The position numbers were made by a program, and so were the translations under genes. Shown piece by piece: positions 1-64,000 of a stretch of DNA of 64,000 nucleotides; within the stretch, counting starts at the first letter, position 1; each line of letters begins with the position of its first letter. Source of the DNA: a bacterium GBS-1 (GTDB lineage: Bacteria; Synergistota; GBS-1). The notes under the pieces were generated by a model. It was given only the letters and a program-made list of their open reading frames with translations, searched no databases and was not told the origin of the DNA. The stretch covers positions 1 through 64,000 of the forward strand of contig LEKQ01000015.1 in the NCBI GenBank assembly GCA_001443005.1. The letters are read 5' to 3'.

Positions 1-70
<70 letters not shown>

Positions 71-113
71 TCTATGCATAGGTACGCTATTTCGCTCTCA
101 AGGTTCTATAGGA

Positions 114-142
114 ATTTTACCACAAATCCCATATCCAGGCAA
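114..142 (-). promoter_or_regulatory. rrn promoter
   Basis: On the minus strand a -35 box TTGCCT (137-142) and a -10 box TAAAAT (114-119) are separated by 17 bp. They lie about 45 bp upstream of the 16S 5' end, which is the right place and orientation for a ribosomal RNA promoter. The short leader shows no obvious hairpin. Confidence 0.65.
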
Positions 143-199
143 GCCAGCTTTACACTCTAATTATCGATCTCACCTTTAACTTTTGCTAAAATATTATAT

Positions 200-1168
200 A
201 TGAGCAAGGTTACAAAAAAACCAATATGCAAAGTGATCCTAATATTGATCACGATAGTAAGCCTTGGAACGATAGGGTACACCTTAATTGAAGGATGGAG
301 CCTCTTTGATTCCCTTTATATGACCATTATAACCATAACGACCACAGGATACAAGGAAGTCGGCGAACTCTCGAAACTTGGAAAAGTGTTTTCCATGATA
401 ATCATGTTCCTCGGAATAGGAGTTTTCTTTTACACGCTGAACATAATCATCCCTGAAATAATAGAGAGAAGAAGGGAGTGGTGGAAAAATTTGTTAGGAA
501 ACATGGAAAAACATTATATAATTTGCGGTTATGGAAGAACGGGAATGGAGGTATCTAAAAGATTACCTAAAGAGCTAACTGTCATCATAGACGATGACCT
601 AAATAAGGTAGTGGCAGCAAGAGAAACCGGCTTAGTTGCAATACATGGAGATGTGACAGAAGAAGAAAGTTTAGAAATGGCTGGTATAAGAAGGGCAAAG
701 GCATTAATAGCGTGCACAGATAAAGATGCTTCCAATGCTTTTGCGATAATAATTGCTAAGGATCTGAACCCCAATATATTTACAGTAGCTATCTTAAGAA
801 GCCCAACAGGGGAAAGCAAGCTAAGAAGAGCTGGCGTTGATGTGCTTTTTTCTCCTTATGAAGACATGGCAAAAAGGGTTTACATGGCAATAATGAATCC
901 GAACTTAATGGACCTGCTGGAAATAGCAAGCAAAAAGGGAACCTTTTTCCTAAGAAAGCTAAGACTCGCCAACTCAGGCTTCTCGGGAAGGAGCATAGAG
1001 GAGTTAGACTTAAGAAGAAAAACAGGTTGCTTTATTATAGCGATTGAGAGAAACGAGGAACTTCTTTTCCCAGACCCAAAAACAATCCTTCAGGATGGAG
1101 ATATACTTTATATCATGGGAAAGGAAGAGGGATTATGCAGATTGGAATTATCGATGCCAAGCTTATAA
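200..1168 (+). CDS. Two-TM potassium channel with RCK (TrkA) domains
   Basis: Membrane K+ channel or K+-channel-like protein of 322 aa. Two hydrophobic helices (about residues 10-30 and 60-88) flank a pore loop. They are followed by a TrkA-N Rossmann domain with GYGRTG near residue 110 and a TrkA-C domain (about 245-320). This is the architecture of ligand-gated RCK channels such as MthK. The selectivity filter reads TTTGYKE rather than TVGYGD, so the second glycine is replaced by lysine and ion selectivity is uncertain. ATG at 200 has no Shine-Dalgarno, and no alternative start lies between it and an upstream in-frame stop, so translation may be nearly leaderless. The 3' end overlaps rmuC by 6 bp, convergently. 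Confidence 0.85.
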   Translation: MSKVTKKPICKVILILITIVSLGTIGYTLIEGWSLFDSLYMTIITITTTGYKEVGELSKLGKVFSMIIMFLGIGVFFYTLNIIIPEIIERRREWWKNLLGNMEKHYIICGYGRTGMEVSKRLPKELTVIIDDDLNKVVAARETGLVAIHGDVTEEESLEMAGIRRAKALIACTDKDASNAFAIIIAKDLNPNIFTVAILRSPTGESKLRRAGVDVLFSPYEDMAKRVYMAIMNPNLMDLLEIASKKGTFFLRKLRLANSGFSGRSIEELDLRRKTGCFIIAIERNEELLFPDPKTILQDGDILYIMGKEEGLCRLELSMPSL

Positions 1169-2032
1169 ACCCTTACTCAGTCTATCCAACTTTCCTCTAA
1201 TCTCCCTATAGCAAAAGTCTACTTCGCCCGCCTTATTCCAGAGATTTCTTAGATGAGTTTCATAGAAGACCTTCCAAGTTTCGTCAAGCTTCTTAAAACT
1301 TTCAGAAAGTACCTCTAACTCTCTCTTTATCTTCTCTGCTTTCTCAGATATCCTTCTGGTCTGAACCCCCACCTTTATAAGCTCAACCCTATGAGACAGG
1401 GTAAGGGGAGAAACTATATGAACTCCCCTCTTTATATACTCCCTAACAAGATCGAAGGCTTCATTAACTAAGAACCAGTATATAGATTCTGATGGCAGGT
1501 AAGCAAACGCAAAGGGAGCAGTTCCAAGCTCGGGATGAATGTAGTCCCTCTCTATCTTACCCAAGTGAAGCTTGACATCCTCCAAAAACTTCTTCTTATA
1601 AAGTTCCCTATCCTTTTGATCCGAAGCTTCTCTCATCCTAATATAATTATCAAGAGGAAACTTAGAATCTATGCATATAATACCTTCTAGAGATCTTATA
1701 TAAGCATCTGGAACTTTCCCCTCCAAAATTCTCTCCCTTATGCCAAACATATCGGGAGGAAGCTGATCAGCCAAAACTCCTTCAAGCGCTATCTCTCCCA
1801 AAGCGCCACGCTCCTGAGGTATACGAAAGATCCTTTCAAAAGACTTAGAGGTTTCTTTGAGTTCCTTTAGATAAACGCTAAGCTCCCCTATGGTTTTATC
1901 GATTCCCGTGCTTTGCCATAGCTTGTAAAAAATTCCTTCCAAAGCAGGAGCTTCATCCTTACGACTTAGAAAAAGCTTCAAAATTATCAATATCTGTAAT
2001 ATCAGTAAAATCAGTAAGATATAGCTTGTCAT
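1163..2032 (-). CDS. rmuC: RmuC family DNA recombination protein
   Basis: A 289-aa member of the RmuC family. These proteins limit inversions and are thought to act on DNA ends as PD-(D/E)XK-like nucleases. An N-terminal hydrophobic segment (about residues 3-22) should anchor it in the membrane, and a short coiled region follows. The RmuC core starts near residue 70: QERGALGE, then CIDSKFPLDNY (the conserved DSKFPL motif), then AFAYLPSESIYWF, and a C-terminal helical region. It is shorter than the roughly 450-aa E. coli protein because it lacks the long N-terminal coiled coil, as is common in small bacterial versions. ATG follows a weak AGGAAGG site. Confidence 0.9.
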   Translation of the reverse strand: MTSYILLILLILQILIILKLFLSRKDEAPALEGIFYKLWQSTGIDKTIGELSVYLKELKETSKSFERIFRIPQERGALGEIALEGVLADQLPPDMFGIRERILEGKVPDAYIRSLEGIICIDSKFPLDNYIRMREASDQKDRELYKKKFLEDVKLHLGKIERDYIHPELGTAPFAFAYLPSESIYWFLVNEAFDLVREYIKRGVHIVSPLTLSHRVELIKVGVQTRRISEKAEKIKRELEVLSESFKKLDETWKVFYETHLRNLWNKAGEVDFCYREIRGKLDRLSKGL

Positions 2033-2057
2033 TTTACTTGCCTTCCTAAAGGTTTAT

Positions 2058-2103
2058 TTTAAAGGGCCAAGCCATACTAAAGATAGCTTGACCCTTTAAA
2101 AAC
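2058..2103 (-). terminator. Terminator-like hairpin after the rubredoxin gene
   Basis: An imperfect inverted repeat, TTTTAAAGGG and CAAGC on the left and GCTTG and CCCTTTAAAAA on the right, lies 48 bp downstream of the stop at 2151. A-T rich flanks on both arms would let it stop transcription from either side. The U-tract on the minus strand is interrupted, so strength is uncertain. Confidence 0.5.
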
Positions 2104-2150
2104 GAGGCTCTTAAGCTTGTAGCCACCTTCCCTCAAACGATCCCTATCTT

Positions 2151-2834
2151 TTATTCTTCCTTAACAAATTGATCCTTACCAGCACCACATACGGGACAGA
2201 ACCAGTCATCGGGAAGCTCCTCAAAGGGCGTTCCTGGTTTTATTCCAGAATCAGGATCTCCAACGTTAGGGTCATATATGTAGTTACAAACCAGACACCT
2301 ATACTTACCCATTTTCTTAACCTCCCTTTCCAAGTAATGGGGAGCCGTTTTAGGTATTCCTCCCCTCTTAACTTCATGGTAGTAAGCATAAGTCATGGGC
2401 TCCCCTTCTCTTATAGCTTCAGCCTCTAAGACCTTCCCAACGAATAAGAGATGGCTCCCAACGTCAGTTTCACTCTCCACTTCAACTTCAAAGTATGATA
2501 GGGAGTTTTCAATAACAATGGGTACACCGCTTTTCCCCATAATATACTTAAAATCCACCCCACCAAACTTATCTATCTCTCTTCCCGACTTAAAACCAAA
2601 GTGCCCTATGAACTTTAAAGGCGTATCCTTAGAAAGAACAGATACAGAAAAAACCCCGGAATCTCTGACAAGCTCACAAGTCAAGTTCATCTTATTTAAG
2701 CTAACCGCAAGTTTAGGCGGTTCATTTGCAACCTGAAATACCGTATTAGCTATTTGACCGTTTAACTTGCTTCCCTTGAAAGAACACACTACATACATAC
2801 CATAACTTAGCTTATAAAAAGCCTTCAGGTCCAT
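2151..2834 (-). CDS. hrb: High-molecular-weight rubredoxin (flavin reductase-like + rubredoxin)
   Basis: A 227-aa redox protein. The N-terminal 170 residues form a flavin-reductase-like FMN-binding split barrel ([22 protein letters not shown]). The C-terminal 50 residues are a rubredoxin with both iron-binding knuckles, [10 protein letters not shown] and CPVCGAG. This arrangement is known from Moorella Hrb, an electron carrier to diiron flavoproteins in oxidative-stress defence. The start at 2834 is chosen because it follows AAAGGAGGTGATGAT. A longer frame to 2897 would run through the promoter. The gene is monocistronic, with its own strong promoter and a terminator-like hairpin. Whether it also serves the neighbouring C1 enzymes is unknown. 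Confidence 0.92.
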
Positions 2835-2855
2835 ATCATCACCTCCTTTTAAAGG

Positions 2856-2885
2856 ATTATAAACTGAAATTTTAAAACAAGTCAA
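2856..2885 (-). promoter_or_regulatory. Promoter of the rubredoxin gene
   Basis: The minus strand has -35 TTGACT (2880-2885) and a perfect -10 TATAAT (2856-2861) with an 18-bp spacer. It lies 22 bp upstream of the chosen start codon and just downstream of the end of the C1 operon at 2906, so it separates the two transcription units. Confidence 0.75.
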
Positions 2886-2905
2886 GAGTAAAACCAATTG
2901 AAAAT

Positions 2906-4246
2906 TTAAATTCCATAACCCTCAAGATCCAGTGATACCCTGCTAAAACCTATCCTTTTCAGTTCCCTGACAATGCCTTCATATATAGAGGGGTCCAGCG
3001 CTCTCTTAATCTCATCTTTCCCTAACTCCACTCTACAAAGGTCAGGCTGATCAACCCTAACCCTGACCACTTTAAACCCCAGGAGCTTAATATAGGCTTC
3101 TGCCTCTTCCACCTTCCTTAAGATAGAGTTTTCTAAGGAGATTCCCTTATGAAACCGGGTTGCAAGACATGTTCCAGAGGGCTGATTCCAAAAGGAAAGC
3201 CTAAAATGCCTCGACAACCTCCTTATCTCATCTTTGGTAAGCTTAACAACCTTAAGCGGAGAAAGCACGTTAAGCTCCTCAAGCGCTCTTAAACCTGGTC
3301 TATCTTCAGCCAAGTCAGAGAAATTGGTTCCATCTAAAACCACAGCTCCCTCCTCCTTGGCCCACTTAAGGAAAAGCTCATACATAGCTCTCTTACAGTG
3401 ATAACACCTTGAGGGAGAGTTACCCTTTACCTGATCTAAAGAGAGAAGGTCTAAATCAAGAGAAACCAAATCCACACCTAAGATTTCAGCAACCTTTCTA
3501 ACCCTGAGGCGCGCCTCCTCACTCACAAGTGGGGTGTCAGCGAAAAGGGCCCAGACCTTATTTGAAGACCTCTTAGCACAAAAAGTGAGAAAGGAACTAT
3601 CGACCCCTCCAGAAAGAGCAATCGCAACGCGATCAAAAGAACTAAGCAAATACTCAAGATGGATTAGCTTAACGAACTTGACAAGCTCCTTTAAAGCCTT
3701 TCCCCGATGGCTGACCGAAAGCTTCTCCTCTTTTGAGATTTCAGCAAAGGTCCGCCCAAGCGGGGGGTAAAGAAACACAGGATCGTAGCCAAAACCACCC
3801 TTTCCTCGGGGAGAATCTAATATATAACCTTCTACGCTACCCTCAGAAATATACTCTTCTTTAGAAGGCAAAGCCAAGACCATAACGCATCTAAAGCGCG
3901 CAACCCTTTTCTCTAAGGGAACACCGCTTAGCTCCCTTAAAAGTCTTCTTATTCTCTCTTCATCGGTTCTACCATAACGCGAAGAATATACTCCTGGAGC
4001 ACCACCTAGAGCCTCTACCTCGAGAGCGCTATCCTCCGCTATTACAGGAAGTCCAAGAGCCCTAGAGTAAGCCCTCGCCTTAATAAGAGCATTTCCTTTT
4101 ATAGTTTTGGCTTTTTCCTCAACCTCAGGTATATGTGAGAAATCCATCAGGGACAAGAACCTTACCTCATCAGATATCTCTCCCTCAAGGAAGGCCCTTA
4201 TCTCATTAAGCTTTCCCTCATTGGTAGTAGCTATCACTATTTTCAT
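2906..4246 (-). CDS. Fusion: RdgB-type dITP/XTP pyrophosphatase + LarE-type sulfur transferase
   Basis: A 446-aa two-domain protein. Residues 1-195 are an RdgB/HAM1 house-cleaning pyrophosphatase: [10 protein letters not shown] near 7, [13 protein letters not shown] near 70, and [10 protein letters not shown] and SVSHRGKAL near 150-185. Residues 200-446 are a LarE-like PP-loop enzyme: [10 protein letters not shown] near 208, then PSRCYHCKR and GTCLATRF. LarE supplies sulfur for the nickel-pincer cofactor of lactate racemase. Versions with three cysteines placed like these (C-x2-C plus C) are reported to bind a 4Fe-4S cluster, whereas the Lactiplantibacillus enzyme sacrifices a single cysteine. 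The start ATG overlaps the preceding stop (ATGA), so it is translationally coupled to the C1 operon. The domains are usually separate genes, and the sulfur acceptor here is unknown. Confidence 0.88.
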
Positions 4247-4773
4247 AGCCCTAATTCCCTCAACGCATCCTTAAGCTCCCTCAGAGAATAAGCTATTCGA
4301 ACCCCTTCCATCTCCTTAAGCTTAGATATATTATCTTCATCCACCTTACGCCTGTTAAGTGTTATTTTCTTACCCGAGGGAGAGAAGGAGATTAAACCCT
4401 CATCAACATCGGTTGGCAAAACTATGGAAGGTATGCCAGCTTTACCAGCTTGAGCGAAGATATTGGTTATAAGTGTATCTGCTATACCACAGACCATCTT
4501 AGCAACTGTATTTGACGTGGCCGGTGCCACAACCAAGACGGAATAAAGACCTGAATAGAAAAAACCACAGGAGGGAGAGCTAGCGCTTCTATCAAGGACC
4601 AGATTATAACCTTTCAGGGAATCCCAAAGTCTGTATATCTTAAGTACCTCCTCCCCCGCTTTAGAAAGAAAGATATCAATTCTTTCCTTAGGAATGGATA
4701 GTATTATATCGACGCACTCCCTCAAAAAGGCTCCCGCGCCAGTTATCCCCCAAGCCACCTTATCTTTACTCAT
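4243..4773 (-). CDS. Flavoprotein, dihydromethanopterin reductase-like (AfpA/DmrB/DmrX family)
   Basis: A 176-aa flavoprotein-fold protein. The N-terminus WGITGAGAFLRE and the SPSCGFFYSG and VAPATSNTVAKM segments match the archaeoflavoprotein/DmrB group, which binds FMN. Family members reduce dihydromethanopterin to tetrahydromethanopterin (H4MPT), the last step of cofactor synthesis. Position supports that role: the gene sits among H4MPT genes, overlapping the end of the DHPS-like gene by 8 nt and the start of the RdgB-LarE gene by 4 nt. A role as a general electron-transfer flavoprotein cannot be excluded. Confidence 0.78.
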   Translation of the reverse strand: MSKDKVAWGITGAGAFLRECVDIILSIPKERIDIFLSKAGEEVLKIYRLWDSLKGYNLVLDRSASSPSCGFFYSGLYSVLVVAPATSNTVAKMVCGIADTLITNIFAQAGKAGIPSIVLPTDVDEGLISFSPSGKKITLNRRKVDEDNISKLKEMEGVRIAYSLRELKDALRELGL

Positions 4774-6103
4774 CCAAGTTCATATACCCCCATCTTAAGG
4801 GCTGGTCCTGAACGTATCTTTTTCCTAAAGAGATCGCCAGCTTAGCTTTATAAAGCTCCCTCCCGATATAAAAGGCGTGGGAAGGGTCCTCCACACCCAT
4901 TTCGTCGAAGATCTCCTTTATATCCTTACCGACAATGAATTTATCCTTATTAAAAACACAGATTTCACCAGAAGTCAATGTGAATATTCTCCAGTTTTTA
5001 TCCCTTATCTCCTTACGCATAGCGTAAAGCTCATCCTTAGTAAAAGATTCGAAGGGAGAGTCTTTTAATATAACTAGAGAGTAATCTACATGCTTAGGAG
5101 GAAGCTTCTCCTTATGGGCAAAGTAGGAGATCCTTCGAGCGATATCTACTTCCTTAACACTATTCCAAGCCCAGCTTATAACCTCCGTTGTTAAAACATA
5201 ATCAACCCCTATCTCCTGAGCCATACATGTTAAGGCCATATTTATACCATGGCTGTCAGAATCTGTTAACTCGGTGAGATTCCCTATACCCATAAGCATG
5301 CTGACGCCTGGAAAGGCCTTTCTCGCATCCCTATATCTAACTAAAGATTCAACAAAGCCGACGTTAAAGGGCTCGATAATTGGATCTATTATGAAAGGCT
5401 TATCCCCCGCAAAGCTCAGGAAGATCTCCACATTCCTCTTAAGGGAGTCAAGCGTAAGATCATCAAAGTCAGGAACTATAACTGGACAGGCATTAAGATC
5501 TCTAGCCAGCCTCATATTATGACTATTCAAGCTCAACACATAGTCAACGCCAGCATCATCAGCCATCCTTATTGTTCTCTCATCAAAGCTATCTATGCTT
5601 ACAACATGCCCCTCCCTTTTTAGAGCTGAAACGACCTCTCTAACGCTTTCATAGGTCTCTCCAGGAATACAACCTAAGTCTATTATATCTCCACCACACT
5701 TGCGATAATATTCAGCCTTCTTTAATATCTCATCGAGAGAAAGTCTAGGAGCATCTACAATTTCAGCAAATATCTTTATGTTATATTCTCTTAGATCTCT
5801 TTTCCCCGGCTTCTTTCCGAGCAAGAAATCTGGAACATCCTTAAGATCTTGGGGTCCTTTTTGAACCTCGCAATTCCACTTCCTCTTTAGAGTATCGACA
5901 TCTACATTCTTACACATCCCTGATACGATAACCCTTGAAACATCAGCTTTTGGTAGATAGTTTCTGAGTATAAAGTCAGTGGTCATAAAAGCAGCTACTC
6001 CAATGTTAAGGGCAATAACCTCTACATCCTTAAACTCCTCAACAGCTCTACGAAGGGGTACCTCAGCTATTTTACCGGTTAAAAGAACCGTCTTACCCTT
6101 CAT
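4766..6103 (-). CDS. Dihydropteroate synthase-like protein of H4MPT biosynthesis (DUF6513 type)
   Basis: A 445-aa protein with an N-terminal Rossmann-like region (KTVLLTGKIAE, IVSGMCKNVDVDTL) followed by a TIM-barrel pterin-binding domain (GGDIIDLGCIPGET near 140, VVSIDSFDE, DPIIEPFNVGF, MGIGNLTELTDSDS). This matches the DHPS-like family that accompanies H4MPT genes in methanogens and methylotrophs and is presumed to act in pterin assembly. Its exact reaction is not established. ATG at 6103 is preferred over the in-frame TTG at 6118 because GGGG lies 9 nt upstream of the ATG. The stop overlaps the next gene. Confidence 0.83.
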   Translation of the reverse strand: MKGKTVLLTGKIAEVPLRRAVEEFKDVEVIALNIGVAAFMTTDFILRNYLPKADVSRVIVSGMCKNVDVDTLKRKWNCEVQKGPQDLKDVPDFLLGKKPGKRDLREYNIKIFAEIVDAPRLSLDEILKKAEYYRKCGGDIIDLGCIPGETYESVREVVSALKREGHVVSIDSFDERTIRMADDAGVDYVLSLNSHNMRLARDLNACPVIVPDFDDLTLDSLKRNVEIFLSFAGDKPFIIDPIIEPFNVGFVESLVRYRDARKAFPGVSMLMGIGNLTELTDSDSHGINMALTCMAQEIGVDYVLTTEVISWAWNSVKEVDIARRISYFAHKEKLPPKHVDYSLVILKDSPFESFTKDELYAMRKEIRDKNWRIFTLTSGEICVFNKDKFIVGKDIKEIFDEMGVEDPSHAFYIGRELYKAKLAISLGKRYVQDQPLRWGYMNLDE

Positions 6104-6107
6104 AAGT

Positions 6108-7013
6108 TTATACCCCAACCAACTCCTTAGCTAAGTCATAGGCCTCCTCGTGACCAAATACACCTTTCTTCGAGTTAATGGCTTTCTCAATGAGCTTTAG
6201 CTCTGCCTGGAGCTTAACGTTCCCAATGCTTAAAGGACCTATCCCATAGACTCCCGGAATTAACTCTTCGCTATCTGAATCCATTTTAAGCCCCTCAATA
6301 CCTAAGGGTGGAACAGCATTCACATCAGCTACAACCCTGCACTTATCAAGCTTCTTAAGTATCTCTAAGGGAAGCTTAATTACACCTGGAGCAGCGGTTG
6401 AAACTACAACGTCAGAGTCCTTACAAGCCTCATAGGTTTCTCCTTTATCTTCACTTATAGAACGAGGAACAAAGGCTGGTCTAACCCTTTCTTCACCTAT
6501 CTTTTCATTCACTTCCTTAGCGACCTTTTGAGCTGCTTCGACTCTAGAAGCACCAACCACCACCCTTGCACCATCCTTAGCGAACAATAAGGCAGCCCTC
6601 GACCCCACTGCTCCAGAACCTGCCAATATCGTGACAGTAATATCGGAAAGCGACTTATCTAATTTTTCCTTAACAGCCTTCGCTACTTTGGCAACCATAG
6701 CGGCAGATGTGGTGCAGGCCCCAGCAGGATCAAAGGCGATAGCGATCTCAAAGGGTGGAAACATCGCTCTTTTAGCTATATCTAAAACCTTCTCACACTT
6801 ATCCACATCCTTACCGCCTATGAATATAGTGGTATCGACTATTCCCTTAGGTCCACGGGGAAACATGGCATCCAAGACGAGATCCCTAACATCGTCAAGC
6901 TCCAATCCTCCACAGGGAACGACCGCGTCAGCTCCAGCATCGTATATCACCAAAACGTCAAAGGGGCTCGGATACTTATCTGTACTCAAGAAGAAAACCA
7001 CTTTTTTCCCCAC
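6108..7013 (-). CDS. mtdB: NAD(P)-dependent methylene-H4MPT dehydrogenase, MtdB type
   Basis: A 301-aa soluble oxidoreductase that interconverts methylene-H4MPT and methenyl-H4MPT using NAD(P). The N-terminus KKVVFFLSTDKYPSPFDV aligns with Methylobacterium MtdB. A Rossmann motif, ILAGSGAVGSRAALLFA, lies near residue 130, and the VVADVNAVPPLGIEGL and GVYGIGPLSIGNVKLQ segments are typical of the family. The start is taken as GTG at 7013, six bases after AAGGGGGTG. An earlier in-frame GTG at 7022 lies inside that ribosome-binding site. It differs from the F420-dependent Mtd of methanogens, so this step draws on pyridine nucleotides. Confidence 0.9.
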   Translation of the reverse strand: MGKKVVFFLSTDKYPSPFDVLVIYDAGADAVVPCGGLELDDVRDLVLDAMFPRGPKGIVDTTIFIGGKDVDKCEKVLDIAKRAMFPPFEIAIAFDPAGACTTSAAMVAKVAKAVKEKLDKSLSDITVTILAGSGAVGSRAALLFAKDGARVVVGASRVEAAQKVAKEVNEKIGEERVRPAFVPRSISEDKGETYEACKDSDVVVSTAAPGVIKLPLEILKKLDKCRVVADVNAVPPLGIEGLKMDSDSEELIPGVYGIGPLSIGNVKLQAELKLIEKAINSKKGVFGHEEAYDLAKELVGV

Positions 7014-7034
7014 TTTTAACACCCCCTTCTGAAT

Positions 7035-7949
7035 TTAGATCCTTTCCTTCTCTAACAAAAGATAAAGCATTAACCCTGATGTAATCAAATCAGCCGAAGT
7101 CCCGGGATTCCTTTTGACTTTACCTTCCCTTAACTCTAAATCAAAGAGCCTTATAGCCTCCCTACCCTCTGCAGTTTTAACTCCACCCAAGCTCAGGATG
7201 ATCTTAGCTCTCTCGCTAACCTTGATGGCCTCTTCCATACCATATTTTCTCGCTATGAGTGTATCAGGAACCTCAGCTAAAAGATCGAGATAAGCTTGGA
7301 CAATAGCATCTTCCCAGCTCATTCCTTCTCTTTTATAGGTTTTAAGACAAGGATAAACTATCTCGAAAGAGATCTTGTAATCGGAGGCATATTCATAAGC
7401 TATAGAATCCCTTTCGCTTGCTATTTCCATCGCTTCCTTCAGCGTTATATTAGGTTCCTCACTCACATCTGCTATGCTAGACCTACCTATACCGCCGGGT
7501 GAAACCATCCTTATGGCCTTATAAACCCATCTTGAATCCTCAACGGTCAAAGAGTCTAAAACACCCCTTAATGAAGAGCGAAACTCCTCAGAGTCTTTCC
7601 AGTAAGCTTTAGCGAGCGGGACAAGAAGTAGAGCTATCCCTAAATTAACGTTGGTTTTTACTGCCTCATATGTAGAGCTTATGATTCTATATATCAGCTC
7701 TCCAACCCCCAGCTTATCCAAATAAGTGTAAATAATGAAACCCAGATTAGAAGCAGCTATAAGGAAGTCCTCGTACCCCATTTCAGGGAATCTCTTGAAG
7801 GGATATACGTTACCCGGCTTGGGAGCGCTTACCTCAAGAAGACAAGCGAGTTGAGCCGCCTTAGCTATTAAGAGCTTATTCTCCTCTCCACACAGTCCAG
7901 AATAACATCTGCTATCCTCTTTTCTGTCACCGATTGCAATCCCCTCCAT
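7035..7949 (-). CDS. CitG-like (triphosphoribosyl-dephospho-CoA synthase family) protein of the H4MPT cluster
   Basis: Similar to the CitG/MdcB family, with LLEVSAPKPGNVYPFKRF near residue 38, VNLGIALLLVPLA, VSPGGIGRS, KRNPGTSADL and a mostly helical fold. CitG makes the citrate lyase prosthetic-group precursor, but a CitG-like protein also recurs in H4MPT gene clusters, where it is presumed to attach a phosphoribosyl group. No citrate lyase is present here. The only ATG (7949) forces an 82-nt overlap with the upstream ligase. A good Shine-Dalgarno, GGAGAGGAG, lies at the upstream stop, but no ATG, GTG or TTG follows it in frame before the conserved region, so the true start is uncertain. Confidence 0.75.
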   Translation of the reverse strand: MEGIAIGDRKEDSRCYSGLCGEENKLLIAKAAQLACLLEVSAPKPGNVYPFKRFPEMGYEDFLIAASNLGFIIYTYLDKLGVGELIYRIISSTYEAVKTNVNLGIALLLVPLAKAYWKDSEEFRSSLRGVLDSLTVEDSRWVYKAIRMVSPGGIGRSSIADVSEEPNITLKEAMEIASERDSIAYEYASDYKISFEIVYPCLKTYKREGMSWEDAIVQAYLDLLAEVPDTLIARKYGMEEAIKVSERAKIILSLGGVKTAEGREAIRLFDLELREGKVKRNPGTSADLITSGLMLYLLLEKERI

Positions 7950-8740
7950 CCAGGTATTCCATTAACCTCAAGGAGATACATCTCTCCTTTTTCAGAAAAA
8001 ACTATGTCTATACCCAAATAATCAGCCTTAAAGAGCTCAAAAACCCTCTTGCAGATCCTCTCCATTTCCTTGGGAACGTCGAAGGCCATAGGAACCGCTC
8101 CCTGATATATGTTGGTCTTCCAAAAACTACCCTTTCTAATCATAGCGGAAACTATCTCACCCCGGGCCATAAAAACCCTTATGTCCTCATCATTGTGAGG
8201 GATAAACTCCTGAAGATAAAAAACATATCTTCCAAGCTCAAGATACCTGAATATCCTGTGAGCCAAATCCTCATTATCTACCCTCATTATGCCCAAGCCG
8301 TTAGATCCAAATATGGGCTTAATAACCACATCCCCTCCAAGGAGTTTGTACCACCTTATAGCATCAGAAAAGCGCTCAACAACCGCCGTTTTAGGGGTTA
8401 AAATACCCTCTCTAGAAAGAAGCATAGAGGTGTAAAGCTTATCAACTGTCTTCTCTATAACAAATGAAGGGTTAATAACAGGCTTCCCCACCATCTCAAG
8501 TGCATAAAGAACATCAAGTCTAAAGATGATCTGCTCAAGGGAACCAATGGGTATTGACCTAACAAGATAGGCGTCATATCCGAGTAAATCGCTTTCCAAA
8601 CTATAAAACTCAAAGGATGGAAGAGATATAGAAAACGCCCTGGGAGATACAAAATCCACATGCCAGCCTCTTTTTAGAGCTGCGTCTTTAAGCTCCTCGC
8701 TCTGCCATCCCTTACCAGAACTAACTATCGCCAATCTCAT
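7868..8740 (-). CDS. RimK-like ATP-grasp ligase, probable H4MPT glutamate ligase-like
   Basis: A 290-aa ATP-grasp enzyme. The family features are an N-terminal pre-ATP-grasp fold (MRLAIVSSGKGWQSEEL), GDVVIKPIFGSNGLGI near 140, FYLQEFIPHNDEDIRVF near 180, and the metal-binding end LEVNGIPGWRGLQ. In methanogens the RimK-like MptN adds glutamate to H4MPT, and related ligases are part of methylotroph H4MPT clusters. The amino-acid substrate here is inferred from context only. ATG at 8740 is chosen over TTG at 8746. The gene overlaps mch by 20 nt and the CitG-like gene at its 3' end. Confidence 0.8.
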   Translation of the reverse strand: MRLAIVSSGKGWQSEELKDAALKRGWHVDFVSPRAFSISLPSFEFYSLESDLLGYDAYLVRSIPIGSLEQIIFRLDVLYALEMVGKPVINPSFVIEKTVDKLYTSMLLSREGILTPKTAVVERFSDAIRWYKLLGGDVVIKPIFGSNGLGIMRVDNEDLAHRIFRYLELGRYVFYLQEFIPHNDEDIRVFMARGEIVSAMIRKGSFWKTNIYQGAVPMAFDVPKEMERICKRVFELFKADYLGIDIVFSEKGEMYLLEVNGIPGWRGLQSVTEKRIADVILDCVERRISS

Positions 8741-9668
8741 AGCCAAAGGAAGCTCTTAGAAGCTCTAAATTAACTTTCCCCGCTTTAAAAGCCCTTCCAG
8801 TTAGTATGGAAACTATAGTAACCTCTGCTGGGCTAAAAAGCAACGGGTCCATATCATAAAACTTGTAGTTGCTTCTCTTAAAAAGCTCCAAGAAGGGTAG
8901 ACCATAACTTTCAGAGCTCGAAGAAGGAATCCTACTTATCAAATCAGAAAGATCACTATCATCACTTACAAAATAAAACGTACTACCACCATATATAACT
9001 GCATCGTTAGTCCTACCTATAGCTTCGAGATCATCCTTACCCAAGGGAGGTATAGGAGCCATTCCCATAGCCGAAACTAGTTTTCTTATATCATAGCCTA
9101 TCTCATGCATCTTATGAATCCCCGTTTCAACTACACGTGCAGTAACTTGAACCGCCCCAACAAGGCTTCCCGTAGGAGCAAAAACTATCCCTAATCTATC
9201 TGGAGGAAGTTCACAGCTCTCAGATATATAATCTACGACCTCTTCTGGAGGAAACCTACTAGTTTCAAGAAAAAGTACCCCTCTATCCTCCTTACTTTTC
9301 CAATTAAACTCCTCTATCAATGGCTCTTTGCTTCCCAAAAGCCTCGCTGGTCCAGAACCCATGGCGAAGAACTTCCCTATGGAGATGCTCCATCCTGCAT
9401 ATTGAGAAGCCATACAAGCGTAAAGAGGGTAATCCGTCATCACTTGAACATAGGGAACCCCACCTTGAAAAGTAATCCTAACATCACCAAGCCCAGAAAG
9501 AAGCATCCTTGAAACCAATAAACCAGCATTAAGAGAACCCAGACACTCAACCCCAGCATCTACGAGAATAGCCCCTCTTTGAGAGCGATGAACCCTTATT
9601 TTCAAGGCTTCGCTATTATCGATCATCTCCTGAAGGATCTCCCAAGCCTTTTCGTTTAATCTAAGCAT
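8721..9668 (-). CDS. mch: Methenyl-H4MPT cyclohydrolase
   Basis: A 315-aa cytoplasmic enzyme that interconverts formyl-H4MPT and methenyl-H4MPT. The sequence matches the Mch family along its length: SLNAGLLVSRMLLSGLG, PLYACMASQYAGW, FFAMGSGPARLL (the conserved GSGPAR), RLGIVFAPTGSLVG, and NDAVIYGGSTFYFV. Length is normal for the family (about 315-325 aa). It lies between subunit C of formylmethanofuran dehydrogenase and the RimK-like ligase, overlapping both, so it is part of the same transcript. It joins the Ftr product to the MtdB substrate. Confidence 0.96.
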   Translation of the reverse strand: MLRLNEKAWEILQEMIDNSEALKIRVHRSQRGAILVDAGVECLGSLNAGLLVSRMLLSGLGDVRITFQGGVPYVQVMTDYPLYACMASQYAGWSISIGKFFAMGSGPARLLGSKEPLIEEFNWKSKEDRGVLFLETSRFPPEEVVDYISESCELPPDRLGIVFAPTGSLVGAVQVTARVVETGIHKMHEIGYDIRKLVSAMGMAPIPPLGKDDLEAIGRTNDAVIYGGSTFYFVSDDSDLSDLISRIPSSSSESYGLPFLELFKRSNYKFYDMDPLLFSPAEVTIVSILTGRAFKAGKVNLELLRASFGYEIGDS

Positions 9669-10474
9669 ACTAAAATCTCCCCCTTACCAAGTTGAAGAAA
9701 GTCTCCCATATACCTCCTGAAGTACGATCCCCTTAGCTTATCTGGAAACTTTATTGGGAAATTTCTCTCAAGATAAGATATGTAGAAATCTACGAAATAA
9801 GGCCTAAACTCTCCACTATAGCGAAAGGATGGCAAAATGCTCGAGGGCTCTTCCAATAAGACTATCGTTCCTCTTTTCATCTCCGCTCCAGGAGCTTTTC
9901 CAACCTTACCCATGATGAACAACGTTCCAGCTATAACACCTGCCCCAGCGAAATCACCCGCATCCTTCATCACTACTATAGTTCCTCTCCTCATCCTTCT
10001 CCCGAGGTCATCGCCGACACTACCGTTTATGAGGACAACCCCTCCCGTTATTCCTCTTTTTTCCCCCCAATAAGAAGCACAGGCGAGGTTTCCCACGTTT
10101 CCATCCACATAGATTAAACCACCGGACATCCCCATAGCTAACCAGTCGGAAACGTTACCCTTTACAATCACCTTCCCTCCCCTAAGCCCCTCCGCAAGAT
10201 GCATTCCTACATCACCATGAATTTCCAGTACTCCCCAGGACATATCCTTTCCTATCCTCTTAACTTTACTAAGATCTCCTTCAATCAAGATCCTACCATC
10301 CTCTATAGAGCCCTCTATCTTAAAGAACTCTCCAAGCTCCATCTTATCCCTTCCATAAAAAACCGAAAGCTTAGAAATCCTGTCAACCGATCCAGCTTCA
10401 GCGAATTTATCTACGCTTATAACCTCTGCCTCAAGAGGCAAGAAAACTCTTTCCTTAAGCTGAAGAACTATCAT
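9656..10474 (-). CDS. fwdC: Formylmethanofuran dehydrogenase subunit C
   Basis: A 272-aa beta-helix protein built from repeated G-x-x-G-x-x-x-G turns (GGLIYVDGNVG, GGVVLINGSVG, AGAGVIAGTLFIMG), the hallmark of FwdC/FhcC and the related GltB C-terminal domain. In known structures this subunit scaffolds the A and B subunits. A C-terminal extension from about residue 200 (RPYFVDFYISYLERNF) resembles the subunit C tail. The start is one base after the Ftr stop, with the order D-B-A-Ftr-C. Confidence 0.92.
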   Translation of the reverse strand: MIVLQLKERVFLPLEAEVISVDKFAEAGSVDRISKLSVFYGRDKMELGEFFKIEGSIEDGRILIEGDLSKVKRIGKDMSWGVLEIHGDVGMHLAEGLRGGKVIVKGNVSDWLAMGMSGGLIYVDGNVGNLACASYWGEKRGITGGVVLINGSVGDDLGRRMRRGTIVVMKDAGDFAGAGVIAGTLFIMGKVGKAPGAEMKRGTIVLLEEPSSILPSFRYSGEFRPYFVDFYISYLERNFPIKFPDKLRGSYFRRYMGDFLQLGKGEILVCLD

Positions 10475-11368
10475 CTAAGACCCCTCCCAAAGTTCTCTAA
10501 GGTAGATGTTATACTGCCCAAGATTACCGCCATAGTTGCCAGCACTTATTTGAATAACGCCTTCAACCTCAACCGCTGCCTCAATAGCTAGACGCATAGC
10601 TTCTTTAACCGCCTCAAGACTAAATCCATCAAAAACTATTTCTAAAACAGACTTAACTCCTTTGGGAAGATCGCCAGAAGTATGTGCGCGAAGTTGCGGG
10701 ACAAAATCCGTATTGGTAGAAGCCTTAAGAAACTTATATTTAGATCCAACTTTGCTCCCACTCCTAACAATCCCACCAGGGAAAGGCAAGATTACATCTT
10801 TAACTTTCCTAGAAGCTTCAACGGCTTTTTCCGCAGCCCTAAGGACCGCATCAACGCTCTCTCCAAGGATCAATATATTACCCCCTCCTATCGCTTTCTT
10901 AACGCCATAACTCTCCTCCATAAGAAACTCCCCTTCCATAACGGGAATTCTCCAATATCTCTTACCGTCAAGCAATTTGCTCATCTGATAGCCATCACCA
11001 AAGAATCTTATAGACTTACCAATGGAGAGAACTTCTTCTGACTCAAGACCATTAAAACAAGCGGTGGTTGGACAAGTCAAAACACACTGACCTATTCTCC
11101 TTAAAAGCTGATCTTCGAGCCCCTTTCTCGACATGGCGAAGATGAGGACGCTAACCCCTGGCCTGCCATCAGGTGTTTCCTCAGGGGAAAGGGTTCTTTC
11201 TATCCCAGCCTCGCAACCACAGGCTATCACCGAAGTAGCAAAGCCTGTGAAAGATCGAGCCGATTCTAAAGCCCATTTTTCACTTACGGCCGTGATTATA
11301 ATCCTAGCCCCATACATCTTAAAGGCCTCAGCGAACGTGTCTTTAATCTTGTCCATCTTAAACGACAC
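10475..11368 (-). CDS. ftr: Formylmethanofuran:H4MPT formyltransferase (Ftr/FhcD)
   Basis: A 297-aa enzyme that moves the formyl group between methanofuran and H4MPT. Diagnostic segments are YGARIIITA, CGCEAGIERTLSPEETPDGR, RIGQCVLTCPTTACFNGL, RYWRIPVMEGEF and the C-terminal VIQISAGNYGGNLG. Length matches archaeal Ftr (about 297 aa). GTG at 11368 follows GGGAGG by 9 nt and overlaps the end of fwdA. Its place between subunits A and C resembles the fhc clusters of methylotrophs, where Ftr is stably bound to the A/B/C subunits. A similar complex is possible here. Confidence 0.96.
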   Translation of the reverse strand: MSFKMDKIKDTFAEAFKMYGARIIITAVSEKWALESARSFTGFATSVIACGCEAGIERTLSPEETPDGRPGVSVLIFAMSRKGLEDQLLRRIGQCVLTCPTTACFNGLESEEVLSIGKSIRFFGDGYQMSKLLDGKRYWRIPVMEGEFLMEESYGVKKAIGGGNILILGESVDAVLRAAEKAVEASRKVKDVILPFPGGIVRSGSKVGSKYKFLKASTNTDFVPQLRAHTSGDLPKGVKSVLEIVFDGFSLEAVKEAMRLAIEAAVEVEGVIQISAGNYGGNLGQYNIYLRELWEGS

Positions 11369-12995
11369 GCTTAACTACCTCCCTCTTGAAGTAGACATCT
11401 TCTACCTTATAATTGGAAAAAGTCACAGAGTAAAACTTATCAAATAGCTCACGAACTTCATTGCTTAGAGCGCTGTCATCAACGCCAGTATCTACTCTGA
11501 TTATTCTTCCTATATAACTTGCGTCTACTATCTCCCCATGCCTAACCACTACTCTTCCATCCTTAATCAGATATTCGACCCTCGACAGGGTCTCAGCCAC
11601 CGACCCCTTAGGCTTATATATAGCTATATCAGCGTCAGCTCCAGCTCCTAGATGCCCCTTCTCTTTCAAACCCAGAGCCTTAGCCGGAGCTGCACTGAGC
11701 ATAGTTATCATCTCATAAAGGGAGAACTCCCTATCGATATTATGAAGATAAATTCTCTTTTTAGCTTTAGGATGTATCTTCTCTATCATCTCTTTTCTAG
11801 CATCCGCGCTTGTGAGCCACTTTATAACTTCAGGGTAAAAGTAAAAGGGACCTCCGTTAGGATGATCAGTCGTGAGAAACACCCTCCATGGTCCCAAAAG
11901 CAAGGCTATTTCCAATCCTACAGCCCACTGAACGGAGTTAACAAGATTATCCATCCTATACCTGTATGGTACTATTCCAGATCCCGTTTCTAACTCCACA
12001 TCAGAGTTCGACCATCTACCCCCTGCTAGCTTATGAAGGGTAAACTCCCAGGGAGTGTCAGCGGTCATTGTAGTTGTATCCACAAAGATAACTTGCCCCA
12101 TATCAGCTGTGATGTTCTCATAATTCGATAGGGCCTCAACAACCTTAACTGACTCAGATCTAAAGGTGGCCCAGCTATCTCCTCCATAACAGAAATATTG
12201 AAGATGGGCCAAATGAAGCCTATTATCTTTAAAAGCATTTATGGTATCCAAGGCAGCCTTATAGCTTCCTGGAATGCCGATATTATAGGTATGAAGATGC
12301 ACAGGATGGGGCAATTTAAACTCGCAAGCGACCTCATTTAATATATCTACGACAACTTTAGGCTTTATGCCCCATATTGTATCATCAGATAGGGAGTTAA
12401 AGATCTTTCCCCATTTAAAGCTCTCGGTTCCTCCCGGGTTAACAACCTTTATGGCATACCCCCCAGCTGACTTAAGAAGCCATGCCGCGAAAAGTTTAGC
12501 ACTCTTCTTATCCCCCTTCTTAAGAAGATAGTAAAGAATGTTGTTGTTTCCCATAAGTATGTAAATACCCTTATCAAGAACAGGAGTATCCTCAAGCTCC
12601 TCTAAAGCATGCCTCGCCTTAAGCGGTGGAACCGCAGGATCCATGACGGTACCATACCCCAAGAGAAGATATCTGTAGGCTGTAACGAAGGTTGTAGGAA
12701 CTGAGAAGCCACATCCAGAGCGTAGCCCGTTTTTCCTCCTCAACGGGTCGCGAAGATGATCCTCGGGACGCATCAGACGAGCGCTGTTCACCTTAGGACC
12801 AGCGATATGACTGTGTATATCGACGTTGGCTGGCGCTACTATCATCCCAGTTACATCGATTACCTCGGCAGCTTCCTCACTGAGATCTTCAACTATCTTC
12901 CCATCCTTCACGTAAATATCCTTTATGCTTCCCTTAACACCGTTTAACGGGTCATAAACGATCCCGCCCTTTATAATCAGGGAATCATTAGGCAT
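11358..12995 (-). CDS. fwdA: Formylmethanofuran dehydrogenase subunit A (amidohydrolase)
   Basis: A 545-aa amidohydrolase-fold subunit that forms or hydrolyses the formyl-methanofuran amide at a binuclear metal site. Metal-binding segments are all visible: NVDIHSHIAG near residue 55, the probable carboxylated lysine in YAIKVVNPGG, HLHTYNIG, HLAHLQYFC and TTDHPNGGP. HSHIAGPKVNSARLMRPEDH is typical of FwdA/FhcA. The start overlaps the fwdB stop after GGGGGAAGAG. Both the CO2-reducing Fwd complex and the Fhc hydrolase complex use this subunit, so the direction is decided by subunits B and D. Confidence 0.95.
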   Translation of the reverse strand: MPNDSLIIKGGIVYDPLNGVKGSIKDIYVKDGKIVEDLSEEAAEVIDVTGMIVAPANVDIHSHIAGPKVNSARLMRPEDHLRDPLRRKNGLRSGCGFSVPTTFVTAYRYLLLGYGTVMDPAVPPLKARHALEELEDTPVLDKGIYILMGNNNILYYLLKKGDKKSAKLFAAWLLKSAGGYAIKVVNPGGTESFKWGKIFNSLSDDTIWGIKPKVVVDILNEVACEFKLPHPVHLHTYNIGIPGSYKAALDTINAFKDNRLHLAHLQYFCYGGDSWATFRSESVKVVEALSNYENITADMGQVIFVDTTTMTADTPWEFTLHKLAGGRWSNSDVELETGSGIVPYRYRMDNLVNSVQWAVGLEIALLLGPWRVFLTTDHPNGGPFYFYPEVIKWLTSADARKEMIEKIHPKAKKRIYLHNIDREFSLYEMITMLSAAPAKALGLKEKGHLGAGADADIAIYKPKGSVAETLSRVEYLIKDGRVVVRHGEIVDASYIGRIIRVDTGVDDSALSNEVRELFDKFYSVTFSNYKVEDVYFKREVVKRVV

Positions 12996-14268
12996 TTCTC
13001 TCTTCCCCCTTAATCTTGGCTATAATGCGGTCTAAAACCTCCTCATCAGATGGGTATATGGAATTCAAAATCTTCTTCACCCTAATAGGAACCCCATCCA
13101 TCCTATAAGCAGTTCCCTCCGTTTCTATCCCAACCTTAGCCGTAGGTATAACTACCTTAGCGACCATTGTAGTTAGGCTTCTTTTCGGATCTATAGCTAT
13201 TATTGGAAGACTGAGCAAGTTCCTAACGGCCTCCCGCGGAAAGTTAGCTACAGGATCAGAAGCTATAACCAAAACAGCATCTACTTCTTTCCTCCTTAAC
13301 AAATCAACAGCAGAGTATTCCCCGGGGCTATAACGAGGATATCCTAAGGAAAAGTTAACAGCCATAGGGAAGCCCGTTTGCCAAAGTAGGACCATTCCCG
13401 CTCCGCTAACATTGTAGTGCCCCCTCATCGCAACAACAGACCAACGAGTGTGAGAATTAAGCTCTATCGCTAGTGATAAAGCTGCTTCAACATTGTGGTA
13501 TTTACCCCTCGTCATCGTTAATCCCATACCTATGAATATAACTCCATACTTAGCGGAAAGCATGATATCAAGCAAACTTTTAAGAGTTTCAACCTTAACG
13601 CCGCCTACCTCTCCATCCAACTTGCCCCCTTTTAACATGTAACGCAGGGCATTTAAAACCTCGTAATCCTCTCCCGGTCTTACCTGTATGAATATATCCG
13701 CAGCCCTACTTGATGGGGTAGGCCTGACATCCACAACGACCAACTTCCTCCCTCTTCTTCCCTCGGTGACGAACATTCCCTTGGGAATTAGAGAGTACCT
13801 CTCATAGTGTCTTTGATGAGCCTCCAGCGGATTAGACCCCCAAAAAACAACCACATCAGCCCTGTTTTTAACCTCACCTAGGGTACAAGTTGGGATGCCT
13901 GTCTGATGAATAGCGAGTGAGGTTGGCCCATGGCAAATTGAGGTCGTTTGATCTATAGAAGCTCCGATTAAATCGGCTAACTCTAAAGCTTTCCTTTGAG
14001 CCTCAATGGACGTGGAGCTCAAACCATAGATAAGGACATGCTTTTTATCCCTTAGGATATTAACAGCTTCATTAATGGCCTCATCAATTGAAGTTTCTCT
14101 GCCATCTATCGAAGGGAGGGACAAATCTTCCCTATGTTTGAGAAAGAGAGACCTACCTATGCTACATGCTTTTTCTACGCCTTTTATAGCTCCATCCTCA
14201 ACGTAAACTATCACATCGTCACATAAGCAACCGCAAAAAGGGCATACAACATTCTCAACCTTCAACAC
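12988..14268 (-). CDS. fwdB: Formylmethanofuran dehydrogenase subunit B (Mo/W-bisPGD, 4Fe-4S)
   Basis: A 426-aa molybdopterin-oxidoreductase-family subunit that in archaea reduces CO2 to formate. C9, C12, C16 and C35 form the expected 4Fe-4S site (CPFCGCLCDD and KACSIG). C112 in SICHGPTS corresponds to the cysteine or selenocysteine that ligates Mo/W in archaeal FwdB. Further family segments are FWGSNPLEAHQRHYERYS, VVDVRPTPSSRAAD and MRGHYNVSGAG. Methylotroph FhcB is reported to lack the redox cofactors. Retention of the ligands here argues for an active redox enzyme, not a hydrolase partner. GTG start after AGAGGTG. It overlaps fwdD and fwdA. Confidence 0.95.
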   Translation of the reverse strand: MLKVENVVCPFCGCLCDDVIVYVEDGAIKGVEKACSIGRSLFLKHREDLSLPSIDGRETSIDEAINEAVNILRDKKHVLIYGLSSTSIEAQRKALELADLIGASIDQTTSICHGPTSLAIHQTGIPTCTLGEVKNRADVVVFWGSNPLEAHQRHYERYSLIPKGMFVTEGRRGRKLVVVDVRPTPSSRAADIFIQVRPGEDYEVLNALRYMLKGGKLDGEVGGVKVETLKSLLDIMLSAKYGVIFIGMGLTMTRGKYHNVEAALSLAIELNSHTRWSVVAMRGHYNVSGAGMVLLWQTGFPMAVNFSLGYPRYSPGEYSAVDLLRRKEVDAVLVIASDPVANFPREAVRNLLSLPIIAIDPKRSLTTMVAKVVIPTAKVGIETEGTAYRMDGVPIRVKKILNSIYPSDEEVLDRIIAKIKGEERNA

Positions 14269-14641
14269 TTTTCACCTCTTCTAGCACTCTCTTCCAATCC
14301 CATACTTCTTCACAGGCAGGGTAAATATAAAGTTTTATACCCTTAAGGTCCGGCATTCCCGTCCCATGAGTGTTAGCCGAGGTAAGCATGTTGGCCCATG
14401 GCCCATAGGGCATGAATGCCATACCCTTAGGAAGGTCACCTTTAACTGCCCTAACAACCACCTGTCCATAATCAGTTTTTAACAAAACGCTACTACCCTC
14501 GATAATCCCAAGCTCTTCCATATCTTCTCCATTAAGATAGACTATACCCACTTCATTTCTGTAAACTTCCGTGGTTTTTCCATCGTGAAGGGTTATCCCT
14601 TGCTTAATGGTTCTTCCCGTTATCAAGCAGAATTCTCTCAC
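14255..14641 (-). CDS. fwdD: Formylmethanofuran dehydrogenase subunit D (MGD-binding)
   Basis: A 128-aa protein with the small beta-barrel that caps the molybdopterin dinucleotide in the DMSO-reductase superfamily. Visible features are ITGRTIKQG at the N-terminus, YLNGEDMEELGIIEGSSVLLKT in the middle and FMPYGPWANMLT plus NTHGTGMPDLKG at the C-terminus, as in archaeal FwdD/FmdD. Aerobic methylotrophs lack this subunit. It starts with GTG at 14641, four bases into the end of the ATP-grasp gene, and overlaps fwdB by 14 nt, consistent with a D-B co-assembled catalytic pair. Confidence 0.92.
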   Translation of the reverse strand: MREFCLITGRTIKQGITLHDGKTTEVYRNEVGIVYLNGEDMEELGIIEGSSVLLKTDYGQVVVRAVKGDLPKGMAFMPYGPWANMLTSANTHGTGMPDLKGIKLYIYPACEEVWDWKRVLEEVKSVEG

Positions 14642-15714
14642 CCCTCTACCCCCCTCTCATAAAGCCACGCTTTTTCCTCCAAAAGCCCTCTTATAACCTC
14701 ATCCTCATCCTTTCCCTGAGAGTAGATCGAACACACAGGTCTACCCTTAGGAACTATCTCTTCCCTACGCGTTATATCTCTAAAACCCCTTTCCCACATC
14801 TCTTCACATTTAAACGCAGTGAGAGATCTCTCCGCATAAACTATTCCTTTTCCGTAATATCTTTCAGGAACGCTTATATTGATGACAGGAAGTTCTCCCC
14901 GACAAGCCAAAAGATGCATCTCCATGAGCTTGATATCATGGGCTCTCTCTAAAAGCTCCATCGATGCAGTATATCTGGGGTTTATCTCTATAATATAAGG
15001 CCCATCTTCTCCCAAGATTATATCCATACCATTAAGGCCTACTAGACCAGATTTTTCCACTATGCGTCCAACCCAATCTTCAATTCTATCCCTTAGACTT
15101 CCTTCTATCCTATAGGGATAGATGTTGCCACACCACTTAAAGTTATCTCCCCCAAGTTCCCTGAAGCCTATAAGCTGCCTTGTATAGCCTAAAGGAAGGA
15201 AGTCTTTTCCATTGGCTAAAAAGAGAAAAGATATACTCTTCCCCCTTACGAACTCCTGAAGGTAATAACCCCTTTTGACCTTCATACCCTTTCTCCAAAG
15301 GTATATATTTCTCCCCCCACCACTCTTAAAGGGTTTGATCAACCACTCAGATCCATCAGTCAAACCATCAAGCGAAAACCTTGGGATCCTCACACCTAAG
15401 CTTGTAGCTAAGCTCCACCAAGCTTTTCCAGGTCTAACAAGCTTTACAGCAGAAACCCCATTACCCAAGACTCTCTCTTGAACAGGCTTAAGTATATCCA
15501 AGTGGTTTTCAAGGATAGAAGAGTATATTATCCTCTCTTCGGAGTGAAAAAGAAGAATCTCCTTCAGCTCTTTCAAACTCCTAACAATCCTAACCCTATG
15601 AGTTAGCTTATACAAATCCCAATCTCCAAAAAAATCTATGGCTATTAAATCCTCAACACCTATCCTTTTAAGGGACTCTATTGTGGCTCTCACGCTGAAA
15701 CCTACTACTATCAT
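14638..15714 (-). CDS. ATP-grasp ligase, MfnD-like (methanofuran or pterin side chain)
   Basis: A 358-aa ATP-grasp protein: IVVGFSVRATIESLKRIG at the N-terminus, EWLIKPFKSGGGRNIYLW near 130, GYYLQEFVRGKSISFLF, and the metal site GPYIIEINPRYTASMELLE. ATP-grasp proteins of this kind recur in H4MPT/methanofuran gene sets, and one of them, MfnD, joins glutamate to tyramine in methanofuran synthesis. Assignment to MfnD is tentative. The start is placed at ATG 15714. The open frame extends upstream to 15765, but that stretch encodes the terminator hairpin palindrome and is unlikely to be coding. The ribosome-binding site is weak (AGGA two bases away). Confidence 0.75.
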   Translation of the reverse strand: MIVVGFSVRATIESLKRIGVEDLIAIDFFGDWDLYKLTHRVRIVRSLKELKEILLFHSEERIIYSSILENHLDILKPVQERVLGNGVSAVKLVRPGKAWWSLATSLGVRIPRFSLDGLTDGSEWLIKPFKSGGGRNIYLWRKGMKVKRGYYLQEFVRGKSISFLFLANGKDFLPLGYTRQLIGFRELGGDNFKWCGNIYPYRIEGSLRDRIEDWVGRIVEKSGLVGLNGMDIILGEDGPYIIEINPRYTASMELLERAHDIKLMEMHLLACRGELPVINISVPERYYGKGIVYAERSLTAFKCEEMWERGFRDITRREEIVPKGRPVCSIYSQGKDEDEVIRGLLEEKAWLYERGVEG

Positions 15715-15720
15715 GATCCT

Positions 15721-15756
15721 AAAATCTACCGCCGACCATCGATGGTCGGCGGTAGA
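15721..15756 (-). terminator. Leaky intrinsic terminator/attenuator (32-bp perfect palindrome)
   Basis: Positions 15725-15756 are a perfect 32-bp palindrome with the core GACCATCGATGGTC flanked by CTACCGCC and GGCGGTAG. On the minus strand it is followed immediately by TTTT. It lies 46 bp past the stop of the DUF2193-like gene and 7 bp before the next start codon. A strong stem with only four U residues suggests partial termination: high expression of the first gene and reduced read-through into the ligase and fwd genes. A protein-binding site is the alternative. Confidence 0.7.
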
Positions 15757-15802
15757 CCCCTCCATAACTATGAGATTTATCTCTCAGGTTAGAGACCTCT
15801 CC

Positions 15803-17323
15803 TTACACAGCTACATCCCACTGGCAGTATCCTTTAGCTCCCTTGCCTTCACCAGTAACATAAGGAACGTTTCTCTTAATTAGCATCGTGGTAGCGCAGT
15901 TCTTACATCCTCTAACTGGCGAAGGAACCTTGGAAGGATTAAGAGCAATTATGTTAGTCATTATCGTAGCTGTTACAACCTCAGGTGTCAAGTAGCATGG
16001 GAAGTCTGCCAACTTCATAAGCGCAGCGAAGCGCTGAGTTATAGCACAACCAGGATAGGTGTAACGCTGCGGATTGGATATAACATCGTTCTTGTCAATG
16101 GGACTAAGATCAACCTCAACACCTCTTATCTTACCGCCACTACCCTTTGGTTCGACATCAAGTATGCTCTCGCCTCTGACAAGCATGTCTAAGAAGTCAG
16201 CGTTGTGAAGCTCGTCAGCCTCACCGCGCTTCGGGTTCATAGCAGCATAGTTATAGAACCTCTTAACCAACAGGTCAACGACCATCGGCACCGTGAAGGC
16301 ATCCTTCCAGAGTATGTAAACTGTGGCACACGCCGTCGAGCCCGTTGCTATAGCCAACACATCCCACTCACTCTTAATGGCATCCTTCTCAAGGGCTCTG
16401 TAAAGCGTGTTCTCCATAACTTGCGTAACGGACTCATATATGGCAAAAGCCACATCATCCTTGAACATGTTGTAAGCAGACTGAGCTATATGGTGACCCA
16501 CATCGCCAACGCAGTAAGCGGGAACCACAACGATATTACCAGGATGAACGCCAGCCTTAAGCGCCGCCTCAACATATGGTCTCATGCGCTCCTTGTACTC
16601 CTTCATGTACTTGCGGACATCAAAAGACTTATGGCCTATGGATTCCATAAGTTTAGCTTGGGCCTCAACGGGCTCACGGTAAATGAACTGAAGTTGCTCA
16701 ACTTCCGCTTGTTCGGCCTCAGCCAACGTCTTTCCACTCTCGACAGCAGCGCGAAAAGCAGCACCTAAGCCGTAGGAAGTATTCATACCCCACGATTTGG
16801 AAGCCAGTATCGTCTTCTTGTGATCCTTGGGGATATCAAGGTTCTGGAGAATTCTATTAACCACGTTGGGAACGGAACCAACAGACATCGCGAAGTCAAC
16901 CACGCAGGTGAGACCGTACATTCCACCATACCTTCTTGCCGCCTCACGACCGATCAGAGCCTTGTTTTCTGCTATAGCATCAATGAACTTCCACATTGAC
17001 TTCTTAAACTCAGGATCCAACTCATAGAGTATCTCAAGTATAGGCGGCGTCTGATAGTGCTCAACGAAGGGATCATCCTCTGGCCGGATATAATCGGTTA
17101 GGCTCTTTAAGATCTCATAGTGAGCGTTAACCGACTGAACATGAAGGTCTATAACCTCCTTCTTCTGCCCATCAGCTGGCTTCATAGTGTTAACAGCATC
17201 AACATAGGGCTTGCAATCGGTCAGCTTAAACTGCGTTCCCCTCTTCTCCTTAATTACACCTAGCACTGCTTTCGCTGCCCCTACGGTCTCGTCAATCATC
17301 TTCCTGTAAAGCTCCTTACTCAT
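15803..17323 (-). CDS. DUF2193-like protein, head of the C1 operon
   Basis: A 506-aa soluble protein of unknown function. From memory, the pattern of motifs matches DUF2193, a family known mainly from methanogens: EHYQTPPILEILYE near 88, REAARRYGG, SWGMNTSYGLG near 180, GNIVVVPAYCVGDVGHH near 265, ELHNADFLDML and the cysteine pair CKNCAT near 470. Conserved Cys/His clusters suggest metal or cofactor binding, but no catalytic residue is known. ATG follows a strong AAGGGGGGGTGG site and an extended -10 promoter. With the downstream attenuator this suggests high expression. It is probably an unrecognised component of methanofuran/H4MPT C1 metabolism, which is an inference from context. Confidence 0.72.
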   Translation of the reverse strand: MSKELYRKMIDETVGAAKAVLGVIKEKRGTQFKLTDCKPYVDAVNTMKPADGQKKEVIDLHVQSVNAHYEILKSLTDYIRPEDDPFVEHYQTPPILEILYELDPEFKKSMWKFIDAIAENKALIGREAARRYGGMYGLTCVVDFAMSVGSVPNVVNRILQNLDIPKDHKKTILASKSWGMNTSYGLGAAFRAAVESGKTLAEAEQAEVEQLQFIYREPVEAQAKLMESIGHKSFDVRKYMKEYKERMRPYVEAALKAGVHPGNIVVVPAYCVGDVGHHIAQSAYNMFKDDVAFAIYESVTQVMENTLYRALEKDAIKSEWDVLAIATGSTACATVYILWKDAFTVPMVVDLLVKRFYNYAAMNPKRGEADELHNADFLDMLVRGESILDVEPKGSGGKIRGVEVDLSPIDKNDVISNPQRYTYPGCAITQRFAALMKLADFPCYLTPEVVTATIMTNIIALNPSKVPSPVRGCKNCATTMLIKRNVPYVTGEGKGAKGYCQWDVAV

Positions 17324-17430
17324 CTAACCACCCCCCCTTGAAATCTTAGCTAAGCTCATCTCAGCTCATTTCCAATCCCCAAATATGCTAAAAGATTATC
17401 ATAAAATGAAACGAGCAGCTACACTTATAT

Positions 17431-17439
17431 ATTATATCA
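17431..17439 (-). promoter_or_regulatory. Promoter of the C1 operon (extended -10)
   Basis: The minus strand carries TGATATAAT, an extended -10 with perfect TATAAT at 17431-17436. The best -35 (ATTGCT or TTGCTT) is weak at a 15-16 bp spacing. The start codon is at 17323, giving a leader of roughly 100 nt. The intergenic stretch 17324-17532 holds no gene. Confidence 0.6.
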
Positions 17440-17532
17440 AACTATCAAGAAAAGCAATTGTATAATAGCACAAAAGTTATACCCCTCGATTGTTATCAAG
17501 ACTCTAACCTCTACCAAGCCTACAAAGAGCAG

Positions 17533-18897
17533 CTAAAACGTTCTTTTAGCTAATAAAAGTTTTAACATCACTGAGAATAGCAACCACAAGGTTCCTGAAA
17601 CCATGAGTCCATAAAGAACGGAAATCGAGGTATCACCTAAATTAAGCACCTTCCATAAAATAACGGTAGTTCCTCCCCCAGCCATGCTTATCAATACGGA
17701 TAGCTCATCTTTGGCTTCCCTACCCCTTGAGTTTAGAGAGACGAGCAAGGGAATTAAAGAGCTTGATGCAAAAAGGGAAAAAGCGAAAATGGCTGTATCG
17801 ATGATGTTATCAAACCAAAACATACTGAAGAGGGAAAGCACCGCTGTAAGCAGGACCCCTAACTTAGCAAGCTTAACCTCATCAAAATAGTGAAAGCCAA
17901 GAGGATACAAAATATCATGAGCCAATATACCACCACCTATGAGAAGATAACTATCCGAAGTTGACATTAAAGCAGAGATAATAGCTATACCCAAGATTCC
18001 TTTCAAGTTCGATGGCAGAACAGCATCCATAACCTTGGGAAACACCATGTCTTGGGGAAGGCTCGTTCCAAAAAGCGCAGCTCCTGCTAAGCCGATAGCA
18101 AGTGCAACAAATGTCAGCAGGAAATCCACCAATCCCACAAAAGCCACTCCAAGCCTCGCCGTCTTAGGTGAATCAGCCGCGCTACAAACCTGATAGAAAG
18201 ATGGATTAGCCCAAAGAGGAAGGGTAAACACTATAAAAAAGGACAAGATGTCCAACCTTGAAAAGGCAGGAGAGTAAGATAAGGCCACATCGTGTAGTCT
18301 CGTCAAACCCCCAATATTCCTTAAAACAAATGCGAGGACTAAAAGCATTCCAACCATAATTAAAAAGAACTGTAAAATGTCCGTCTCTACAACTTTCTTA
18401 AAACCACCTAAAAGCGTATAAAATACAGTGAGCAGAAGAACAATCAGGGCACCATATATAAAGGGGACGCCAAAGATAGCCTCCATCACGTATCCGCTAG
18501 CCATTAGGTTAGTTGCTATAAGGGCAACGCTATAAAATAAAACAAAGATAGAGGAAACAACTGAAATTCTGCGGCTATAAGTTCTACCTATCACCTCTCC
18601 AACGGTAAAACCGTTCCTCATCAGGTTAATTTTTCCAGCAAAGAATATAGAGAAGGTGTAAACCCCAATAGAGGTGGGAATGGCTATCCAAATAGCATCA
18701 TATCCAAATGCATAGCAATATCCTGCAAAACCGAGGATTATAGCCGAGTCAACCCAAGAAGACGCAAGGGTTAGAGAAGTCTCTAAAAGACCAAGCCTTT
18801 TCTCAGAAAGAAAGTACGCATTAAAACCCCTTATAACTTTAACCTTCCAAAAGCCTATGATGGAGAGAACAGCTATGTAAACACTAAGGCTAAACAT
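17533..18897 (-). CDS. Sodium:solute symporter (SSS family)
   Basis: A 454-aa integral membrane transporter with about 12-13 hydrophobic segments. SSS-family features include the unwound-helix region LTLASSWVDSAIILGFAGYC near residue 45, NLMRNGFTVGEVIG, FYTLLGGFKKVVETDILQF near 165 and ISALMSTSDSYLLIGGG near 310, the latter containing the Na+-site serines. The substrate cannot be told from sequence. It is co-transcribed with a 37-aa membrane peptide whose frame overlaps its start by 8 nt. The stop codon lies inside a small stem (AGCTAAAA/TTTTAGCT, 17531-17551) that could act as a weak terminator. Confidence 0.88.
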   Translation of the reverse strand: MFSLSVYIAVLSIIGFWKVKVIRGFNAYFLSEKRLGLLETSLTLASSWVDSAIILGFAGYCYAFGYDAIWIAIPTSIGVYTFSIFFAGKINLMRNGFTVGEVIGRTYSRRISVVSSIFVLFYSVALIATNLMASGYVMEAIFGVPFIYGALIVLLLTVFYTLLGGFKKVVETDILQFFLIMVGMLLVLAFVLRNIGGLTRLHDVALSYSPAFSRLDILSFFIVFTLPLWANPSFYQVCSAADSPKTARLGVAFVGLVDFLLTFVALAIGLAGAALFGTSLPQDMVFPKVMDAVLPSNLKGILGIAIISALMSTSDSYLLIGGGILAHDILYPLGFHYFDEVKLAKLGVLLTAVLSLFSMFWFDNIIDTAIFAFSLFASSSLIPLLVSLNSRGREAKDELSVLISMAGGGTTVILWKVLNLGDTSISVLYGLMVSGTLWLLFSVMLKLLLAKRTF

Positions 18898-19003
18898 CTT
18901 TGGAACCTCCCTTATCTTTCAACCTAAAATTAAAAACCAATATTAAGAACCAAAACATAACCTGCTCCAAAATGTAGAATATCAATAGCTCGCTACCTTT
19001 CAT
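18890..19003 (-). CDS. 37-aa single-helix membrane peptide, symporter partner
   Basis: A short frame starting ATG at 19003, 8 nt after GGGAGGGG, encodes MKGSELLIFY and then a hydrophobic helix (MFWFLILVFNF) and a charged tail RLKDKGGSKDV. Its stop overlaps the symporter start, so the two are translationally coupled. No family is recognised. The two other SSS transporters in this window are also preceded by small hydrophobic proteins, which supports a shared assembly or subunit role. Confidence 0.65.
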   Translation of the reverse strand: MKGSELLIFYILEQVMFWFLILVFNFRLKDKGGSKDV

Positions 19004-19022
19004 CACAAACCCCTCCCAAGGG

Positions 19023-19072
19023 AAAAAATAAAAATCTGGAGCTATAACCTATTAACAGATTACAGCTCCAGA
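19023..19072 (-). terminator. Intrinsic terminator after the CdaR-type regulator gene
   Basis: On the minus strand a stem of about 13 bp (TCTGGAGCTGTAA pairing with TTATAGCTCCAGA, one G-U pair) with a 12-nt loop is followed by TTTTTATTTTTT. It lies 38 bp beyond the stop at 19110 and separates the H4MPT-biosynthesis operon from the symporter pair. Confidence 0.88.
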
Positions 19073-19109
19073 CCAAGATTAGCAATTATACTAAATTAAC
19101 AATATTGCT

Positions 19110-20336
19110 TTAAGCTTCTTGTTCAACGGAATCTAATTGAACAAAAAGTTCAGCACATAAGGCAAGCCATAAGTAAAAAGCCGAAAGAGGCTTTTGGGGA
19201 TCAAGACCGGTAGCCTTTTTTATCTTTCTAAGGCGATAAAATAAAGTATTTTTGTGAATGAAAAGCTCCTTAGCAGCAACGCTCGCATTCATGTCAGAAT
19301 CTATGTAACCCTTCAATGTATGGAGAAGCTCTCTGTCTTCAAGTATGTTTCCTAATACAACTTTAACAAAGCGTTCTCTCAGTTTCGAATCAGTGCTCCT
19401 TATAATATTCCCGAGCATAACTAGAGGCATCTCGTAGAGAAAGATCCTATCGCTATAACCAAGGCGTGAGAAAAGGATACCGATCTCGAGGGCTGAAAGC
19501 GCTTCCCTCATCGAAACTCTAAGGCCAGAAAGGGTATTGGCACAGGAACCTACACCTGCATACACATTGGTTTTCAGCTCGCTTTGGAGACGATCTAAAA
19601 GGTTCTCAAGCCACGCAAAATTCCTCCTTTCAATGCAGGAAATCGATTTATTTCCTTCCCCAACTTTTAGAATTACGAACAGTCCTCCTCCCAGATGAGC
19701 CGTGATATCCTTTTCGGTTACTCCCGGAACAGACTTGCATATTCCTAAAACTTTCTCCTTAACATCATATTTTAGGGGCTTTTTATATATGCTCTCCTCC
19801 ATCATCCTCAAGGCGCTCTTCATAATCACGCCGTACTCGGGTATGCCTAAAGCAACTACAACTCTGGGCAAGAAAAGATCATATTCAAGAATTCCTATAT
19901 AAGGGGCAATGTCCTCCCATCCATAGTAACCATCCCTTAAGAAACTGCTTATGAAACTATCAAGAGCCTGCTTTTTAAGGTTTTCCAATGTTTGGAAAAA
20001 TCTTTGCTTAAGAAGAAGCTCGATGGTAACACAAGCTATCTTACCGATGTCTCTTATATGTTCTCCCTTCCCAGTTACCCAAAGAACGCCTATAATCTCG
20101 TCTCCTAAAAATATGGGAAAGTTTGTTCCGCTGTCTCCTTCCCCCTCTTTCGGATCAACCTCTATAATCTCTCTCCTCTTTATGACCTCTATGGCCTCCT
20201 TATAGGTTTGACCAAGCCATCGCGGATCAGTACTTCCAACAACAACCCCTTTATCGTTAGCAATGCTTATTTCCCTCCCAACTATCGGATATATCTTATC
20301 TATGACTTCTCTTGCTATTTCCTCCGTTATACGCAT
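19110..20336 (-). CDS. CdaR/PucR-type transcriptional regulator
   Basis: A 408-aa regulator. The N-terminal 130 residues resemble the sugar-diacid-recognition domain (EIAREVIDKIYPIVGREISI, GVVVGSTDPRWLG). A GGDEF-like middle region follows, and the C-terminus is a PucR HTH_30 domain (MNASVAAKELFIHKNTLFYRL). Family members sense small carboxylates and control catabolic genes. It is the last gene of the mptG operon and the nearest regulator to the symporter pair, but its targets are unknown. ATG at 20336 is preferred because GGGAGG lies 10 nt upstream. A TTG at 20345 sits almost on that site. Confidence 0.87.
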   Translation of the reverse strand: MRITEEIAREVIDKIYPIVGREISIANDKGVVVGSTDPRWLGQTYKEAIEVIKRREIIEVDPKEGEGDSGTNFPIFLGDEIIGVLWVTGKGEHIRDIGKIACVTIELLLKQRFFQTLENLKKQALDSFISSFLRDGYYGWEDIAPYIGILEYDLFLPRVVVALGIPEYGVIMKSALRMMEESIYKKPLKYDVKEKVLGICKSVPGVTEKDITAHLGGGLFVILKVGEGNKSISCIERRNFAWLENLLDRLQSELKTNVYAGVGSCANTLSGLRVSMREALSALEIGILFSRLGYSDRIFLYEMPLVMLGNIIRSTDSKLRERFVKVVLGNILEDRELLHTLKGYIDSDMNASVAAKELFIHKNTLFYRLRKIKKATGLDPQKPLSAFYLWLALCAELFVQLDSVEQEA

Positions 20337-20351
20337 ATCTTCCAAACCTCC

Positions 20352-21293
20352 CTAACTCATCTCCCTTCCGCGAGGGCTTGCGCTCGTTAGCCAGCTTCTA
20401 CCTCGAATGTTATTTGATAGCATAAACGCGTCAACTTCCCTCTTCAGCTTCGCAGCCTGCTCTCCATCTTCGACCAAGCAATAAACGACGGGACCCCACG
20501 AACTTTGACCGGCTCCGTAGGCTCCTTCCTTAAGCATAAAACTTACTAGCCTTTCACAGATCTCGTGAGCGAAAATCCCACCCTGGGATGGCGCAAACAT
20601 CTCTCCAACCTTTCTCTGGATCAAGGTCAAGTAGTTGCCAAAGAGCTTTATATCTCTCTCAATAAGCGAGGGCAAAAGCCCCATAAGAATGAGATAGGAT
20701 ATCTCAAAAACGTTGACATCTCTGATATTCTTAAGTTTTTCCTCCTCTAAATCGCCATGAACATTAAGATCAACCTCAGGAAGAACAACAAGAAACAACC
20801 AGTCTCGAGGGAAATCGAGTCTAAATAACGTGAGAGGATAATCATCTCTCCCTACCCTCTTACCTACATCAAGGACAAAACCCCCATCAAAATAGGCAGA
20901 TATCCCTATACCCGATCTCTTGCCTCTACCGCTAAGCTTCACCACGTCTTCCCTATCGTAAGGAAATCCCGAGATCTTTAAAATTGCTTCACTTATCGCC
21001 AACGAAAGCTGCGTCCCTGATCCTAATCCCTTATGCAAGGGTATAGAGGAAAGGATTCTCACGTGAAGAGAAATCCTTCTGCCCAAAATCTCTTCAGCTT
21101 TATCAACTATCCTCCTTATCTTCTCAGAAACCTCAGAAGTTCCACCCTCGACAACTAAATCGGAACTTTCATCAACATCTATAATCCAGGATGGAAAGTT
21201 GATAGCAACACCTATGCTTCCGTAAGCTCTCCCAAATTTTCCGAAGGGATCAATGAACCCAAGATGAAGTCTTGCGGGCGTCTGGATCCTCAT
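20352..21293 (-). CDS. mptG: Beta-ribofuranosylaminobenzene 5'-phosphate synthase
   Basis: A 313-aa GHMP-kinase-fold enzyme that couples PRPP with p-hydroxybenzoate or p-aminobenzoate in the first committed step joining the arylamine to the H4MPT precursor. Family features are MRIQTPARLHLGFIDPFG, GIPLHK-like SIPLHKGLGSGTQLSLAIS near 85, GRGKRSGIGISAYFDGGFVLD near 120, and GAYGAGQSSWGPVVY near 265. It confirms that the organism builds H4MPT itself. Its stop lies a few bases before the regulator gene and its start overlaps the DUF447 stop by 4 nt. Confidence 0.93.
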   Translation of the reverse strand: MRIQTPARLHLGFIDPFGKFGRAYGSIGVAINFPSWIIDVDESSDLVVEGGTSEVSEKIRRIVDKAEEILGRRISLHVRILSSIPLHKGLGSGTQLSLAISEAILKISGFPYDREDVVKLSGRGKRSGIGISAYFDGGFVLDVGKRVGRDDYPLTLFRLDFPRDWLFLVVLPEVDLNVHGDLEEEKLKNIRDVNVFEISYLILMGLLPSLIERDIKLFGNYLTLIQRKVGEMFAPSQGGIFAHEICERLVSFMLKEGAYGAGQSSWGPVVYCLVEDGEQAAKLKREVDAFMLSNNIRGRSWLTSASPRGREMS

Positions 21294-21847
21294 AGGATTT
21301 CAACTCCTCTCAAAAAATCAACTAAATACCCCCACGCCCTTATCTCCTTTTCCCCTCCTGTCTTAAGCACTATAGGTTCATATTCTTTAAAAAAGGCTCT
21401 TATCTTATCTGGCGGATAAAGGTTAAACCTACTAACTAAAATAGCCCCCTCAATCACAGCAAAGCTCGCCCTGTTGAACATCTTGGGAATCCTACGCTCT
21501 CTTCTTAAGAGGATCTCCATCTCAAAATGGCATCTTAGAGATGTTTCCCTAAAAGCTCTAGCTTTAACCTCATAGTACATATAAGCTTCCTTTAGAATCC
21601 AACCATCGATCCTCTCAGCAGGGTCACAAGGAAAGAACTCATCGGATAACACCGAAAGCGCTATTATCTCGACGTTATCGACGAAGTTAACCACAGCTAC
21701 TCCAGTTTCCTTAAGAAGTTCATAGGTATGGGAGCTCTTAAAGGGCGAAACCAAAACAACATCCTCTTCAAGAAAGCTTATCCCCATTGGAGCTATATTA
21801 AACCTATCCTTAAGTTTCGTAGTCAAAACTACCTCATATATCAACAT
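21290..21847 (-). CDS. DUF447 family protein (split-barrel flavin-type fold)
   Basis: A 185-aa member of DUF447, which co-occurs with H4MPT genes in archaea and bacteria. Visible family features are FNIAPMGISF near residue 15, VLVSPFKSSHTYELLKETGVAVVNFVD near 30-55, and FNRASFAVIEGAILVSR near 125. The fold is predicted to be a flavin-reductase-like split barrel, but no reaction is established. It lies between the MobA-like gene (14-nt overlap) and mptG (4-nt overlap), so a role in H4MPT synthesis is the simplest reading. Confidence 0.82.
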   Translation of the reverse strand: MLIYEVVLTTKLKDRFNIAPMGISFLEEDVVLVSPFKSSHTYELLKETGVAVVNFVDNVEIIALSVLSDEFFPCDPAERIDGWILKEAYMYYEVKARAFRETSLRCHFEMEILLRRERRIPKMFNRASFAVIEGAILVSRFNLYPPDKIRAFFKEYEPIVLKTGGEKEIRAWGYLVDFLRGVEIL

Positions 21848-22412
21848 TTAATTTCATTAATCTTTTGAGCTCATCTAAATCCTTAAGATCGTTCACATTA
21901 AAGAAGGTATGGGGAGGAAAGCTCTCCGCTTCTACGAACTTTACATGGGGAGCCTCTCTTATAGCCTTCTGGAGACTACGTATACCCCTACCTGAGCTCT
22001 CTCTAAGATGTAGAGAGAGCTCAGGTTTATAGATAGCGAATAACGGCTCTAAATAGCCATTCTGCCATCGCGGAACCAAAGCTAAGTCGTTAGAGGAAAA
22101 ACAAGACATTAAAAACTCGATGCCCTCAACAGAAATTAAGGGCATATCACCACCAACGATGAGGACCTCCCTCCGCCCCATCTTAAACAGAAACTCAAAA
22201 AGAAAGATTAAAGAAGGTAATATCCATTCTTCTTTATCCTCAAGCAATGGGAAAGGAGAAGAAAAAGGGATTTTACTATATACTAAGATTTCACACTTCG
22301 CTCTTCTAAGAGAATCAAAAACTATATCAATTAATCTTAGACCCCTATTAATCTCAAAAAAGTGCTTATTAGGAAACCTTCTTGACTTACCTATTAATAC
22401 AACAGCTAACAA
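21834..22412 (-). CDS. mobA: MobA-like molybdenum cofactor guanylyltransferase
   Basis: A 192-aa nucleotidyltransferase. GGDMPLIS near residue 88 is the MobA active-site signature. LVPRWQNGYLEPLFAIYKP and the C-terminal FFNVNDLKDLDEL also match. The N-terminal loop is divergent (LIGKSRRFPNKHF in place of the usual LAGGxSxRMGxDK), but lysine K16 is kept. MobA adds GMP to molybdopterin. The product, a dinucleotide cofactor, is what FwdB/FwdD needs, giving a functional link to the other operon. The start is a TTG at 22412 with no clear Shine-Dalgarno. It begins 8 bp after the CMD gene, so coupling is likely. Confidence 0.82.
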   Translation of the reverse strand: MLAVVLIGKSRRFPNKHFFEINRGLRLIDIVFDSLRRAKCEILVYSKIPFSSPFPLLEDKEEWILPSLIFLFEFLFKMGRREVLIVGGDMPLISVEGIEFLMSCFSSNDLALVPRWQNGYLEPLFAIYKPELSLHLRESSGRGIRSLQKAIREAPHVKFVEAESFPPHTFFNVNDLKDLDELKRLMKLNVDI

Positions 22413-22420
22413 AAGTTAAT

Positions 22421-22774
22421 CTACTTAGCCCCAAACTGCTCACAAGCATCAAAGAGGTATTTAAGATAGGTGAAGGTTGGACCACCACCCATAAGGGCAG
22501 CTACAAAGCCAGCTTCAACGATCTCTTGCTTGGTGGCACCTGCCTCTATAGCATTCTTAACATGAATTGCTATACAAAAATGGCAGCGTGCCGCTACACC
22601 AAGTGCAACAGATATCAATTCTTTAACTTTAGTTGAAAGAGCTCCTTCCTTCTCCGATTCCTTAACGAACTCCATGAAAGCTTTAGCATAGTTAGGATCG
22701 AACTGCTGAACCTTTTTAAAGAGATCCACAAACTGGTCATAATACTTTCTCATATCCTCACTTAAGTTGCTCAT
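22421..22774 (-). CDS. Carboxymuconolactone decarboxylase/AhpD-like protein
   Basis: A 117-aa helical protein of the CMD/AhpD family, with the redox motif in ARCHFCIAIHVKNAIEAG (CxxC followed by H) near residue 63-75. Members are peroxidase-associated disulfide reductases or decarboxylases; the CxxC favours a thiol-redox role. Start ATG follows GAGGGGGTATGC. It heads the operon containing mobA, DUF447, mptG and the regulator, with a TATAAT -10 at 22814-22819 on the minus strand. The link to C1 metabolism is unclear. Confidence 0.85.
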   Translation of the reverse strand: MSNLSEDMRKYYDQFVDLFKKVQQFDPNYAKAFMEFVKESEKEGALSTKVKELISVALGVAARCHFCIAIHVKNAIEAGATKQEIVEAGFVAALMGGGPTFTYLKYLFDACEQFGAK

Positions 22775-22813
22775 TAAGCATACCCCCTCTGCCCAATTTT
22801 CTATCTACAAAAT

Positions 22814-22819
22814 ATTATA
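22814..22819 (-). promoter_or_regulatory. -10 element for the mobA-mptG operon
   Basis: Minus-strand TATAAT lies about 40 bp upstream of the CMD start codon. The upstream region (CTGTTA at a 16-bp spacing) is a poor -35, so this is a tentative call based on the perfect -10 and its position between divergent genes. Confidence 0.45.
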
Positions 22820-22859
22820 ACACACTGATAAAATTAACAGTATAAGGAGGGGATGCGAA

Positions 22860-23561
22860 GTGAAAATCATATTAAAATGCATCTTTAAAGATAGCGAGGA
22901 AAAGGATGTGATCTTAAGCTGGGATGGATGCGTAGCGGCAGGGTACACTGGAAGAAACAGAGAAGCAGTCCTAGCCCATATAGAGGAGCTCAAGAAGCTT
23001 GGGGTTCCTGCCCCAGAGAAAGTCCCCGCGACCTACTGGATAGATCCAAATAGAGTGACGAAAGAAGATAAGATATACGTTATAGGAGAAAAAACCTCTG
23101 GAGAAGTTGAGGTGTTTATAGCAAAGGGCGAAGATGGGAAAACCTATGTAACTGTTGGGAGTGATCATACAGATAGAGAACTTGAAAAGATATCGGTATC
23201 TAAGGCTAAACAAATTTGCTCTAAAGTCATAGCTCCATCATGTTGGGAAGCTTCAGAGATTCTAGATCACTGGGATGAACTTATATTAAGGATGGAGGTT
23301 AAAAGAAAAGAAGATGCTGATTACCTTCTTTACCAAGAGGGAACTTTGTCTAAGATAATACCTTTAAAAGAACTCGAAAGGTTAGCATTTGAGGAAAAAC
23401 CGAAAAATGTAAAGCTCCCCTCCATCTTCAGCGGAACTGTACCCATACTAAGAGGGGAGCCTATATTCGCTAACCTTTATAGAATGACGCTAACAGATCC
23501 AGTCTTGAACAGAAAGATATCACACTCCTATGAGGTAATATCTCTACCTGACAAGATTTAA
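22860..23561 (+). CDS. DUF2848 protein (fumarylacetoacetate hydrolase-like fold)
   Basis: A 233-aa protein matching DUF2848: GCVAAGYTGRNREAVLAHIEELKKLGVP near residue 23, VPATYWIDPNRVT, EKTSGEVEVFI, TVGSDHTDRELEKISVSKAKQICSKVIAPSCW in the centre and DHWDELILRM. The fold is related to fumarylacetoacetate hydrolases, and the conserved SDHTDRE and HWD segments are probably metal or substrate ligands. The reaction is unknown. GTG at 22860 follows AGGAGGGG by 7 nt. The gene is convergent with, and overlaps by 4 bp, the TRAP transporter genes. In many genomes this family lies near carboxylate transporters, so a shared substrate is plausible. Confidence 0.82.
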   Translation: MKIILKCIFKDSEEKDVILSWDGCVAAGYTGRNREAVLAHIEELKKLGVPAPEKVPATYWIDPNRVTKEDKIYVIGEKTSGEVEVFIAKGEDGKTYVTVGSDHTDRELEKISVSKAKQICSKVIAPSCWEASEILDHWDELILRMEVKRKEDADYLLYQEGTLSKIIPLKELERLAFEEKPKNVKLPSIFSGTVPILRGEPIFANLYRMTLTDPVLNRKISHSYEVISLPDKI

Positions 23562-24853
23562 CCTACCCTACTCGCGAGGAAAGTAGCAAGGCCTGGAAAT
23601 TTTACTAACAAGGCTATCATAACTAGCATAACGAAAGCAAAGGGAATGCTTCCCACTATTATATCTGATATATTTCCTTTCTCTCTTATCCCTTGAACCA
23701 CATATAGGTTTAACCCAACGGGGGGAGTAATTAGCGCCATTTCTATAAGAACTATAAGCAAAACACCGAACCATATTGGATCATAACCGCAATCAACTAT
23801 TATCGGGAAAACTATAGGTATGGTTAAAACCATCATCGAAAGGGTCTCTATAAAAAAGCCCATGATTATATAAACAAAGATTATCAAGAGAAGGGTCTGA
23901 AAAGGCGAAAGCCCTAAATTAGATATGAAGTCGCGAAGAACATCAGTCAACCCTAAAGAAACCAAAACGAAGTTCAGAAAAGTAGCTGCTAAGAGGATAA
24001 AAGCTATCATACCCGTAGCGCTCAACGTTCCCTCAAAGGATTCCCTTATCATCTTCAAAGAAAGCTTTTTCCTTTTCCAAGCGAGAATCAGCCCGGCAAT
24101 AACGCCCATAGCTGCCGATTCGGTAGGGGTAGCAAAGCCAGCATAAATCGAACCAATTACTATGAGAAAGACGATGAAGGTAGGTATAAGATCTCTAAGG
24201 CTATTAATCCTTTCACGCCATTCTACTTTTTCGACATGTTTTCTACCACCCAGCTCGGGCTTTATAATGCAAGCGATTAGGATGAATGCCATGAAAAGAA
24301 GAGCCAAGATAATCCCAGGTATTATTCCAGCTACAAATAGGCGAGGTATAGATGTGTTCGTTAAAAAGCCATAGACTATGAGATTTATAGATGGAGGTAT
24401 TAATATCCCTAAAGTCCCTCCTGCAGCAACTGACCCAGCAAACAGAGCTTCATTATAACCATATTTTTTAGCTTGGGGGAGAGCTAAAGTTCCTATGGTT
24501 GCAGCCGTCGCAACGCTTGAACCTGAAGTAGCAGCGAACAAAGCTGAAGCGAATATATTGGCATGCATCAACCCTCCAGGTAACCATGAAAGCCACTTAT
24601 CGGCAGCCTTATAGGTTACTTCTGCAATGCCTGATCTTAATAATATCTGCCCCAACAATATGAAAAGAGGTATCGCAAAGAGAACGAAGTCAGTGCTACC
24701 AGTCCAAGCAACCTCTCCTAAAGCTCTGTGAATAGGAAAGGGAGAGAAGAGCTTTCCTAAAAGTAACCCTAGCACTCCCATGGTAGCACCTACCGGGATG
24801 CTTAAAATAAGTAAAATCAACAACAGAACAAGCAGTGTTAAAGTTACAGTCAA
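23558..24853 (-). CDS. dctM: TRAP transporter large permease (DctM)
   Basis: A 431-aa membrane protein with about 12 hydrophobic helices, the transport subunit of a sodium-driven TRAP carboxylate/solute importer. Family motifs include the ATSGSSVATAATIGTLALP segment near 110, the GTLGILIPPSINLIVYG loop near 148, and PPVGLNLYVVQGI near the end. The TTG start follows GGGGGTGAAG. It is downstream of dctQ (13 bp apart) and dctP. The substrate cannot be inferred from the permease. Confidence 0.95.
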   Translation of the reverse strand: MTVTLTLLVLLLILLILSIPVGATMGVLGLLLGKLFSPFPIHRALGEVAWTGSTDFVLFAIPLFILLGQILLRSGIAEVTYKAADKWLSWLPGGLMHANIFASALFAATSGSSVATAATIGTLALPQAKKYGYNEALFAGSVAAGGTLGILIPPSINLIVYGFLTNTSIPRLFVAGIIPGIILALLFMAFILIACIIKPELGGRKHVEKVEWRERINSLRDLIPTFIVFLIVIGSIYAGFATPTESAAMGVIAGLILAWKRKKLSLKMIRESFEGTLSATGMIAFILLAATFLNFVLVSLGLTDVLRDFISNLGLSPFQTLLLIIFVYIIMGFFIETLSMMVLTIPIVFPIIVDCGYDPIWFGVLLIVLIEMALITPPVGLNLYVVQGIREKGNISDIIVGSIPFAFVMLVMIALLVKFPGLATFLASRVG

Positions 24854-24866
24854 AATTCTTCACCCC

Positions 24867-25439
24867 CTAAGAAATACCAGCTTCAACCTCTTCCTTAACT
24901 TCCTCTTTCAAAGAAGAAGAACCAGCGATTTTATAAGCCGAGATCAGATCTCCCTTCAAAATGTTGTAGACCGTTCCCATAAGGAAGAGAACCAATGTCA
25001 TTGAAAAGAAAAGAAGACCAGCGAACCACAAAGACTGCGGGATCCAAAGAGGAGTTTGAAGAGGCGTGTTTGCTAAAGACCCTCTAACTATAGACTTATG
25101 AAGAACACCGAAAGAATAGTAGGTAAGAGGAAGAACAAATCCAATAAGAGCTAAAAGAGAAAGAATATCCAAGAAAGACCTCGCTTTCAAGGGGAGCTTA
25201 AGATAAAGGACATCTATGCGGACATGGTTTTTCTTAAACAGGGCATAGGCAAAACTCCAACCCCCGATTATGGCAAGAACGTAACCGGAAAACTCGTCCC
25301 CGCCTCTAACCGAAATGTTGAATATCTTCCTAAAGAGAACATCCACACATATGTAAAACGCCATAAATAGAACCATCGCCCCACCTATCCAAACGCTAAC
25401 TCTACTCACTTTTTCAAAGAGACCAAAAACTCTCCCCAC
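24867..25439 (-). CDS. dctQ: TRAP transporter small permease (DctQ)
   Basis: A 190-aa membrane protein with four predicted helices. The arrangement is characteristic of DctQ: an N-terminal helix, the VDVLFRKIFNISVRGGDEFSGYVL segment at 28-52 with the conserved basic-plus-GxDEF pattern, then KNHVRIDVLY. It pairs with DctM in the membrane. The start is GTG at 25439 with a modest GGTGGT ribosome-binding site. A hairpin lies between it and dctP, consistent with less permease than binding protein. Confidence 0.9.
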   Translation of the reverse strand: MGRVFGLFEKVSRVSVWIGGAMVLFMAFYICVDVLFRKIFNISVRGGDEFSGYVLAIIGGWSFAYALFKKNHVRIDVLYLKLPLKARSFLDILSLLALIGFVLPLTYYSFGVLHKSIVRGSLANTPLQTPLWIPQSLWFAGLLFFSMTLVLFLMGTVYNILKGDLISAYKIAGSSSLKEEVKEEVEAGIS

Positions 25440-25463
25440 AGCCGACCACCCCTATCATAAAGC

Positions 25464-25498
25464 ATAAAAGGGGATATGGTTTTTAGAACCATATCCCC
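25464..25498 (-). terminator. Intercistronic hairpin between dctP and dctQ
   Basis: A perfect 12-bp stem (GGGGATATGGTT with its complement, loop of 5 nt, 25470-25498) is followed on the minus strand by TTTTAT. It probably stabilises the dctP message or partly terminates transcription, so that the binding protein is made in excess of the permease subunits. Confidence 0.7.
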
Positions 25499-25522
25499 CT
25501 CCATGAAAATTAAGGGATTTTT

Positions 25523-26578
25523 CTACTTCTTAATCTCCGCACTAAGGCCAACAACCTTACCTATCGTCTCATTCCAGCGCTTAACAGCATCCTCCCCCGC
25601 CTGTTTAGCCCAAGCGGGTATAACATGCTCTAAGAGTAGCTTACGTGCAAGCTCCATATCAGCAGGCGTTACCTCTATAAGCTGCATAGCATTGGGTTTC
25701 CCATATTGGCAATCGCCCTTTCCAGTTAAGCAGTTTATGCCTTGTTGGGTTTGGTCGTTGGCATCAGCCCAGGCAGGATCCTCAAGCTTTTCCTTAATAA
25801 GGCTCTCTATAGTCTTGCGCTCCTCAGGGGAGAAAGAGTTCCAAACGTCAAGCCTAATAACGGTCATAACGTAATCCCAACCACCTATAGGTAGAGGATA
25901 AAGATACTTAGAGACTTCTCCCCAACCAGCGCTGTATCCGGACAAGCTTCCGGTAACAGCGCAGTCAACAACCCCTCTCTGAAGCGCAGTAGCTACCTCG
26001 CTAAAGGTAATCGTTACACCTGTAGCACCAAGGGCCTCAACGAACTGAGAGGTCGTCCAACCACTAGCGCGAACCTTTTTCCCCTTAAGATCAGATAACC
26101 CCTTTATCTCGACCTTGGAGAAAAGTATCTGCGCCGGATATGGAACCACCGCTAAGAGCTTAGCGTTAAAGGTTTTTTCAAGGACCTGCGCCATAACGGG
26201 CTTGTAGGCTTCAACCACTTTTCTTGCTGTGTCTATATCAGGAGCTATGGCTGGAAGATCAAGACCGGCTAGCTCAGGAGCATCGGAAACAACATAATCA
26301 ACAACGGTAGAAACCACATCAAAAACTTCTTTGTCCAGCGCTCTTAAAACCTCAGCACCTGAGAGCTTAACCTGCTCCAGAGTAGTTAATACAGGTTTTA
26401 TCTTTCCCCCAAGAGCTTGAGGTAAAGCTTCCGTCCAGAAAGGACGCTCGAACTTCTTGTGAAGCGCCAAGTTCCCCCAGCTCCCCACTACCCTTAGAGC
26501 CTTTTCCTGAGCCAAAAGTGGAACAACAACAGAAACCACTAGTGCTAAAGCTAAAAGCATTACTACTAATTTCTTCAT
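25523..26578 (-). CDS. dctP: TRAP transporter solute-binding protein (DctP family)
   Basis: A 351-aa secreted binding protein. A signal peptide (MKKLVVMLLALALVVSVVVP) precedes cleavage near LAQEKA. DctP-family features are SGAEVLRALDKEVFDVVST, KGKKVRASGWTTSQFVEALG near 170, and VATALQRGVVDCAVTG near 200, the substrate-proximal region. Start ATG at 26578 is chosen because GGGGGGTG lies 6 nt upstream and the signal peptide begins there. The longer frame to 26602 would add 8 residues before it. It is first in the dctPQM operon. Confidence 0.93.
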   Translation of the reverse strand: MKKLVVMLLALALVVSVVVPLLAQEKALRVVGSWGNLALHKKFERPFWTEALPQALGGKIKPVLTTLEQVKLSGAEVLRALDKEVFDVVSTVVDYVVSDAPELAGLDLPAIAPDIDTARKVVEAYKPVMAQVLEKTFNAKLLAVVPYPAQILFSKVEIKGLSDLKGKKVRASGWTTSQFVEALGATGVTITFSEVATALQRGVVDCAVTGSLSGYSAGWGEVSKYLYPLPIGGWDYVMTVIRLDVWNSFSPEERKTIESLIKEKLEDPAWADANDQTQQGINCLTGKGDCQYGKPNAMQLIEVTPADMELARKLLLEHVIPAWAKQAGEDAVKRWNETIGKVVGLSAEIKK

Positions 26579-26604
26579 TGATTTCACCCCCCTACGATAC
26601 ATTA

Positions 26605-26634
26605 ATTTTAAATCAATCTTGTCTCACAAGTCAA
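26605..26634 (-). promoter_or_regulatory. Promoter of the TRAP operon
   Basis: Minus-strand -35 TTGACT (26629-26634) and -10 TAAAAT (26605-26610) with an 18-bp spacer sit 27 bp upstream of the dctP start. The -35 overlaps the stop codon of the upstream PH-domain gene. Confidence 0.65.
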
Positions 26635-27074
26635 GCCTCCTTACCTTCTGATAAAAGCCTATCCAAAAGAGCCTTTACCCTCACAGGGTCATCGCTACCA
26701 ACTCTATAACGCCTACCGTTTTTAAGCTTTATCTCTATGGCTTGCGTTCCAGAAACGCTAAATAACCAGCCTCCAGGAATAACTTTCACTCCCCAACCAT
26801 ACCACCAAGGATTTTTAACAACCTCACAACTCACTATATCGCTAATGGGAAAGCTCTTCCTTACCACCCCTATGCCCAAGCTTATCCTAAACTCCTTAGA
26901 AGTAATTACAATATTTAAGCTCGAAAAAAGAAGACCAGCTATCCCTAAGAAAAGCGCAACCAGTAAAAGATTTTTGCTCCCCTCTAAGACGAAACCGCAA
27001 AGAGACAGAAAGATACCTATCGCTAATACGGATATTATCCCTATTCCAATCTGAGTTCTCCGATAAAGCTCCAT
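26631..27074 (-). CDS. Membrane protein with bacterial PH-like domain
   Basis: A 147-aa protein. Two hydrophobic helices at the N-terminus (residues 9-30 and 37-57) are followed by a small beta-rich domain (VITSKEFRISLGIGVVRKSFPISDIVSCEV, GTQAIEIKLKNGRRYRVG) resembling bacterial PH/DUF3093-like domains, then a short helix. No biochemical role is known. ATG at 27074 is chosen because GGAG lies 6 nt upstream and overlaps the stop of the small HTH gene, indicating coupling between the two. Confidence 0.65.
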   Translation of the reverse strand: MELYRRTQIGIGIISVLAIGIFLSLCGFVLEGSKNLLLVALFLGIAGLLFSSLNIVITSKEFRISLGIGVVRKSFPISDIVSCEVVKNPWWYGWGVKVIPGGWLFSVSGTQAIEIKLKNGRRYRVGSDDPVRVKALLDRLLSEGKEA

Positions 27075-27076
27075 AT

Positions 27077-27259
27077 TTACTCCGAAAGAGAGTAATAACA
27101 CCGCTTCGGCGAAACGATTTTACCTTCCTCCTTGAGCTTCTTAATTATCTCTGATATCTCCTTGCTATCTATACCTGTAAGCTTAGCAACATCACCTGGC
27201 CGAAGCGGCTTCCCCGCCTTTTTAAAGGCCTCGATAATCATCCTCTCCTTCTCTTCCAT
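27077..27259 (-). CDS. Small winged-helix DNA-binding protein
   Basis: A 60-aa winged helix-turn-helix domain (MIIEAFKKAGKPLRPGDVAKLTGID as helices 1-2, SKEISEIIKKLKEEGKI as recognition helix and wing), like MarR/TrmB-type or archaeal transcription-factor domains. There is no other domain. A ribosome-binding site AAGGAGGTG lies before ATG at 27259. It is coupled to the membrane PH protein and may regulate it or the adjacent TRAP operon. Confidence 0.72.
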   Translation of the reverse strand: MEEKERMIIEAFKKAGKPLRPGDVAKLTGIDSKEISEIIKKLKEEGKIVSPKRCYYSLSE

Positions 27260-27283
27260 TTAGGGCACCTCCTTTAAGGTCCT

Positions 27284-27790
27284 TTAGTAGAATCTAACTA
27301 TCTCTTCAAGGGGCAATCTTGGTCTCGGAGAGGGATCCTCAGCAGGGTAACCCAGCGTCATAAGCTGAACCACCTCCGCTTCCTTAGGAAGATTAAGAAC
27401 CTCCTTGACCTTATCCTGGTGGAAGGAACCGATCCAACATGTTCCAAGTCCCTCCTCAACCGCCTGAAGATGAATGTGGGTTAAGGCAATTGCTATATCA
27501 ATGTAATGTGCTGGGACACCACATTTCATGACATAATCCTTATCTAACGCATAGGCTACTATTATCACAGGAGCCGAAAGCATAAAAGGTTGATGGGGAG
27601 AAGCTTCCCGAACCAACTCCTCCCTCTTCTCCTTATCCCTTACCACTATAAATCTCCATTCCTGCCTATTTTTCGCAGATGGAGCGAGCCTAGCTGCTTC
27701 AAGCACCTTTCTAAGTTTCTCCTCTTCCACCTCCTTAGGCAAATAATTCCTTATGCTTCTTCTTTTTTGTATAGCGGTGAAAACATCCAC
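27284..27790 (-). CDS. Nitroreductase family FMN oxidoreductase
   Basis: A 168-aa FMN-dependent oxidoreductase of the nitroreductase superfamily. Family motifs are KRRSIRNY near the N-terminus, ARLAPSAKNRQEWRF (FMN phosphate binding) near 38, GLGTCWIGSF near 115 and TLGYPAEDP near 145. Substrate is not predictable. GTG at 27790 is chosen, 9 nt after AAGGGGG. The earlier TTG at 27799 overlaps that site. It is adjacent to the small HTH gene and divergent from ileS. Confidence 0.9.
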   Translation of the reverse strand: MDVFTAIQKRRSIRNYLPKEVEEEKLRKVLEAARLAPSAKNRQEWRFIVVRDKEKREELVREASPHQPFMLSAPVIIVAYALDKDYVMKCGVPAHYIDIAIALTHIHLQAVEEGLGTCWIGSFHQDKVKEVLNLPKEAEVVQLMTLGYPAEDPSPRPRLPLEEIVRFY

Positions 27791-27988
27791 TTCTATCAAC
27801 CCCCTTTTTAATAATCTTCAATTCAATACAGCAATCATCGTTGTCAAATCGCGTTTAAAATCAGAAAGCTTTTCATAGATGGGATAATCTACTAGTCTAG
27901 ACTTCGAGTCCAACTTAATTCGCTTCCCTACACAGTTATTATACACTTAACCTTAACTATGGAAAACCTTTATTAGCAGTGGCACATC

Positions 27989-27997
27989 TGATATAAT
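27989..27997 (+). promoter_or_regulatory. Promoter of ileS-lspA-rluD (extended -10)
   Basis: Plus-strand TGATATAAT (TG at 27989-27990, TATAAT at 27992-27997) with a weak -35 TTTATT 17 bp upstream. The start codon of ileS lies 45 bp downstream. No T-box antiterminator or specifier structure is seen in this short leader. Confidence 0.6.
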
Positions 27998-28041
27998 TCT
28001 CAATAAAGGCTAAAATAAATCGTTATCGAGAGGTGAATAAC

Positions 28042-30837
28042 ATGGATTATAAAGATACTCTAAACCTTCCAAAGACTAGGTTTCCTATGAAAGCCGACCT
28101 TCCCCAAAAGGAACCAGAAATACTAAAGATGTGGGAGGAAAGGGAAATCAACAAAAAAGCAAGGGAGAAAAGGAAAGGAGCTCCTAAGTTTGTGCTCCAC
28201 GATGGACCACCCTATGCTAACGGACCAATCCATATCGGAACGGCCTTTAATAAGATCCTAAAGGACCTGATCGTAAGATATAAGTTTATGCAAGGATTCG
28301 ATGCTCCCTATGTTCCTGGTTGGGATACGCATGGGTTACCCATCGAATACCAGGTCTTAAAAACCAACAACCTTAAAAAGGAAGAGGTAGACCCCGTTAA
28401 GCTAAGGGAAATGTGCCGAGACTACGCTCTAAAGTTCGTGAATATCCAAAGGGAGGAGTTTAAGAGACTGGGAGTAAGGGGTTACTGGGAAAAGCCCTAT
28501 ATAACTTTAAACCCTGAGTATGAAGCCAAGCAGATAGAAGTCTTTGGAAAGATAGCTTCGAAGGGGTACATATATAGATGGAAAAAGCCCGTCTTTTGGT
28601 GCGCATCCTGTGAAACGGCTTTAGCCGCAGCTGAAGTTGAATACTGGGATGAGACCTCCCCCTCCATTTATGTAAAGTTCAGAGATACGGGTGATATCAA
28701 AAGCTTTTTCGGTAATGCGACAGCTAAACCTATAAGTGTTATCATATGGACCACAACTCCTTGGACGCTACCTGCCAACTTAGCGATAGCTTTACACCCA
28801 GACTACGATTACGCGCTCGTTGAGGGTAAAGAGGAAGCTTTCATCATAGCTTTAAAAACCAGGGAAAGGATTGAAGAAATCACAAAGGAAGAGCTTAAGG
28901 TATTAAAAGTTGCTAAGGGAAGGAATATGGAAAACCTAAGGGTAAAGCACCCCTTCTTAGATAGAGAGGTTCCGTTGCTCTTAGCAGAGTTCGTTACCCT
29001 AGAAGAAGGAACGGGATGTGTTCATTCAGCGCCAGGGCATGGTCCCGAGGACTATGAGATGGGAATAAAGTACAACCTTGAACCATTCTCCCCTCTAGAT
29101 AACAAGGGAAGATTCACGTCTGAGATCTCGATCCTTGAAGGATTAACCTATGATGAGGCAAACGGGAAAATAATCGAAATAATGCGAGAGAACGGAACTT
29201 TACTTTACGCAGATAACGTCGTACACTCCTATCCACACTGCTGGAGATGTAAAAATCCAGTTATATTCAGAGCCACACCTCAGTGGTTCATAAACGTAAG
29301 CGCTTTCAAGGAGGAAGCTCTTAAAGCTATAGAGGAAGTTCAGTGGATACCCGACTGGGGAAAAACCAGAATCTATAACATGGTTAAGGAAAGGTCAGAT
29401 TGGTGTTTATCAAGGCAAAGGGTATGGGGGGTACCCATACCAGCGTTTTACTGTAAATCGTGCGGCAAAGAGATAATCACTGAAGAAACGATAAATAAAG
29501 TTAAAGAGCTATTCCTGAAAGAGGGTTCAAATGCCTGGTTCTCAAAAAACCCAGAAGAGATATTAGGAAGGGACCTCAAGTGCCCTCATTGCGGAAGCTC
29601 AATAGGCTTTGAAAAGGAAACGGATACCATGGATGTATGGTTTGATTCTGGCATAAGTCACTTCGCTGTTTTAGAAAACAATCCTGATCTGAAGTGGCCG
29701 GCCGACATGTATCTTGAGGGAACGGACCAGCACAGAGGTTGGTTTCAGACATCTCTCCTAACCTCCGTCGCTGTTAAAGGAAGAGCTCCCTATGACTCAG
29801 TTCTAACACATGGTTTCATAGTAGATGGAGAAGGCAGAAAAATGTCCAAGTCCCTTGGGAACGTGATCTACCCTCAAGAGGTCATAGAAAAACACGGAGC
29901 GGATCTCCTCAGGCTTTGGGTAGCCTCTGCTGATTATAGGGAAGATGTAAGGATATCTAATAAGATATTAGACCAGCTAGTAGAAGCCTATAGAAGGATA
30001 AGAAATACTGCTAGGTTTATCTTAGGAAACCTCTATGACTTCTCTCCTTCGAAGGATTCCATTCCTTACGAAGAGCTACTCGAGATAGACAAGTGGGCTC
30101 TAATGAGACTTCAACGTCTTATAAAGAGGGTAACTTGGGGATATGATCAATATGAGTTTCATCTCCCCTATCATTACATTCATGACTTTTGCGTCTTGGA
30201 TATGAGCTCCTTCTACCTAGACATATTGAAGGATAGGCTATACGTTATGCCACCAGACTCAAAGGAAAGAAGGAGCGCTCAGACTGTATTATTTAAGATA
30301 ATCTTAGCGCTATCAAAGCTTCTTGCTCCCATCCTTGTCTTTACCGCTGAGGAGATCTGGCAGAACCTACCCGAAGCGGAAACCAGGGAAGAAAGCGTAC
30401 ACCTAACCAGATGGCCTGAGGTTGAGGAAAGATATATAGACGAAGATCTTGAGAGAAGATGGGAAAAACTTATAAAGATCAGGAAAGCCGTCAACAAGGC
30501 CATTGAGTTAGCCCGTCAAAGAGACTTGATCGGCTCTTCATTAGAAGCCAAAGTAAAGATATTTATACCAGATGAAGATCTTAGAGAGCATTTCTCTTCT
30601 AAGGATTTAGCCGACGTATTCATCGTCTCACAAGTAGAGGTCTTCTCGGAAAACCTGTTAGAGTATGACTATAAGGATGAAGAGGATATGGGAACAGAGG
30701 TTAAAATAGTAAGAGCCGATGGCCAAAAATGTGAAAGATGTTGGCAGTATCATCCGGAAACTGGAAGAGATGAACTCTATCCAAACACATGTCCAAGATG
30801 CGCTTCTGTGCTAAGGAAGCTTGGTTGCTCACTTTAG
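28042..30837 (+). CDS. ileS: Isoleucyl-tRNA synthetase
   Basis: A 931-aa class I aminoacyl-tRNA synthetase charging tRNA-Ile. Visible features: the HIGH-type motif [11 protein letters not shown] near 58, the CP1 editing domain with [17 protein letters not shown] near 240, [17 protein letters not shown] near 330, KMSKS in [10 protein letters not shown] near 600, and a C-terminal zinc finger (CERCWQYHP and CPRC). Length and finger are typical of the bacterial eubacterial-type enzyme. ATG at 28042 follows GAGAGGTG. A GTG at 28033 lies inside that site. Its 3' end overlaps lspA. Confidence 0.98.
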
Positions 30838-31241
30838 GCATAACAGCTGATCAAATTACAAAGCTCTGGGCCTTAACAAGGCTTAAGGGAGGAGAGATAT
30901 CTCTCCTCCCTTTTATTAGATTCAGGCTAAGTTTCAACATTGGTTCTGCTTTTGGATTAAGAATTATAGAAAGCAGATATATATGGATAGTACTAACTCT
31001 AAGTTTCGTATTTATGCTTTATCTTCTAACAAGTAAAAGTAGAGGACTGAAGTTCGCTAGAGTCTTAATGGTTAGTGGAGCAGTTGGAAATCTTATCGAT
31101 AGAATCCTTTATGGAAAAGTTATAGATTTCATAGAAATATCTTCATGGCCTAGCTTTAACTTAGCAGATGGGATGATAACGACAGGTTTGATGCTAGCCT
31201 TATTTTACCTTTATAAGGGAGAGAAAGATCTTGATATTTAA
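30825..31241 (+). CDS. lspA: Lipoprotein signal peptidase II
   Basis: A 138-aa inner-membrane aspartyl protease that cleaves prolipoproteins. Four hydrophobic helices are visible, with ADQITK at the N-terminus, FNIGSAFG, and the catalytic aspartates in [16 protein letters not shown] and FNLAD. The frame is open from ATG 30789, but a TTG at 30825 is preferred. It is 5 nt after AGGAAG and gives the short N-terminus usual for LspA. It overlaps ileS by 13 bp and rluD by 11 bp. Confidence 0.93.
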
Positions 31242-32145
31242 GATTAGCGCTGAGGATGCGGGGAAGAGAATAGATAAGATCCTTTCGGAAAAACTTCCCG
31301 AGCTTTCTAGATCCTTCGTTAAAAAGCTTATAGAGGATGGAAAGGTAAAAGTCAATGGAAAAAATACAGAACCAAGTTATAAAGCTAAATTAGGAGACGA
31401 AGTTGAAATAGAAGTTGTCTCTCCGCCTAAACTTATACCCAAACCTCAGGATATCGATATAAAGATAGTTTACGAAGATGACGACATAGCAATAGTAGAT
31501 AAACCTGCGGGAATGGCTGTACATCCAGCACCGGGATCAGAAGAAAACACGTTAGTTAACGCTCTTTTAAGTAGATATAAAGAGCTACCGACTCCATCAC
31601 CTGAAAGACCTGGAATAATCCATAGGCTTGATAAGGATACATCTGGACTGATCATAATCGCTAAAAGCCCATTAGCCTACCAAAAGCTATCCAGAGATTT
31701 TGCCGATAGAAAGATAGATAAGAGATACATAGCCTTAGTCGTTGGAAATCTACCCTTAGACGAAGGAGTTATAAACCTACCTATAGGCAGAGATCCCTTT
31801 GACAGGAAAAAGATGAAAGTTACACTGGGAGGGAGAGAGGCAATAACCCTCTTCAAAGTACTTAAAAGATATGGAAACTTTACGCTTATAGAGGTTAAGA
31901 TCAAAACGGGGAGAACCCATCAGATAAGAGTTCACCTCTCTTATGAAGGATACCCAGTAGCAGGGGATGAGATTTATGGGAAGGATAAAATACCTGGATT
32001 GAACAGGCAGTTCTTACACGCCTATCGTATCTCCTTCAATCACCCTCGCACAGGAGAAAAGCTCGTATTCCAGTCCCCTCTCCCAGGCGACCTCAGGGAT
32101 TTTCTCCGCTCCTTGGTCTCACCCAAAGGGTCTTCTCATTCCTGA
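31231..32145 (+). CDS. rluD: RluD-type 23S rRNA pseudouridine synthase
   Basis: A 304-aa RluA-family enzyme. Residues 1-75 form an S4 RNA-binding domain (GKRIDKILSEKLPELSRSFVKKLIEDGKVKVNG). The catalytic domain follows, with the motif GIIHRLDKDTSGLIII near 130 (catalytic Asp in HRLDKDTSG) and KIKTGRTHQIRVHL near 230. Start is TTG at 31231 after AAGGGAGAG. The order ileS-lspA-rluD is common in bacteria. The 3' end overlaps the convergent rqcH by 53 bp. Confidence 0.95.
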   Translation: MIFKISAEDAGKRIDKILSEKLPELSRSFVKKLIEDGKVKVNGKNTEPSYKAKLGDEVEIEVVSPPKLIPKPQDIDIKIVYEDDDIAIVDKPAGMAVHPAPGSEENTLVNALLSRYKELPTPSPERPGIIHRLDKDTSGLIIIAKSPLAYQKLSRDFADRKIDKRYIALVVGNLPLDEGVINLPIGRDPFDRKKMKVTLGGREAITLFKVLKRYGNFTLIEVKIKTGRTHQIRVHLSYEGYPVAGDEIYGKDKIPGLNRQFLHAYRISFNHPRTGEKLVFQSPLPGDLRDFLRSLVSPKGSSHS

Positions 32146-33628
32146 TCAGGACCGCTCCCTTTTTGCCAGAGGGGTGTCTCTTAACATATCTAACTAAAGT
32201 ATAATCGACGGGAACTTTCGTGTTCATCTTGGCTTTGCTATAGTAAGCAGCTAATGAAGCAGCAAACTCGATTACCTCAATGGGAACCTCTGAAGCTGAA
32301 GGGTTCCTTATGATCACATGACTTCCAGGAGAGCCTTTAACATGAAGCCAAACATCCATCGGAGAAGCCAACTTAAAGGTTAGAATTTCATTGCTCAATG
32401 CCCCTTTACCTACCAATATCCTCCACTCTCCGTACCTGAACTCCCTAAAAGGCAACTCTTTACTTAAATCCTCTTTCTCCTTCTTCCCTTCTTTTGAGGA
32501 AATGCTATCTATCTTTGAGAGCTCCTCCTCTACCTTCTTAAGCTCCTCTTCTGCCTTCTTTATCCCCCTTCTAAGCTTAGAGGCCTCCTTCAAAAACCTT
32601 TGAGCATTTAAAACCAAAGAGAGCGATGGATCAAGCTTTATTTCCTCAACCTCACCTGTGTAAGGGTTAGGAAGATAAAGTACATCGCTTTTTGAGGGAA
32701 GAAAAGAGAGGTTAGCGAATATGGTTTCTCCCTTAATCTCAAGCTTCCTAACCTCATCTTTTCTAGCTATAAGCGAAAGAAGCTTATCCCTCTTTTTAAG
32801 AAGATAGTTCCTTCTATCGCTTAATTCGCTTTCCCTCCTCTTTTCCTTTTCCCTTGCCTCCTCAAACCTTATACGTTCGCTTAAGAAAGCTTCTATTAAC
32901 TGAGAGGGCCTTTCGAAGTGTTTCTTAATAGGAGCTCCTTCTAAATCATAGTCAAGCACCCAGTAGTCAATGGGACATCCCTCTGAGGTTAAGAAAAGGG
33001 TAGGGGAAAAGCGCTTCTCCCTTAAGGCATAAATCCACTCATTCCACCCCTGCAGCCTGTCACCGAACGATTCAAGAAAGGACCTCACATTTTTACTCAC
33101 ACCTTGAAAAAGGTCAAGCGGCATCTCTTGAGAGAGCTCACCTACAAGGAGAGGATTTATACACTTTAAGGTTGGCAGTAAATAAAAGTTAGATTCAAGC
33201 GGGCTTCCTTTCCAGTGAGTGATTACCCTGCGCTCCTCCCCTATCAAAACTGCATTTAACCTACTTGGTATTAGCTCCAAAACCAAACTTTTTCTTTCCA
33301 CAAACCGACCAGGATAAAGAGCTTCGAAGGTGAAAATAGCTATTCTATCGAACTCATGCTGCTCTACACTTACGAGCTTATAACCGATGAGGTGCTTTCT
33401 CAGTAACAGTACAAATGGAGAATGCTTCTCCTCCTGCTCTTGAAACTCAAAGCTTGAAAGGAAAAGCGAAAAATATTGCGGAGATAGATTCACAACTAGA
33501 GGAGAACCACGCTGAAACCCAATGGAAAATCCCCCTTGCCATCCTTTTACATCTTTAACTTTCTCTCCAACCAACGAAGATTCTACTTCCCTCAAAACAG
33601 CAAAAAGAACGCTACTATCAAACCCCAT
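32093..33628 (-). CDS. rqcH: RqcH/NFACT ribosome-rescue protein
   Basis: A 511-aa NFACT-family protein, the bacterial Rqc2 homologue that adds alanine tails to stalled nascent chains on the 50S subunit. NFACT-N (1-180, MGFDSSVLFAVLREVE, PGRFVERKSLVLELIP), a long coiled coil (about 255-400), and NFACT-R (400-511, DVWLHVKGSPGSHVIIRN, VPVDYTLVRYVKRHPSGKKGAVLI) are all present. Slightly shorter than Bacillus RqcH. Older annotations call it fibronectin-binding protein. It is convergent with rluD. Confidence 0.93.
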   Translation of the reverse strand: MGFDSSVLFAVLREVESSLVGEKVKDVKGWQGGFSIGFQRGSPLVVNLSPQYFSLFLSSFEFQEQEEKHSPFVLLLRKHLIGYKLVSVEQHEFDRIAIFTFEALYPGRFVERKSLVLELIPSRLNAVLIGEERRVITHWKGSPLESNFYLLPTLKCINPLLVGELSQEMPLDLFQGVSKNVRSFLESFGDRLQGWNEWIYALREKRFSPTLFLTSEGCPIDYWVLDYDLEGAPIKKHFERPSQLIEAFLSERIRFEEAREKEKRRESELSDRRNYLLKKRDKLLSLIARKDEVRKLEIKGETIFANLSFLPSKSDVLYLPNPYTGEVEEIKLDPSLSLVLNAQRFLKEASKLRRGIKKAEEELKKVEEELSKIDSISSKEGKKEKEDLSKELPFREFRYGEWRILVGKGALSNEILTFKLASPMDVWLHVKGSPGSHVIIRNPSASEVPIEVIEFAASLAAYYSKAKMNTKVPVDYTLVRYVKRHPSGKKGAVLIRNEKTLWVRPRSGENP

Positions 33629-33650
33629 GTAACGCTTGCCTGCTTAAACT

Positions 33651-34709
33651 TTACTCAACAAACTTTCCTCCTAATGAAAGCTTAAGGTCCCTCTCAGTCT
33701 TTATGTTTCCTCTTCCAGACCTCTTAGCAAGGTACAAACACTCATCAGCCCTTAAAAGCAGATCCTTAGGGGTATCCTTTTTCACGGCTTCAGCTAAACC
33801 TATGCTTATGCTAACCTTCAATAACTTACCTTTATCAGTTGGAAAAGATAGTTTCTCAACGTTAGAAAGAGCCCTATTCATAACATCAAGGGCGTCATTA
33901 AGCCTTCTACCAGGCAAGAGAACGCAGAACTCATCCCCGCCATATCTATATAGGAGATCTCCATTAGATAAGCTAGCCTTAACAGTTTCTGTCACTTTCC
34001 TTAACACTTCATCCCCAAATATGTGCCCATAGCTATCATTTATGTCCTTGAAATTATCTATATCGTATATCGCCACAGAGAATGGAACACCTTCTGCTTT
34101 TTTCTTCTTTATGTTCAGCAAGACCATCATTTCCAAGCTACCCCTATTTAACGCGCCTGTAAGTCGATCTGTCAAAGCCTCAGTTTGAACCCTCCTAAGC
34201 TCCTGTTTAAGATCCTTTATCTGCTGCTTTGATTCTTCAAGCTCTCGTGTTAACTCGTCAACCTTCCTATGAGCTTCAGCTACCTCCTGAAGCAGATCCC
34301 TTATAAGAGAAATTACATCTCTTCTATCCTTAATCTCCCTTATACCATCCACAAATATCTCTATCGTTGAGCCAAAGTCCTTACCTACTCCGTGAAGCTG
34401 GTCAGCCTGAGTAGCTAAACCTTCAGCCACAGCGTAAAGCTTAGCCGAAGCTTCTGCCAAGACCGTTTCCTTATCGCTTGGACCGCTTCCTAATCCCCAC
34501 TCCTTAATGAAGTTCTCCCATGTTAGAGAAACCCCTCGCTCCTTCAGGCTTTCCACTATCCTATAGCTTCTCTCATAGTTTTCAGGCGTAAGCGGAATAT
34601 AATACCTCTTATCGGTAGCGAATATAAGAGCTAGCCGGGCTGTTTCACTTATTCTCTCTATCTCCTTCCTCCTCTTCTCAAGCTCATCATTCTCAATCAC
34701 AGAAGCCAT
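33651..34709 (-). CDS. Diguanylate cyclase (cytoplasmic, coiled coil + GGDEF)
   Basis: A 352-aa protein with no transmembrane segment. Residues 1-110 are helical, a coiled coil spans about 130-175, and a GGDEF domain fills 175-340 (LTDRLTGALNRGSLE, YDIDNFKDINDSYGHIFGDEVL, active site YRYGGDEFC). It makes c-di-GMP. The usual RxxD inhibitory site five residues upstream of GGDEF is not seen, so feedback inhibition is unlikely. It is 4 bp downstream of the ADP-ribosylglycohydrolase gene. Confidence 0.9.
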   Translation of the reverse strand: MASVIENDELEKRRKEIERISETARLALIFATDKRYYIPLTPENYERSYRIVESLKERGVSLTWENFIKEWGLGSGPSDKETVLAEASAKLYAVAEGLATQADQLHGVGKDFGSTIEIFVDGIREIKDRRDVISLIRDLLQEVAEAHRKVDELTRELEESKQQIKDLKQELRRVQTEALTDRLTGALNRGSLEMMVLLNIKKKKAEGVPFSVAIYDIDNFKDINDSYGHIFGDEVLRKVTETVKASLSNGDLLYRYGGDEFCVLLPGRRLNDALDVMNRALSNVEKLSFPTDKGKLLKVSISIGLAEAVKKDTPKDLLLRADECLYLAKRSGRGNIKTERDLKLSLGGKFVE

Positions 34710-34712
34710 TAT

Positions 34713-35645
34713 TTAACCTGACTTTCCTCCCCTCTTCAACCAAGCTTCATAAAGCCTATCCCCCAGAGATATTATCTGCTCTCCCTTTTCTACACCACCT
34801 GCCCATTCCTTTGGAATGGATCCTACTCCGTTGAAAGCACCGCTTATCGCACCAGCTATAGCAGCTATAGTATCCGTATCTCCACCAGCAATAACAGCGT
34901 TAACCACGGTTCCTAAAAAGCTCTCGGGCGAAAAGGCAAAACAATAGAGAGCGCTAGGTACGCTCTCAACCACATTAACCCCTGTCCCGATTAGAGGCAG
35001 AGCATCCATTGGGGGGAAATCCTCATCTAAAAGCCCTTGAGCTTTCTCCAGTTTCTTCCCCATCTCAGAACTACCCACATACTTGGCAGCATCAGCAAGT
35101 AAGCTAGCTGGGTTTAAATCCCCCCTACACGCACGAGCTATAGCATAGGCTACAACCTGAGCCCCTTTTATGGCCTCTGAATTCTTATGAGTTATCTCCA
35201 CAGCAAGCTTAACCCTATCCTTAAGCTTATCTAAGTCATCGTGATAAAAGAGCCCCAAGGGGATAACTCTAACAGCTCCTCCATTACTAGCTGCCATCTC
35301 CCCACCTATGCCGCTCTCCTTCCAGGAGATTCCCTTAAGAAGTTTCTCTATAGCCTCCTTACTAACCTTTCCTATCCCCCTTGTATCACCCTTTTTATAC
35401 CACTCCACTAACTTCTTAGCTGTATCTTCCGGATCTAGATCTCCTTTATCTATAAGGCTTTCAGCTTGAACCATAGCGAGCATCGTATCATCCGTAAACT
35501 GCCCTGGTTTTAAACCCGCCCTTGAAAGAAAGCTCTTCCTATCCCACTTCTTCCTTATATCCCTAGACACCCATCCTTCAAAAGGCATGCCTAAGGCATC
35601 ACCTACTGCAAGCCCTAAAAGCGCCCCCTCGAACTTATCCTTCAC
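34713..35645 (-). CDS. ADP-ribosylglycohydrolase family protein
   Basis: A 310-aa DraG/ARH-type hydrolase. Metal-binding motifs are GLAVGDALGMPFEG and GQFTDDTMLAMVQAESL near the N-terminus and IAGGDTDTIAAIAGAISGAFNG near 255, the TDD and GGDTDT clusters that hold two Mg2+ ions. Such enzymes remove ADP-ribose from proteins or DNA. No DraT partner is in the window, so the target is unknown. It is tightly spaced with the asparaginase gene upstream and the diguanylate cyclase downstream. Confidence 0.92.
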   Translation of the reverse strand: MKDKFEGALLGLAVGDALGMPFEGWVSRDIRKKWDRKSFLSRAGLKPGQFTDDTMLAMVQAESLIDKGDLDPEDTAKKLVEWYKKGDTRGIGKVSKEAIEKLLKGISWKESGIGGEMAASNGGAVRVIPLGLFYHDDLDKLKDRVKLAVEITHKNSEAIKGAQVVAYAIARACRGDLNPASLLADAAKYVGSSEMGKKLEKAQGLLDEDFPPMDALPLIGTGVNVVESVPSALYCFAFSPESFLGTVVNAVIAGGDTDTIAAIAGAISGAFNGVGSIPKEWAGGVEKGEQIISLGDRLYEAWLKRGGKSG

Positions 35646-35662
35646 CTAAGAACACCCCTCTT

Positions 35663-36634
35663 TCAAGAGAACCTTGCCCTGAGCTCCTCAAGATCGTGCG
35701 TGATCCCGAGAAGAACCATAAGCTTGACCCTCGCCTTTAGACCATTAAGCTTGCCCCCAGATATAACCCCCTTGCTCAATATATCCAAGCTTCCCCCTTT
35801 GTATCCATAGATTGGAACCACATCTGAAGCTGGACATCTGCTCGCGAGAACGATTGCAACCCCTTTATCTAGAGCCCTATCTATGGATGGTGTTACATCG
35901 GGAGGGAGATTCCCAACCCCCATAGCCTCTATAACTATACCCTTGTAACCAGCGGAAACCAGAAAATCAATTATATCTGGAGCCATTGAAAAGTAAGCCT
36001 TTATCAGTGCAACCCTTTCCTCAACCTTATCTGTTTCATAAAACTCCCTTCTAATCAGCCTTCTTCTGAACTCTACACCCTTAGGCGTTAAGTTACCCAA
36101 AAGACCGAAGGGAAGAGATGAAAAAGCATCTATACCAGATGATTTAAGCTTGACGACCTCAGAAGCGGCGTGAATCTCGTCATTCATAACGACTAAAACT
36201 CCTTGACCTATCGCATCGAAGCACGATGCAACCCTTATGGCATTATAAAGGTTTCGCAAAGCATCGCTTCCCGGAAAACTTAAAGGATACATGGCTCCCG
36301 TAAACACAACAGGAGCTGACCCTCCATATAATAGATCGACCATATACGAAGTTTCTTCAAGGGCGTCTGTCCCATGAGTTACAACTATACCATCGTAACT
36401 CTTAGATAGCTCCCTTATCATTAAGGCAAGCTCGAGAATATCGCTAACACGCATATAACCGGAGGGAAGAGCCTTCCAATTTCTGACATCTATCTCGGAA
36501 ACACCCGGAGGAAAAACGGTCAAGTGTTCGAGAAGATCTTCCCCCTTGAGGCTAGGCATAACCCCCTCCTCTTCAGAGCCATCCATCGAAATAGTCCCGC
36601 CAGTGGTCACAACAACTATTCTACTTTCGCCGAT
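35663..36634 (-). CDS. ansA: L-asparaginase (type I-like), probable ATC start
   Basis: An asparaginase of 323 aa if it starts at 36634. Catalytic motifs are TTGGTIS at the N-terminus and VVTHGTDALEET near 95 (the second Thr-Asp pair), with GAMYPLSFPGSD and EAMGVGNLPPD also visible. The first canonical start is GTG at 36610, but that removes the first beta strand (RIVVV) that carries the catalytic threonine loop. An in-frame ATC at 36634 lies exactly 9 nt after GGAGG, so initiation at ATC is proposed. A sequencing error is the alternative. It sits between an aminotransferase and the glycohydrolase. Confidence 0.82.
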   Translation of the reverse strand: MGESRIVVVTTGGTISMDGSEEEGVMPSLKGEDLLEHLTVFPPGVSEIDVRNWKALPSGYMRVSDILELALMIRELSKSYDGIVVTHGTDALEETSYMVDLLYGGSAPVVFTGAMYPLSFPGSDALRNLYNAIRVASCFDAIGQGVLVVMNDEIHAASEVVKLKSSGIDAFSSLPFGLLGNLTPKGVEFRRRLIRREFYETDKVEERVALIKAYFSMAPDIIDFLVSAGYKGIVIEAMGVGNLPPDVTPSIDRALDKGVAIVLASRCPASDVVPIYGYKGGSLDILSKGVISGGKLNGLKARVKLMVLLGITHDLEELRARFS

Positions 36635-36644
36635 CTTAGAACAC

Positions 36645-36690
36645 CTCCTTTAAGAAAATTTTAACACAAGAATAGACTTTCTTAAAGGAG
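36645..36690 (-). repeat. Inverted repeat covering the asparaginase ribosome-binding site
   Basis: A perfect 13-bp inverted repeat (CTCCTTTAAGAAA and TTTCTTAAAGGAG, arms 36678-36690 and 36645-36657 with a 20-nt loop) has the Shine-Dalgarno AAAGGAGG in its 3' arm. If transcribed from upstream, the hairpin would hide the ribosome-binding site. A weak TAAAAT in the loop could instead be a promoter that starts inside the 3' arm. Confidence 0.6.
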
Positions 36691-36728
36691 CTTTCTAGGA
36701 GAGCTCAGATTAACCCTTTTTATCTTCT

Positions 36729-38003
36729 TTATAACATAGAGAAGCTCTCCTTTAAGATACTAAAGGCATCCTCTAACTCCCTCTCAGATATGACTAAAGG
36801 AGGCTGTATCCTTATAACGTTAGCGTTAACACCCCCTACTCCAACAAGAAGCCCCCTTTCTCTACACAGCCCCCTAAGTCTCTCAGCTTCCTGAGAAGCT
36901 GGGGTCTTATTCTCATCCTTAACGAGCTCTATCCCTATCATTAACCCCTTACCTCTAATATCTCCAATTAGTTTGAACTCTTCCTTGAGCTCGCAAAGCT
37001 TCTCTAAGAACCACATGCCCTTCTTCTCCGCCTGATAGGGTAGGTTTTCCCTGAGCATGAAGTTGATGTTGGCCATGGCAGCAGCACAAGAAACTGGGTT
37101 TCCTCCAAAGGTGCTCAAGTGATCCCCTGGTTTAAAAGCATTAGCCAGCTCCTCCCTCGCTATGAAGGCACCCAAGGGGAAACCGTCAGCTATCCCTTTA
37201 GCCATGGTCATTCCATCAGGCTCAACCCCATAATGCTCTATGGCAAACATCTTTCCCGTTCTTCCAAAACCACTTTGAACCTCATCCGCTATGAAGAGAA
37301 TCCCATATTTATCAAGTATAGTTTTAACCTCTTTAAAGTACTCAGGCGGTGGCACTATTATGCCTCCCTCGCCCATAACCGGTTCAGCGAAGAAAGCTGC
37401 CACGCTACCGCTTGTATGAAACCTTATAACATCCTCTAAGAACTTGGCACACCTCAAATCACAGCTAGGATAGGAAAGCCCAAAGGAACAGCGATAGCAA
37501 TAAGGAGCAGGAGAAAAGGCGGTTCCAGATAGGTATGGCCCACCGCCTCTCTTTCTTCCCATGTTTCCAGTGATGCTTAAAGTTCCGACTGTTCTTCCAT
37601 GAAAAGAATATTGAAGAGCTATGAATTCGTACCTCCCTGTAAACTGCTTTGAGGCTCTCATAGCAGCCTCATTCGCTTCAGCACCACTGTTGGCAAAGAA
37701 GGTCTTCTTTAACTTACCAGGAGTAATCTTTGCTAGCTTCTCGGCCAAATCTGCTACAGGCTTTATATAATAAACATAAGTACAAGCATGTATCAACCTT
37801 TCCACCTGCTCCTTTACGGCCCTTATGACCTCATCATTGCAATGTCCAGCGTTAACGACCGCTATGCCAGCGAAGCAATCTATATACTCCTTGCCATCCT
37901 CGGAATATATCACCGCCCCTTTAGCCCGCTCGATAACGACGGGCTCGATAGCCTTAACCATACTTGTATTTACGTACTCTCTATACTTCTCAACGGTATT
38001 CAT
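36729..38003 (-). CDS. Class III PLP aminotransferase (GABA/ornithine/alanine-glyoxylate type)
   Basis: A 424-aa PLP enzyme of the class III aminotransferase family. Motifs are DCFAGIAVVNAGHCN, FANSGAEANEAAMRASK (phosphate binding) near 112, FHGRTVGTLSIT near 145, FIADEVQSGFGRTG near 245 and the Schiff-base lysine in TMAKGIADGFPLGA near 275. A cysteine-rich insert (PYCYRCSFGLSYPSCDLRC) near 190 is shared with 4-aminobutyrate- and 5-aminovalerate-type enzymes. Substrate is not fixed. It overlaps the M20 peptidase gene by 14 nt, suggesting a joint amino-acid catabolic route. Confidence 0.93.
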   Translation of the reverse strand: MNTVEKYREYVNTSMVKAIEPVVIERAKGAVIYSEDGKEYIDCFAGIAVVNAGHCNDEVIRAVKEQVERLIHACTYVYYIKPVADLAEKLAKITPGKLKKTFFANSGAEANEAAMRASKQFTGRYEFIALQYSFHGRTVGTLSITGNMGRKRGGGPYLSGTAFSPAPYCYRCSFGLSYPSCDLRCAKFLEDVIRFHTSGSVAAFFAEPVMGEGGIIVPPPEYFKEVKTILDKYGILFIADEVQSGFGRTGKMFAIEHYGVEPDGMTMAKGIADGFPLGAFIAREELANAFKPGDHLSTFGGNPVSCAAAMANINFMLRENLPYQAEKKGMWFLEKLCELKEEFKLIGDIRGKGLMIGIELVKDENKTPASQEAERLRGLCRERGLLVGVGGVNANVIRIQPPLVISERELEDAFSILKESFSML

Positions 38004-39207
38004 TATCCTCCCCCCTTAAAAAATTTAATATGCTCAGAGCATATATCTTAGCCGTCTCAACAAGCTGATCAATATCAACATATTCATCAACCTGATGGGG
38101 AACCTCTCTTCCCCCGGCTCCTATAACTACCACGGGGATTCCCTTCCAGGCCTTAAGGAAAGTCCCATCAGTAGCTCCAGGCACACCATTATAAACTGGA
38201 GCTTTCCTCGTAACCTCCCTATAGGCCTTATCAACAGCCTTAACTATAGGCTCATTAGGGTCAGTACTAACACAAGGTCTTCTTTCTATAACCTCAAGCT
38301 CATATCTAAACTCCTCAATCTCATCCTTTATCTCATCGATAACCCCTCTTATTTTCTCAATGAGCTCTTCATCTTTCTGCCCCGGAACAGTCCTTATATC
38401 ATATGCTATGGAACTATCCTCCGGTATAACATTAAGCTGCCCCTTACCACTAGATGGTGACATAACAACCGTTGGTGTTATGCTCGGATAACCTAAAAAC
38501 CTGTGATAACCCAAAAGCCTCTTCTCCTCCTCTTCCAGCTCCCTCAACTTTAGGATAATCTTAGCCATACCGAAGTTGGGATTTATCCCCGCATAGGGCA
38601 TGCATCCATGGGCCATCTTACCCTTAACTCGCACTAAGGCCCTTATCGCCCCCTTTATATCAAGGCAGATATTATTATCTACAGGCTCACATATTATAGC
38701 TCCATCAACATCGTCTGCCCAACCGCGCCTTATAAACTCCTTTATACCTACCATCAAACCCTCTTCATCAACTGGTATGCACAGTATTATTTTCCCCGAG
38801 AAGTTCACGCCAGAATCTTTTATCGCCTTAGCGGCAATTATAGAAGCAGCTAGATTCCCCTTGGTATCACAAGCTCCCCTACCATAAATCCTCCTGCCAA
38901 CGATCACCCCACCAAAGGGATCATAGCTCCACTTGCTAACATCACCAGGCGTAACAACATCCGTATGCCCCTCAAGAAGTATGGTTCTACCCTCACGGTG
39001 GCCCCTAAGCAGGGCCACCAAATTAGGCCTCTTAGGGGCTACCTCTTCCATATGGACCTCAAAACCTAAGCTTTTAAGCCTTTCATATAAAAAGCTAGCA
39101 ACCTTCTCCTCATTGGCCGAATCATCGTTTGGATCATAAACGCTTGGTATTCTTATAAGCTCCTGGGTTAAAGAGACTAAAGCATCCTCATCTATCAAGC
39201 TCAGCAC
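37990..39207 (-). CDS. M20 family peptidase/deacylase (ArgE/DapE-like)
   Basis: A 405-aa zinc hydrolase. Metal ligands lie in LLEGHTDVVTPGD near 76, GRGACDTKGNLAA near 110, CIPVDEEGLMVG near 145 (catalytic Glu) and ICEPVDN near 175. The dimerisation domain follows. It is probably an amidohydrolase for N-acyl amino acids or dipeptides. GTG at 39207 has a poor ribosome-binding site. The frame is open upstream, and a CTG at 39228 lies 5 nt after AAAGGGGGGG and would give a more normal N-terminus (ESYKEKVLSLIDEDALV), so the start may be non-canonical. Confidence 0.88.
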   Translation of the reverse strand: MLSLIDEDALVSLTQELIRIPSVYDPNDDSANEEKVASFLYERLKSLGFEVHMEEVAPKRPNLVALLRGHREGRTILLEGHTDVVTPGDVSKWSYDPFGGVIVGRRIYGRGACDTKGNLAASIIAAKAIKDSGVNFSGKIILCIPVDEEGLMVGIKEFIRRGWADDVDGAIICEPVDNNICLDIKGAIRALVRVKGKMAHGCMPYAGINPNFGMAKIILKLRELEEEEKRLLGYHRFLGYPSITPTVVMSPSSGKGQLNVIPEDSSIAYDIRTVPGQKDEELIEKIRGVIDEIKDEIEEFRYELEVIERRPCVSTDPNEPIVKAVDKAYREVTRKAPVYNGVPGATDGTFLKAWKGIPVVVIGAGGREVPHQVDEYVDIDQLVETAKIYALSILNFLRGEDNEYR

Positions 39208-39247
39208 CTTCTCTTTATAGCTCTCCAGGATAACCCCCCCTTTAAAC

Positions 39248-40732
39248 TTAGGCTCCCCAGAACTTCCTTATAGTTTCTTCCTTAGGAGGCTTGGTTAAGA
39301 GTGAAACTATGTAAAAAGCTATAAAGCCAAGAACCAAGGTTAAAACTATAGGATGAGTTCCGAAGGGTCTCTTCCAATATTGACTTAAAAGAATGAAGCT
39401 TGTAACCCCAACCAATATAGAGGCTATGGCTCCGGGAGCATTGGCTCGCTTCCAGTAAAGCCCCAATATTATCAACCAGAAAAATGTAGCCTCAAGACCT
39501 CCAAAGGCGTATAAGTTTATCCAAATTATCAAAGACGGAGGCTTTATGGCGAAGAGGATAACTATCAAACTAACTAGTGCCGTAAACAACATGCTTAATC
39601 TAGAAATCTTCCTTTGATCAGCTTTGGGGTTTATATAGTTCAAGTAAAGATCCTTAACTATGGCGCTTGAGACCAATATAAGCTGAGAGTCCACCGTAGA
39701 CATAATAGCAGCAAGAGGAGCAGCCAAAAGCAAGCCCGCCAACCACGGAGGAAGAAGGTTTAAAGCGAGTAAGGGGATAATGGTGTCATTAGTAAGCCCT
39801 TTAGGTATCTCCGGTATTATGACCCTCGCGACTACACCTACAAGATGGAGCCCGAGCATCAAAAAGCCAACAACTATAGTACCTATGATCATCGCAGAGT
39901 GCATAGATTTAGAATCTTTATAAACCATCGCTCTTAAAGCGTTTTGAGGCAAACCTATAATTCCTATACATACCAATATCCAGAAGGAAGAGATCCAAGG
40001 GATCGTTATGAAGTTCTTAACTCCAAAGGGGGTTAAAAGCTCTGGATTTATCTTACCCAAGGTCTGCATAGCGTTATAGGTTCCACCAGCTTTGTAGAAA
40101 ACCATAAATATAAGAAGTATTACTCCAAAGAACATAACCACTCCTTGAATAACATCGCTCAAGACAACAGCTCTAAAACCTCCCCAAGTCACATAGACTA
40201 AGACTACGCCACCAAACAATAGGAGCCCCCAAAGATAGGGTAAGCCAGTTAACGTTTGAAAGAGCTTGGCTCCCCCTACAAATTGGGCTACAACCGCGAC
40301 CATAAGGAAGATAACAGCACCAAGAGAGGCTAACCAAACAACTATCGGATTATTATCATATCTTTCTCTCAAAACATCTATAAGCGTTACAGCCCTTACC
40401 TTTCTTGAGATTATAGCGAATCTTTTACCTAATATGCCCAGGGTAACATAAGCAGCAGGTAGCTGAGTCATGGCAAGCAAAACCCATCCTAGCCCTTGAG
40501 TATAGGCCGCGCCTGGTCCACCTAAGTAGCTTGAAGCGCTTACGTAAGTTGCAACCAGCGTCATGGCTACGACAAATCCACCAAAATTGGCTCTGCCCAG
40601 AAAGTACTCTCCTAAAAAGTCCTTCTCTTTCCTAGCTATCTTACTGCTATATAACCCTATATATATAACTACAGCAAGATAAAGAAGCAAAGGTATCCAA
40701 ATTTGCATTAATACCTCTCTGGTAAGGTTCAT
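39248..40732 (-). CDS. Sodium:solute symporter, PanF-like
   Basis: A 494-aa SSS-family transporter with about 13 helices. Features are EYFLGRANFGGFVVAMTLVATYVSASSYLGGPGAAY near 40-75, GGFRAVVLSDVIQGVVMF near 180, and LAAIMSTVDSQLILVSSAIVKDLY near 335. The PanF-like N-terminus and the upstream DUF997/YhdT protein resemble the sodium/pantothenate symporter arrangement. A different acid substrate is possible in this neighbourhood of peptidase and aminotransferase. It overlaps the small gene by 4 nt. Confidence 0.9.
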   Translation of the reverse strand: MNLTREVLMQIWIPLLLYLAVVIYIGLYSSKIARKEKDFLGEYFLGRANFGGFVVAMTLVATYVSASSYLGGPGAAYTQGLGWVLLAMTQLPAAYVTLGILGKRFAIISRKVRAVTLIDVLRERYDNNPIVVWLASLGAVIFLMVAVVAQFVGGAKLFQTLTGLPYLWGLLLFGGVVLVYVTWGGFRAVVLSDVIQGVVMFFGVILLIFMVFYKAGGTYNAMQTLGKINPELLTPFGVKNFITIPWISSFWILVCIGIIGLPQNALRAMVYKDSKSMHSAMIIGTIVVGFLMLGLHLVGVVARVIIPEIPKGLTNDTIIPLLALNLLPPWLAGLLLAAPLAAIMSTVDSQLILVSSAIVKDLYLNYINPKADQRKISRLSMLFTALVSLIVILFAIKPPSLIIWINLYAFGGLEATFFWLIILGLYWKRANAPGAIASILVGVTSFILLSQYWKRPFGTHPIVLTLVLGFIAFYIVSLLTKPPKEETIRKFWGA

Positions 40733-41019
40733 CCTCTTTCACCTCCTTCACTTTCGCTATCAAGAGGAATATCCTTAAAAAACATGGGGATTACTAAAAC
40801 CACTAAAATGCTAAACACAATTAAGCTAGCTATACAGCTCCAGAAAAACCAAGCAGGAAAACCCAAAACGTAGGAATATTCCTGAGGAGGCTTAGAACCC
40901 AGACCATAAGCGAAGATAAACCACCATAAGATATTAGCGATAAGCAAAACCAAAACCACGATGACCTCTTTACGCGTCTGAGCATACCTTGGATCCTCCC
41001 TAAAACCACCCTGCCCCAT
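40729..41019 (-). CDS. YhdT/DUF997-type small membrane protein
   Basis: A 96-aa protein with two hydrophobic helices (residues 20-42 and 57-80) after a charged N-terminus (REDPRYAQTRKEV). PPQEYSYVLGFPAWFFWSC is the conserved DUF997 segment between helices. In enterobacteria the homologue YhdT precedes panF. ATG at 41019 follows AAAGGAGGG. The longer frame to 41049 runs upstream of the ribosome-binding site. It is the first gene of the symporter transcript. Confidence 0.85.
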   Translation of the reverse strand: MGQGGFREDPRYAQTRKEVIVVLVLLIANILWWFIFAYGLGSKPPQEYSYVLGFPAWFFWSCIASLIVFSILVVLVIPMFFKDIPLDSESEGGERG

Positions 41020-41058
41020 CCAAATCCCTCCTTTCCTAAGATGATGCATCTAGCTTAC

Positions 41059-41087
41059 ATTATAAAGCTACATAAAAAGTTTAACAA
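41059..41087 (-). promoter_or_regulatory. Promoter of the PanF-like symporter operon
   Basis: Minus-strand -35 TTGTTA (41082-41087) and perfect -10 TATAAT (41059-41064), spacer 17 bp, lie 40 bp upstream of the small membrane protein start. They probably drive the run of minus-strand genes down to the peptidase and aminotransferase. Confidence 0.75.
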
Positions 41088-41142
41088 GCATAAAAAGATC
41101 CAAAAGAACAAGCCCTTTTGCCCCAAACCCAGAGAAAACATG

Positions 41143-41171
41143 TTGAACTTACTCCAAAAGTGATATATCAT
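41143..41171 (+). promoter_or_regulatory. Promoter of the membrane diguanylate cyclase
   Basis: Plus-strand -35 TTGAAC (41143-41148) and -10 TATCAT (41166-41171), spacer 17 bp, lie 21 bp before the start at 41193. The promoter is divergent from the symporter promoter. Confidence 0.6.
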
Positions 41172-41192
41172 AAATGTAAGGGAGGAGAAAGA

Positions 41193-43091
41193 ATGCGAAA
41201 ATCGGTATTATCGAAGATCCTGTTTGTTTCAATAGCACTAGTTTTAATGACCGTACCTATAGTTACCATCTTGGTTTTTGACCTTATTCAAAACATCGTA
41301 CATAAGACTGAAAAAGATCTCGTGAACAGTATCATCGATACAACGATCAACTTAATAGAGGTTAGCATGACCACCGTTCATGAAGAAAAAGAATCTAGAA
41401 TACTAGAGATTCATAAAAAACTTGGAAATTTTGCCAATTTTATCCTTCCACTGCTTGAAAAATATACGGAAGAGCTAAAAGGGATATTAACCAAAAGCAT
41501 CTTTATCGAAAACCTGAGCATCCTGGTTCTTGACAGGAAGGAGAATATATATTTACAAGGAGACATAAAAGACATACCAAAAGAAGTCTTAGAAAAGAGC
41601 TTAAATAGAATGAAGACTAAAGAATCTTTATTCGTAAGATTAAATGACCCTGTTTCTCCAAAGATACTTTACCTAAAGAAACTGCCTAAGGATGATAAAA
41701 TCATCGCATTTATTTATCCTCTATCCGGGTTAGAAGAGGAGTTTAACAAAAGAGCCTACCAAACCTTAAGAAAATTAAGGGGAAAAATCTCAGAGATAAG
41801 TATACAGGAAAGGGGATATATAGTTATCGTCTCCGGAGATAGCGATTATTTTTTAATTCACCCAGTTAAAGGCTGGGAGGGGAGTATGGTCCCTCCTGAA
41901 CCCCAGACAGGTAGAGACCTAAAGAAAATTATAAGAGAAACAGCTATAAGAGGAGAAAATAACTTCTTTGAATACCTATGGTACAGTCCAGATTTCAAGA
42001 AAGTGGAAAGAAAGATATCCTTCGTCAAGCTTTATAAACCACTTAACTGGTATGTATTGGGGACAATATACGAGGAAGATCTAAGAAATAGAGTTAAGAA
42101 AGCAAACATGCTTGCGGGCTTACTTGTAGGAACAGGATCATTAGCAGCTTTAAGCATAACGTTTCTTCTTACAAGGAGATTAAGAGAAAAAATGGAGAAC
42201 CTCAAAACAACTTGGGAAACGATTCAAGTGGGAATAGCTTTGTGCGAAAAGGAAGATCTGAAAATAAAGGATATGAATAGCGCATTAGCAAGAATGCTGG
42301 GAAAAGATAAAAACGAAATTAAGGGAGAAAGCTTAATTAATCTAGTATATCCAGAAGATAGAGACCTAATCTCCCAATATATAACCAAAATTCAGAAAGG
42401 GATATCTGGAGATTTGCAAGTGAAACTCACAAGAGATGATGGAGAAATCCTCCATGTGATTGTAAGGGGAAACAACCTAGAAGAAAGGGGATACTTCTTA
42501 CTCTCCTTCACCGACATAACGAAGATAATGGAGTTACAATTTGAGCTTGAGAGAGCCAATGAAGCTTTACAGAAACTATCCTCAAGAGATCACTTAACAG
42601 GCGCATTTAATAGAAGGAGTCTTGAGAAAGACCTTGAAGAAATGCTTGAAAGAGCTAAAATAGAAGGTGAGAACCTTTCGCTAATAATGTTCGATATAGA
42701 TCGCTTTAAAAAGATTAACGATCTTAATGGACATTTAGTTGGAGATTGCGTCCTGAAGATCTTGGTAAAGTTAATATCCTTTAATCTTCGCCCAGAGGAT
42801 AATATATATAGATACGGCGGAGAAGAGTTCATTATCTTGCTTCCAGGAACATCTAAAGAAAATGCTATTAAGGTAGCGCAAAGATTAAGAGTTATGATAG
42901 AAAACCATAACTTCTGCTATAGAGGATACATAGAGAAAGACATTCCTACTTTATATCCTCAGATAACTTGTAGTTTCGGGGTGGCATCTTTCCCTGATGA
43001 TGGAAACAGCCCAGAGAAGCTACTCCTAAAGGTAGACCAGGCACTTTACAAAGCAAAGAAGAATGGAAGAAACAGAGTAGAAACGGCATAA
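41193..43091 (+). CDS. Membrane sensor diguanylate cyclase (Cache-like, PAS, GGDEF)
   Basis: A 632-aa membrane protein. Helix 1 (about residues 8-30) and helix 2 (about 305-325) bracket a 270-aa extracytoplasmic Cache-like domain (GYIVIVSGDSDYFLIHPVKGWEG, PLNWYVLGTIYEEDL). A PAS domain (about 335-455, with VGIALCEKEDLKIKDMNSA) and a GGDEF domain (about 475-630, active site YRYGGEEFI) follow. It probably makes c-di-GMP in response to an external ligand. ATG at 41193 is chosen after GGGAGGAG. The longer frame to 41118 has no signal. It ends 17 bp before gcvT. Confidence 0.92.
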   Translation: MRKSVLSKILFVSIALVLMTVPIVTILVFDLIQNIVHKTEKDLVNSIIDTTINLIEVSMTTVHEEKESRILEIHKKLGNFANFILPLLEKYTEELKGILTKSIFIENLSILVLDRKENIYLQGDIKDIPKEVLEKSLNRMKTKESLFVRLNDPVSPKILYLKKLPKDDKIIAFIYPLSGLEEEFNKRAYQTLRKLRGKISEISIQERGYIVIVSGDSDYFLIHPVKGWEGSMVPPEPQTGRDLKKIIRETAIRGENNFFEYLWYSPDFKKVERKISFVKLYKPLNWYVLGTIYEEDLRNRVKKANMLAGLLVGTGSLAALSITFLLTRRLREKMENLKTTWETIQVGIALCEKEDLKIKDMNSALARMLGKDKNEIKGESLINLVYPEDRDLISQYITKIQKGISGDLQVKLTRDDGEILHVIVRGNNLEERGYFLLSFTDITKIMELQFELERANEALQKLSSRDHLTGAFNRRSLEKDLEEMLERAKIEGENLSLIMFDIDRFKKINDLNGHLVGDCVLKILVKLISFNLRPEDNIYRYGGEEFIILLPGTSKENAIKVAQRLRVMIENHNFCYRGYIEKDIPTLYPQITCSFGVASFPDDGNSPEKLLLKVDQALYKAKKNGRNRVETA

Positions 43092-43108
43092 AGAGGAGGT
43101 GAAAGGTT

Positions 43109-44167
43109 TTGAAAAGGACGCCACTATATGAAGAACACATCCTATTGGGAGGCAAAATCATCGATTTCAACGGCTGGGAGATGCCAGTTCAGTACGAGAG
43201 TATAATAGAAGAGCACCTATCAGTAAGAAGAAATGTAGGAATGTTTGACATAAGTCATATGGGGGAAATCGAAATATCTGGAGAAGGGGCGAAGGATACC
43301 ATTTTAAACTTGACACCTGTCCAAGAAAAGAAGCTAACTTCCGGAAAAGCCGCTTACTCCTTCTTATTAAATGAAAGGGGAGGTATAATCGACGATCTAA
43401 TAGTCTATACCTTTGATGAGAACAGATTCCTCTTAGTCGTTAACGCGGGAAATATAGAAAAGGATTTAAATTGGATAAGAGAAAGAGCTTCTCCAAAAAC
43501 TAATGTTAAAGACTTATCAAAGGACATAGCCGCTATATCAGTTCAGGGACCCAACTCTGGTAAGATCTTCAAAAACCTATTTAACTTCGACCTCTCAAGC
43601 CTAAAATACTACAGCTTCGAAAGGGAGATAGAATTAAGAGATCTGAAGATTCAGCTTGTCTCAAGGACAGGCTACACCGGAGAACTAGGTTTCGAGATCT
43701 ACGCCCAACCTGAAACCATAATAAAACTATGGAAAACCTTGCTTGAAATGGGAGTCAAGGCCTGCGGTTTAGGTGCAAGGGATAGCTTAAGGTTAGAAGC
43801 AGGTATGCCCCTTTACGGACATGAGCTCGATGAAGAAACGACACCAATAGAAGCAAACCTGGAAAAATTCGTAGACACGGAAAGAAACTTCATAGGGAAA
43901 GAGGCTCTATTGGAAAGAGCACCAATCAAAAGATTGATTGGATTAAAAATGGTCGATAAAAGCGTCCCAAGGCAGGGGCAAAGGATATTTAGCAACGGAA
44001 AGGAGGTCGGATACGTAACGAGTGGGGGTTTCTCTCCAAGTCTTGGAGAATATATAGCTATGGGATATGTAAAGCATGAGTTTAAAGAGGAAGAGATATC
44101 TATAGAGATACGAGATAAGCTTAGGAAGGCAATTTTAACCGCCCTTCCATTTTATAAGAGGGGGTGA
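43109..44167 (+). CDS. gcvT: Glycine cleavage T-protein (aminomethyltransferase)
   Basis: A 352-aa enzyme that releases ammonia from the aminomethyl-lipoyl H-protein and passes the methylene group to a pterin. Features are GWEMPVQYESIIEEHLSVRRNVGMFDISHMGE near 20-50 (pterin-binding Asp in the family), SRTGYTGELGFEIY near 190, LGARDSLRLEAGMPLYGHEL near 225 and TSGGFSPSLG near 305. The TTG start follows AGAGGAGGTG. In most bacteria the acceptor is tetrahydrofolate. This organism also makes H4MPT, so acceptor identity is an open question. Confidence 0.96.
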   Translation: MKRTPLYEEHILLGGKIIDFNGWEMPVQYESIIEEHLSVRRNVGMFDISHMGEIEISGEGAKDTILNLTPVQEKKLTSGKAAYSFLLNERGGIIDDLIVYTFDENRFLLVVNAGNIEKDLNWIRERASPKTNVKDLSKDIAAISVQGPNSGKIFKNLFNFDLSSLKYYSFEREIELRDLKIQLVSRTGYTGELGFEIYAQPETIIKLWKTLLEMGVKACGLGARDSLRLEAGMPLYGHELDEETTPIEANLEKFVDTERNFIGKEALLERAPIKRLIGLKMVDKSVPRQGQRIFSNGKEVGYVTSGGFSPSLGEYIAMGYVKHEFKEEEISIEIRDKLRKAILTALPFYKRG

Positions 44168-44176
44168 AGCCCAGAT

Positions 44177-44557
44177 ATGGTGCCGAAAGATCTAAGGTAC
44201 ACCAGTGAGCATGAGTGGATAAGGGTAGAAAATGGGATTGGAACCGTGGGTATCACCTCATACGCCCAAGAGCAGCTTGGAGATATTGTCTTCGTCGAAC
44301 TACCAGAAGTAGGAAGAGAAGTTAAAAAGATGGAAGGCGTCGCCGTCGTCGAATCCGTTAAGGCAGCCTCAGACATATACACACCTGTGAGTGGAAAGAT
44401 AGTTGAAGTAAATGAGGATCTAAACAGCTCTCCCAACCTAATAAACGAAGACCCCTATGGAAAGGGGTGGTTATTCAAAATAGAGCTAAGTAAACCAGAA
44501 GAACTCGAGGAGCTCCTTTCAGCAGAGGAATACGAAAGACTAATAACGGAGGGATAG
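44177..44557 (+). CDS. gcvH: Glycine cleavage H-protein
   Basis: A 126-aa lipoyl carrier that shuttles the aminomethyl group between P- and T-proteins. Recognisable segments are YTSEHEWIRVENGIGTVGIT, DIVFVELPEVG, and the lipoylation lysine in VVESVKAASDIY near 62. Length is normal. It starts 9 bp after the gcvT stop and ends 2 bp before gcvPA. Confidence 0.97.
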   Translation: MVPKDLRYTSEHEWIRVENGIGTVGITSYAQEQLGDIVFVELPEVGREVKKMEGVAVVESVKAASDIYTPVSGKIVEVNEDLNSSPNLINEDPYGKGWLFKIELSKPEELEELLSAEEYERLITEG

Positions 44558-44559
44558 AT

Positions 44560-45906
44560 ATGCCTTTCATCCCTCACACGGAAGAAGATGTAAGAGAAAT
44601 GCTTGAAAGTCTGGGATTAAAAGAAAAGGAAGAGCTTTTCTCTCATATTCCTGAGAAAATAAGGCTAAAATCTCCCTTATCGCTTCCAAACCCTCTTTCA
44701 GAGATGGAGATAGAAAGGGAAATAGAAAGGATAGCCTCTATGAATAAGGGAGTAATGGACTACATATCATTCATTGGAGCAGGAAGCTATAATCACTGGA
44801 TACCTTCTACGGTCGAGAGCCTCCTTAATCGAGGAGAGATATTCTCTCCATATACACCTTATCAGCCTGAGGCAAGTCAAGGAACGCTAACGATTCTCTT
44901 CGAGTTCCAAACGATGATGTGCGAACTCTTCAACATGGAGGTCTCAAATGCGTCTGTTTACGATGGAGCATCAGCCTTAGCTGAAGCTTGTCTCATGGCT
45001 CTGAGAATCACAAAGAAAAACGAAGTTATTCTATCTTCAGCGATACATCCTGAATATAGGAGGGTAGTCCGCACCTACCTTGAGAGCGCCGGATTTAAGG
45101 TAAGTGAAGTTCAATTTAAGGAAAGCGGAGAAACCGACATAGAGGCCTTGGAGAAAAAGATATCAGACGATACTGCTGCCTTTGCGATACAAAATCCAAA
45201 CTTTCTAGGAATCATCGAGAACATAGAAAAAATAAAGAATCTAAGAGAAAGAGTTAACGCCATGCTAATCTCCTGCGTCACGGAACCCATATCCTTAGGT
45301 ATCCTTAAACCTCCCGGAAGTTATAAAACAGACATAGCCGTAGGAGAAGGTAAATCTCTCGGTATACCGCTAAACTTTGGAGGTCCATACCTTGGGATAT
45401 TCACAAGCAAGATGGAATATATAAGGAACATGCCTGGGAGAATCGTTGGGGAAACAATTGACATAGAGGGGAAAAGGGGGTTCGTTTTAACCCTCTCAAC
45501 TCGAGAACAACATATAAGGAGAGCGAAGGCCACCTCAAACATATGTACAAATCATAATATGTGCGCGATCGCAGCAACCATATATTTGGCTTCCGTTGGT
45601 AAGGAAGGTTTTAAGAGAATATCAGAGATAAATCTTAAAAAAGCTCACTTTTTAGCCAAGGAACTATCGAAAAATGGGGTAAAGTTAAGGTTCTCTTCTC
45701 CTTTCTATAACGAGTTTGCTGTTAAATTTAAAAACCCGCAAAAGGCTCTTGAAATAGGAATTGAAAAAGGCTTCCTGATTGGTCTTCCGCTTGGAAGGTT
45801 CTACCCATCTTTGGAGGATTCTATTCTAATAAATGTAACTGAAATACACAGCCTAGAGGTCTTGTCAGATCTTGCGAAGCTTCTGGGGGAGATAAAAGAT
45901 GTCTGA
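44560..45906 (+). CDS. gcvPA: Glycine dehydrogenase (decarboxylating) subunit 1
   Basis: A 448-aa subunit of the two-part P-protein. Family segments are [20 protein letters not shown] near 65, [30 protein letters not shown] near 95, [12 protein letters not shown] near 130 and [21 protein letters not shown] near 310. It pairs with the PLP-bearing subunit 2 encoded next, with an 8-bp overlap. The split P-protein is typical of thermophiles, Firmicutes and archaea. Confidence 0.97.
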
Positions 45907-47359
45907 AAAACTCATATTTGAGCTGGGGAAAAGCGGAAGAAAAGGGGTATCTATACCAGAGGATGAGCTTAAGGAGCTAAAAGTTGAGGAAATACTAGAT
46001 AAACGACTCTTAAGAGAAGAAGACCCCTCTCTACCGGAGGTAAGCGAAATTGAGGTCATAAGGCACTATACTAGGCTCTCCCAACTTAACTTCTGCGTTG
46101 ATACTCACTTTTACCCCTTAGGCTCTTGTACGATGAAGTATAACCCGAGGATAGCCGAAAAGCTTGCCTCACTAAAGGGATTCTCGACGCTTCACCCCTA
46201 TGAACCCGAGGAGCTGGTACAAGGAGCATTAAAGATAATGTTTGAGCTCGGGAAATTCTTATGCGAGATAGGAGGATTTGACGCTATAACTTTACAACCT
46301 TCAGCGGGAGCCCATGGTGAGCTCACGGGACTGCTTCTAATAAGAGCTTACCATGAACATAAGGGAAAGAAACGAACGAAGGTTATAATTCCCGACTCGG
46401 CTCACGGCACAAATCCCGCATCGTGCACCTTAGCTGGATATAGGGCCGTGGAGATAAAATCAGGGAAAGATGGTTGCATAGACATAGACAGGCTAAGGGG
46501 AGAACTCGATGAGGAAACCGCTGCTGTCATGATAACAAACCCAAACACCCTGGGATTGTTTGAGGAGAAGATTGCGGAAATAGCTGAACTAACGCACTCC
46601 GTAGGGGCTTTACTCTACGGAGATGGAGCTAACCTTAACGCCCTAATGGGGATATCGCGCCCGGGAGACATGGGTTTTGATGTACTTCACTTTAATTTAC
46701 ATAAGACCTTTGCTGCCCCCCATGGCGGAGGAGGCCCAGGATCTGGACCAGTCGCTGTAAAAAAGGAGCTTGAACCATTTTTACCTGTACCCGTGATAGT
46801 AGAAAGAGATGGCAAATATCATTTAGACTACGACAGGCCCTTAAGTATAGGGAAGGTCAAAACCTTTTACGGTAACTTCTCAGTTATGATTAAAGCTTAC
46901 ATTTACATAAGAATGATGGGAGCCGAAGGGCTCAAGAGGGTATCAGAAAACGCTGTCCTTAGCGCAAGATATGTTATAAACAAACTAAAAGAGGTTTACG
47001 ATCTGCCCTATGATAAACCCCCTATGCACGAAGGAGTTCTATCGGGAAAGAAGTTTAAGGAGTACGGAGTTAAAACATTAGATATAGCTAAAAGGCTCTT
47101 GGACTATGGTTTTCATCCGCCGACTATCTACTTCCCTCTGATAGTGGAGGAGGCCATAATGATAGAACCAACGGAAACGGAAACTAAGGAAACCTTAGAT
47201 GCATTTATCGAAGCTATGCTAAAGATAGCAAAGGAAGCCAAAGAGAACCCACAACTTCTTAAAGAAGCTCCTCACACAACGCCTGTAAGAAGGCTAGACG
47301 AGGTAAAAGCAGCTAAAGAACCTATACTTAGATGGAAAAAAGATAAGGGGGAGTCTTAA
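45899..47359 (+). CDS. gcvPB: Glycine dehydrogenase (decarboxylating) subunit 2
   Basis: A 486-aa PLP subunit of the glycine decarboxylase. Features are [15 protein letters not shown] near 80, [21 protein letters not shown] near 135, [16 protein letters not shown] near 160, and the Schiff-base lysine in [20 protein letters not shown] near 262. With gcvT, gcvH and gcvPA the set is complete except for the L-protein, which is often encoded elsewhere. The stop codon is inside a hairpin loop shared with the convergent butyrate kinase gene. Confidence 0.97.
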
Positions 47360-47375
47360 TCCCTGGACTCCCCCT
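47346..47375. terminator. Hairpin between convergent gcvPB and buk
   Basis: A perfect 10-bp stem (AGGGGGAGTC with GACTCCCCCT, loop 10 nt) lies between converging genes and includes the gcvPB stop codon. No long T-run follows on either strand, so it may be a weak bidirectional terminator or a 3' stabiliser. Confidence 0.55.
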
Positions 47376-47381
47376 ACTTAC

Positions 47382-48443
47382 CTATTCGTAGATCTTGGCT
47401 TTCTCCTCTCCCCTGATTACCCTTAAAGCGCCGAGAGCGAGAGCTTTCATCTCATCCTCTCCAGGATAGACCATGACTGGTGCGATGAAGGAGACTCTTT
47501 CCTTTATCCAATTTACAACTCTTGGGCTGTAAGCAATACCCCCCGTTAAGACTATGGCATCTATCCCCCTACCCAAGACGCTCGCCATCTTCCCTATCCA
47601 CTTAGAAATCTGATAGGCCATAGCTTTAAGAATGAGCTCAGCTTTGGCATCACCAGAGTCTATCCTTTTCTCAACGTCTAAAACGCTGTTGGTTCCAAAA
47701 TAGGCTACCAAACCTCCATTGCCGACTATCCTCTTGGCCAAGAAAGATTCGTCCATTCCTTGAGCAATAAGGTCAAGGAGCTTAAGCGTAGGGATGGTAG
47801 TGCACCTTTCAGGAGTGAAAGGGCCATCCCCATTTAAGGCGTTATTCACATCTACAACCTTTCCCCTCCTATGAGCAGCTACTGATATACCACCACCAAG
47901 ATGCGCTATCACTAGGTTAACTTCCTCGTAGCTTTTCCCTAAATCCTGAGCTACCCTTCTTGCAACAGCCTTCTGGTTCAAAGCGTGAAATATACTTCTT
48001 CGTTTGAAGTCCTTCAACCCCGAAATCCGGGCTATATCTTCAAGCTCATCAACAACCACAGGATCAACTATATAAGCAGGGCAACCCGCATCCCTCGCTA
48101 TCTCATGCGCCAGTATGGCTCCCAAGTTCGAAGCATGCTCACCATACCTTGACTCCTTAAGGTCATTCAAAATGGCATCGTTTACCAAATAGGTTCCACC
48201 AGGAATAGGCTTAAGTAACCCACCTCTTCCTACAACGGCTGACAACATAGAAGGAGAAACTCCTTTACTTCTAAGAAAATCAAGGATTATCTCTCTTCTA
48301 AATGGATATTGATCTATTATCCTACTATACTTGATCAACTCCTCCTTAGCATGCCTCAAGGTCTCGGAGAAAAGCTCCCGATCTTCATCATAAAGAGCGA
48401 TCTTCGTAGATGTGGAACCAGGGTTTATTACAAAAATCAACAT
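47382..48443 (-). CDS. buk: Butyrate kinase
   Basis: A 353-aa acetokinase-family enzyme that makes ATP from butyryl (or branched acyl) phosphate. The N-terminal phosphate-binding motif is [39 protein letters not shown] near 178 and VLTGGIAYS near 296 are family hallmarks. Length is normal. It lies 9 bp after ptb, and the pair converts acyl-CoA to acid plus ATP, a fermentation route. Confidence 0.95.
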
Positions 48444-48452
48444 GGCTAAGGA

Positions 48453-49349
48453 TTACCTAGAACAAACAGCAGCCAAGGCTATGGAAAGAAGCTTAGCTTC
48501 AGCGCTATCTGCCCTTGAGGTTAAAACGACAGGAACTTTGGCCCCCATGACCACGCTCGCTGTCCTAGCACCAGCTATGAATACGAGAGCCTTATATAGA
48601 ACATTACCAGCATTTATATCCGGAAGGACTATTATATCCGCTTTCCCCGCAACAGGACTCTCTATCTTTTTATGCTTAGCGGCCTCCTCTGAAACGGCGT
48701 TATCAAGGGCAAAGGGACCATCAACTATGCACCCCTTTATCTGCCCTCTCTGGTTCATCTTGGCAAGGATAGCCGCGTCAACCGTAGCTGGAATCTTCGG
48801 ATTGACCACCTCAACGGCGCTCACTATAGCAACTTTTGGATTCTCATAACCAAGCTTATGCATCACATCAACCGCGTTGTTTATTAAATCGACCTTTTGT
48901 TCAAGCTCAGGCGCTATAGTTATACCGGCATCTGTTATAGCAAAAACCCTTGGATAGGTAGCTACTTCGAAGAGGGAGACAAGAGAGAGGATCCTACCTG
49001 TCCTCAGACCCTTATCCTTATCCAAAACAGCCCTCGCCAACTCAGCTGTTTGAAGATACCCCTTCATCAGAAAATCACACTTGCCCTCATGAACTAGCTC
49101 CACAGCCCTATAAGCAGCGTCAACTGGATCGGGAACATCATATACCTCATAGTTACTAAGGTCAATACCAAGATCCCTAGCCACCCTCTCGATAGCAGGC
49201 TTAGAGCCTATCAACGCCCCACTGATTATATCCCTCTTACGGGCATCTTCCACAGCCTCAAGGACGTGAGAATCCTCTGCCGCCGCAACTGCAAGTCTTG
49301 CACCCTTACCGCGAGCCATATCTAAAAGGCTAAGCAAGCTCTTTAGCAA
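48453..49349 (-). CDS. ptb: Phosphate butyryltransferase
   Basis: A 298-aa member of the phosphate acetyl/butyryltransferase family. Features are KGARLAVAAAEDSHVLEAVEDA, FLMKGYLQTAELARAVLDK near 93, FAITDAGITIAP near 135, and IVDGPFALDNAVS plus GKADIIVLPDINAGNVLYKAL near 210-255. The TTG start follows GGAGGTGG. It is located between a half-length butyrate kinase paralogue and butyrate kinase, forming an acyl-CoA to acyl-phosphate to ATP module. Confidence 0.95.
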   Translation of the reverse strand: MLKSLLSLLDMARGKGARLAVAAAEDSHVLEAVEDARKRDIISGALIGSKPAIERVARDLGIDLSNYEVYDVPDPVDAAYRAVELVHEGKCDFLMKGYLQTAELARAVLDKDKGLRTGRILSLVSLFEVATYPRVFAITDAGITIAPELEQKVDLINNAVDVMHKLGYENPKVAIVSAVEVVNPKIPATVDAAILAKMNQRGQIKGCIVDGPFALDNAVSEEAAKHKKIESPVAGKADIIVLPDINAGNVLYKALVFIAGARTASVVMGAKVPVVLTSRADSAEAKLLSIALAAVCSR

Positions 49350-51325
<1,976 letters not shown>

Positions 51326-52237
51326 CTATTCCTCTCCAAAATAATCCGAATCAACCTTTTTAATCTCAATCACACTATCTATACGCACTCCGAGGTTGTA
51401 TTTAATCATATACTCAAGCAACTTGTCACCATCGATAAGAACAACTTTTATATCCTTGATGTTTTCAGCATATTGCAGAGCTTCTTTGGTAAACGATGCA
51501 GTTGTGATTAATATCCCCTTTTTTGCACCCTTGCCATGGAGCGCTCCAACAAAGCTTTGGATTTCCTTTCTGCCTATTGATTGTCCAGGATTGTATCTTT
51601 TCGCTTGTAAGTATATATTATCCAGCCCGAGAACGTCTTCTTTAATCACCCCATCAATACCTTCGTCTCCACTTTTTCCAAGCACTTTGCTTGCTTCTTC
51701 GAACGACCCACCATATCCCATCTTCACAATTAACTCCAAAACAAGCTTCTCAAAAAACTGAGAACTCTTTTCAAGAATTCTTCGTCTCAATTCCTCTTTG
51801 AGGTTATCTTTCAGAATTTCGAGTTGTTCGAATATTATTTCATCAGGTGTTTGAGCAGCTTGCTTACTTTCAAAAGACTTTTCACGTTTGGTCTTCTTTC
51901 TTCTAACCCAGCTTGAAAATTCTTCAAACTTCTCCAAGTATTCATTGTTAATAATTTCTGGATTTTCTTTCAATATATTCAATCCGCGGTCAGTTATTTT
52001 GTAGGCCCCCCATCTTGCGTTTTCTATAGCTCTAGCTTTTCTTAAATATGTGATTGCCCACAGAACTCTGTTATCAAACAATTGACATTTACCACTCGGA
52101 GTTAATATTTTCCTTTCATCGTCAGTCACTTTAAAGTATTTAGCCACATGCTCTTTTACTTCGCTGGATGTATGTTCTTTTCCATCAGCAAGAAACTCTA
52201 ATATAGGTCTATAACATTCTTCAAATACCGGAATCAT
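51326..52237 (-). CDS. Mrr-type restriction endonuclease
   Basis: A 303-aa protein. Residues 1-110 form an Mrr N-terminal winged-helix DNA-binding domain (HTSSEVKEHVAKYFKVTDDERK, LFDNRVLWAITYLRKARAIE, WGAYKITDRGLNIL). The C-terminal domain is PD-(D/E)XK-like (GDEGIDGVIKEDVLGLDNIYLQAKRY near 190-215, with the D...QxK triad). Mrr enzymes cut modified DNA. It follows a strong GGAGGATTC ribosome-binding site and its own promoter, on the same strand as the helicase/ATPase genes, and seems to be a separate defence unit within the island. Confidence 0.88.
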   Translation of the reverse strand: MIPVFEECYRPILEFLADGKEHTSSEVKEHVAKYFKVTDDERKILTPSGKCQLFDNRVLWAITYLRKARAIENARWGAYKITDRGLNILKENPEIINNEYLEKFEEFSSWVRRKKTKREKSFESKQAAQTPDEIIFEQLEILKDNLKEELRRRILEKSSQFFEKLVLELIVKMGYGGSFEEASKVLGKSGDEGIDGVIKEDVLGLDNIYLQAKRYNPGQSIGRKEIQSFVGALHGKGAKKGILITTASFTKEALQYAENIKDIKVVLIDGDKLLEYMIKYNLGVRIDSVIEIKKVDSDYFGEE

Positions 52238-52255
52238 TTTGAATCCTCCTTTATT

Positions 52256-52285
52256 TTTATACTTATATCTTCACCTATGACTCAA
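52256..52285 (-). promoter_or_regulatory. Promoter of the Mrr gene
   Basis: Minus-strand -35 TTGAGT (52280-52285) and -10 TATAAA (52256-52261), spacer 18 bp, lie 18 bp before the Mrr start. They suggest expression independent of the upstream island genes. Confidence 0.55.
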
Positions 52286-52299
52286 TTATTGAAAACGCC

Positions 52300-53286
52300 C
52301 TACCACTCGTTATTGAATTCACTATTTATTCGTTTAACAAGCTCATCAATGATCCTTATCCAATAGTTTGCATACTTCTTTGAAGATTCATGTTGTTTGT
52401 TGTAGAGGAATAATCTCACCTTTACTTCGTAATTTTCAGCATAAAACTTTTTCGGTATTCCAGCATCAGTGAAAAGTTTCTCGAAACCATCTATCTTTCT
52501 TTCTGCATCAACATGTTCAGTACCTTTTGGATCAACAAATACAACCAAATATCTGTTGCCTTTCTTGAACCAGAATATGAAATCAGGATAAAAGCGTGCC
52601 TCCTGGTCATCTTTATCAAGATACGGTATGTAAATATTGTCCTTTCGTTCAACGAGTTTACTGAAAAGCCACCAGTCAACATCAAACTTGTTTGACGCTG
52701 AGCGTAACTCGTTTAAGAAATCGATTTCGCTTGGTTCTTTAATCAAATCAGCTATCTTGTTTCTAACTACTTCTCTGTTAAGTGCCTCCAAGACAGGAAC
52801 GTAATAATGCTCTTCAAAGAACTCTATTAAAAGGTCAATTCCTGAGGATTCGCTAACTGAAAGAAATTCTCTTCCTTTCCTACCTCCATAAACTTCGTCA
52901 ACTGCTTCCTTTACATGCTGGACTTTGTCCTCTGGAAGTCTGATAAGAATCCTTTTGTAATGATTAATATGTTCTTCATCGTCAACTGAGAACAAAGCGG
53001 TGTATTTATAACCATAGTTATTTTCAATCGCTTTGACTACTCTTTGAATTGTGTAATACCAACCTATACCTGTCTTCCGTGAATGGTCTATCACGAAAAA
53101 CTTACTTTTATTATTCTCGTTAAAAATCTCTCTGAGTAGTTGTATCTTAACGCGGGCATATTTGCTTTTATAAAAGAACATAAAGTACAGCATCTCATCA
53201 GATGTGTTCTCAGCAACGCTCTTTGCGTCAAGGTAGTCCCTTTCGTAAACAGACAGCTGTTTGATGTATTGCCAAGGCAAGAGCAA
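52300..53286 (-). pseudogene. PD-(D/E)XK nuclease C-terminal part, probable remnant of a larger helicase-nuclease
   Basis: An open frame of 328 aa without a good start: TTG at 53286 has no ribosome-binding site and lies inside the ATPase gene, and the first ATG is at 53193. The body (YKSKYARVKIQLLREIF, DHSRKTGIGWYYTIQRVV) resembles the region that follows the helicase in type III-like restriction proteins. RFYPDFIFWF with VVFVDPKGTEH near 250 forms a PD...DPK nuclease motif. The N-terminal part appears lost by a deletion that also cut the ATPase gene. A standalone nuclease translated from 53193 remains possible. Confidence 0.6.
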
Positions 53287-55000
53287 GTGTAAGAATTGAG
53301 CGTTCTCCTCCAGAAAGTTCCTTTATCTGAATTGCTCCAGATTTATCAAATACGGTTAATTCAAATTCTTCAGTGAAGGCGATACTATCTATTAGGTCCT
53401 TCTTCCACATGACACGGTTTATATATTCTTTTGTGTGAGATGTTATATCCGTGGAGATAATTTGCCTCAATTTTCCCAGTCCTCTACCTAAGATATCTTC
53501 AAGTGCTTGTACAAACTCAAGTTGTCTTTTTATAATCGCAAGCGATTTGTTGTTGTCCAACATTTCTTTCAATTCTTTCTTGTTTTGTTCCAGCTCTTTT
53601 TGTATGCTTTTTATATTGTTGGTTATGTCATATATTTTCTGTTGAATGTTATCCCTAAGCCTTTCAAGTTCGACTTTCTCGTTCTGGTGTTGCTCTAAGG
53701 CAGATGATACATCTGGTGGAAGGTTCTTTGAAAGTTCATACAATCTTTTGTCAAGTTCTGAAATTTCTCTTTCAACAACGCTGATTTGCTCATTTAGAAT
53801 CCTTATTTGGGATATGTTCTTAACAATTGTTCTTTTTAGCAAATTATAATAGTCCTCAGAAATAACTAACGATTCCGAGGTCAAGGACTTGTAGAGTAAG
53901 TTCAAAAGTTCTTCAGACAGATGGCTTCCACAGACTGCACATGTCTTGTCATTAATCATGCGCTCAATAGCTGTTCTGGGTATTTCTTTTAAGATAGAAG
54001 GTTCCTTTGATCCGGACAATTTGTAGTGCTCTTCAACAGCTTTCCAACCAAACGTATACGAGGCTTCATCAAGAGTAAGAAGTAGCTTTTCACTCATTAA
54101 TCGGTTTTTATTTTCTATTTTCTCCTGCTTTTCTGACTCAAGTTGTTCAAGTTCAGCCTTTAAGCGTTCGTAGTCCTGAAGAGACTGAAGCTTCTGAACT
54201 ACTTCTCTGAGCCTTTCCGTGACTTTTTCGTTTTCTTGCTTTGCTTCTTCTAAACGTGTATTCAGTTCTTTTAGAGTCTTTTCCTGTTCTTCTATTTTGC
54301 GCGAAATTTCTTCTAATCGCTTGTTATTCTTTTCCATATCGCGAAGTTCTCTGTATATTACCTTGGTTCTCACTTCTGAGAGGAAATCTATGAAGTCCTG
54401 AATATCTGATATTCCAGACAAACGCTCTACGGTTCTCTTTATCTGCATACTACGTGCTTCTTTTAGGTAAACATCAAGACTTTCACCATCAAAGAAAAAG
54501 TGTTCTCGTAGATCTTTCGGAAAACGTTTTTGAATTTCTAACTCTCTGTCTACCGTCATTGGTGAATTATTCAAAAAAACAGACAAAGGAACGGCTTCTA
54601 TTGCTGGACTAATCTTGCCATTTGAGACGATAAATTTTGCATTTCTGTTGACTTTTAACTGTTCCTTCTCCCCAGCGAAAGCCAATTTGACATGTGTTCT
54701 ATACTGACCATCATTCTGTAAGCAAACCTTTGACAATATGCCTATATCCGGAACAGAGTTTGAATTTCTGCCGCTGTTGAAAGAAGTTTCAATGTTAATA
54801 TTTGCTGGTCCATAGTGTCTTTTTGTAGAAAAGAATTCTTCACCAAACAGCGCCCAATTAACTGCCTCAAGGAACGTTGTTTTCCCTGAACCCATCTTTC
54901 CTACAATTACATGTAGCTCGCTGTTTTTATCGTTTTCGAAGTTAAACTGAGCATCAACGTACTGACGATAGTTAGCAATCTCAACTTTAACAAGTCTCAT
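53228..55000 (-). CDS. Rad50/DndD-like SMC-type ATPase, truncated before Walker B
   Basis: A 590-aa ABC-type ATPase. Walker A is GKMGSGKTTFLEAVNWALFG near 33-52, followed by a DNA-contacting lobe, a coiled coil (about 215-550) with a zinc hook CAVCGSHL near 352, and the signature ELSGGERSILTLALALA near 565. Family proteins continue with Walker B (hhhhDE or DTP) about 25 residues later, but this frame stops 15-20 residues past the signature. It therefore cannot hydrolyse ATP normally unless a partner supplies the missing part. AAGGAG lies 9 nt before ATG 55000. It is coupled to the 90-aa gene and overlaps the nuclease frame by 59 nt. Confidence 0.8.
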   Translation of the reverse strand: MRLVKVEIANYRQYVDAQFNFENDKNSELHVIVGKMGSGKTTFLEAVNWALFGEEFFSTKRHYGPANINIETSFNSGRNSNSVPDIGILSKVCLQNDGQYRTHVKLAFAGEKEQLKVNRNAKFIVSNGKISPAIEAVPLSVFLNNSPMTVDRELEIQKRFPKDLREHFFFDGESLDVYLKEARSMQIKRTVERLSGISDIQDFIDFLSEVRTKVIYRELRDMEKNNKRLEEISRKIEEQEKTLKELNTRLEEAKQENEKVTERLREVVQKLQSLQDYERLKAELEQLESEKQEKIENKNRLMSEKLLLTLDEASYTFGWKAVEEHYKLSGSKEPSILKEIPRTAIERMINDKTCAVCGSHLSEELLNLLYKSLTSESLVISEDYYNLLKRTIVKNISQIRILNEQISVVEREISELDKRLYELSKNLPPDVSSALEQHQNEKVELERLRDNIQQKIYDITNNIKSIQKELEQNKKELKEMLDNNKSLAIIKRQLEFVQALEDILGRGLGKLRQIISTDITSHTKEYINRVMWKKDLIDSIAFTEEFELTVFDKSGAIQIKELSGGERSILTLALALAIHQTAVCLRKGLP

Positions 55001-55003
55001 ACT

Positions 55004-55276
55004 TCACATCTCCTTGCTGTTTTCAACATTTTCTTTTTGAAGTAGGTTCGAATCGTTTCTATTCCAATCTTTCAAATCTTCTGCAAGGAAATTTTCAATT
55101 TTTTCTTTCACTTTTCCAAGTAGTCTCCTTTCGTTTTCCTGACCGACTTCGCTTAGATATATTCCGAAAATCTCCATTACAAAATCTGCAACCAAGTCAC
55201 CATCTGCTCCGAATACTGATGAACAGTCTTCTAAAATTATTTTGTAGAGTTGTTCGGAAACTCTTCCTGGTTTCAT
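55004..55276 (-). CDS. Unknown 90-aa protein of the helicase-ATPase island
   Basis: I do not recognise this family. It is acidic and helical (EQLYKIILEDCSSVFGADGD, RRLLGKVKEKIENFLAEDL), with no membrane segment or motif. ATG at 55276 overlaps the helicase stop (ATATGA), follows AGAGGGGG, and the stop is 3 bp before the ATPase start, so all three are one operon. Small helical proteins of this kind often bridge an SMC ATPase and an effector in defence systems; that is only an analogy. Confidence 0.65.
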   Translation of the reverse strand: MKPGRVSEQLYKIILEDCSSVFGADGDLVADFVMEIFGIYLSEVGQENERRLLGKVKEKIENFLAEDLKDWNRNDSNLLQKENVENSKEM

Positions 55277-56628
55277 ATGAAAAACCCCCTCTTTATTTCG
55301 GACACACTCCGTATCGCTTCAAACGCGTTTTCAGCACATTGAGCCATTATTTCAACTCGAGAAAACTCCACTTCTAAGATTCGCTTATAGACCCTATCAC
55401 TTTCGAAACCGGTTGGTTTCGGGAATACTACAACATCGTATACATATGCAAATTTCTTTGCAGGAGCTATGCGCAGTACACGACCAAGCTTTTGTATATA
55501 TTCGCGAGGGTTTGTAGAGCTCGAGAGGATTATAGCTTTGTCCACTCCCGGAACATCTACACCTTCATCGAGCATTTTAATTCCTACAAGAATGTCTATC
55601 TGTTCCTCTTCAAAGAGTTTTAGGACATATTCTCTTTCCTGCTTGGAAAGTTCCTGTATAAATTTAACAGCGTTTATTTTCTCTGCGTTTAGAATGTCCA
55701 TAACTTGGTCAATGAGTTGTTCATCACAAAAGATTATTGTTTTTTGGATCTTTCCGTGTGCTTTTAGCAGGTTCAGTATTCGATGTAGAACTTCGTATTT
55801 CGAGACCGAAGCCTTGAGAATTTTGCTCCTTTTGAACAGCAATTTCTGAAGCTCGGAATCATCTTCAAGGTCTCCATAATTAAACTTTTGTAGATAGTTA
55901 GCTTTCTTGATTATCTTTTCTGTAACTTCACTATACTTCTTCATCTCTTCATCTGTTAGATAACATGGGATTGGATAGTAGTAATATGGAGTCAGGTATG
56001 TTCTCAATGTGTCAGGATTCACGTTATTCACAGCTTGGCAAAGTGAGAATTCAAATACGACTTCTCCAAAGTACTCGTGAAGGAAGCTGTTTCCAACTTC
56101 ATCATACATACGTTTCGGTGTTGCGCTTAATCCGAGCCTGTTTTCGAAATGATTAGAAAGATTTTCTCTTCGCATTCTAGAACCTATGCCATGTACTTCG
56201 TCCGCAATGATAGTTAATTTTGCGACTTTATCAAGAGCTATTTCTTCGATGAGATTGTTCATTTTTTCTCCTACAATGGTATTGTGCGTAGAGAGAAAAA
56301 TAACGCTCTTGAAGATACCGAGTTTAACTTTTCTAAGAGCATTTACCGCTCTTTCGTACCAATTTGGAATACCTGAATGGCACTCAATAACCGAATCGGC
56401 TTTCAAGTCATACCGTTCAATTGAAATTTTCCATTGTGTAACAAGGTGAGAATACGGGGCTGAGATAAATACTGCATTCTTTTCAACTTCCTTAAACAAT
56501 TTGTCCACAGCGCCAATAGCAGTGAACGTCTTTCCAGTGCCCGTTGCCATCGAGATTATCCCATGGCGGCTATTATTAAACCACGCATCAATTGCTGAAA
56601 GTTGATGTGAATGAAGATGAATTTTCAT
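55273..56628 (-). CDS. DEAD/DEAH-box SF2 helicase of a restriction-like system
   Basis: A 451-aa superfamily 2 helicase. Motifs in order: Q-tip/HSHQLSAIDAW, Walker A SMATGTGKTFTAIG near 25, Walker B ADEVHG near 140, motif III LSATPKRMYDE near 168, motifs IV-V (TIIFCDEQL, IDILVGIKMLDEGVDVPGVD near 345), and motif VI QKLGRVLRIAP near 388. It has no attached nuclease. Similar helicases are found in type III restriction and other phage-defence operons. ATG follows GGGGAGAG by 9 nt. It is the first gene of the island operon. Confidence 0.87.
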   Translation of the reverse strand: MKIHLHSHQLSAIDAWFNNSRHGIISMATGTGKTFTAIGAVDKLFKEVEKNAVFISAPYSHLVTQWKISIERYDLKADSVIECHSGIPNWYERAVNALRKVKLGIFKSVIFLSTHNTIVGEKMNNLIEEIALDKVAKLTIIADEVHGIGSRMRRENLSNHFENRLGLSATPKRMYDEVGNSFLHEYFGEVVFEFSLCQAVNNVNPDTLRTYLTPYYYYPIPCYLTDEEMKKYSEVTEKIIKKANYLQKFNYGDLEDDSELQKLLFKRSKILKASVSKYEVLHRILNLLKAHGKIQKTIIFCDEQLIDQVMDILNAEKINAVKFIQELSKQEREYVLKLFEEEQIDILVGIKMLDEGVDVPGVDKAIILSSSTNPREYIQKLGRVLRIAPAKKFAYVYDVVVFPKPTGFESDRVYKRILEVEFSRVEIMAQCAENAFEAIRSVSEIKRGFFI

Positions 56629-56694
56629 TAAGGATGACTCTCCCCTCTTGTTCTGGAAAAAATATTTGAAGTTTTAATAACCTTACTATTTGGT

Positions 56695-56703
56695 ATTATA
56701 GCA
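56695..56703 (-). promoter_or_regulatory. Promoter of the helicase-ATPase island (extended -10)
   Basis: Minus-strand TGCTATAAT (TG at 56702-56703, TATAAT at 56695-56700) lies about 67 bp before the helicase start. A weak -35 (TTTATG) is 17 bp upstream. Confidence 0.6.
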
Positions 56704-56740
56704 CAATTGCTTTTTCACATAAAATTCTCTTGCGCAAAAA

Positions 56741-56774
56741 GAAAAAATTCCACAGCGCCTTTGACGTCGTGGAA
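56741..56774 (-). terminator. Intrinsic terminator upstream of the island promoter
   Basis: A hairpin (TTCCAC...GTGGAA with inner G-C pairs and a short loop, 56748-56774) is followed on the minus strand by TTTTTTCTTTTT. No minus-strand gene lies upstream of it, so it may be the leftover end of a lost gene or an insulator for the defence genes. Confidence 0.6.
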
Positions 56775-56936
56775 AAAGTTAAATTGCTTACAATTTTCTG
56801 TTGTTTGGCTCTTCTCGATCGTCTCTTAAATCTTTGCGTATACGGTTTCTGCTCAAATCCTTCAACCTTTTACAAAACCACAATCAAAACCGACGCCAGA
56901 CAGCTATAAGCTAACTCTAAACATTTGGGAAACTAC
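56775..56936. other. Non-coding stretch, right edge of the island
   Basis: About 160 bp of A/T-rich sequence between the minus-strand terminator and the plus-strand symporter promoter. I see no supported gene, tRNA fragment or clear direct repeat marking an integration site. Confidence 0.5.
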
Positions 56937-56966
56937 TTGACATATTTAAAGCAAAAACAATAAAAT
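56937..56966 (+). promoter_or_regulatory. Promoter of the DUF3311-symporter pair
   Basis: Plus-strand perfect -35 TTGACA (56937-56942) and -10 TAAAAT (56961-56966), spacer 18 bp. The start codon at 57025 leaves a leader of about 50 nt. Confidence 0.75.
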
Positions 56967-57024
56967 ATTAAAAGTATAGCTCCAGCGTGGATACTAGAGC
57001 CCAAAAATCTAAGGGGGGATGAGG

Positions 57025-57237
57025 ATGGGAAAGGGTAAGGCTGTGTTTTGGGGTTTCGTCATACCATGGTTAGCTTATGTAGTTATATCACCGTTATTCA
57101 ATTTCTTCAATCCTCAAACTAAAAGTCCATTGATCCTAGGAATGCCTCCTTTAATGTTCTGGGACATACTTTGGATCATCTTAACCCCTTTTTGTTTGCT
57201 GATCGCCTATAATATCGAAAAGAAGGGGTGGTCTTAA
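57025..57237 (+). CDS. Small membrane protein (DUF3311 type), symporter partner
   Basis: A 70-aa protein with two hydrophobic helices (AVFWGFVIPWLAYVVISPLF and LMFWDILWIILTPFCLLIAY) and a short loop with a GMPPLMFWD turn, matching DUF3311 proteins that precede SSS symporters. ATG at 57025 is preferred to 57019 because the GGGGGG ribosome-binding site abuts the earlier codon. Its stop overlaps the symporter start (TAATG). Confidence 0.83.
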   Translation: MGKGKAVFWGFVIPWLAYVVISPLFNFFNPQTKSPLILGMPPLMFWDILWIILTPFCLLIAYNIEKKGWS

Positions 57238-58691
57238 TGTCTCAAGCAGCCTTAGGCTTACTTATCATCTTTGGGTGGATTATATTAACGTTAGTCGTCG
57301 GCGTCTTAGCTGGAATCAAGAGAAAGTTCACCCTTGATGGATACCTAGTTTCTGGAAGATCTCTCGGTTTCATCATGGTGTACATGCTCCTCGCCGGAGA
57401 GATCTATAGCGCTTATGCCTTTTTGGGAACCGGTGGATGGGCCTATTCCTTCGGAATGCCCATAATGTACGCTTTAGGATATGGTATCCTAGCTTACTCC
57501 TTCGGTTACTTTTTTGCAGAATATGTCTGGAAATCCGGAAAAGCTTTCGGGCTTGTCACACAGGCGGATTTCTTCAGAAAGAGATATAATAGCAAGTTCC
57601 TGGCCGTTCTAGTCGCCCTAATAGGTATAGTGTTCAACGTCCCCTATCTACAGCTTCAACTTCAAGGTTTAGGTTATATACTTAACGCCGCTTCTTTAGG
57701 AAAGATATCCATCAATATGGGAATAGTTATAGGAATGCTAATAATGCTAGCCTACGTATATACCAGCGGCTTAAGAGGAATAGCGTGGACTAACTTCTTA
57801 CAATCTATAATGATGTTCATAGTCGCTTGGGTTGTTGTCTTTGCTATACCTTTCATAAAGTTTGGAAGCCTCGAAAACCTAATGAAAACGCTTGCCGAGG
57901 TTAAACCTGGGCATTTGGTATTAGCTGGGAAGATGGGAATGCCTTGGTATATATCAACACTGGTTTTATGCGGGCTCGGCTTCTTCATGTATCCACAGCT
58001 TTGGCCATCCATATATAGCTCCAAGGACATTAGAGTCCTAAAGAGAACTTATGTGGCCCTTCCCTTTTACTCGCTCTTCATGGTTCCGGTTATCTTAACA
58101 GGTCTAACTATAGCTGCTTTGAACATGAAGATATCTCCAGCTGATGCTGCGGTTCTCGAGGGAGTTAAGCTTGTTTACCCAGAGTGGGTTTTGGGCGTGG
58201 TTGGAGCTGCTGGATTTGCGGCAGCCGCTTCAACAGCAAGCGCAATCATACTCTCACTGGCTGGCTTGCTATCCAAGAACCTTTACGGCTTAATAAAGGA
58301 GAGTGCTTCTGATAGGGAACTAGTAATCGTAAGTAGGGTTAGCGTCTTAGCTTTCGGACTTGCAGCCATGTTCTTGGCCCTTTATGCCTCTGGAAGACTG
58401 GTAGCACTGCTACTTCTTGCGTACGCTGGAATGACGCAGATGTTCCCTGGCGCCTTCTTAGGTCTGTTCTTCAAGAGATTTAACAAGATAGCAATAGGAG
58501 CTGGAATGATAGCTGGACTCATCACCATAACCTATCTGAGATTCTTCGGACCTGGAGACTACCTCGGAGTTCACTTCGGCCTTTGGGGTTTAGCGGTTAA
58601 CATGATAGTAACACTGCTTGTAGCAGCGGTATCAAAGGAGGATGAAAATTTGGAACCCTTCATAGAAGGGATAAGGTCAGTGAAGCTTTAA
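57237..58691 (+). CDS. Sodium:solute symporter (SSS family)
   Basis: A 484-aa transporter with about 13 helices. Features are LAGEIYSAYAFLGTGGWAY near 50-68, RGIAWTNFLQSIMMF near 180, and AAASTASAIILSLAGLLSKNLY near 325, where the Na+-site Ser/Thr cluster lies. ATG overlaps the stop of the DUF3311 gene after AGAAGGGG. The neighbouring GlcD-like oxidase, separated by a strong terminator, hints at a hydroxy-acid substrate, but that is only a guess. Confidence 0.92.
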   Translation: MSQAALGLLIIFGWIILTLVVGVLAGIKRKFTLDGYLVSGRSLGFIMVYMLLAGEIYSAYAFLGTGGWAYSFGMPIMYALGYGILAYSFGYFFAEYVWKSGKAFGLVTQADFFRKRYNSKFLAVLVALIGIVFNVPYLQLQLQGLGYILNAASLGKISINMGIVIGMLIMLAYVYTSGLRGIAWTNFLQSIMMFIVAWVVVFAIPFIKFGSLENLMKTLAEVKPGHLVLAGKMGMPWYISTLVLCGLGFFMYPQLWPSIYSSKDIRVLKRTYVALPFYSLFMVPVILTGLTIAALNMKISPADAAVLEGVKLVYPEWVLGVVGAAGFAAAASTASAIILSLAGLLSKNLYGLIKESASDRELVIVSRVSVLAFGLAAMFLALYASGRLVALLLLAYAGMTQMFPGAFLGLFFKRFNKIAIGAGMIAGLITITYLRFFGPGDYLGVHFGLWGLAVNMIVTLLVAAVSKEDENLEPFIEGIRSVKL

Positions 58692-58720
58692 GCTAAAAAC
58701 CATTTAAGCTTAGTCTACCT

Positions 58721-58764
58721 AAAGCTCCTGGGGCTTGGTATAATTAGCCCCAGGAGCTTTTGCA
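58721..58764 (+). terminator. Strong intrinsic terminator after the symporter
   Basis: A perfect 15-bp stem (AAAGCTCCTGGGGCT with its complement) and a 10-nt loop, 58721-58760, followed by TTGCATTTT. It lies 30 bp after the symporter stop. The loop contains TATAAT but without a usable -35. Confidence 0.85.
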
Positions 58765-58789
58765 TTTTAAAAGAGGAGGGAGAACCCCT

Positions 58790-60205
58790 TTGACCTATGG
58801 AAGAATAAACAGAGAGATATTAGAAAGTTTAAAGGAAATCTGTGGAGAAAGGGATGTAATTTATGAGGATAAAGAAAAGCTTGAAAGTTATGGACGCGAT
58901 GAGTCAGGTAAGCTCTTTTTCAACTTGCCAGAGGTAGTGGTTAAACCAAAAAGCCCTGAAGAAGTCTCAAAGATAATGAAGATTGCAAACGCTTACCTCA
59001 TACCCGTCACCCCAAGGGGGGCTGGGAGTGGACTTTCGGGAGCAGCTATCCCCCTATACGGTGGAATAGTGATGTCCATGGAAAAGATGAACAACATCCT
59101 TGAGATAGACAAGATAAATCGAGTTGCAGTAGTTGAACCAGGCGTGATAACCAACGACCTTTGCAAGAGGGTTGAGGAGGAAGGACTTTATTACGCAGGC
59201 TATCCTATGAGCGTAGGATTAAGCTCCATAGGAGGAAACGTAGCAACTAACGCTGGGGGGAGCAAGGTAATAAAATATGGAAGCACGAGAAAGCACGTTC
59301 TTGGAGCTGAGGTCGTCTTACCAACTGGAGAGATTTTAATGCTTGGTGGAAAAAGGAGAAAAGAGACATGGGGATATGATCTACTTGACCTTCTGATAGG
59401 TTCAGAGGGAACCTTATGCATTTTTACTAAGATAATCCTAAACCTCATGCCTCTACCTAAAAAGAACATAGATCTCTTAGTCCCCTTCGATAGCATCGAA
59501 AGAGCTATAGAAGCGGTAAAAGACATAGCTATTGAGGCTAAGACCTTGCCAACAGCTATAGAGTTTATAGATAAACCCTCGGTAGACATAGTCTCTCGCT
59601 ATCTAAACATGTCTTTTCCATTACAAGATAGGGCTCAAGCCTTTTTAATAATACAATTAGAAGGTAACTCACGCAATGAACTTGAGGAAAGTTATGAAAG
59701 GGTTGGAAAGGCATGCCTTAAGAACGGCGCCTTAGATGTATTTATAGCAGATAATAAAAGTAATTCTGAAAAGATTTGGCGGTTAAGGAGAGAGCTTTCA
59801 GAAGCATTAAGAGCAAAGGACCCTTACGTTTCGTTAAGTGGGGATATGGTTGTTCCTATATCAGAAATCCCAAACATGGTTAAGAAGATCCTTGATATAG
59901 AAAAAAAATACGGGATAAGAACGGCAACAGTAGCCCATATAGGGGATGGTAACCTTCACCCTGCCTTTTTCAAGCCTGAGAATCTCTCTCCAGAAGAGTG
60001 GATAAAGCTCTCCGAGGAGATCCTTAAAGAACTAATAGCTGAAGCTGTTAGACTTGGTGGAGTAGGAAGCGGAGAGCACGGTGTCGGACTTCTTAAAAGG
60101 GAAATGCATCTTAGGGCACGCCATCCAAAGGAGTTAGAAATAATGAGGGGTATTAAGAAGCTCTTTGACCCTAATAATATACTCAATCCTGGCAAGGTAA
60201 TATAA
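58790..60205 (+). CDS. FAD-linked oxidase, GlcD-like (glycolate/D-lactate dehydrogenase type)
   Basis: A 471-aa flavoenzyme. The FAD-binding PCMH domain has [21 protein letters not shown] near 85 and [23 protein letters not shown] near 145. The C-terminal domain has the [14 protein letters not shown] motif near 380 and [17 protein letters not shown] near 425. It probably oxidises a 2-hydroxy acid and passes electrons to an unseen Fe-S or quinone partner. The TTG at 58790, following AGGAGGGAG, is chosen as start. The longer frame from 58760 begins inside the terminator stem. Confidence 0.93.
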
Positions 60206-60224
60206 TATATTATGGGTGATCGCT

Positions 60225-62108
60225 ATGATAGAGTATCCGAAAGAGTACGATGTAATAGTCATAGGAGGCGGACATGCTGGATGCGAGGCAGCGCTGGCAG
60301 CTGCAAGAATGGGTTGCCAAACGCTGCTTTTGACCCTGTATTTGGATAGCATAGCTTTAATGGCATGCAACCCATCTATAGGAGGTCCAGGGAAGGGGCA
60401 CCTCGTGAGGGAGATAGATGCCCTCGGAGGAGAAATGGGAAGAAACATAGATGAAACCATGATACACATAAGGATACTAAATGAGAGCAAGGGACCAGCC
60501 GTTCAAGCCTATAGAGCTCAAGCAGATAAGAGGGAGTATCACTTGAGGATGAAACAAGTGCTTGAAAGGCAGAAAAATCTGGATGTAAAGCAAGGAATGG
60601 TGGAAGAGATAGTTGTAAAGGATGGAAAGGTTATCGGAGTGGGATTAAACACGGGATGGTTTTTTAAGGGAAAGTGCGTTATAGTTGCTACAGGGGTTTA
60701 CTTAAGAGGTCTGGTTCATATAGGACTAGTTCGCTTTGAGAGCGGGCCTCTCGGAGAGATGGCAGCTTGGAAGCTCTCTGACTCGCTAAAGAAGATAGGT
60801 TTAAAGCTTGGAAGGCTTAAAACTGGAACTTGTGCCCGCATAGATGGAAAAACCATAGACTTCTCAAGTCTTATCCCTCAACCCTCAGCAGATGAACCAC
60901 TCTCCTTCTCCTTTAGGTCAGAAAAGAGGATCTGCCGAGGCTATCATTGTTGGATGACCAGAACCAATGAAAAAACACACGATATAATAAGAGCTTCCTT
61001 AGATAGGTCACCGCTTTTTACCGGTATTATAGAGGGAAGAGGCCCCAGATACTGCCCATCCATCGAGGATAAAGTTGTTAGGTTTCCTGATAGAAACTCC
61101 CACACCGTATTTCTAGAACCTGAAGGCAGAAGAACTATGGAGTTTTACCTCCAGAACTTCTCCACAAGCCTTCCAGTAGACGTTCAAATAAAGATGGTTA
61201 GAACATTGCCAGGGTTGGAGAAAGCTGAGATAATGAGACCCGGCTACGCTATAGAATACGACTTCGTTTACCCTACTCAACTTAAACCATCATTGGAAAC
61301 CAAAGATATAGAAGGGCTATTCATGGCTGGGCAAATTAACGGCACATCGGGATATGAGGAAGCCGCCGCTCAAGGACTGATCGCCGGAATAAACGCTGCC
61401 CTAAAGCTAAGGGGGGAAGAGCCACTGATACTAAGCAGAGCAGAGGCCTACATAGGGGTGCTCATCGATGACTTAGTAACCAAGGGAACAGAAGAACCCT
61501 ATAGAATCCTTACATCCCGAGCGGAATATAGACTCCTGTTAAGACAGGATAACGCTGACTTCAGGCTCCTACCATACGGTTATAAGGTTGGATTGATAAG
61601 AAAGGATGAATACGAAAGCTTTCTCTTAAAGAAAAAGAGGGTTGAGGAGGAAATTAGAAGGCTTAACCAAGTTAGAATTCCGCCAACCGATAAGGTAAAC
61701 GAACTTTTAAGGGCTCTTGGAAGCTCCACTATTGAAACACCTATCACATTAGCTCAACTACTTAAGAGACCAGAAATAAGCATAGAGAGCCTAAAGGAAA
61801 TAGATCCATCATGGGACGAAAGGTTAAGTTATGAGGAGAGAAAACAGGTAGAGATAGAGATAAAGTATGAAGGTTATATTAAGCGTGAGCTATCTTTAGT
61901 TGAGCAGTTTAAGAAAATGGAAAACAAAAGGATACCTCCTGATATAAATTATGACGCTATCCCGGGGTTATCAAACGAGGGAAGAGAAAAGCTCAAAAAG
62001 ATAAGGCCAATTTCTATAGGCCAAGCTTCGAGGATATCAGGGGTCAGTCCAGCTGATATATCCCTTCTTACCATTTACCTTTCAACTAGAGGACAGAGTT
62101 CCTCCTGA
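60225..62108 (+). CDS. mnmG: tRNA uridine-34 carboxymethylaminomethyl synthase MnmG
   Basis: A 627-aa FAD enzyme that, with MnmE, modifies U34 of tRNAs. Features are the FAD-binding [19 protein letters not shown] near the N-terminus, [27 protein letters not shown] near 45, [16 protein letters not shown] near 205 (C-containing loop), [19 protein letters not shown] near 370 and [17 protein letters not shown] near 430. ATG at 60225 after GGGTGAT is chosen over an earlier GTG. It is convergent with the radical SAM gene, with a 34-bp overlap. Confidence 0.97.
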
Positions 62109-63040
62109 GATAAACCTAACCTTAACCTCCTTCCCTGCCAGCTTCCTCGACGCTCAAGCTCCCTTTCTATGCTATTTATCACCACACTCTTCCTAAGCGT
62201 CCAACTTGGAGCGAAAAGCTCCTCAGCTTTTGTTTCACCGGTTATCCTATGGACGACTACCTCCGGAGATAGGTTTTCCAAGAAGGAAACGCATATTTTA
62301 ACATACTCCTCAAGCTCAAGGGGCTTATACTCACCCCTTATAACCATCTCCTCCAGGGGGGTTCCCTTAACCACATAAAGAGGGTGTATCTTCACACCAT
62401 CAACCTTTAAGGCTGATAAAACACGCGCCATTTCAATCGCATCTTCCTCATCCTCTCCCGGTAAACCCAAGATGACGTGAGCACAGACCTTTATTCCCCA
62501 TCTCTTGCAACGCAAGACCGCATCTATAAACTCAGCAAGCGTATGCCCCCTATTGATAAGCTTAAGGGTCCTATGGTTTATGCTCTGCAGCCCCAACTCG
62601 AGCCAAAGTTCATCCACATAAGAGGCTAGGGATGAAAATCGCTCAGGGAATGGATCAGGAATGCAATCTGGTCGTGTTCCCACGGCTAACCCTACAACCT
62701 TAAATAGACTCTTTGCTTCATCAAGACATTCTTTAAACAAATCTATACACTTGTCTATAGGGGCATAAGTATTAGTGAAAGCTTGAAAGTAAATTATAAA
62801 AAGATCGGTTTCGTATCTTTCCTTTAATAAAGCGTAAGCTCGGTTCAGTTGATCTTTAAGACTCAGTAAACCATATTCTCCCGTTCCACTTCCCCTGCTA
62901 TCGCAGAATATACAACCTCCTTTACTTATCCGACCATCCCTATTGGGGCAGAAAAAACCAGCATCTAAGGTTATTTTCTGAACCCTCTTTCCATACTTAT
63001 TTTTGAAATACTCATTTAATGAGTTATATCTCCTCTTCAC
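62075..63040 (-). CDS. Radical SAM protein, YhcC family
   Basis: A 321-aa radical SAM enzyme of the YhcC/TIGR01212 group (Elp3-related). The cluster motif is [16 protein letters not shown] (C-x10-C-x2-C), followed by [26 protein letters not shown], and [10 protein letters not shown] near 130. The target is unknown, and a tRNA-linked role is often suggested. GTG at 63040 gives the short N-terminus [11 protein letters not shown] usual for the family. The longer frame to 63073 has no ribosome-binding site. It overlaps the upstream gene by 17 bp. Confidence 0.9.
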
Positions 63041-63431
63041 GAACGGGTTCCCAATTCCTAGACTCAATAACACAAGCTATAGAAAGCCTCACCCCAAGGA
63101 CCTTCTGAAAAACCCTCTCTATAAACTCCCTCACTTTCGGATCCTCAACGTAATCTATAAAGCTTATATCAAGTCCCCTGAAAAATACCTTAACAAAGCT
63201 GTCTTCATATGAGACTCTTACCGCCTCAGCTCCCCTAAAATAAGCGAATACGATCCTATCCTCCCGCTTGAACTCGTCAAGTATCTCAAGCCACCTTTTT
63301 CTTATCTCCTCCAAAAGCTCATCCTCACTATACATGATCCTTTCCCTCTTTTCCTCCTCTCTTCTCTTTATCTGACTCAAAAGCTCTCCCCTAATTTCTT
63401 TTTCTCTCTCTTCCCTTTCCAAGCCTTCCAT
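63024..63431 (-). CDS. Stand-alone DnaX tau C-terminal-like protein (tentative)
   Basis: A 135-aa protein. Residues 1-40 are a charged helix (EREEREKEIRGELLSQIKRREEEK). The rest (IRKRWLEILDEFKRED, AVRVSYEDSFVKVFF, REFIERVFQKVLGVRLSIACVI) has the strand-helix pattern of the C-terminal domain of DnaX in Firmicutes, where it would contact other polymerase subunits. The AAA+ part is absent here. ATG follows GGGGGTGAG, just downstream of tRNA-Gly, and it is coupled to the radical SAM gene. The similarity is by pattern only and needs a profile search. Confidence 0.55.
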   Translation of the reverse strand: MEGLEREEREKEIRGELLSQIKRREEEKRERIMYSEDELLEEIRKRWLEILDEFKREDRIVFAYFRGAEAVRVSYEDSFVKVFFRGLDISFIDYVEDPKVREFIERVFQKVLGVRLSIACVIESRNWEPVREEEI

Positions 63432-63467
63432 AGCTAGAGCTCACCCCCTTCCTTAAAATAAAAAAAG

Positions 63468-63543
63468 TGGAGCGGATAACGGGATTCGAACCCGCGACCC
63501 TCGGCTTGGGAAGCCGATGCTCTACCACCTGAGCTATATCCGC
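63468..63543 (-). tRNA. tRNA-Gly (CCC)
   Basis: A 76-nt tRNA with CCA encoded. Acceptor GCGGATA/TATCCGC, D-loop AGCTCAGGTGGTAGAGC, anticodon stem-loop ATCGGC-TTCCCAA-GCCGAT giving anticodon CCC, and T-arm CGGGTTCGAATCCCG. The discriminator base is U, as in glycine tRNAs. It decodes GGG. Confidence 0.96.
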
Positions 63544-63555
63544 ACCACCATTCTA

Positions 63556-63584
63556 ATTATAATAGAAGATTGGCTAAAAATCAA
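63556..63584 (-). promoter_or_regulatory. Promoter of tRNA-Gly
   Basis: Minus-strand -35 TTGATT (63579-63584) and perfect -10 TATAAT (63556-63561), spacer 17 bp, start transcription within a few bases of the tRNA 5' end. Confidence 0.75.
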
Positions 63585-63599
63585 GAGAGCGATTCCCTT

Positions 63600-63851
63600 T
63601 TATCCTTGAGCCTCAAAGCTTTGTCCAGGGGAAATATATGGGACTCTTTGCCCTTCCCTATTATAAGTTTGACTTTCTTGGGAGCGCTCAGAGCTTTCCT
63701 GGTGAGCTACCTTAATGAAAAGTCGCCCTTCAACCCTATCGTTATTAGCAGGGTTAGCCTGATTTTGATCACCAACCTTGGTGCTCTCCCCTATCCTCTT
63801 GTACTGATCAAGCAAAAACCACATGTTTAACTGCCCACGCTCAATCCTCAT
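63600..63851 (-). CDS. Hypothetical 83-aa protein, Gln/Asn-rich
   Basis: No family recognised. The protein is hydrophilic, without a membrane segment: MRIERGQLNMWFLLDQ, GDQNQANPANND, QESSERSQESQTYNREG, and a C-terminal PYISPGQSFEAQG. It is supported as real by GGGAGGG 6 nt before the ATG and by an extended -10 promoter at 63871-63879. An 86-aa frame on the opposite strand overlaps but lacks a ribosome-binding site. Confidence 0.6.
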   Translation of the reverse strand: MRIERGQLNMWFLLDQYKRIGESTKVGDQNQANPANNDRVEGRLFIKVAHQESSERSQESQTYNREGQRVPYISPGQSFEAQG

Positions 63852-63870
63852 TTTCTACCCTCCCACTCTT

Positions 63871-63879
63871 ATTATAGCA
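63871..63879 (-). promoter_or_regulatory. Extended -10 promoter of the 83-aa gene
   Basis: Minus-strand TGCTATAAT (TG at 63878-63879, TATAAT at 63871-63876) is about 20 bp upstream of the start codon. The -35 is weak (TTTATT at 16 bp). Confidence 0.6.
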
Positions 63880-63925
63880 CTCAAGAGCAAAAAATAAAGC
63901 TCTCATGATTTTTTAGCTCTAAGTA

Positions 63926-63955
63926 TTGACTTTACATATAAAGCTCTGCTATCAT
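63926..63955 (+). promoter_or_regulatory. Promoter of the gene starting at 63992
   Basis: Plus-strand -35 TTGACT (63926-63931) and -10 TATCAT (63950-63955), spacer 18 bp. It is followed by the ribosome-binding site AGAGGTGGT and ATG at 63992. Confidence 0.65.
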
Positions 63956-63991
63956 CCTATAGGACATTTGATACATCAGAGGTGGTAAAAG

Positions 63992-64000
63992 ATGAAAAGA
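63992..64000 (+). CDS. Start of a gene cut by the window edge
   Basis: ATGAAAAGA (Met-Lys-Arg) begins 5 nt after GAGGTGGT and downstream of a plausible promoter. Only three codons are in the window. A Met-Lys-Arg start would fit a signal peptide, but nothing more can be said. Confidence 0.6.

Follow-up and report, generated by a model that had tools for sequence, protein, structure and literature searches.

A predicted redox-type formylmethanofuran dehydrogenase operon headed by a DUF2193 gene in a GBS-1 bacterium of the Synergistota

The DNA analysed here, a stretch of 64,000 nucleotides from an anaerobic GBS-1 bacterium (Synergistota; contig LEKQ01000015.1) referred to below as the window, carries an operon predicted to encode FwdABCD, a bacterial formylmethanofuran dehydrogenase that is complete and of the redox type, and not the hydrolytic Fhc complex. 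This assignment is supported by the retention of the FwdB cysteines and of the FwdA metal ligands and by a genuine FwdD subunit. What is new here is the link between the DUF2193 family and the Fwd operon, which is found in GBS-1 and in many of its relatives.

Results

The genes for FwdC, Ftr, FwdA, FwdB and FwdD occupy positions 9656-14641 of the minus strand, as the earlier note had placed them, and all genes given below with a family match lie on the same strand. Five NCBIfam equivalog models were matched above their cut-offs, namely those of FwdB, the catalytic W/Mo subunit with predicted [4Fe-4S] cysteines and C112 ligand (12988-14268; TIGR03129, 543 bits, cut-off 327.8), FwdA, the dinuclear-metal amidohydrolase subunit (11358-12995; TIGR03121, 667 bits, cut-off 392.75; 5t5i_A, 1e-145), the formylmethanofuran:H4MPT formyltransferase Ftr (10475-11368; TIGR03119, 446 bits, cut-off 292.6), FwdC (9656-10474; TIGR03122, 240 bits, cut-off 130.65) and the methenyl-H4MPT cyclohydrolase Mch (8721-9668; TIGR03120, 373 bits, cut-off 228.8). 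The presence of FwdD, the MGD-binding subunit (14255-14641), was confirmed by PF01568 (4.5e-18, over the cut-off) and by the PDB entries 2ki8 (1.9e-29) and 5t5i_D (4e-24); its match to NF042908 (2e-34) lies under the "exception" cut-off of that model.

The operon comprises 15 closely spaced genes, methanopterin genes among them, and extends at both ends beyond the part recognised earlier. Past Mch it continues to position 2151, and its upstream start consists of a DUF2193 gene and an ATP-grasp gene. The latter (14638-15765; PF02655, 4e-26) overlaps FwdD by 4 nt, has a counterpart at this position in the Fwd operons of other bacteria and possibly encodes an MfnD-like methanofuran glutamate ligase. 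The first gene of the operon encodes a DUF2193 protein of 506 aa (15803-17323; PF09959, 2e-241); it is separated by 37 nt from the next gene and has 209 nt free upstream, where no Rfam match was found. When the region was scanned for promoters and terminators, the results were no stronger than with shuffled sequences.

Beside Mch are encoded an MptN-like RimK-family glutamate ligase (7868-8746; NF040720 MptN, 1.6e-69, under the equivalog cut-off), a CitG-like protein of bacterial H4MPT clusters, which is a conserved neighbour (7035-7949; PF01874, 2.5e-66), an NAD(P)-dependent methylene-H4MPT dehydrogenase of the MtdB type (6108-7022; PF09176, 6.7e-27; PDB 6tge, 1e-42, and 1lu9, 2e-42), a DUF6513/dihydropteroate-synthase-like protein of the methanopterin cluster (4766-6118; PF20123, PF14251; TIGR00284, 3.5e-56) and a flavoprotein, likewise a conserved neighbour, which may be dihydromethanopterin-reductase-like (4243-4773; PF02441, 4.9e-18). 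The window also contains the beta-RFAP synthase of a methanopterin-specific biosynthetic step (20352-21293; TIGR00144, 169.8 bits, cut-off 113.5), a DUF447 protein of methanopterin clusters (21290-21847; PF04289, PF20766) and a MobA-like nucleotidyltransferase (21834-22412; PF12804; MobA model, 2e-24, under its cut-off), possibly the enzyme that makes the guanine dinucleotide cofactor. The H4MPT steps from CO2 to methylene-H4MPT are all encoded (Fwd, Ftr, Mch and MtdB), and the family and PDB matches of Mch and MtdB support the connection to methylene-H4MPT and NAD(P)H that had been proposed.

The cysteines of FwdB are at positions 9, 12, 14, 16, 35, 112 and 128, and thus include all those named earlier, with C112 standing in the motif SICHGP (residues 110-115). 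In an alignment of bacterial FwdB that includes the window, C9, C12, C16 and C35 occur in 30 of 30 rows and C112 in 29. The protein aligns over its full length to the solved archaeal FwdB (5t5i_B, 1e-130; 8rja_B, 8e-133). In FwdA the metal ligands H61, H63, K183, H233/H235, H264 and D377 are conserved, the residues of a dinuclear metal site with a carboxylated lysine. As all active-site residues tested in FwdA and FwdB are kept and FwdD is present, the description of the complex as redox-competent-looking is supported.

Among 80 loci scanned for ferredoxin-motif ORFs around FwdB, none was found within 5 kb in any bacterial locus, the window included, the closest in bacterial loci being 5.3 kb off; this agrees with the earlier remark that no ferredoxin is seen nearby. 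The polyferredoxin genes FwdF/G are absent beside FwdB in the window and in all bacterial loci examined. A linked polyferredoxin FwdF/G is common in Fwd/Fmd, not universal, and since many archaeal FwdB likewise have no adjoining FwdF/G, this linkage is not a strict requirement.

No PF03598 match, expected of CdhC/ACS, was found in the genome, which is 98.5% complete, and a Wood-Ljungdahl pathway was for this reason rejected for GBS-1. Of the archaeal-type methyl branch of that pathway suggested in the earlier note, the steps to methylene-H4MPT stand and the pathway itself does not. The search for CODH/ACS genes that it advised returned a lone CooS, accompanied by NADH/Fe-S module genes, and no ACS.

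The same genome has formyl-H4F synthetase (FTHFS) and MetFV. The hydrogenase sought is present as an Mbh-type [NiFe] enzyme in an Mrp-Mbh cluster, the large subunit of which carries both terminal CxxC motifs (CGIC and DPCMSC) and has P. furiosus MBH as its best PDB match (6cfw_L, 2e-114); no FeFe hydrogenase was found in the genome. A formate dehydrogenase, also among the genes to be sought, was not recognised there, just one other molybdopterin enzyme being present, far under the Fdh cut-off. Ferredoxin-type genes are numerous elsewhere in the genome. Glycine cleavage genes (43109-47359), presumably of an H4F-linked system, occur along with butyrate kinase, peptidase-type and ethanolamine genes, and the lineage is apparently fermentative.

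DUF2193 is the most conserved gene of the operon. Genomes of the phylum that carry it have a true FwdB in 18 of 20 cases, against 4 of the 168 other genomes (Fisher test, 2e-19 when genomes are counted, 4e-6 when genera are), and the two genes lie 1.6-2.6 kb apart in 15 of the 17 genomes having both on one contig. In 11 loci, from Bacteria and Archaea, an aquaporin gene is located directly downstream of DUF2193 on the same strand, with a gap of 49-267 nt; none adjoins it in the window, in Synergistota or in Chloroflexota. Certain Fwd-bearing bacteria are devoid of DUF2193. Sequence searches of the PDB gave no match, a fold search with two DUF2193 models (pLDDT 79-80) gave nothing better than E 0.2, and no DUF2193 was found on the plasmids searched. 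The literature search on DUF2193 yielded a single proteomics paper, in which the protein was more abundant in Methanococcus voltae on pyrite and was read as iron-sulfur related (PMC9431491).

Discussion

The direction of the Fwd pathway is not fixed by anything in the sequence. On balance we lean towards an interconversion of methylene-H4MPT and CO2 by FwdABCD together with Ftr, Mch and MtdB that runs mostly as an oxidation, with electrons passing via ferredoxin to Mbh; this is supported by the lack of ACS and of FeFe hydrogenase, by the finding of just one other molybdopterin enzyme and by the presence of Mbh, ferredoxin-type genes and fermentation genes. Against it speak the lack of a linked ferredoxin or FwdF/G gene, the failure to find Fae in Synergistota and a glycine cleavage system presumably tied to H4F. 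MtdB would oxidise methylene-H4MPT, yielding NAD(P)H, and Mch and then Ftr would deliver formyl-methanofuran, which FwdA would hydrolyse to formate for oxidation to CO2 by FwdB/D. By way of the FwdB cluster the low-potential electrons would reach a soluble ferredoxin, and its re-oxidation by the Mbh-type hydrogenase would give H2 and ion pumping. We infer that DUF2193 belongs to the same pathway.

All these enzymes are reversible in archaea, and FwdABCD might instead reduce CO2 with ferredoxin from CooS or H2, the H4MPT branch then supplying methylene for biosynthesis without acetyl-CoA synthesis. The CooS and its module genes are in keeping with such a role, as is the lack of a recognised formate dehydrogenase to supply FTHFS. 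However, C1 units on H4F are already obtainable from glycine cleavage and FTHFS, and no enzyme was identified for C1 transfer from H4MPT to H4F, and the reductive direction seems to us rather unlikely. Far less probable is an action like that of the methylotroph Fhc, in which free formate would be released from formyl-H4MPT through hydrolysis by FwdA and Ftr, with FwdB/D redox-silent. Apart from subunit D the gene set is the same, and FwdA keeps the hydrolase residues; but Fhc is defined by the lack of D and by a B subunit without cofactor residues, whereas here FwdD is present and conserved and FwdB retains the [4Fe-4S] cysteines and C112. Moreover, the Fhc B subunit 6s6y_B aligns to FwdB only from residue 55 onward, outside the [4Fe-4S] domain, and leaves residues 1-54 uncovered.

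A further reading makes DUF2193 define the physiology: a small neutral C1 compound, entering via aquaporin in many relatives, would be converted by DUF2193 and so put onto H4MPT, with Fwd as terminal oxidation. It refines the oxidative explanation and does not exclude it. The co-occurrence and close spacing with FwdB, the aquaporin pairing in two domains of life, the top conservation in the operon and the failure to find Fae in Synergistota speak in its favour. The aquaporin missing beside DUF2193 in the window and in two phyla, the bacteria with Fwd alone, the iron-sulfur interpretation and a fold search without any match bearing on chemistry speak against it, and we hold it as a doubtful possibility. 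Since the phylum yielded no Fae, one may speculate that DUF2193 is a candidate C1-entry enzyme. The fuller proposal, held slightly more tentatively still, is that of an unrecognised enzyme, lacking any solved relative, that loads the compound onto tetrahydromethanopterin in place of Fae and feeds a ferredoxin-linked Fwd oxidation common to anaerobic bacteria and methanogens, with aquaporin import in many organisms. Methanogens and anaerobic bacteria share this unannotated family, and its linkage with aquaporin and H4MPT offers a concrete starting point for tests of the family and of how C1 reaches H4MPT in the absence of Fae.

This one genome shows that acetyl-CoA synthase can be missing where a bacterium has a redox-type Fwd and all of the branch leading from CO2 to methylene-H4MPT; bacterial FwdABCD should therefore not be taken as a sign of autotrophy.

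Comparison with known systems

The novelty implied by the earlier note was not borne out, since FwdDBAC operons from bacteria, and bacterial FwdB with the Cys ligand, were already published (PMC7325909, PMC6025917, PMC10100899). A survey from 2023 included 149 FwdB of bacteria. The operon is not new in kind, and its gene order is already present in actinobacteria: the fwdDBA-ftr-fwdC operon of the Hakuba actinobacteria SAG S47 has these five genes identically arranged, a FwdB with the [4Fe-4S] domain and the Cys118 equivalent, and no FwdE/F/G (PMC7325909). In those actinobacteria, however, the Wood-Ljungdahl pathway is encoded and methanopterin genes were not observed, whereas GBS-1 has H4MPT genes and no ACS. 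Acetomicrobium hydrogeniformans, a cultured member of the same phylum for which Fwd, Mch and Ftr genes have been published (PMC6025917), likewise has FwdD, B and A in this order, clustered with MtdB, DUF2193 and H4MPT genes. There, Ftr and FwdC are encoded away from FwdDBA, and FwdB is only 57% identical to the GBS-1 protein and not sister to it in the tree. Fhc (6s6y) has homologous A, B and C subunits, Ftr and a methanopterin gene cluster, but it is without a D subunit and its B subunit is without the cofactor domain. From archaeal W-Fwd (5t5i and relatives) GBS-1 differs in having no FwdF/G polyferredoxin genes nearby, while FwdA, B, C and D are all homologous and the catalytic residues are kept.

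The Fwd operon and its gene products

The formylmethanofuran dehydrogenase (Fwd) and Ftr genes all lie where the earlier note had placed them, on the minus strand, as established by gene coordinates, family models and PDB matches. FwdC (9656-10474), Ftr (10475-11368), FwdA (11358-12995), FwdB (12988-14268) and likewise Mch score well over the curated cut-offs of NCBIfam equivalog models, and FwdD (14255-14641) exceeds that of PF01568 and matches the solved FwdD chains 2ki8 (1.9e-29) and 5t5i_D (4e-24); chance is excluded by a wide margin for all six family matches. Consecutive genes are separated by -82 to +37 nt in the order DUF2193 (15803-17323), ATP-grasp, FwdD, FwdB, FwdA, Ftr, FwdC, Mch, MptN-like ligase, CitG-like, MtdB-like dehydrogenase (assigned from PF09176 and PDB 6tge/1lu9), DUF6513 pterin-binding protein, flavoprotein, XTPase-LarE-like fusion and flavin reductase-rubredoxin fusion (2151-2897). 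The free space upstream of DUF2193 is 209 nt, and genes for beta-RFAP synthase, a DUF447 protein and a MobA-like protein are found upstream at 20352-22412. The XTPase-LarE-like fusion close to the operon end (2906-4246) unites two domains in a single protein, Ham1/XTP-pyrophosphatase and LarE/ThiI-like sulfurtransferase. Elsewhere, a defence-like cluster at 51326-56628 combines a type IV restriction enzyme of the Mrr type with a PbeC/DndD-like ATPase and a helicase that resembles PbeA except that the N-terminal third of the model is missing.

The cysteines C9, C12, C16 and C35 of FwdB, and C112 within SICHGP (110-115), are present as claimed; Cys also occupies positions 14 and 128, and the alignment with archaeal FwdB structures spans the full length. 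The 30 bacterial FwdB rows compared, of which one is the window and some are near-identical, all keep the four cluster Cys, and 29 keep C112; the sole exception is an Arg in Desulfosporosinus SbF1 (L060 264-1535), where the cluster Cys are retained. FwdA keeps H61, H63, K183, H233/H235, H264 and D377, aligned with the metal-site residues of 5t5i_A. Because these FwdB and FwdA residues are retained, the encoded protein set looks redox-competent.

Comparison of 80 loci showed Fwd genes mostly beside MtdB, Mch, MptN and methanopterin genes in Synergistota, Chloroflexota, Actinomycetota, Desulfobacterota-type and Bacillota loci; none of the archaeal loci compared had an MtdB match. In a FwdB tree built by a quick method, without an outgroup or true FhcB rows, all 30 bacterial rows fell on the same side of one branch (SH-aLRT 93). 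The window and its three closest relatives formed a separate deep branch, away from other Synergistota. The tree agrees with the published view of an archaeal origin of FwdB and transfer to Bacteria (PMC10100899).

The DUF2193 protein

DUF2193 was found in 20 and true FwdB (over cut-off) in 22 of 188 phylum genomes, both in 18; Fisher's test gave 2e-19 when genomes were counted and 4e-6 when genera were, the latter being safer as related genomes are non-independent. Of the 17 genomes in which the two genes share a contig, 15 have a spacing of 1.6-2.6 kb. No other cluster gene is as conserved as DUF2193 (median identity to the window 73% in 16 bacterial loci; Ftr 57%, FwdB 53%, MtdB 35%). Among Fwd genomes tested individually it occurred in 3/8 bacterial and 3/12 archaeal ones.

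At loci confined to lineages outside Synergistota and Chloroflexota, an aquaporin (major-intrinsic-protein) gene follows 3' of DUF2193 on the same strand, with a gap of 49-267 nt. The pairing (loci L023, L033, L049, L070, L075, L101-L106) occurs in Bacteria (Actinomycetota, Syntrophobacteraceae, Peptococcaceae, Formimonas, Desulfosporosinus, Gracilibacter, Solidesulfovibrio, Dethiosulfatarculus) and Archaea (two Methanothrix-type archaea, Methanocalculus). The Solidesulfovibrio order is flavoprotein pair, DUF2193, aquaporin, MtdB, the pair apparently resembling ferredoxin:NADP oxidoreductase.

The predicted structure is mostly helical (pLDDT 79-80), many His, Asp, Glu and Cys are invariant, and neither sequence nor fold search matched the PDB. 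The sole paper found reports that Methanococcus voltae contained more of the protein on pyrite, and suggests iron-sulfur binding (PMC9431491). The C1-entry enzyme Fae was detected in 0/188 phylum genomes, two archaeal controls being positive in the same search. From its genomic context alone, DUF2193 is a candidate for an enzyme that feeds C1 units into H4MPT.

Genome context and pathway direction

The window belongs to contig 14 of a 1.81 Mb genome (98.5% complete), whose closest named relative is 'bacterium 42_11' (FwdB identity 84%); a further genome of its phylum, G014, shares an identical FwdB with Acetomicrobium hydrogeniformans (L018), which identifies the phylum as Synergistota. The contig opens inside a bacterial 16S rRNA gene, of which positions 1-69 (minus strand) carry the 5' end; the assembly thus breaks within an rRNA operon.

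The archaeal-type methyl branch of the Wood-Ljungdahl pathway proposed in the earlier note is unsupported by this genome context, which includes no CdhC/ACS match. No FeFe hydrogenase was matched in the genome either; FTHFS is present in one copy, MetF and a MetV-like partner lie just outside the window, and the one other molybdopterin enzyme scores far under the Fdh cut-off. A lone CODH of the CooS type, grouped with genes resembling CooC, NuoE/F and ferredoxin (contig 5, 1741-8029), is possibly, in this ACS-lacking genome, a CO-to-NAD/ferredoxin module. An Mrp-Mbh energy-converting [NiFe] hydrogenase cluster (contig 1, 403750-411758; L132 5751-13759) encodes a large subunit with all four Cys ligands (CGIC and DPCMSC), best matching P. 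furiosus MBH. An ethanolamine-utilisation microcompartment operon also lies on contig 1 (376423-391979). The CO2/formyl-MFR potential is very low. Since the gene set is fermentative, the most economical model is an oxidative role, in which Fwd would run oxidatively and electrons would leave via ferredoxin to H2.

Comparison with known systems

Fwd A-E, Mch and Ftr were already reported in A. hydrogeniformans (PMC6025917), and a 2023 survey counted 149 bacterial FwdB separately from 94 FhcB (PMC10100899). A bacterial redox-type Fwd operon is thus already known, and DUF2193 is its unexplored partner gene. The Fhc B subunit 6s6y_B aligns with the window FwdB from residue 55, leaving out the N-terminal cluster domain, whereas the window FwdB has that domain. 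The order fwdDBA-ftr-fwdC, without fwdE/F/G, is that of the Hakuba actinobacteria, for which the same residue argument was made (PMC7325909).
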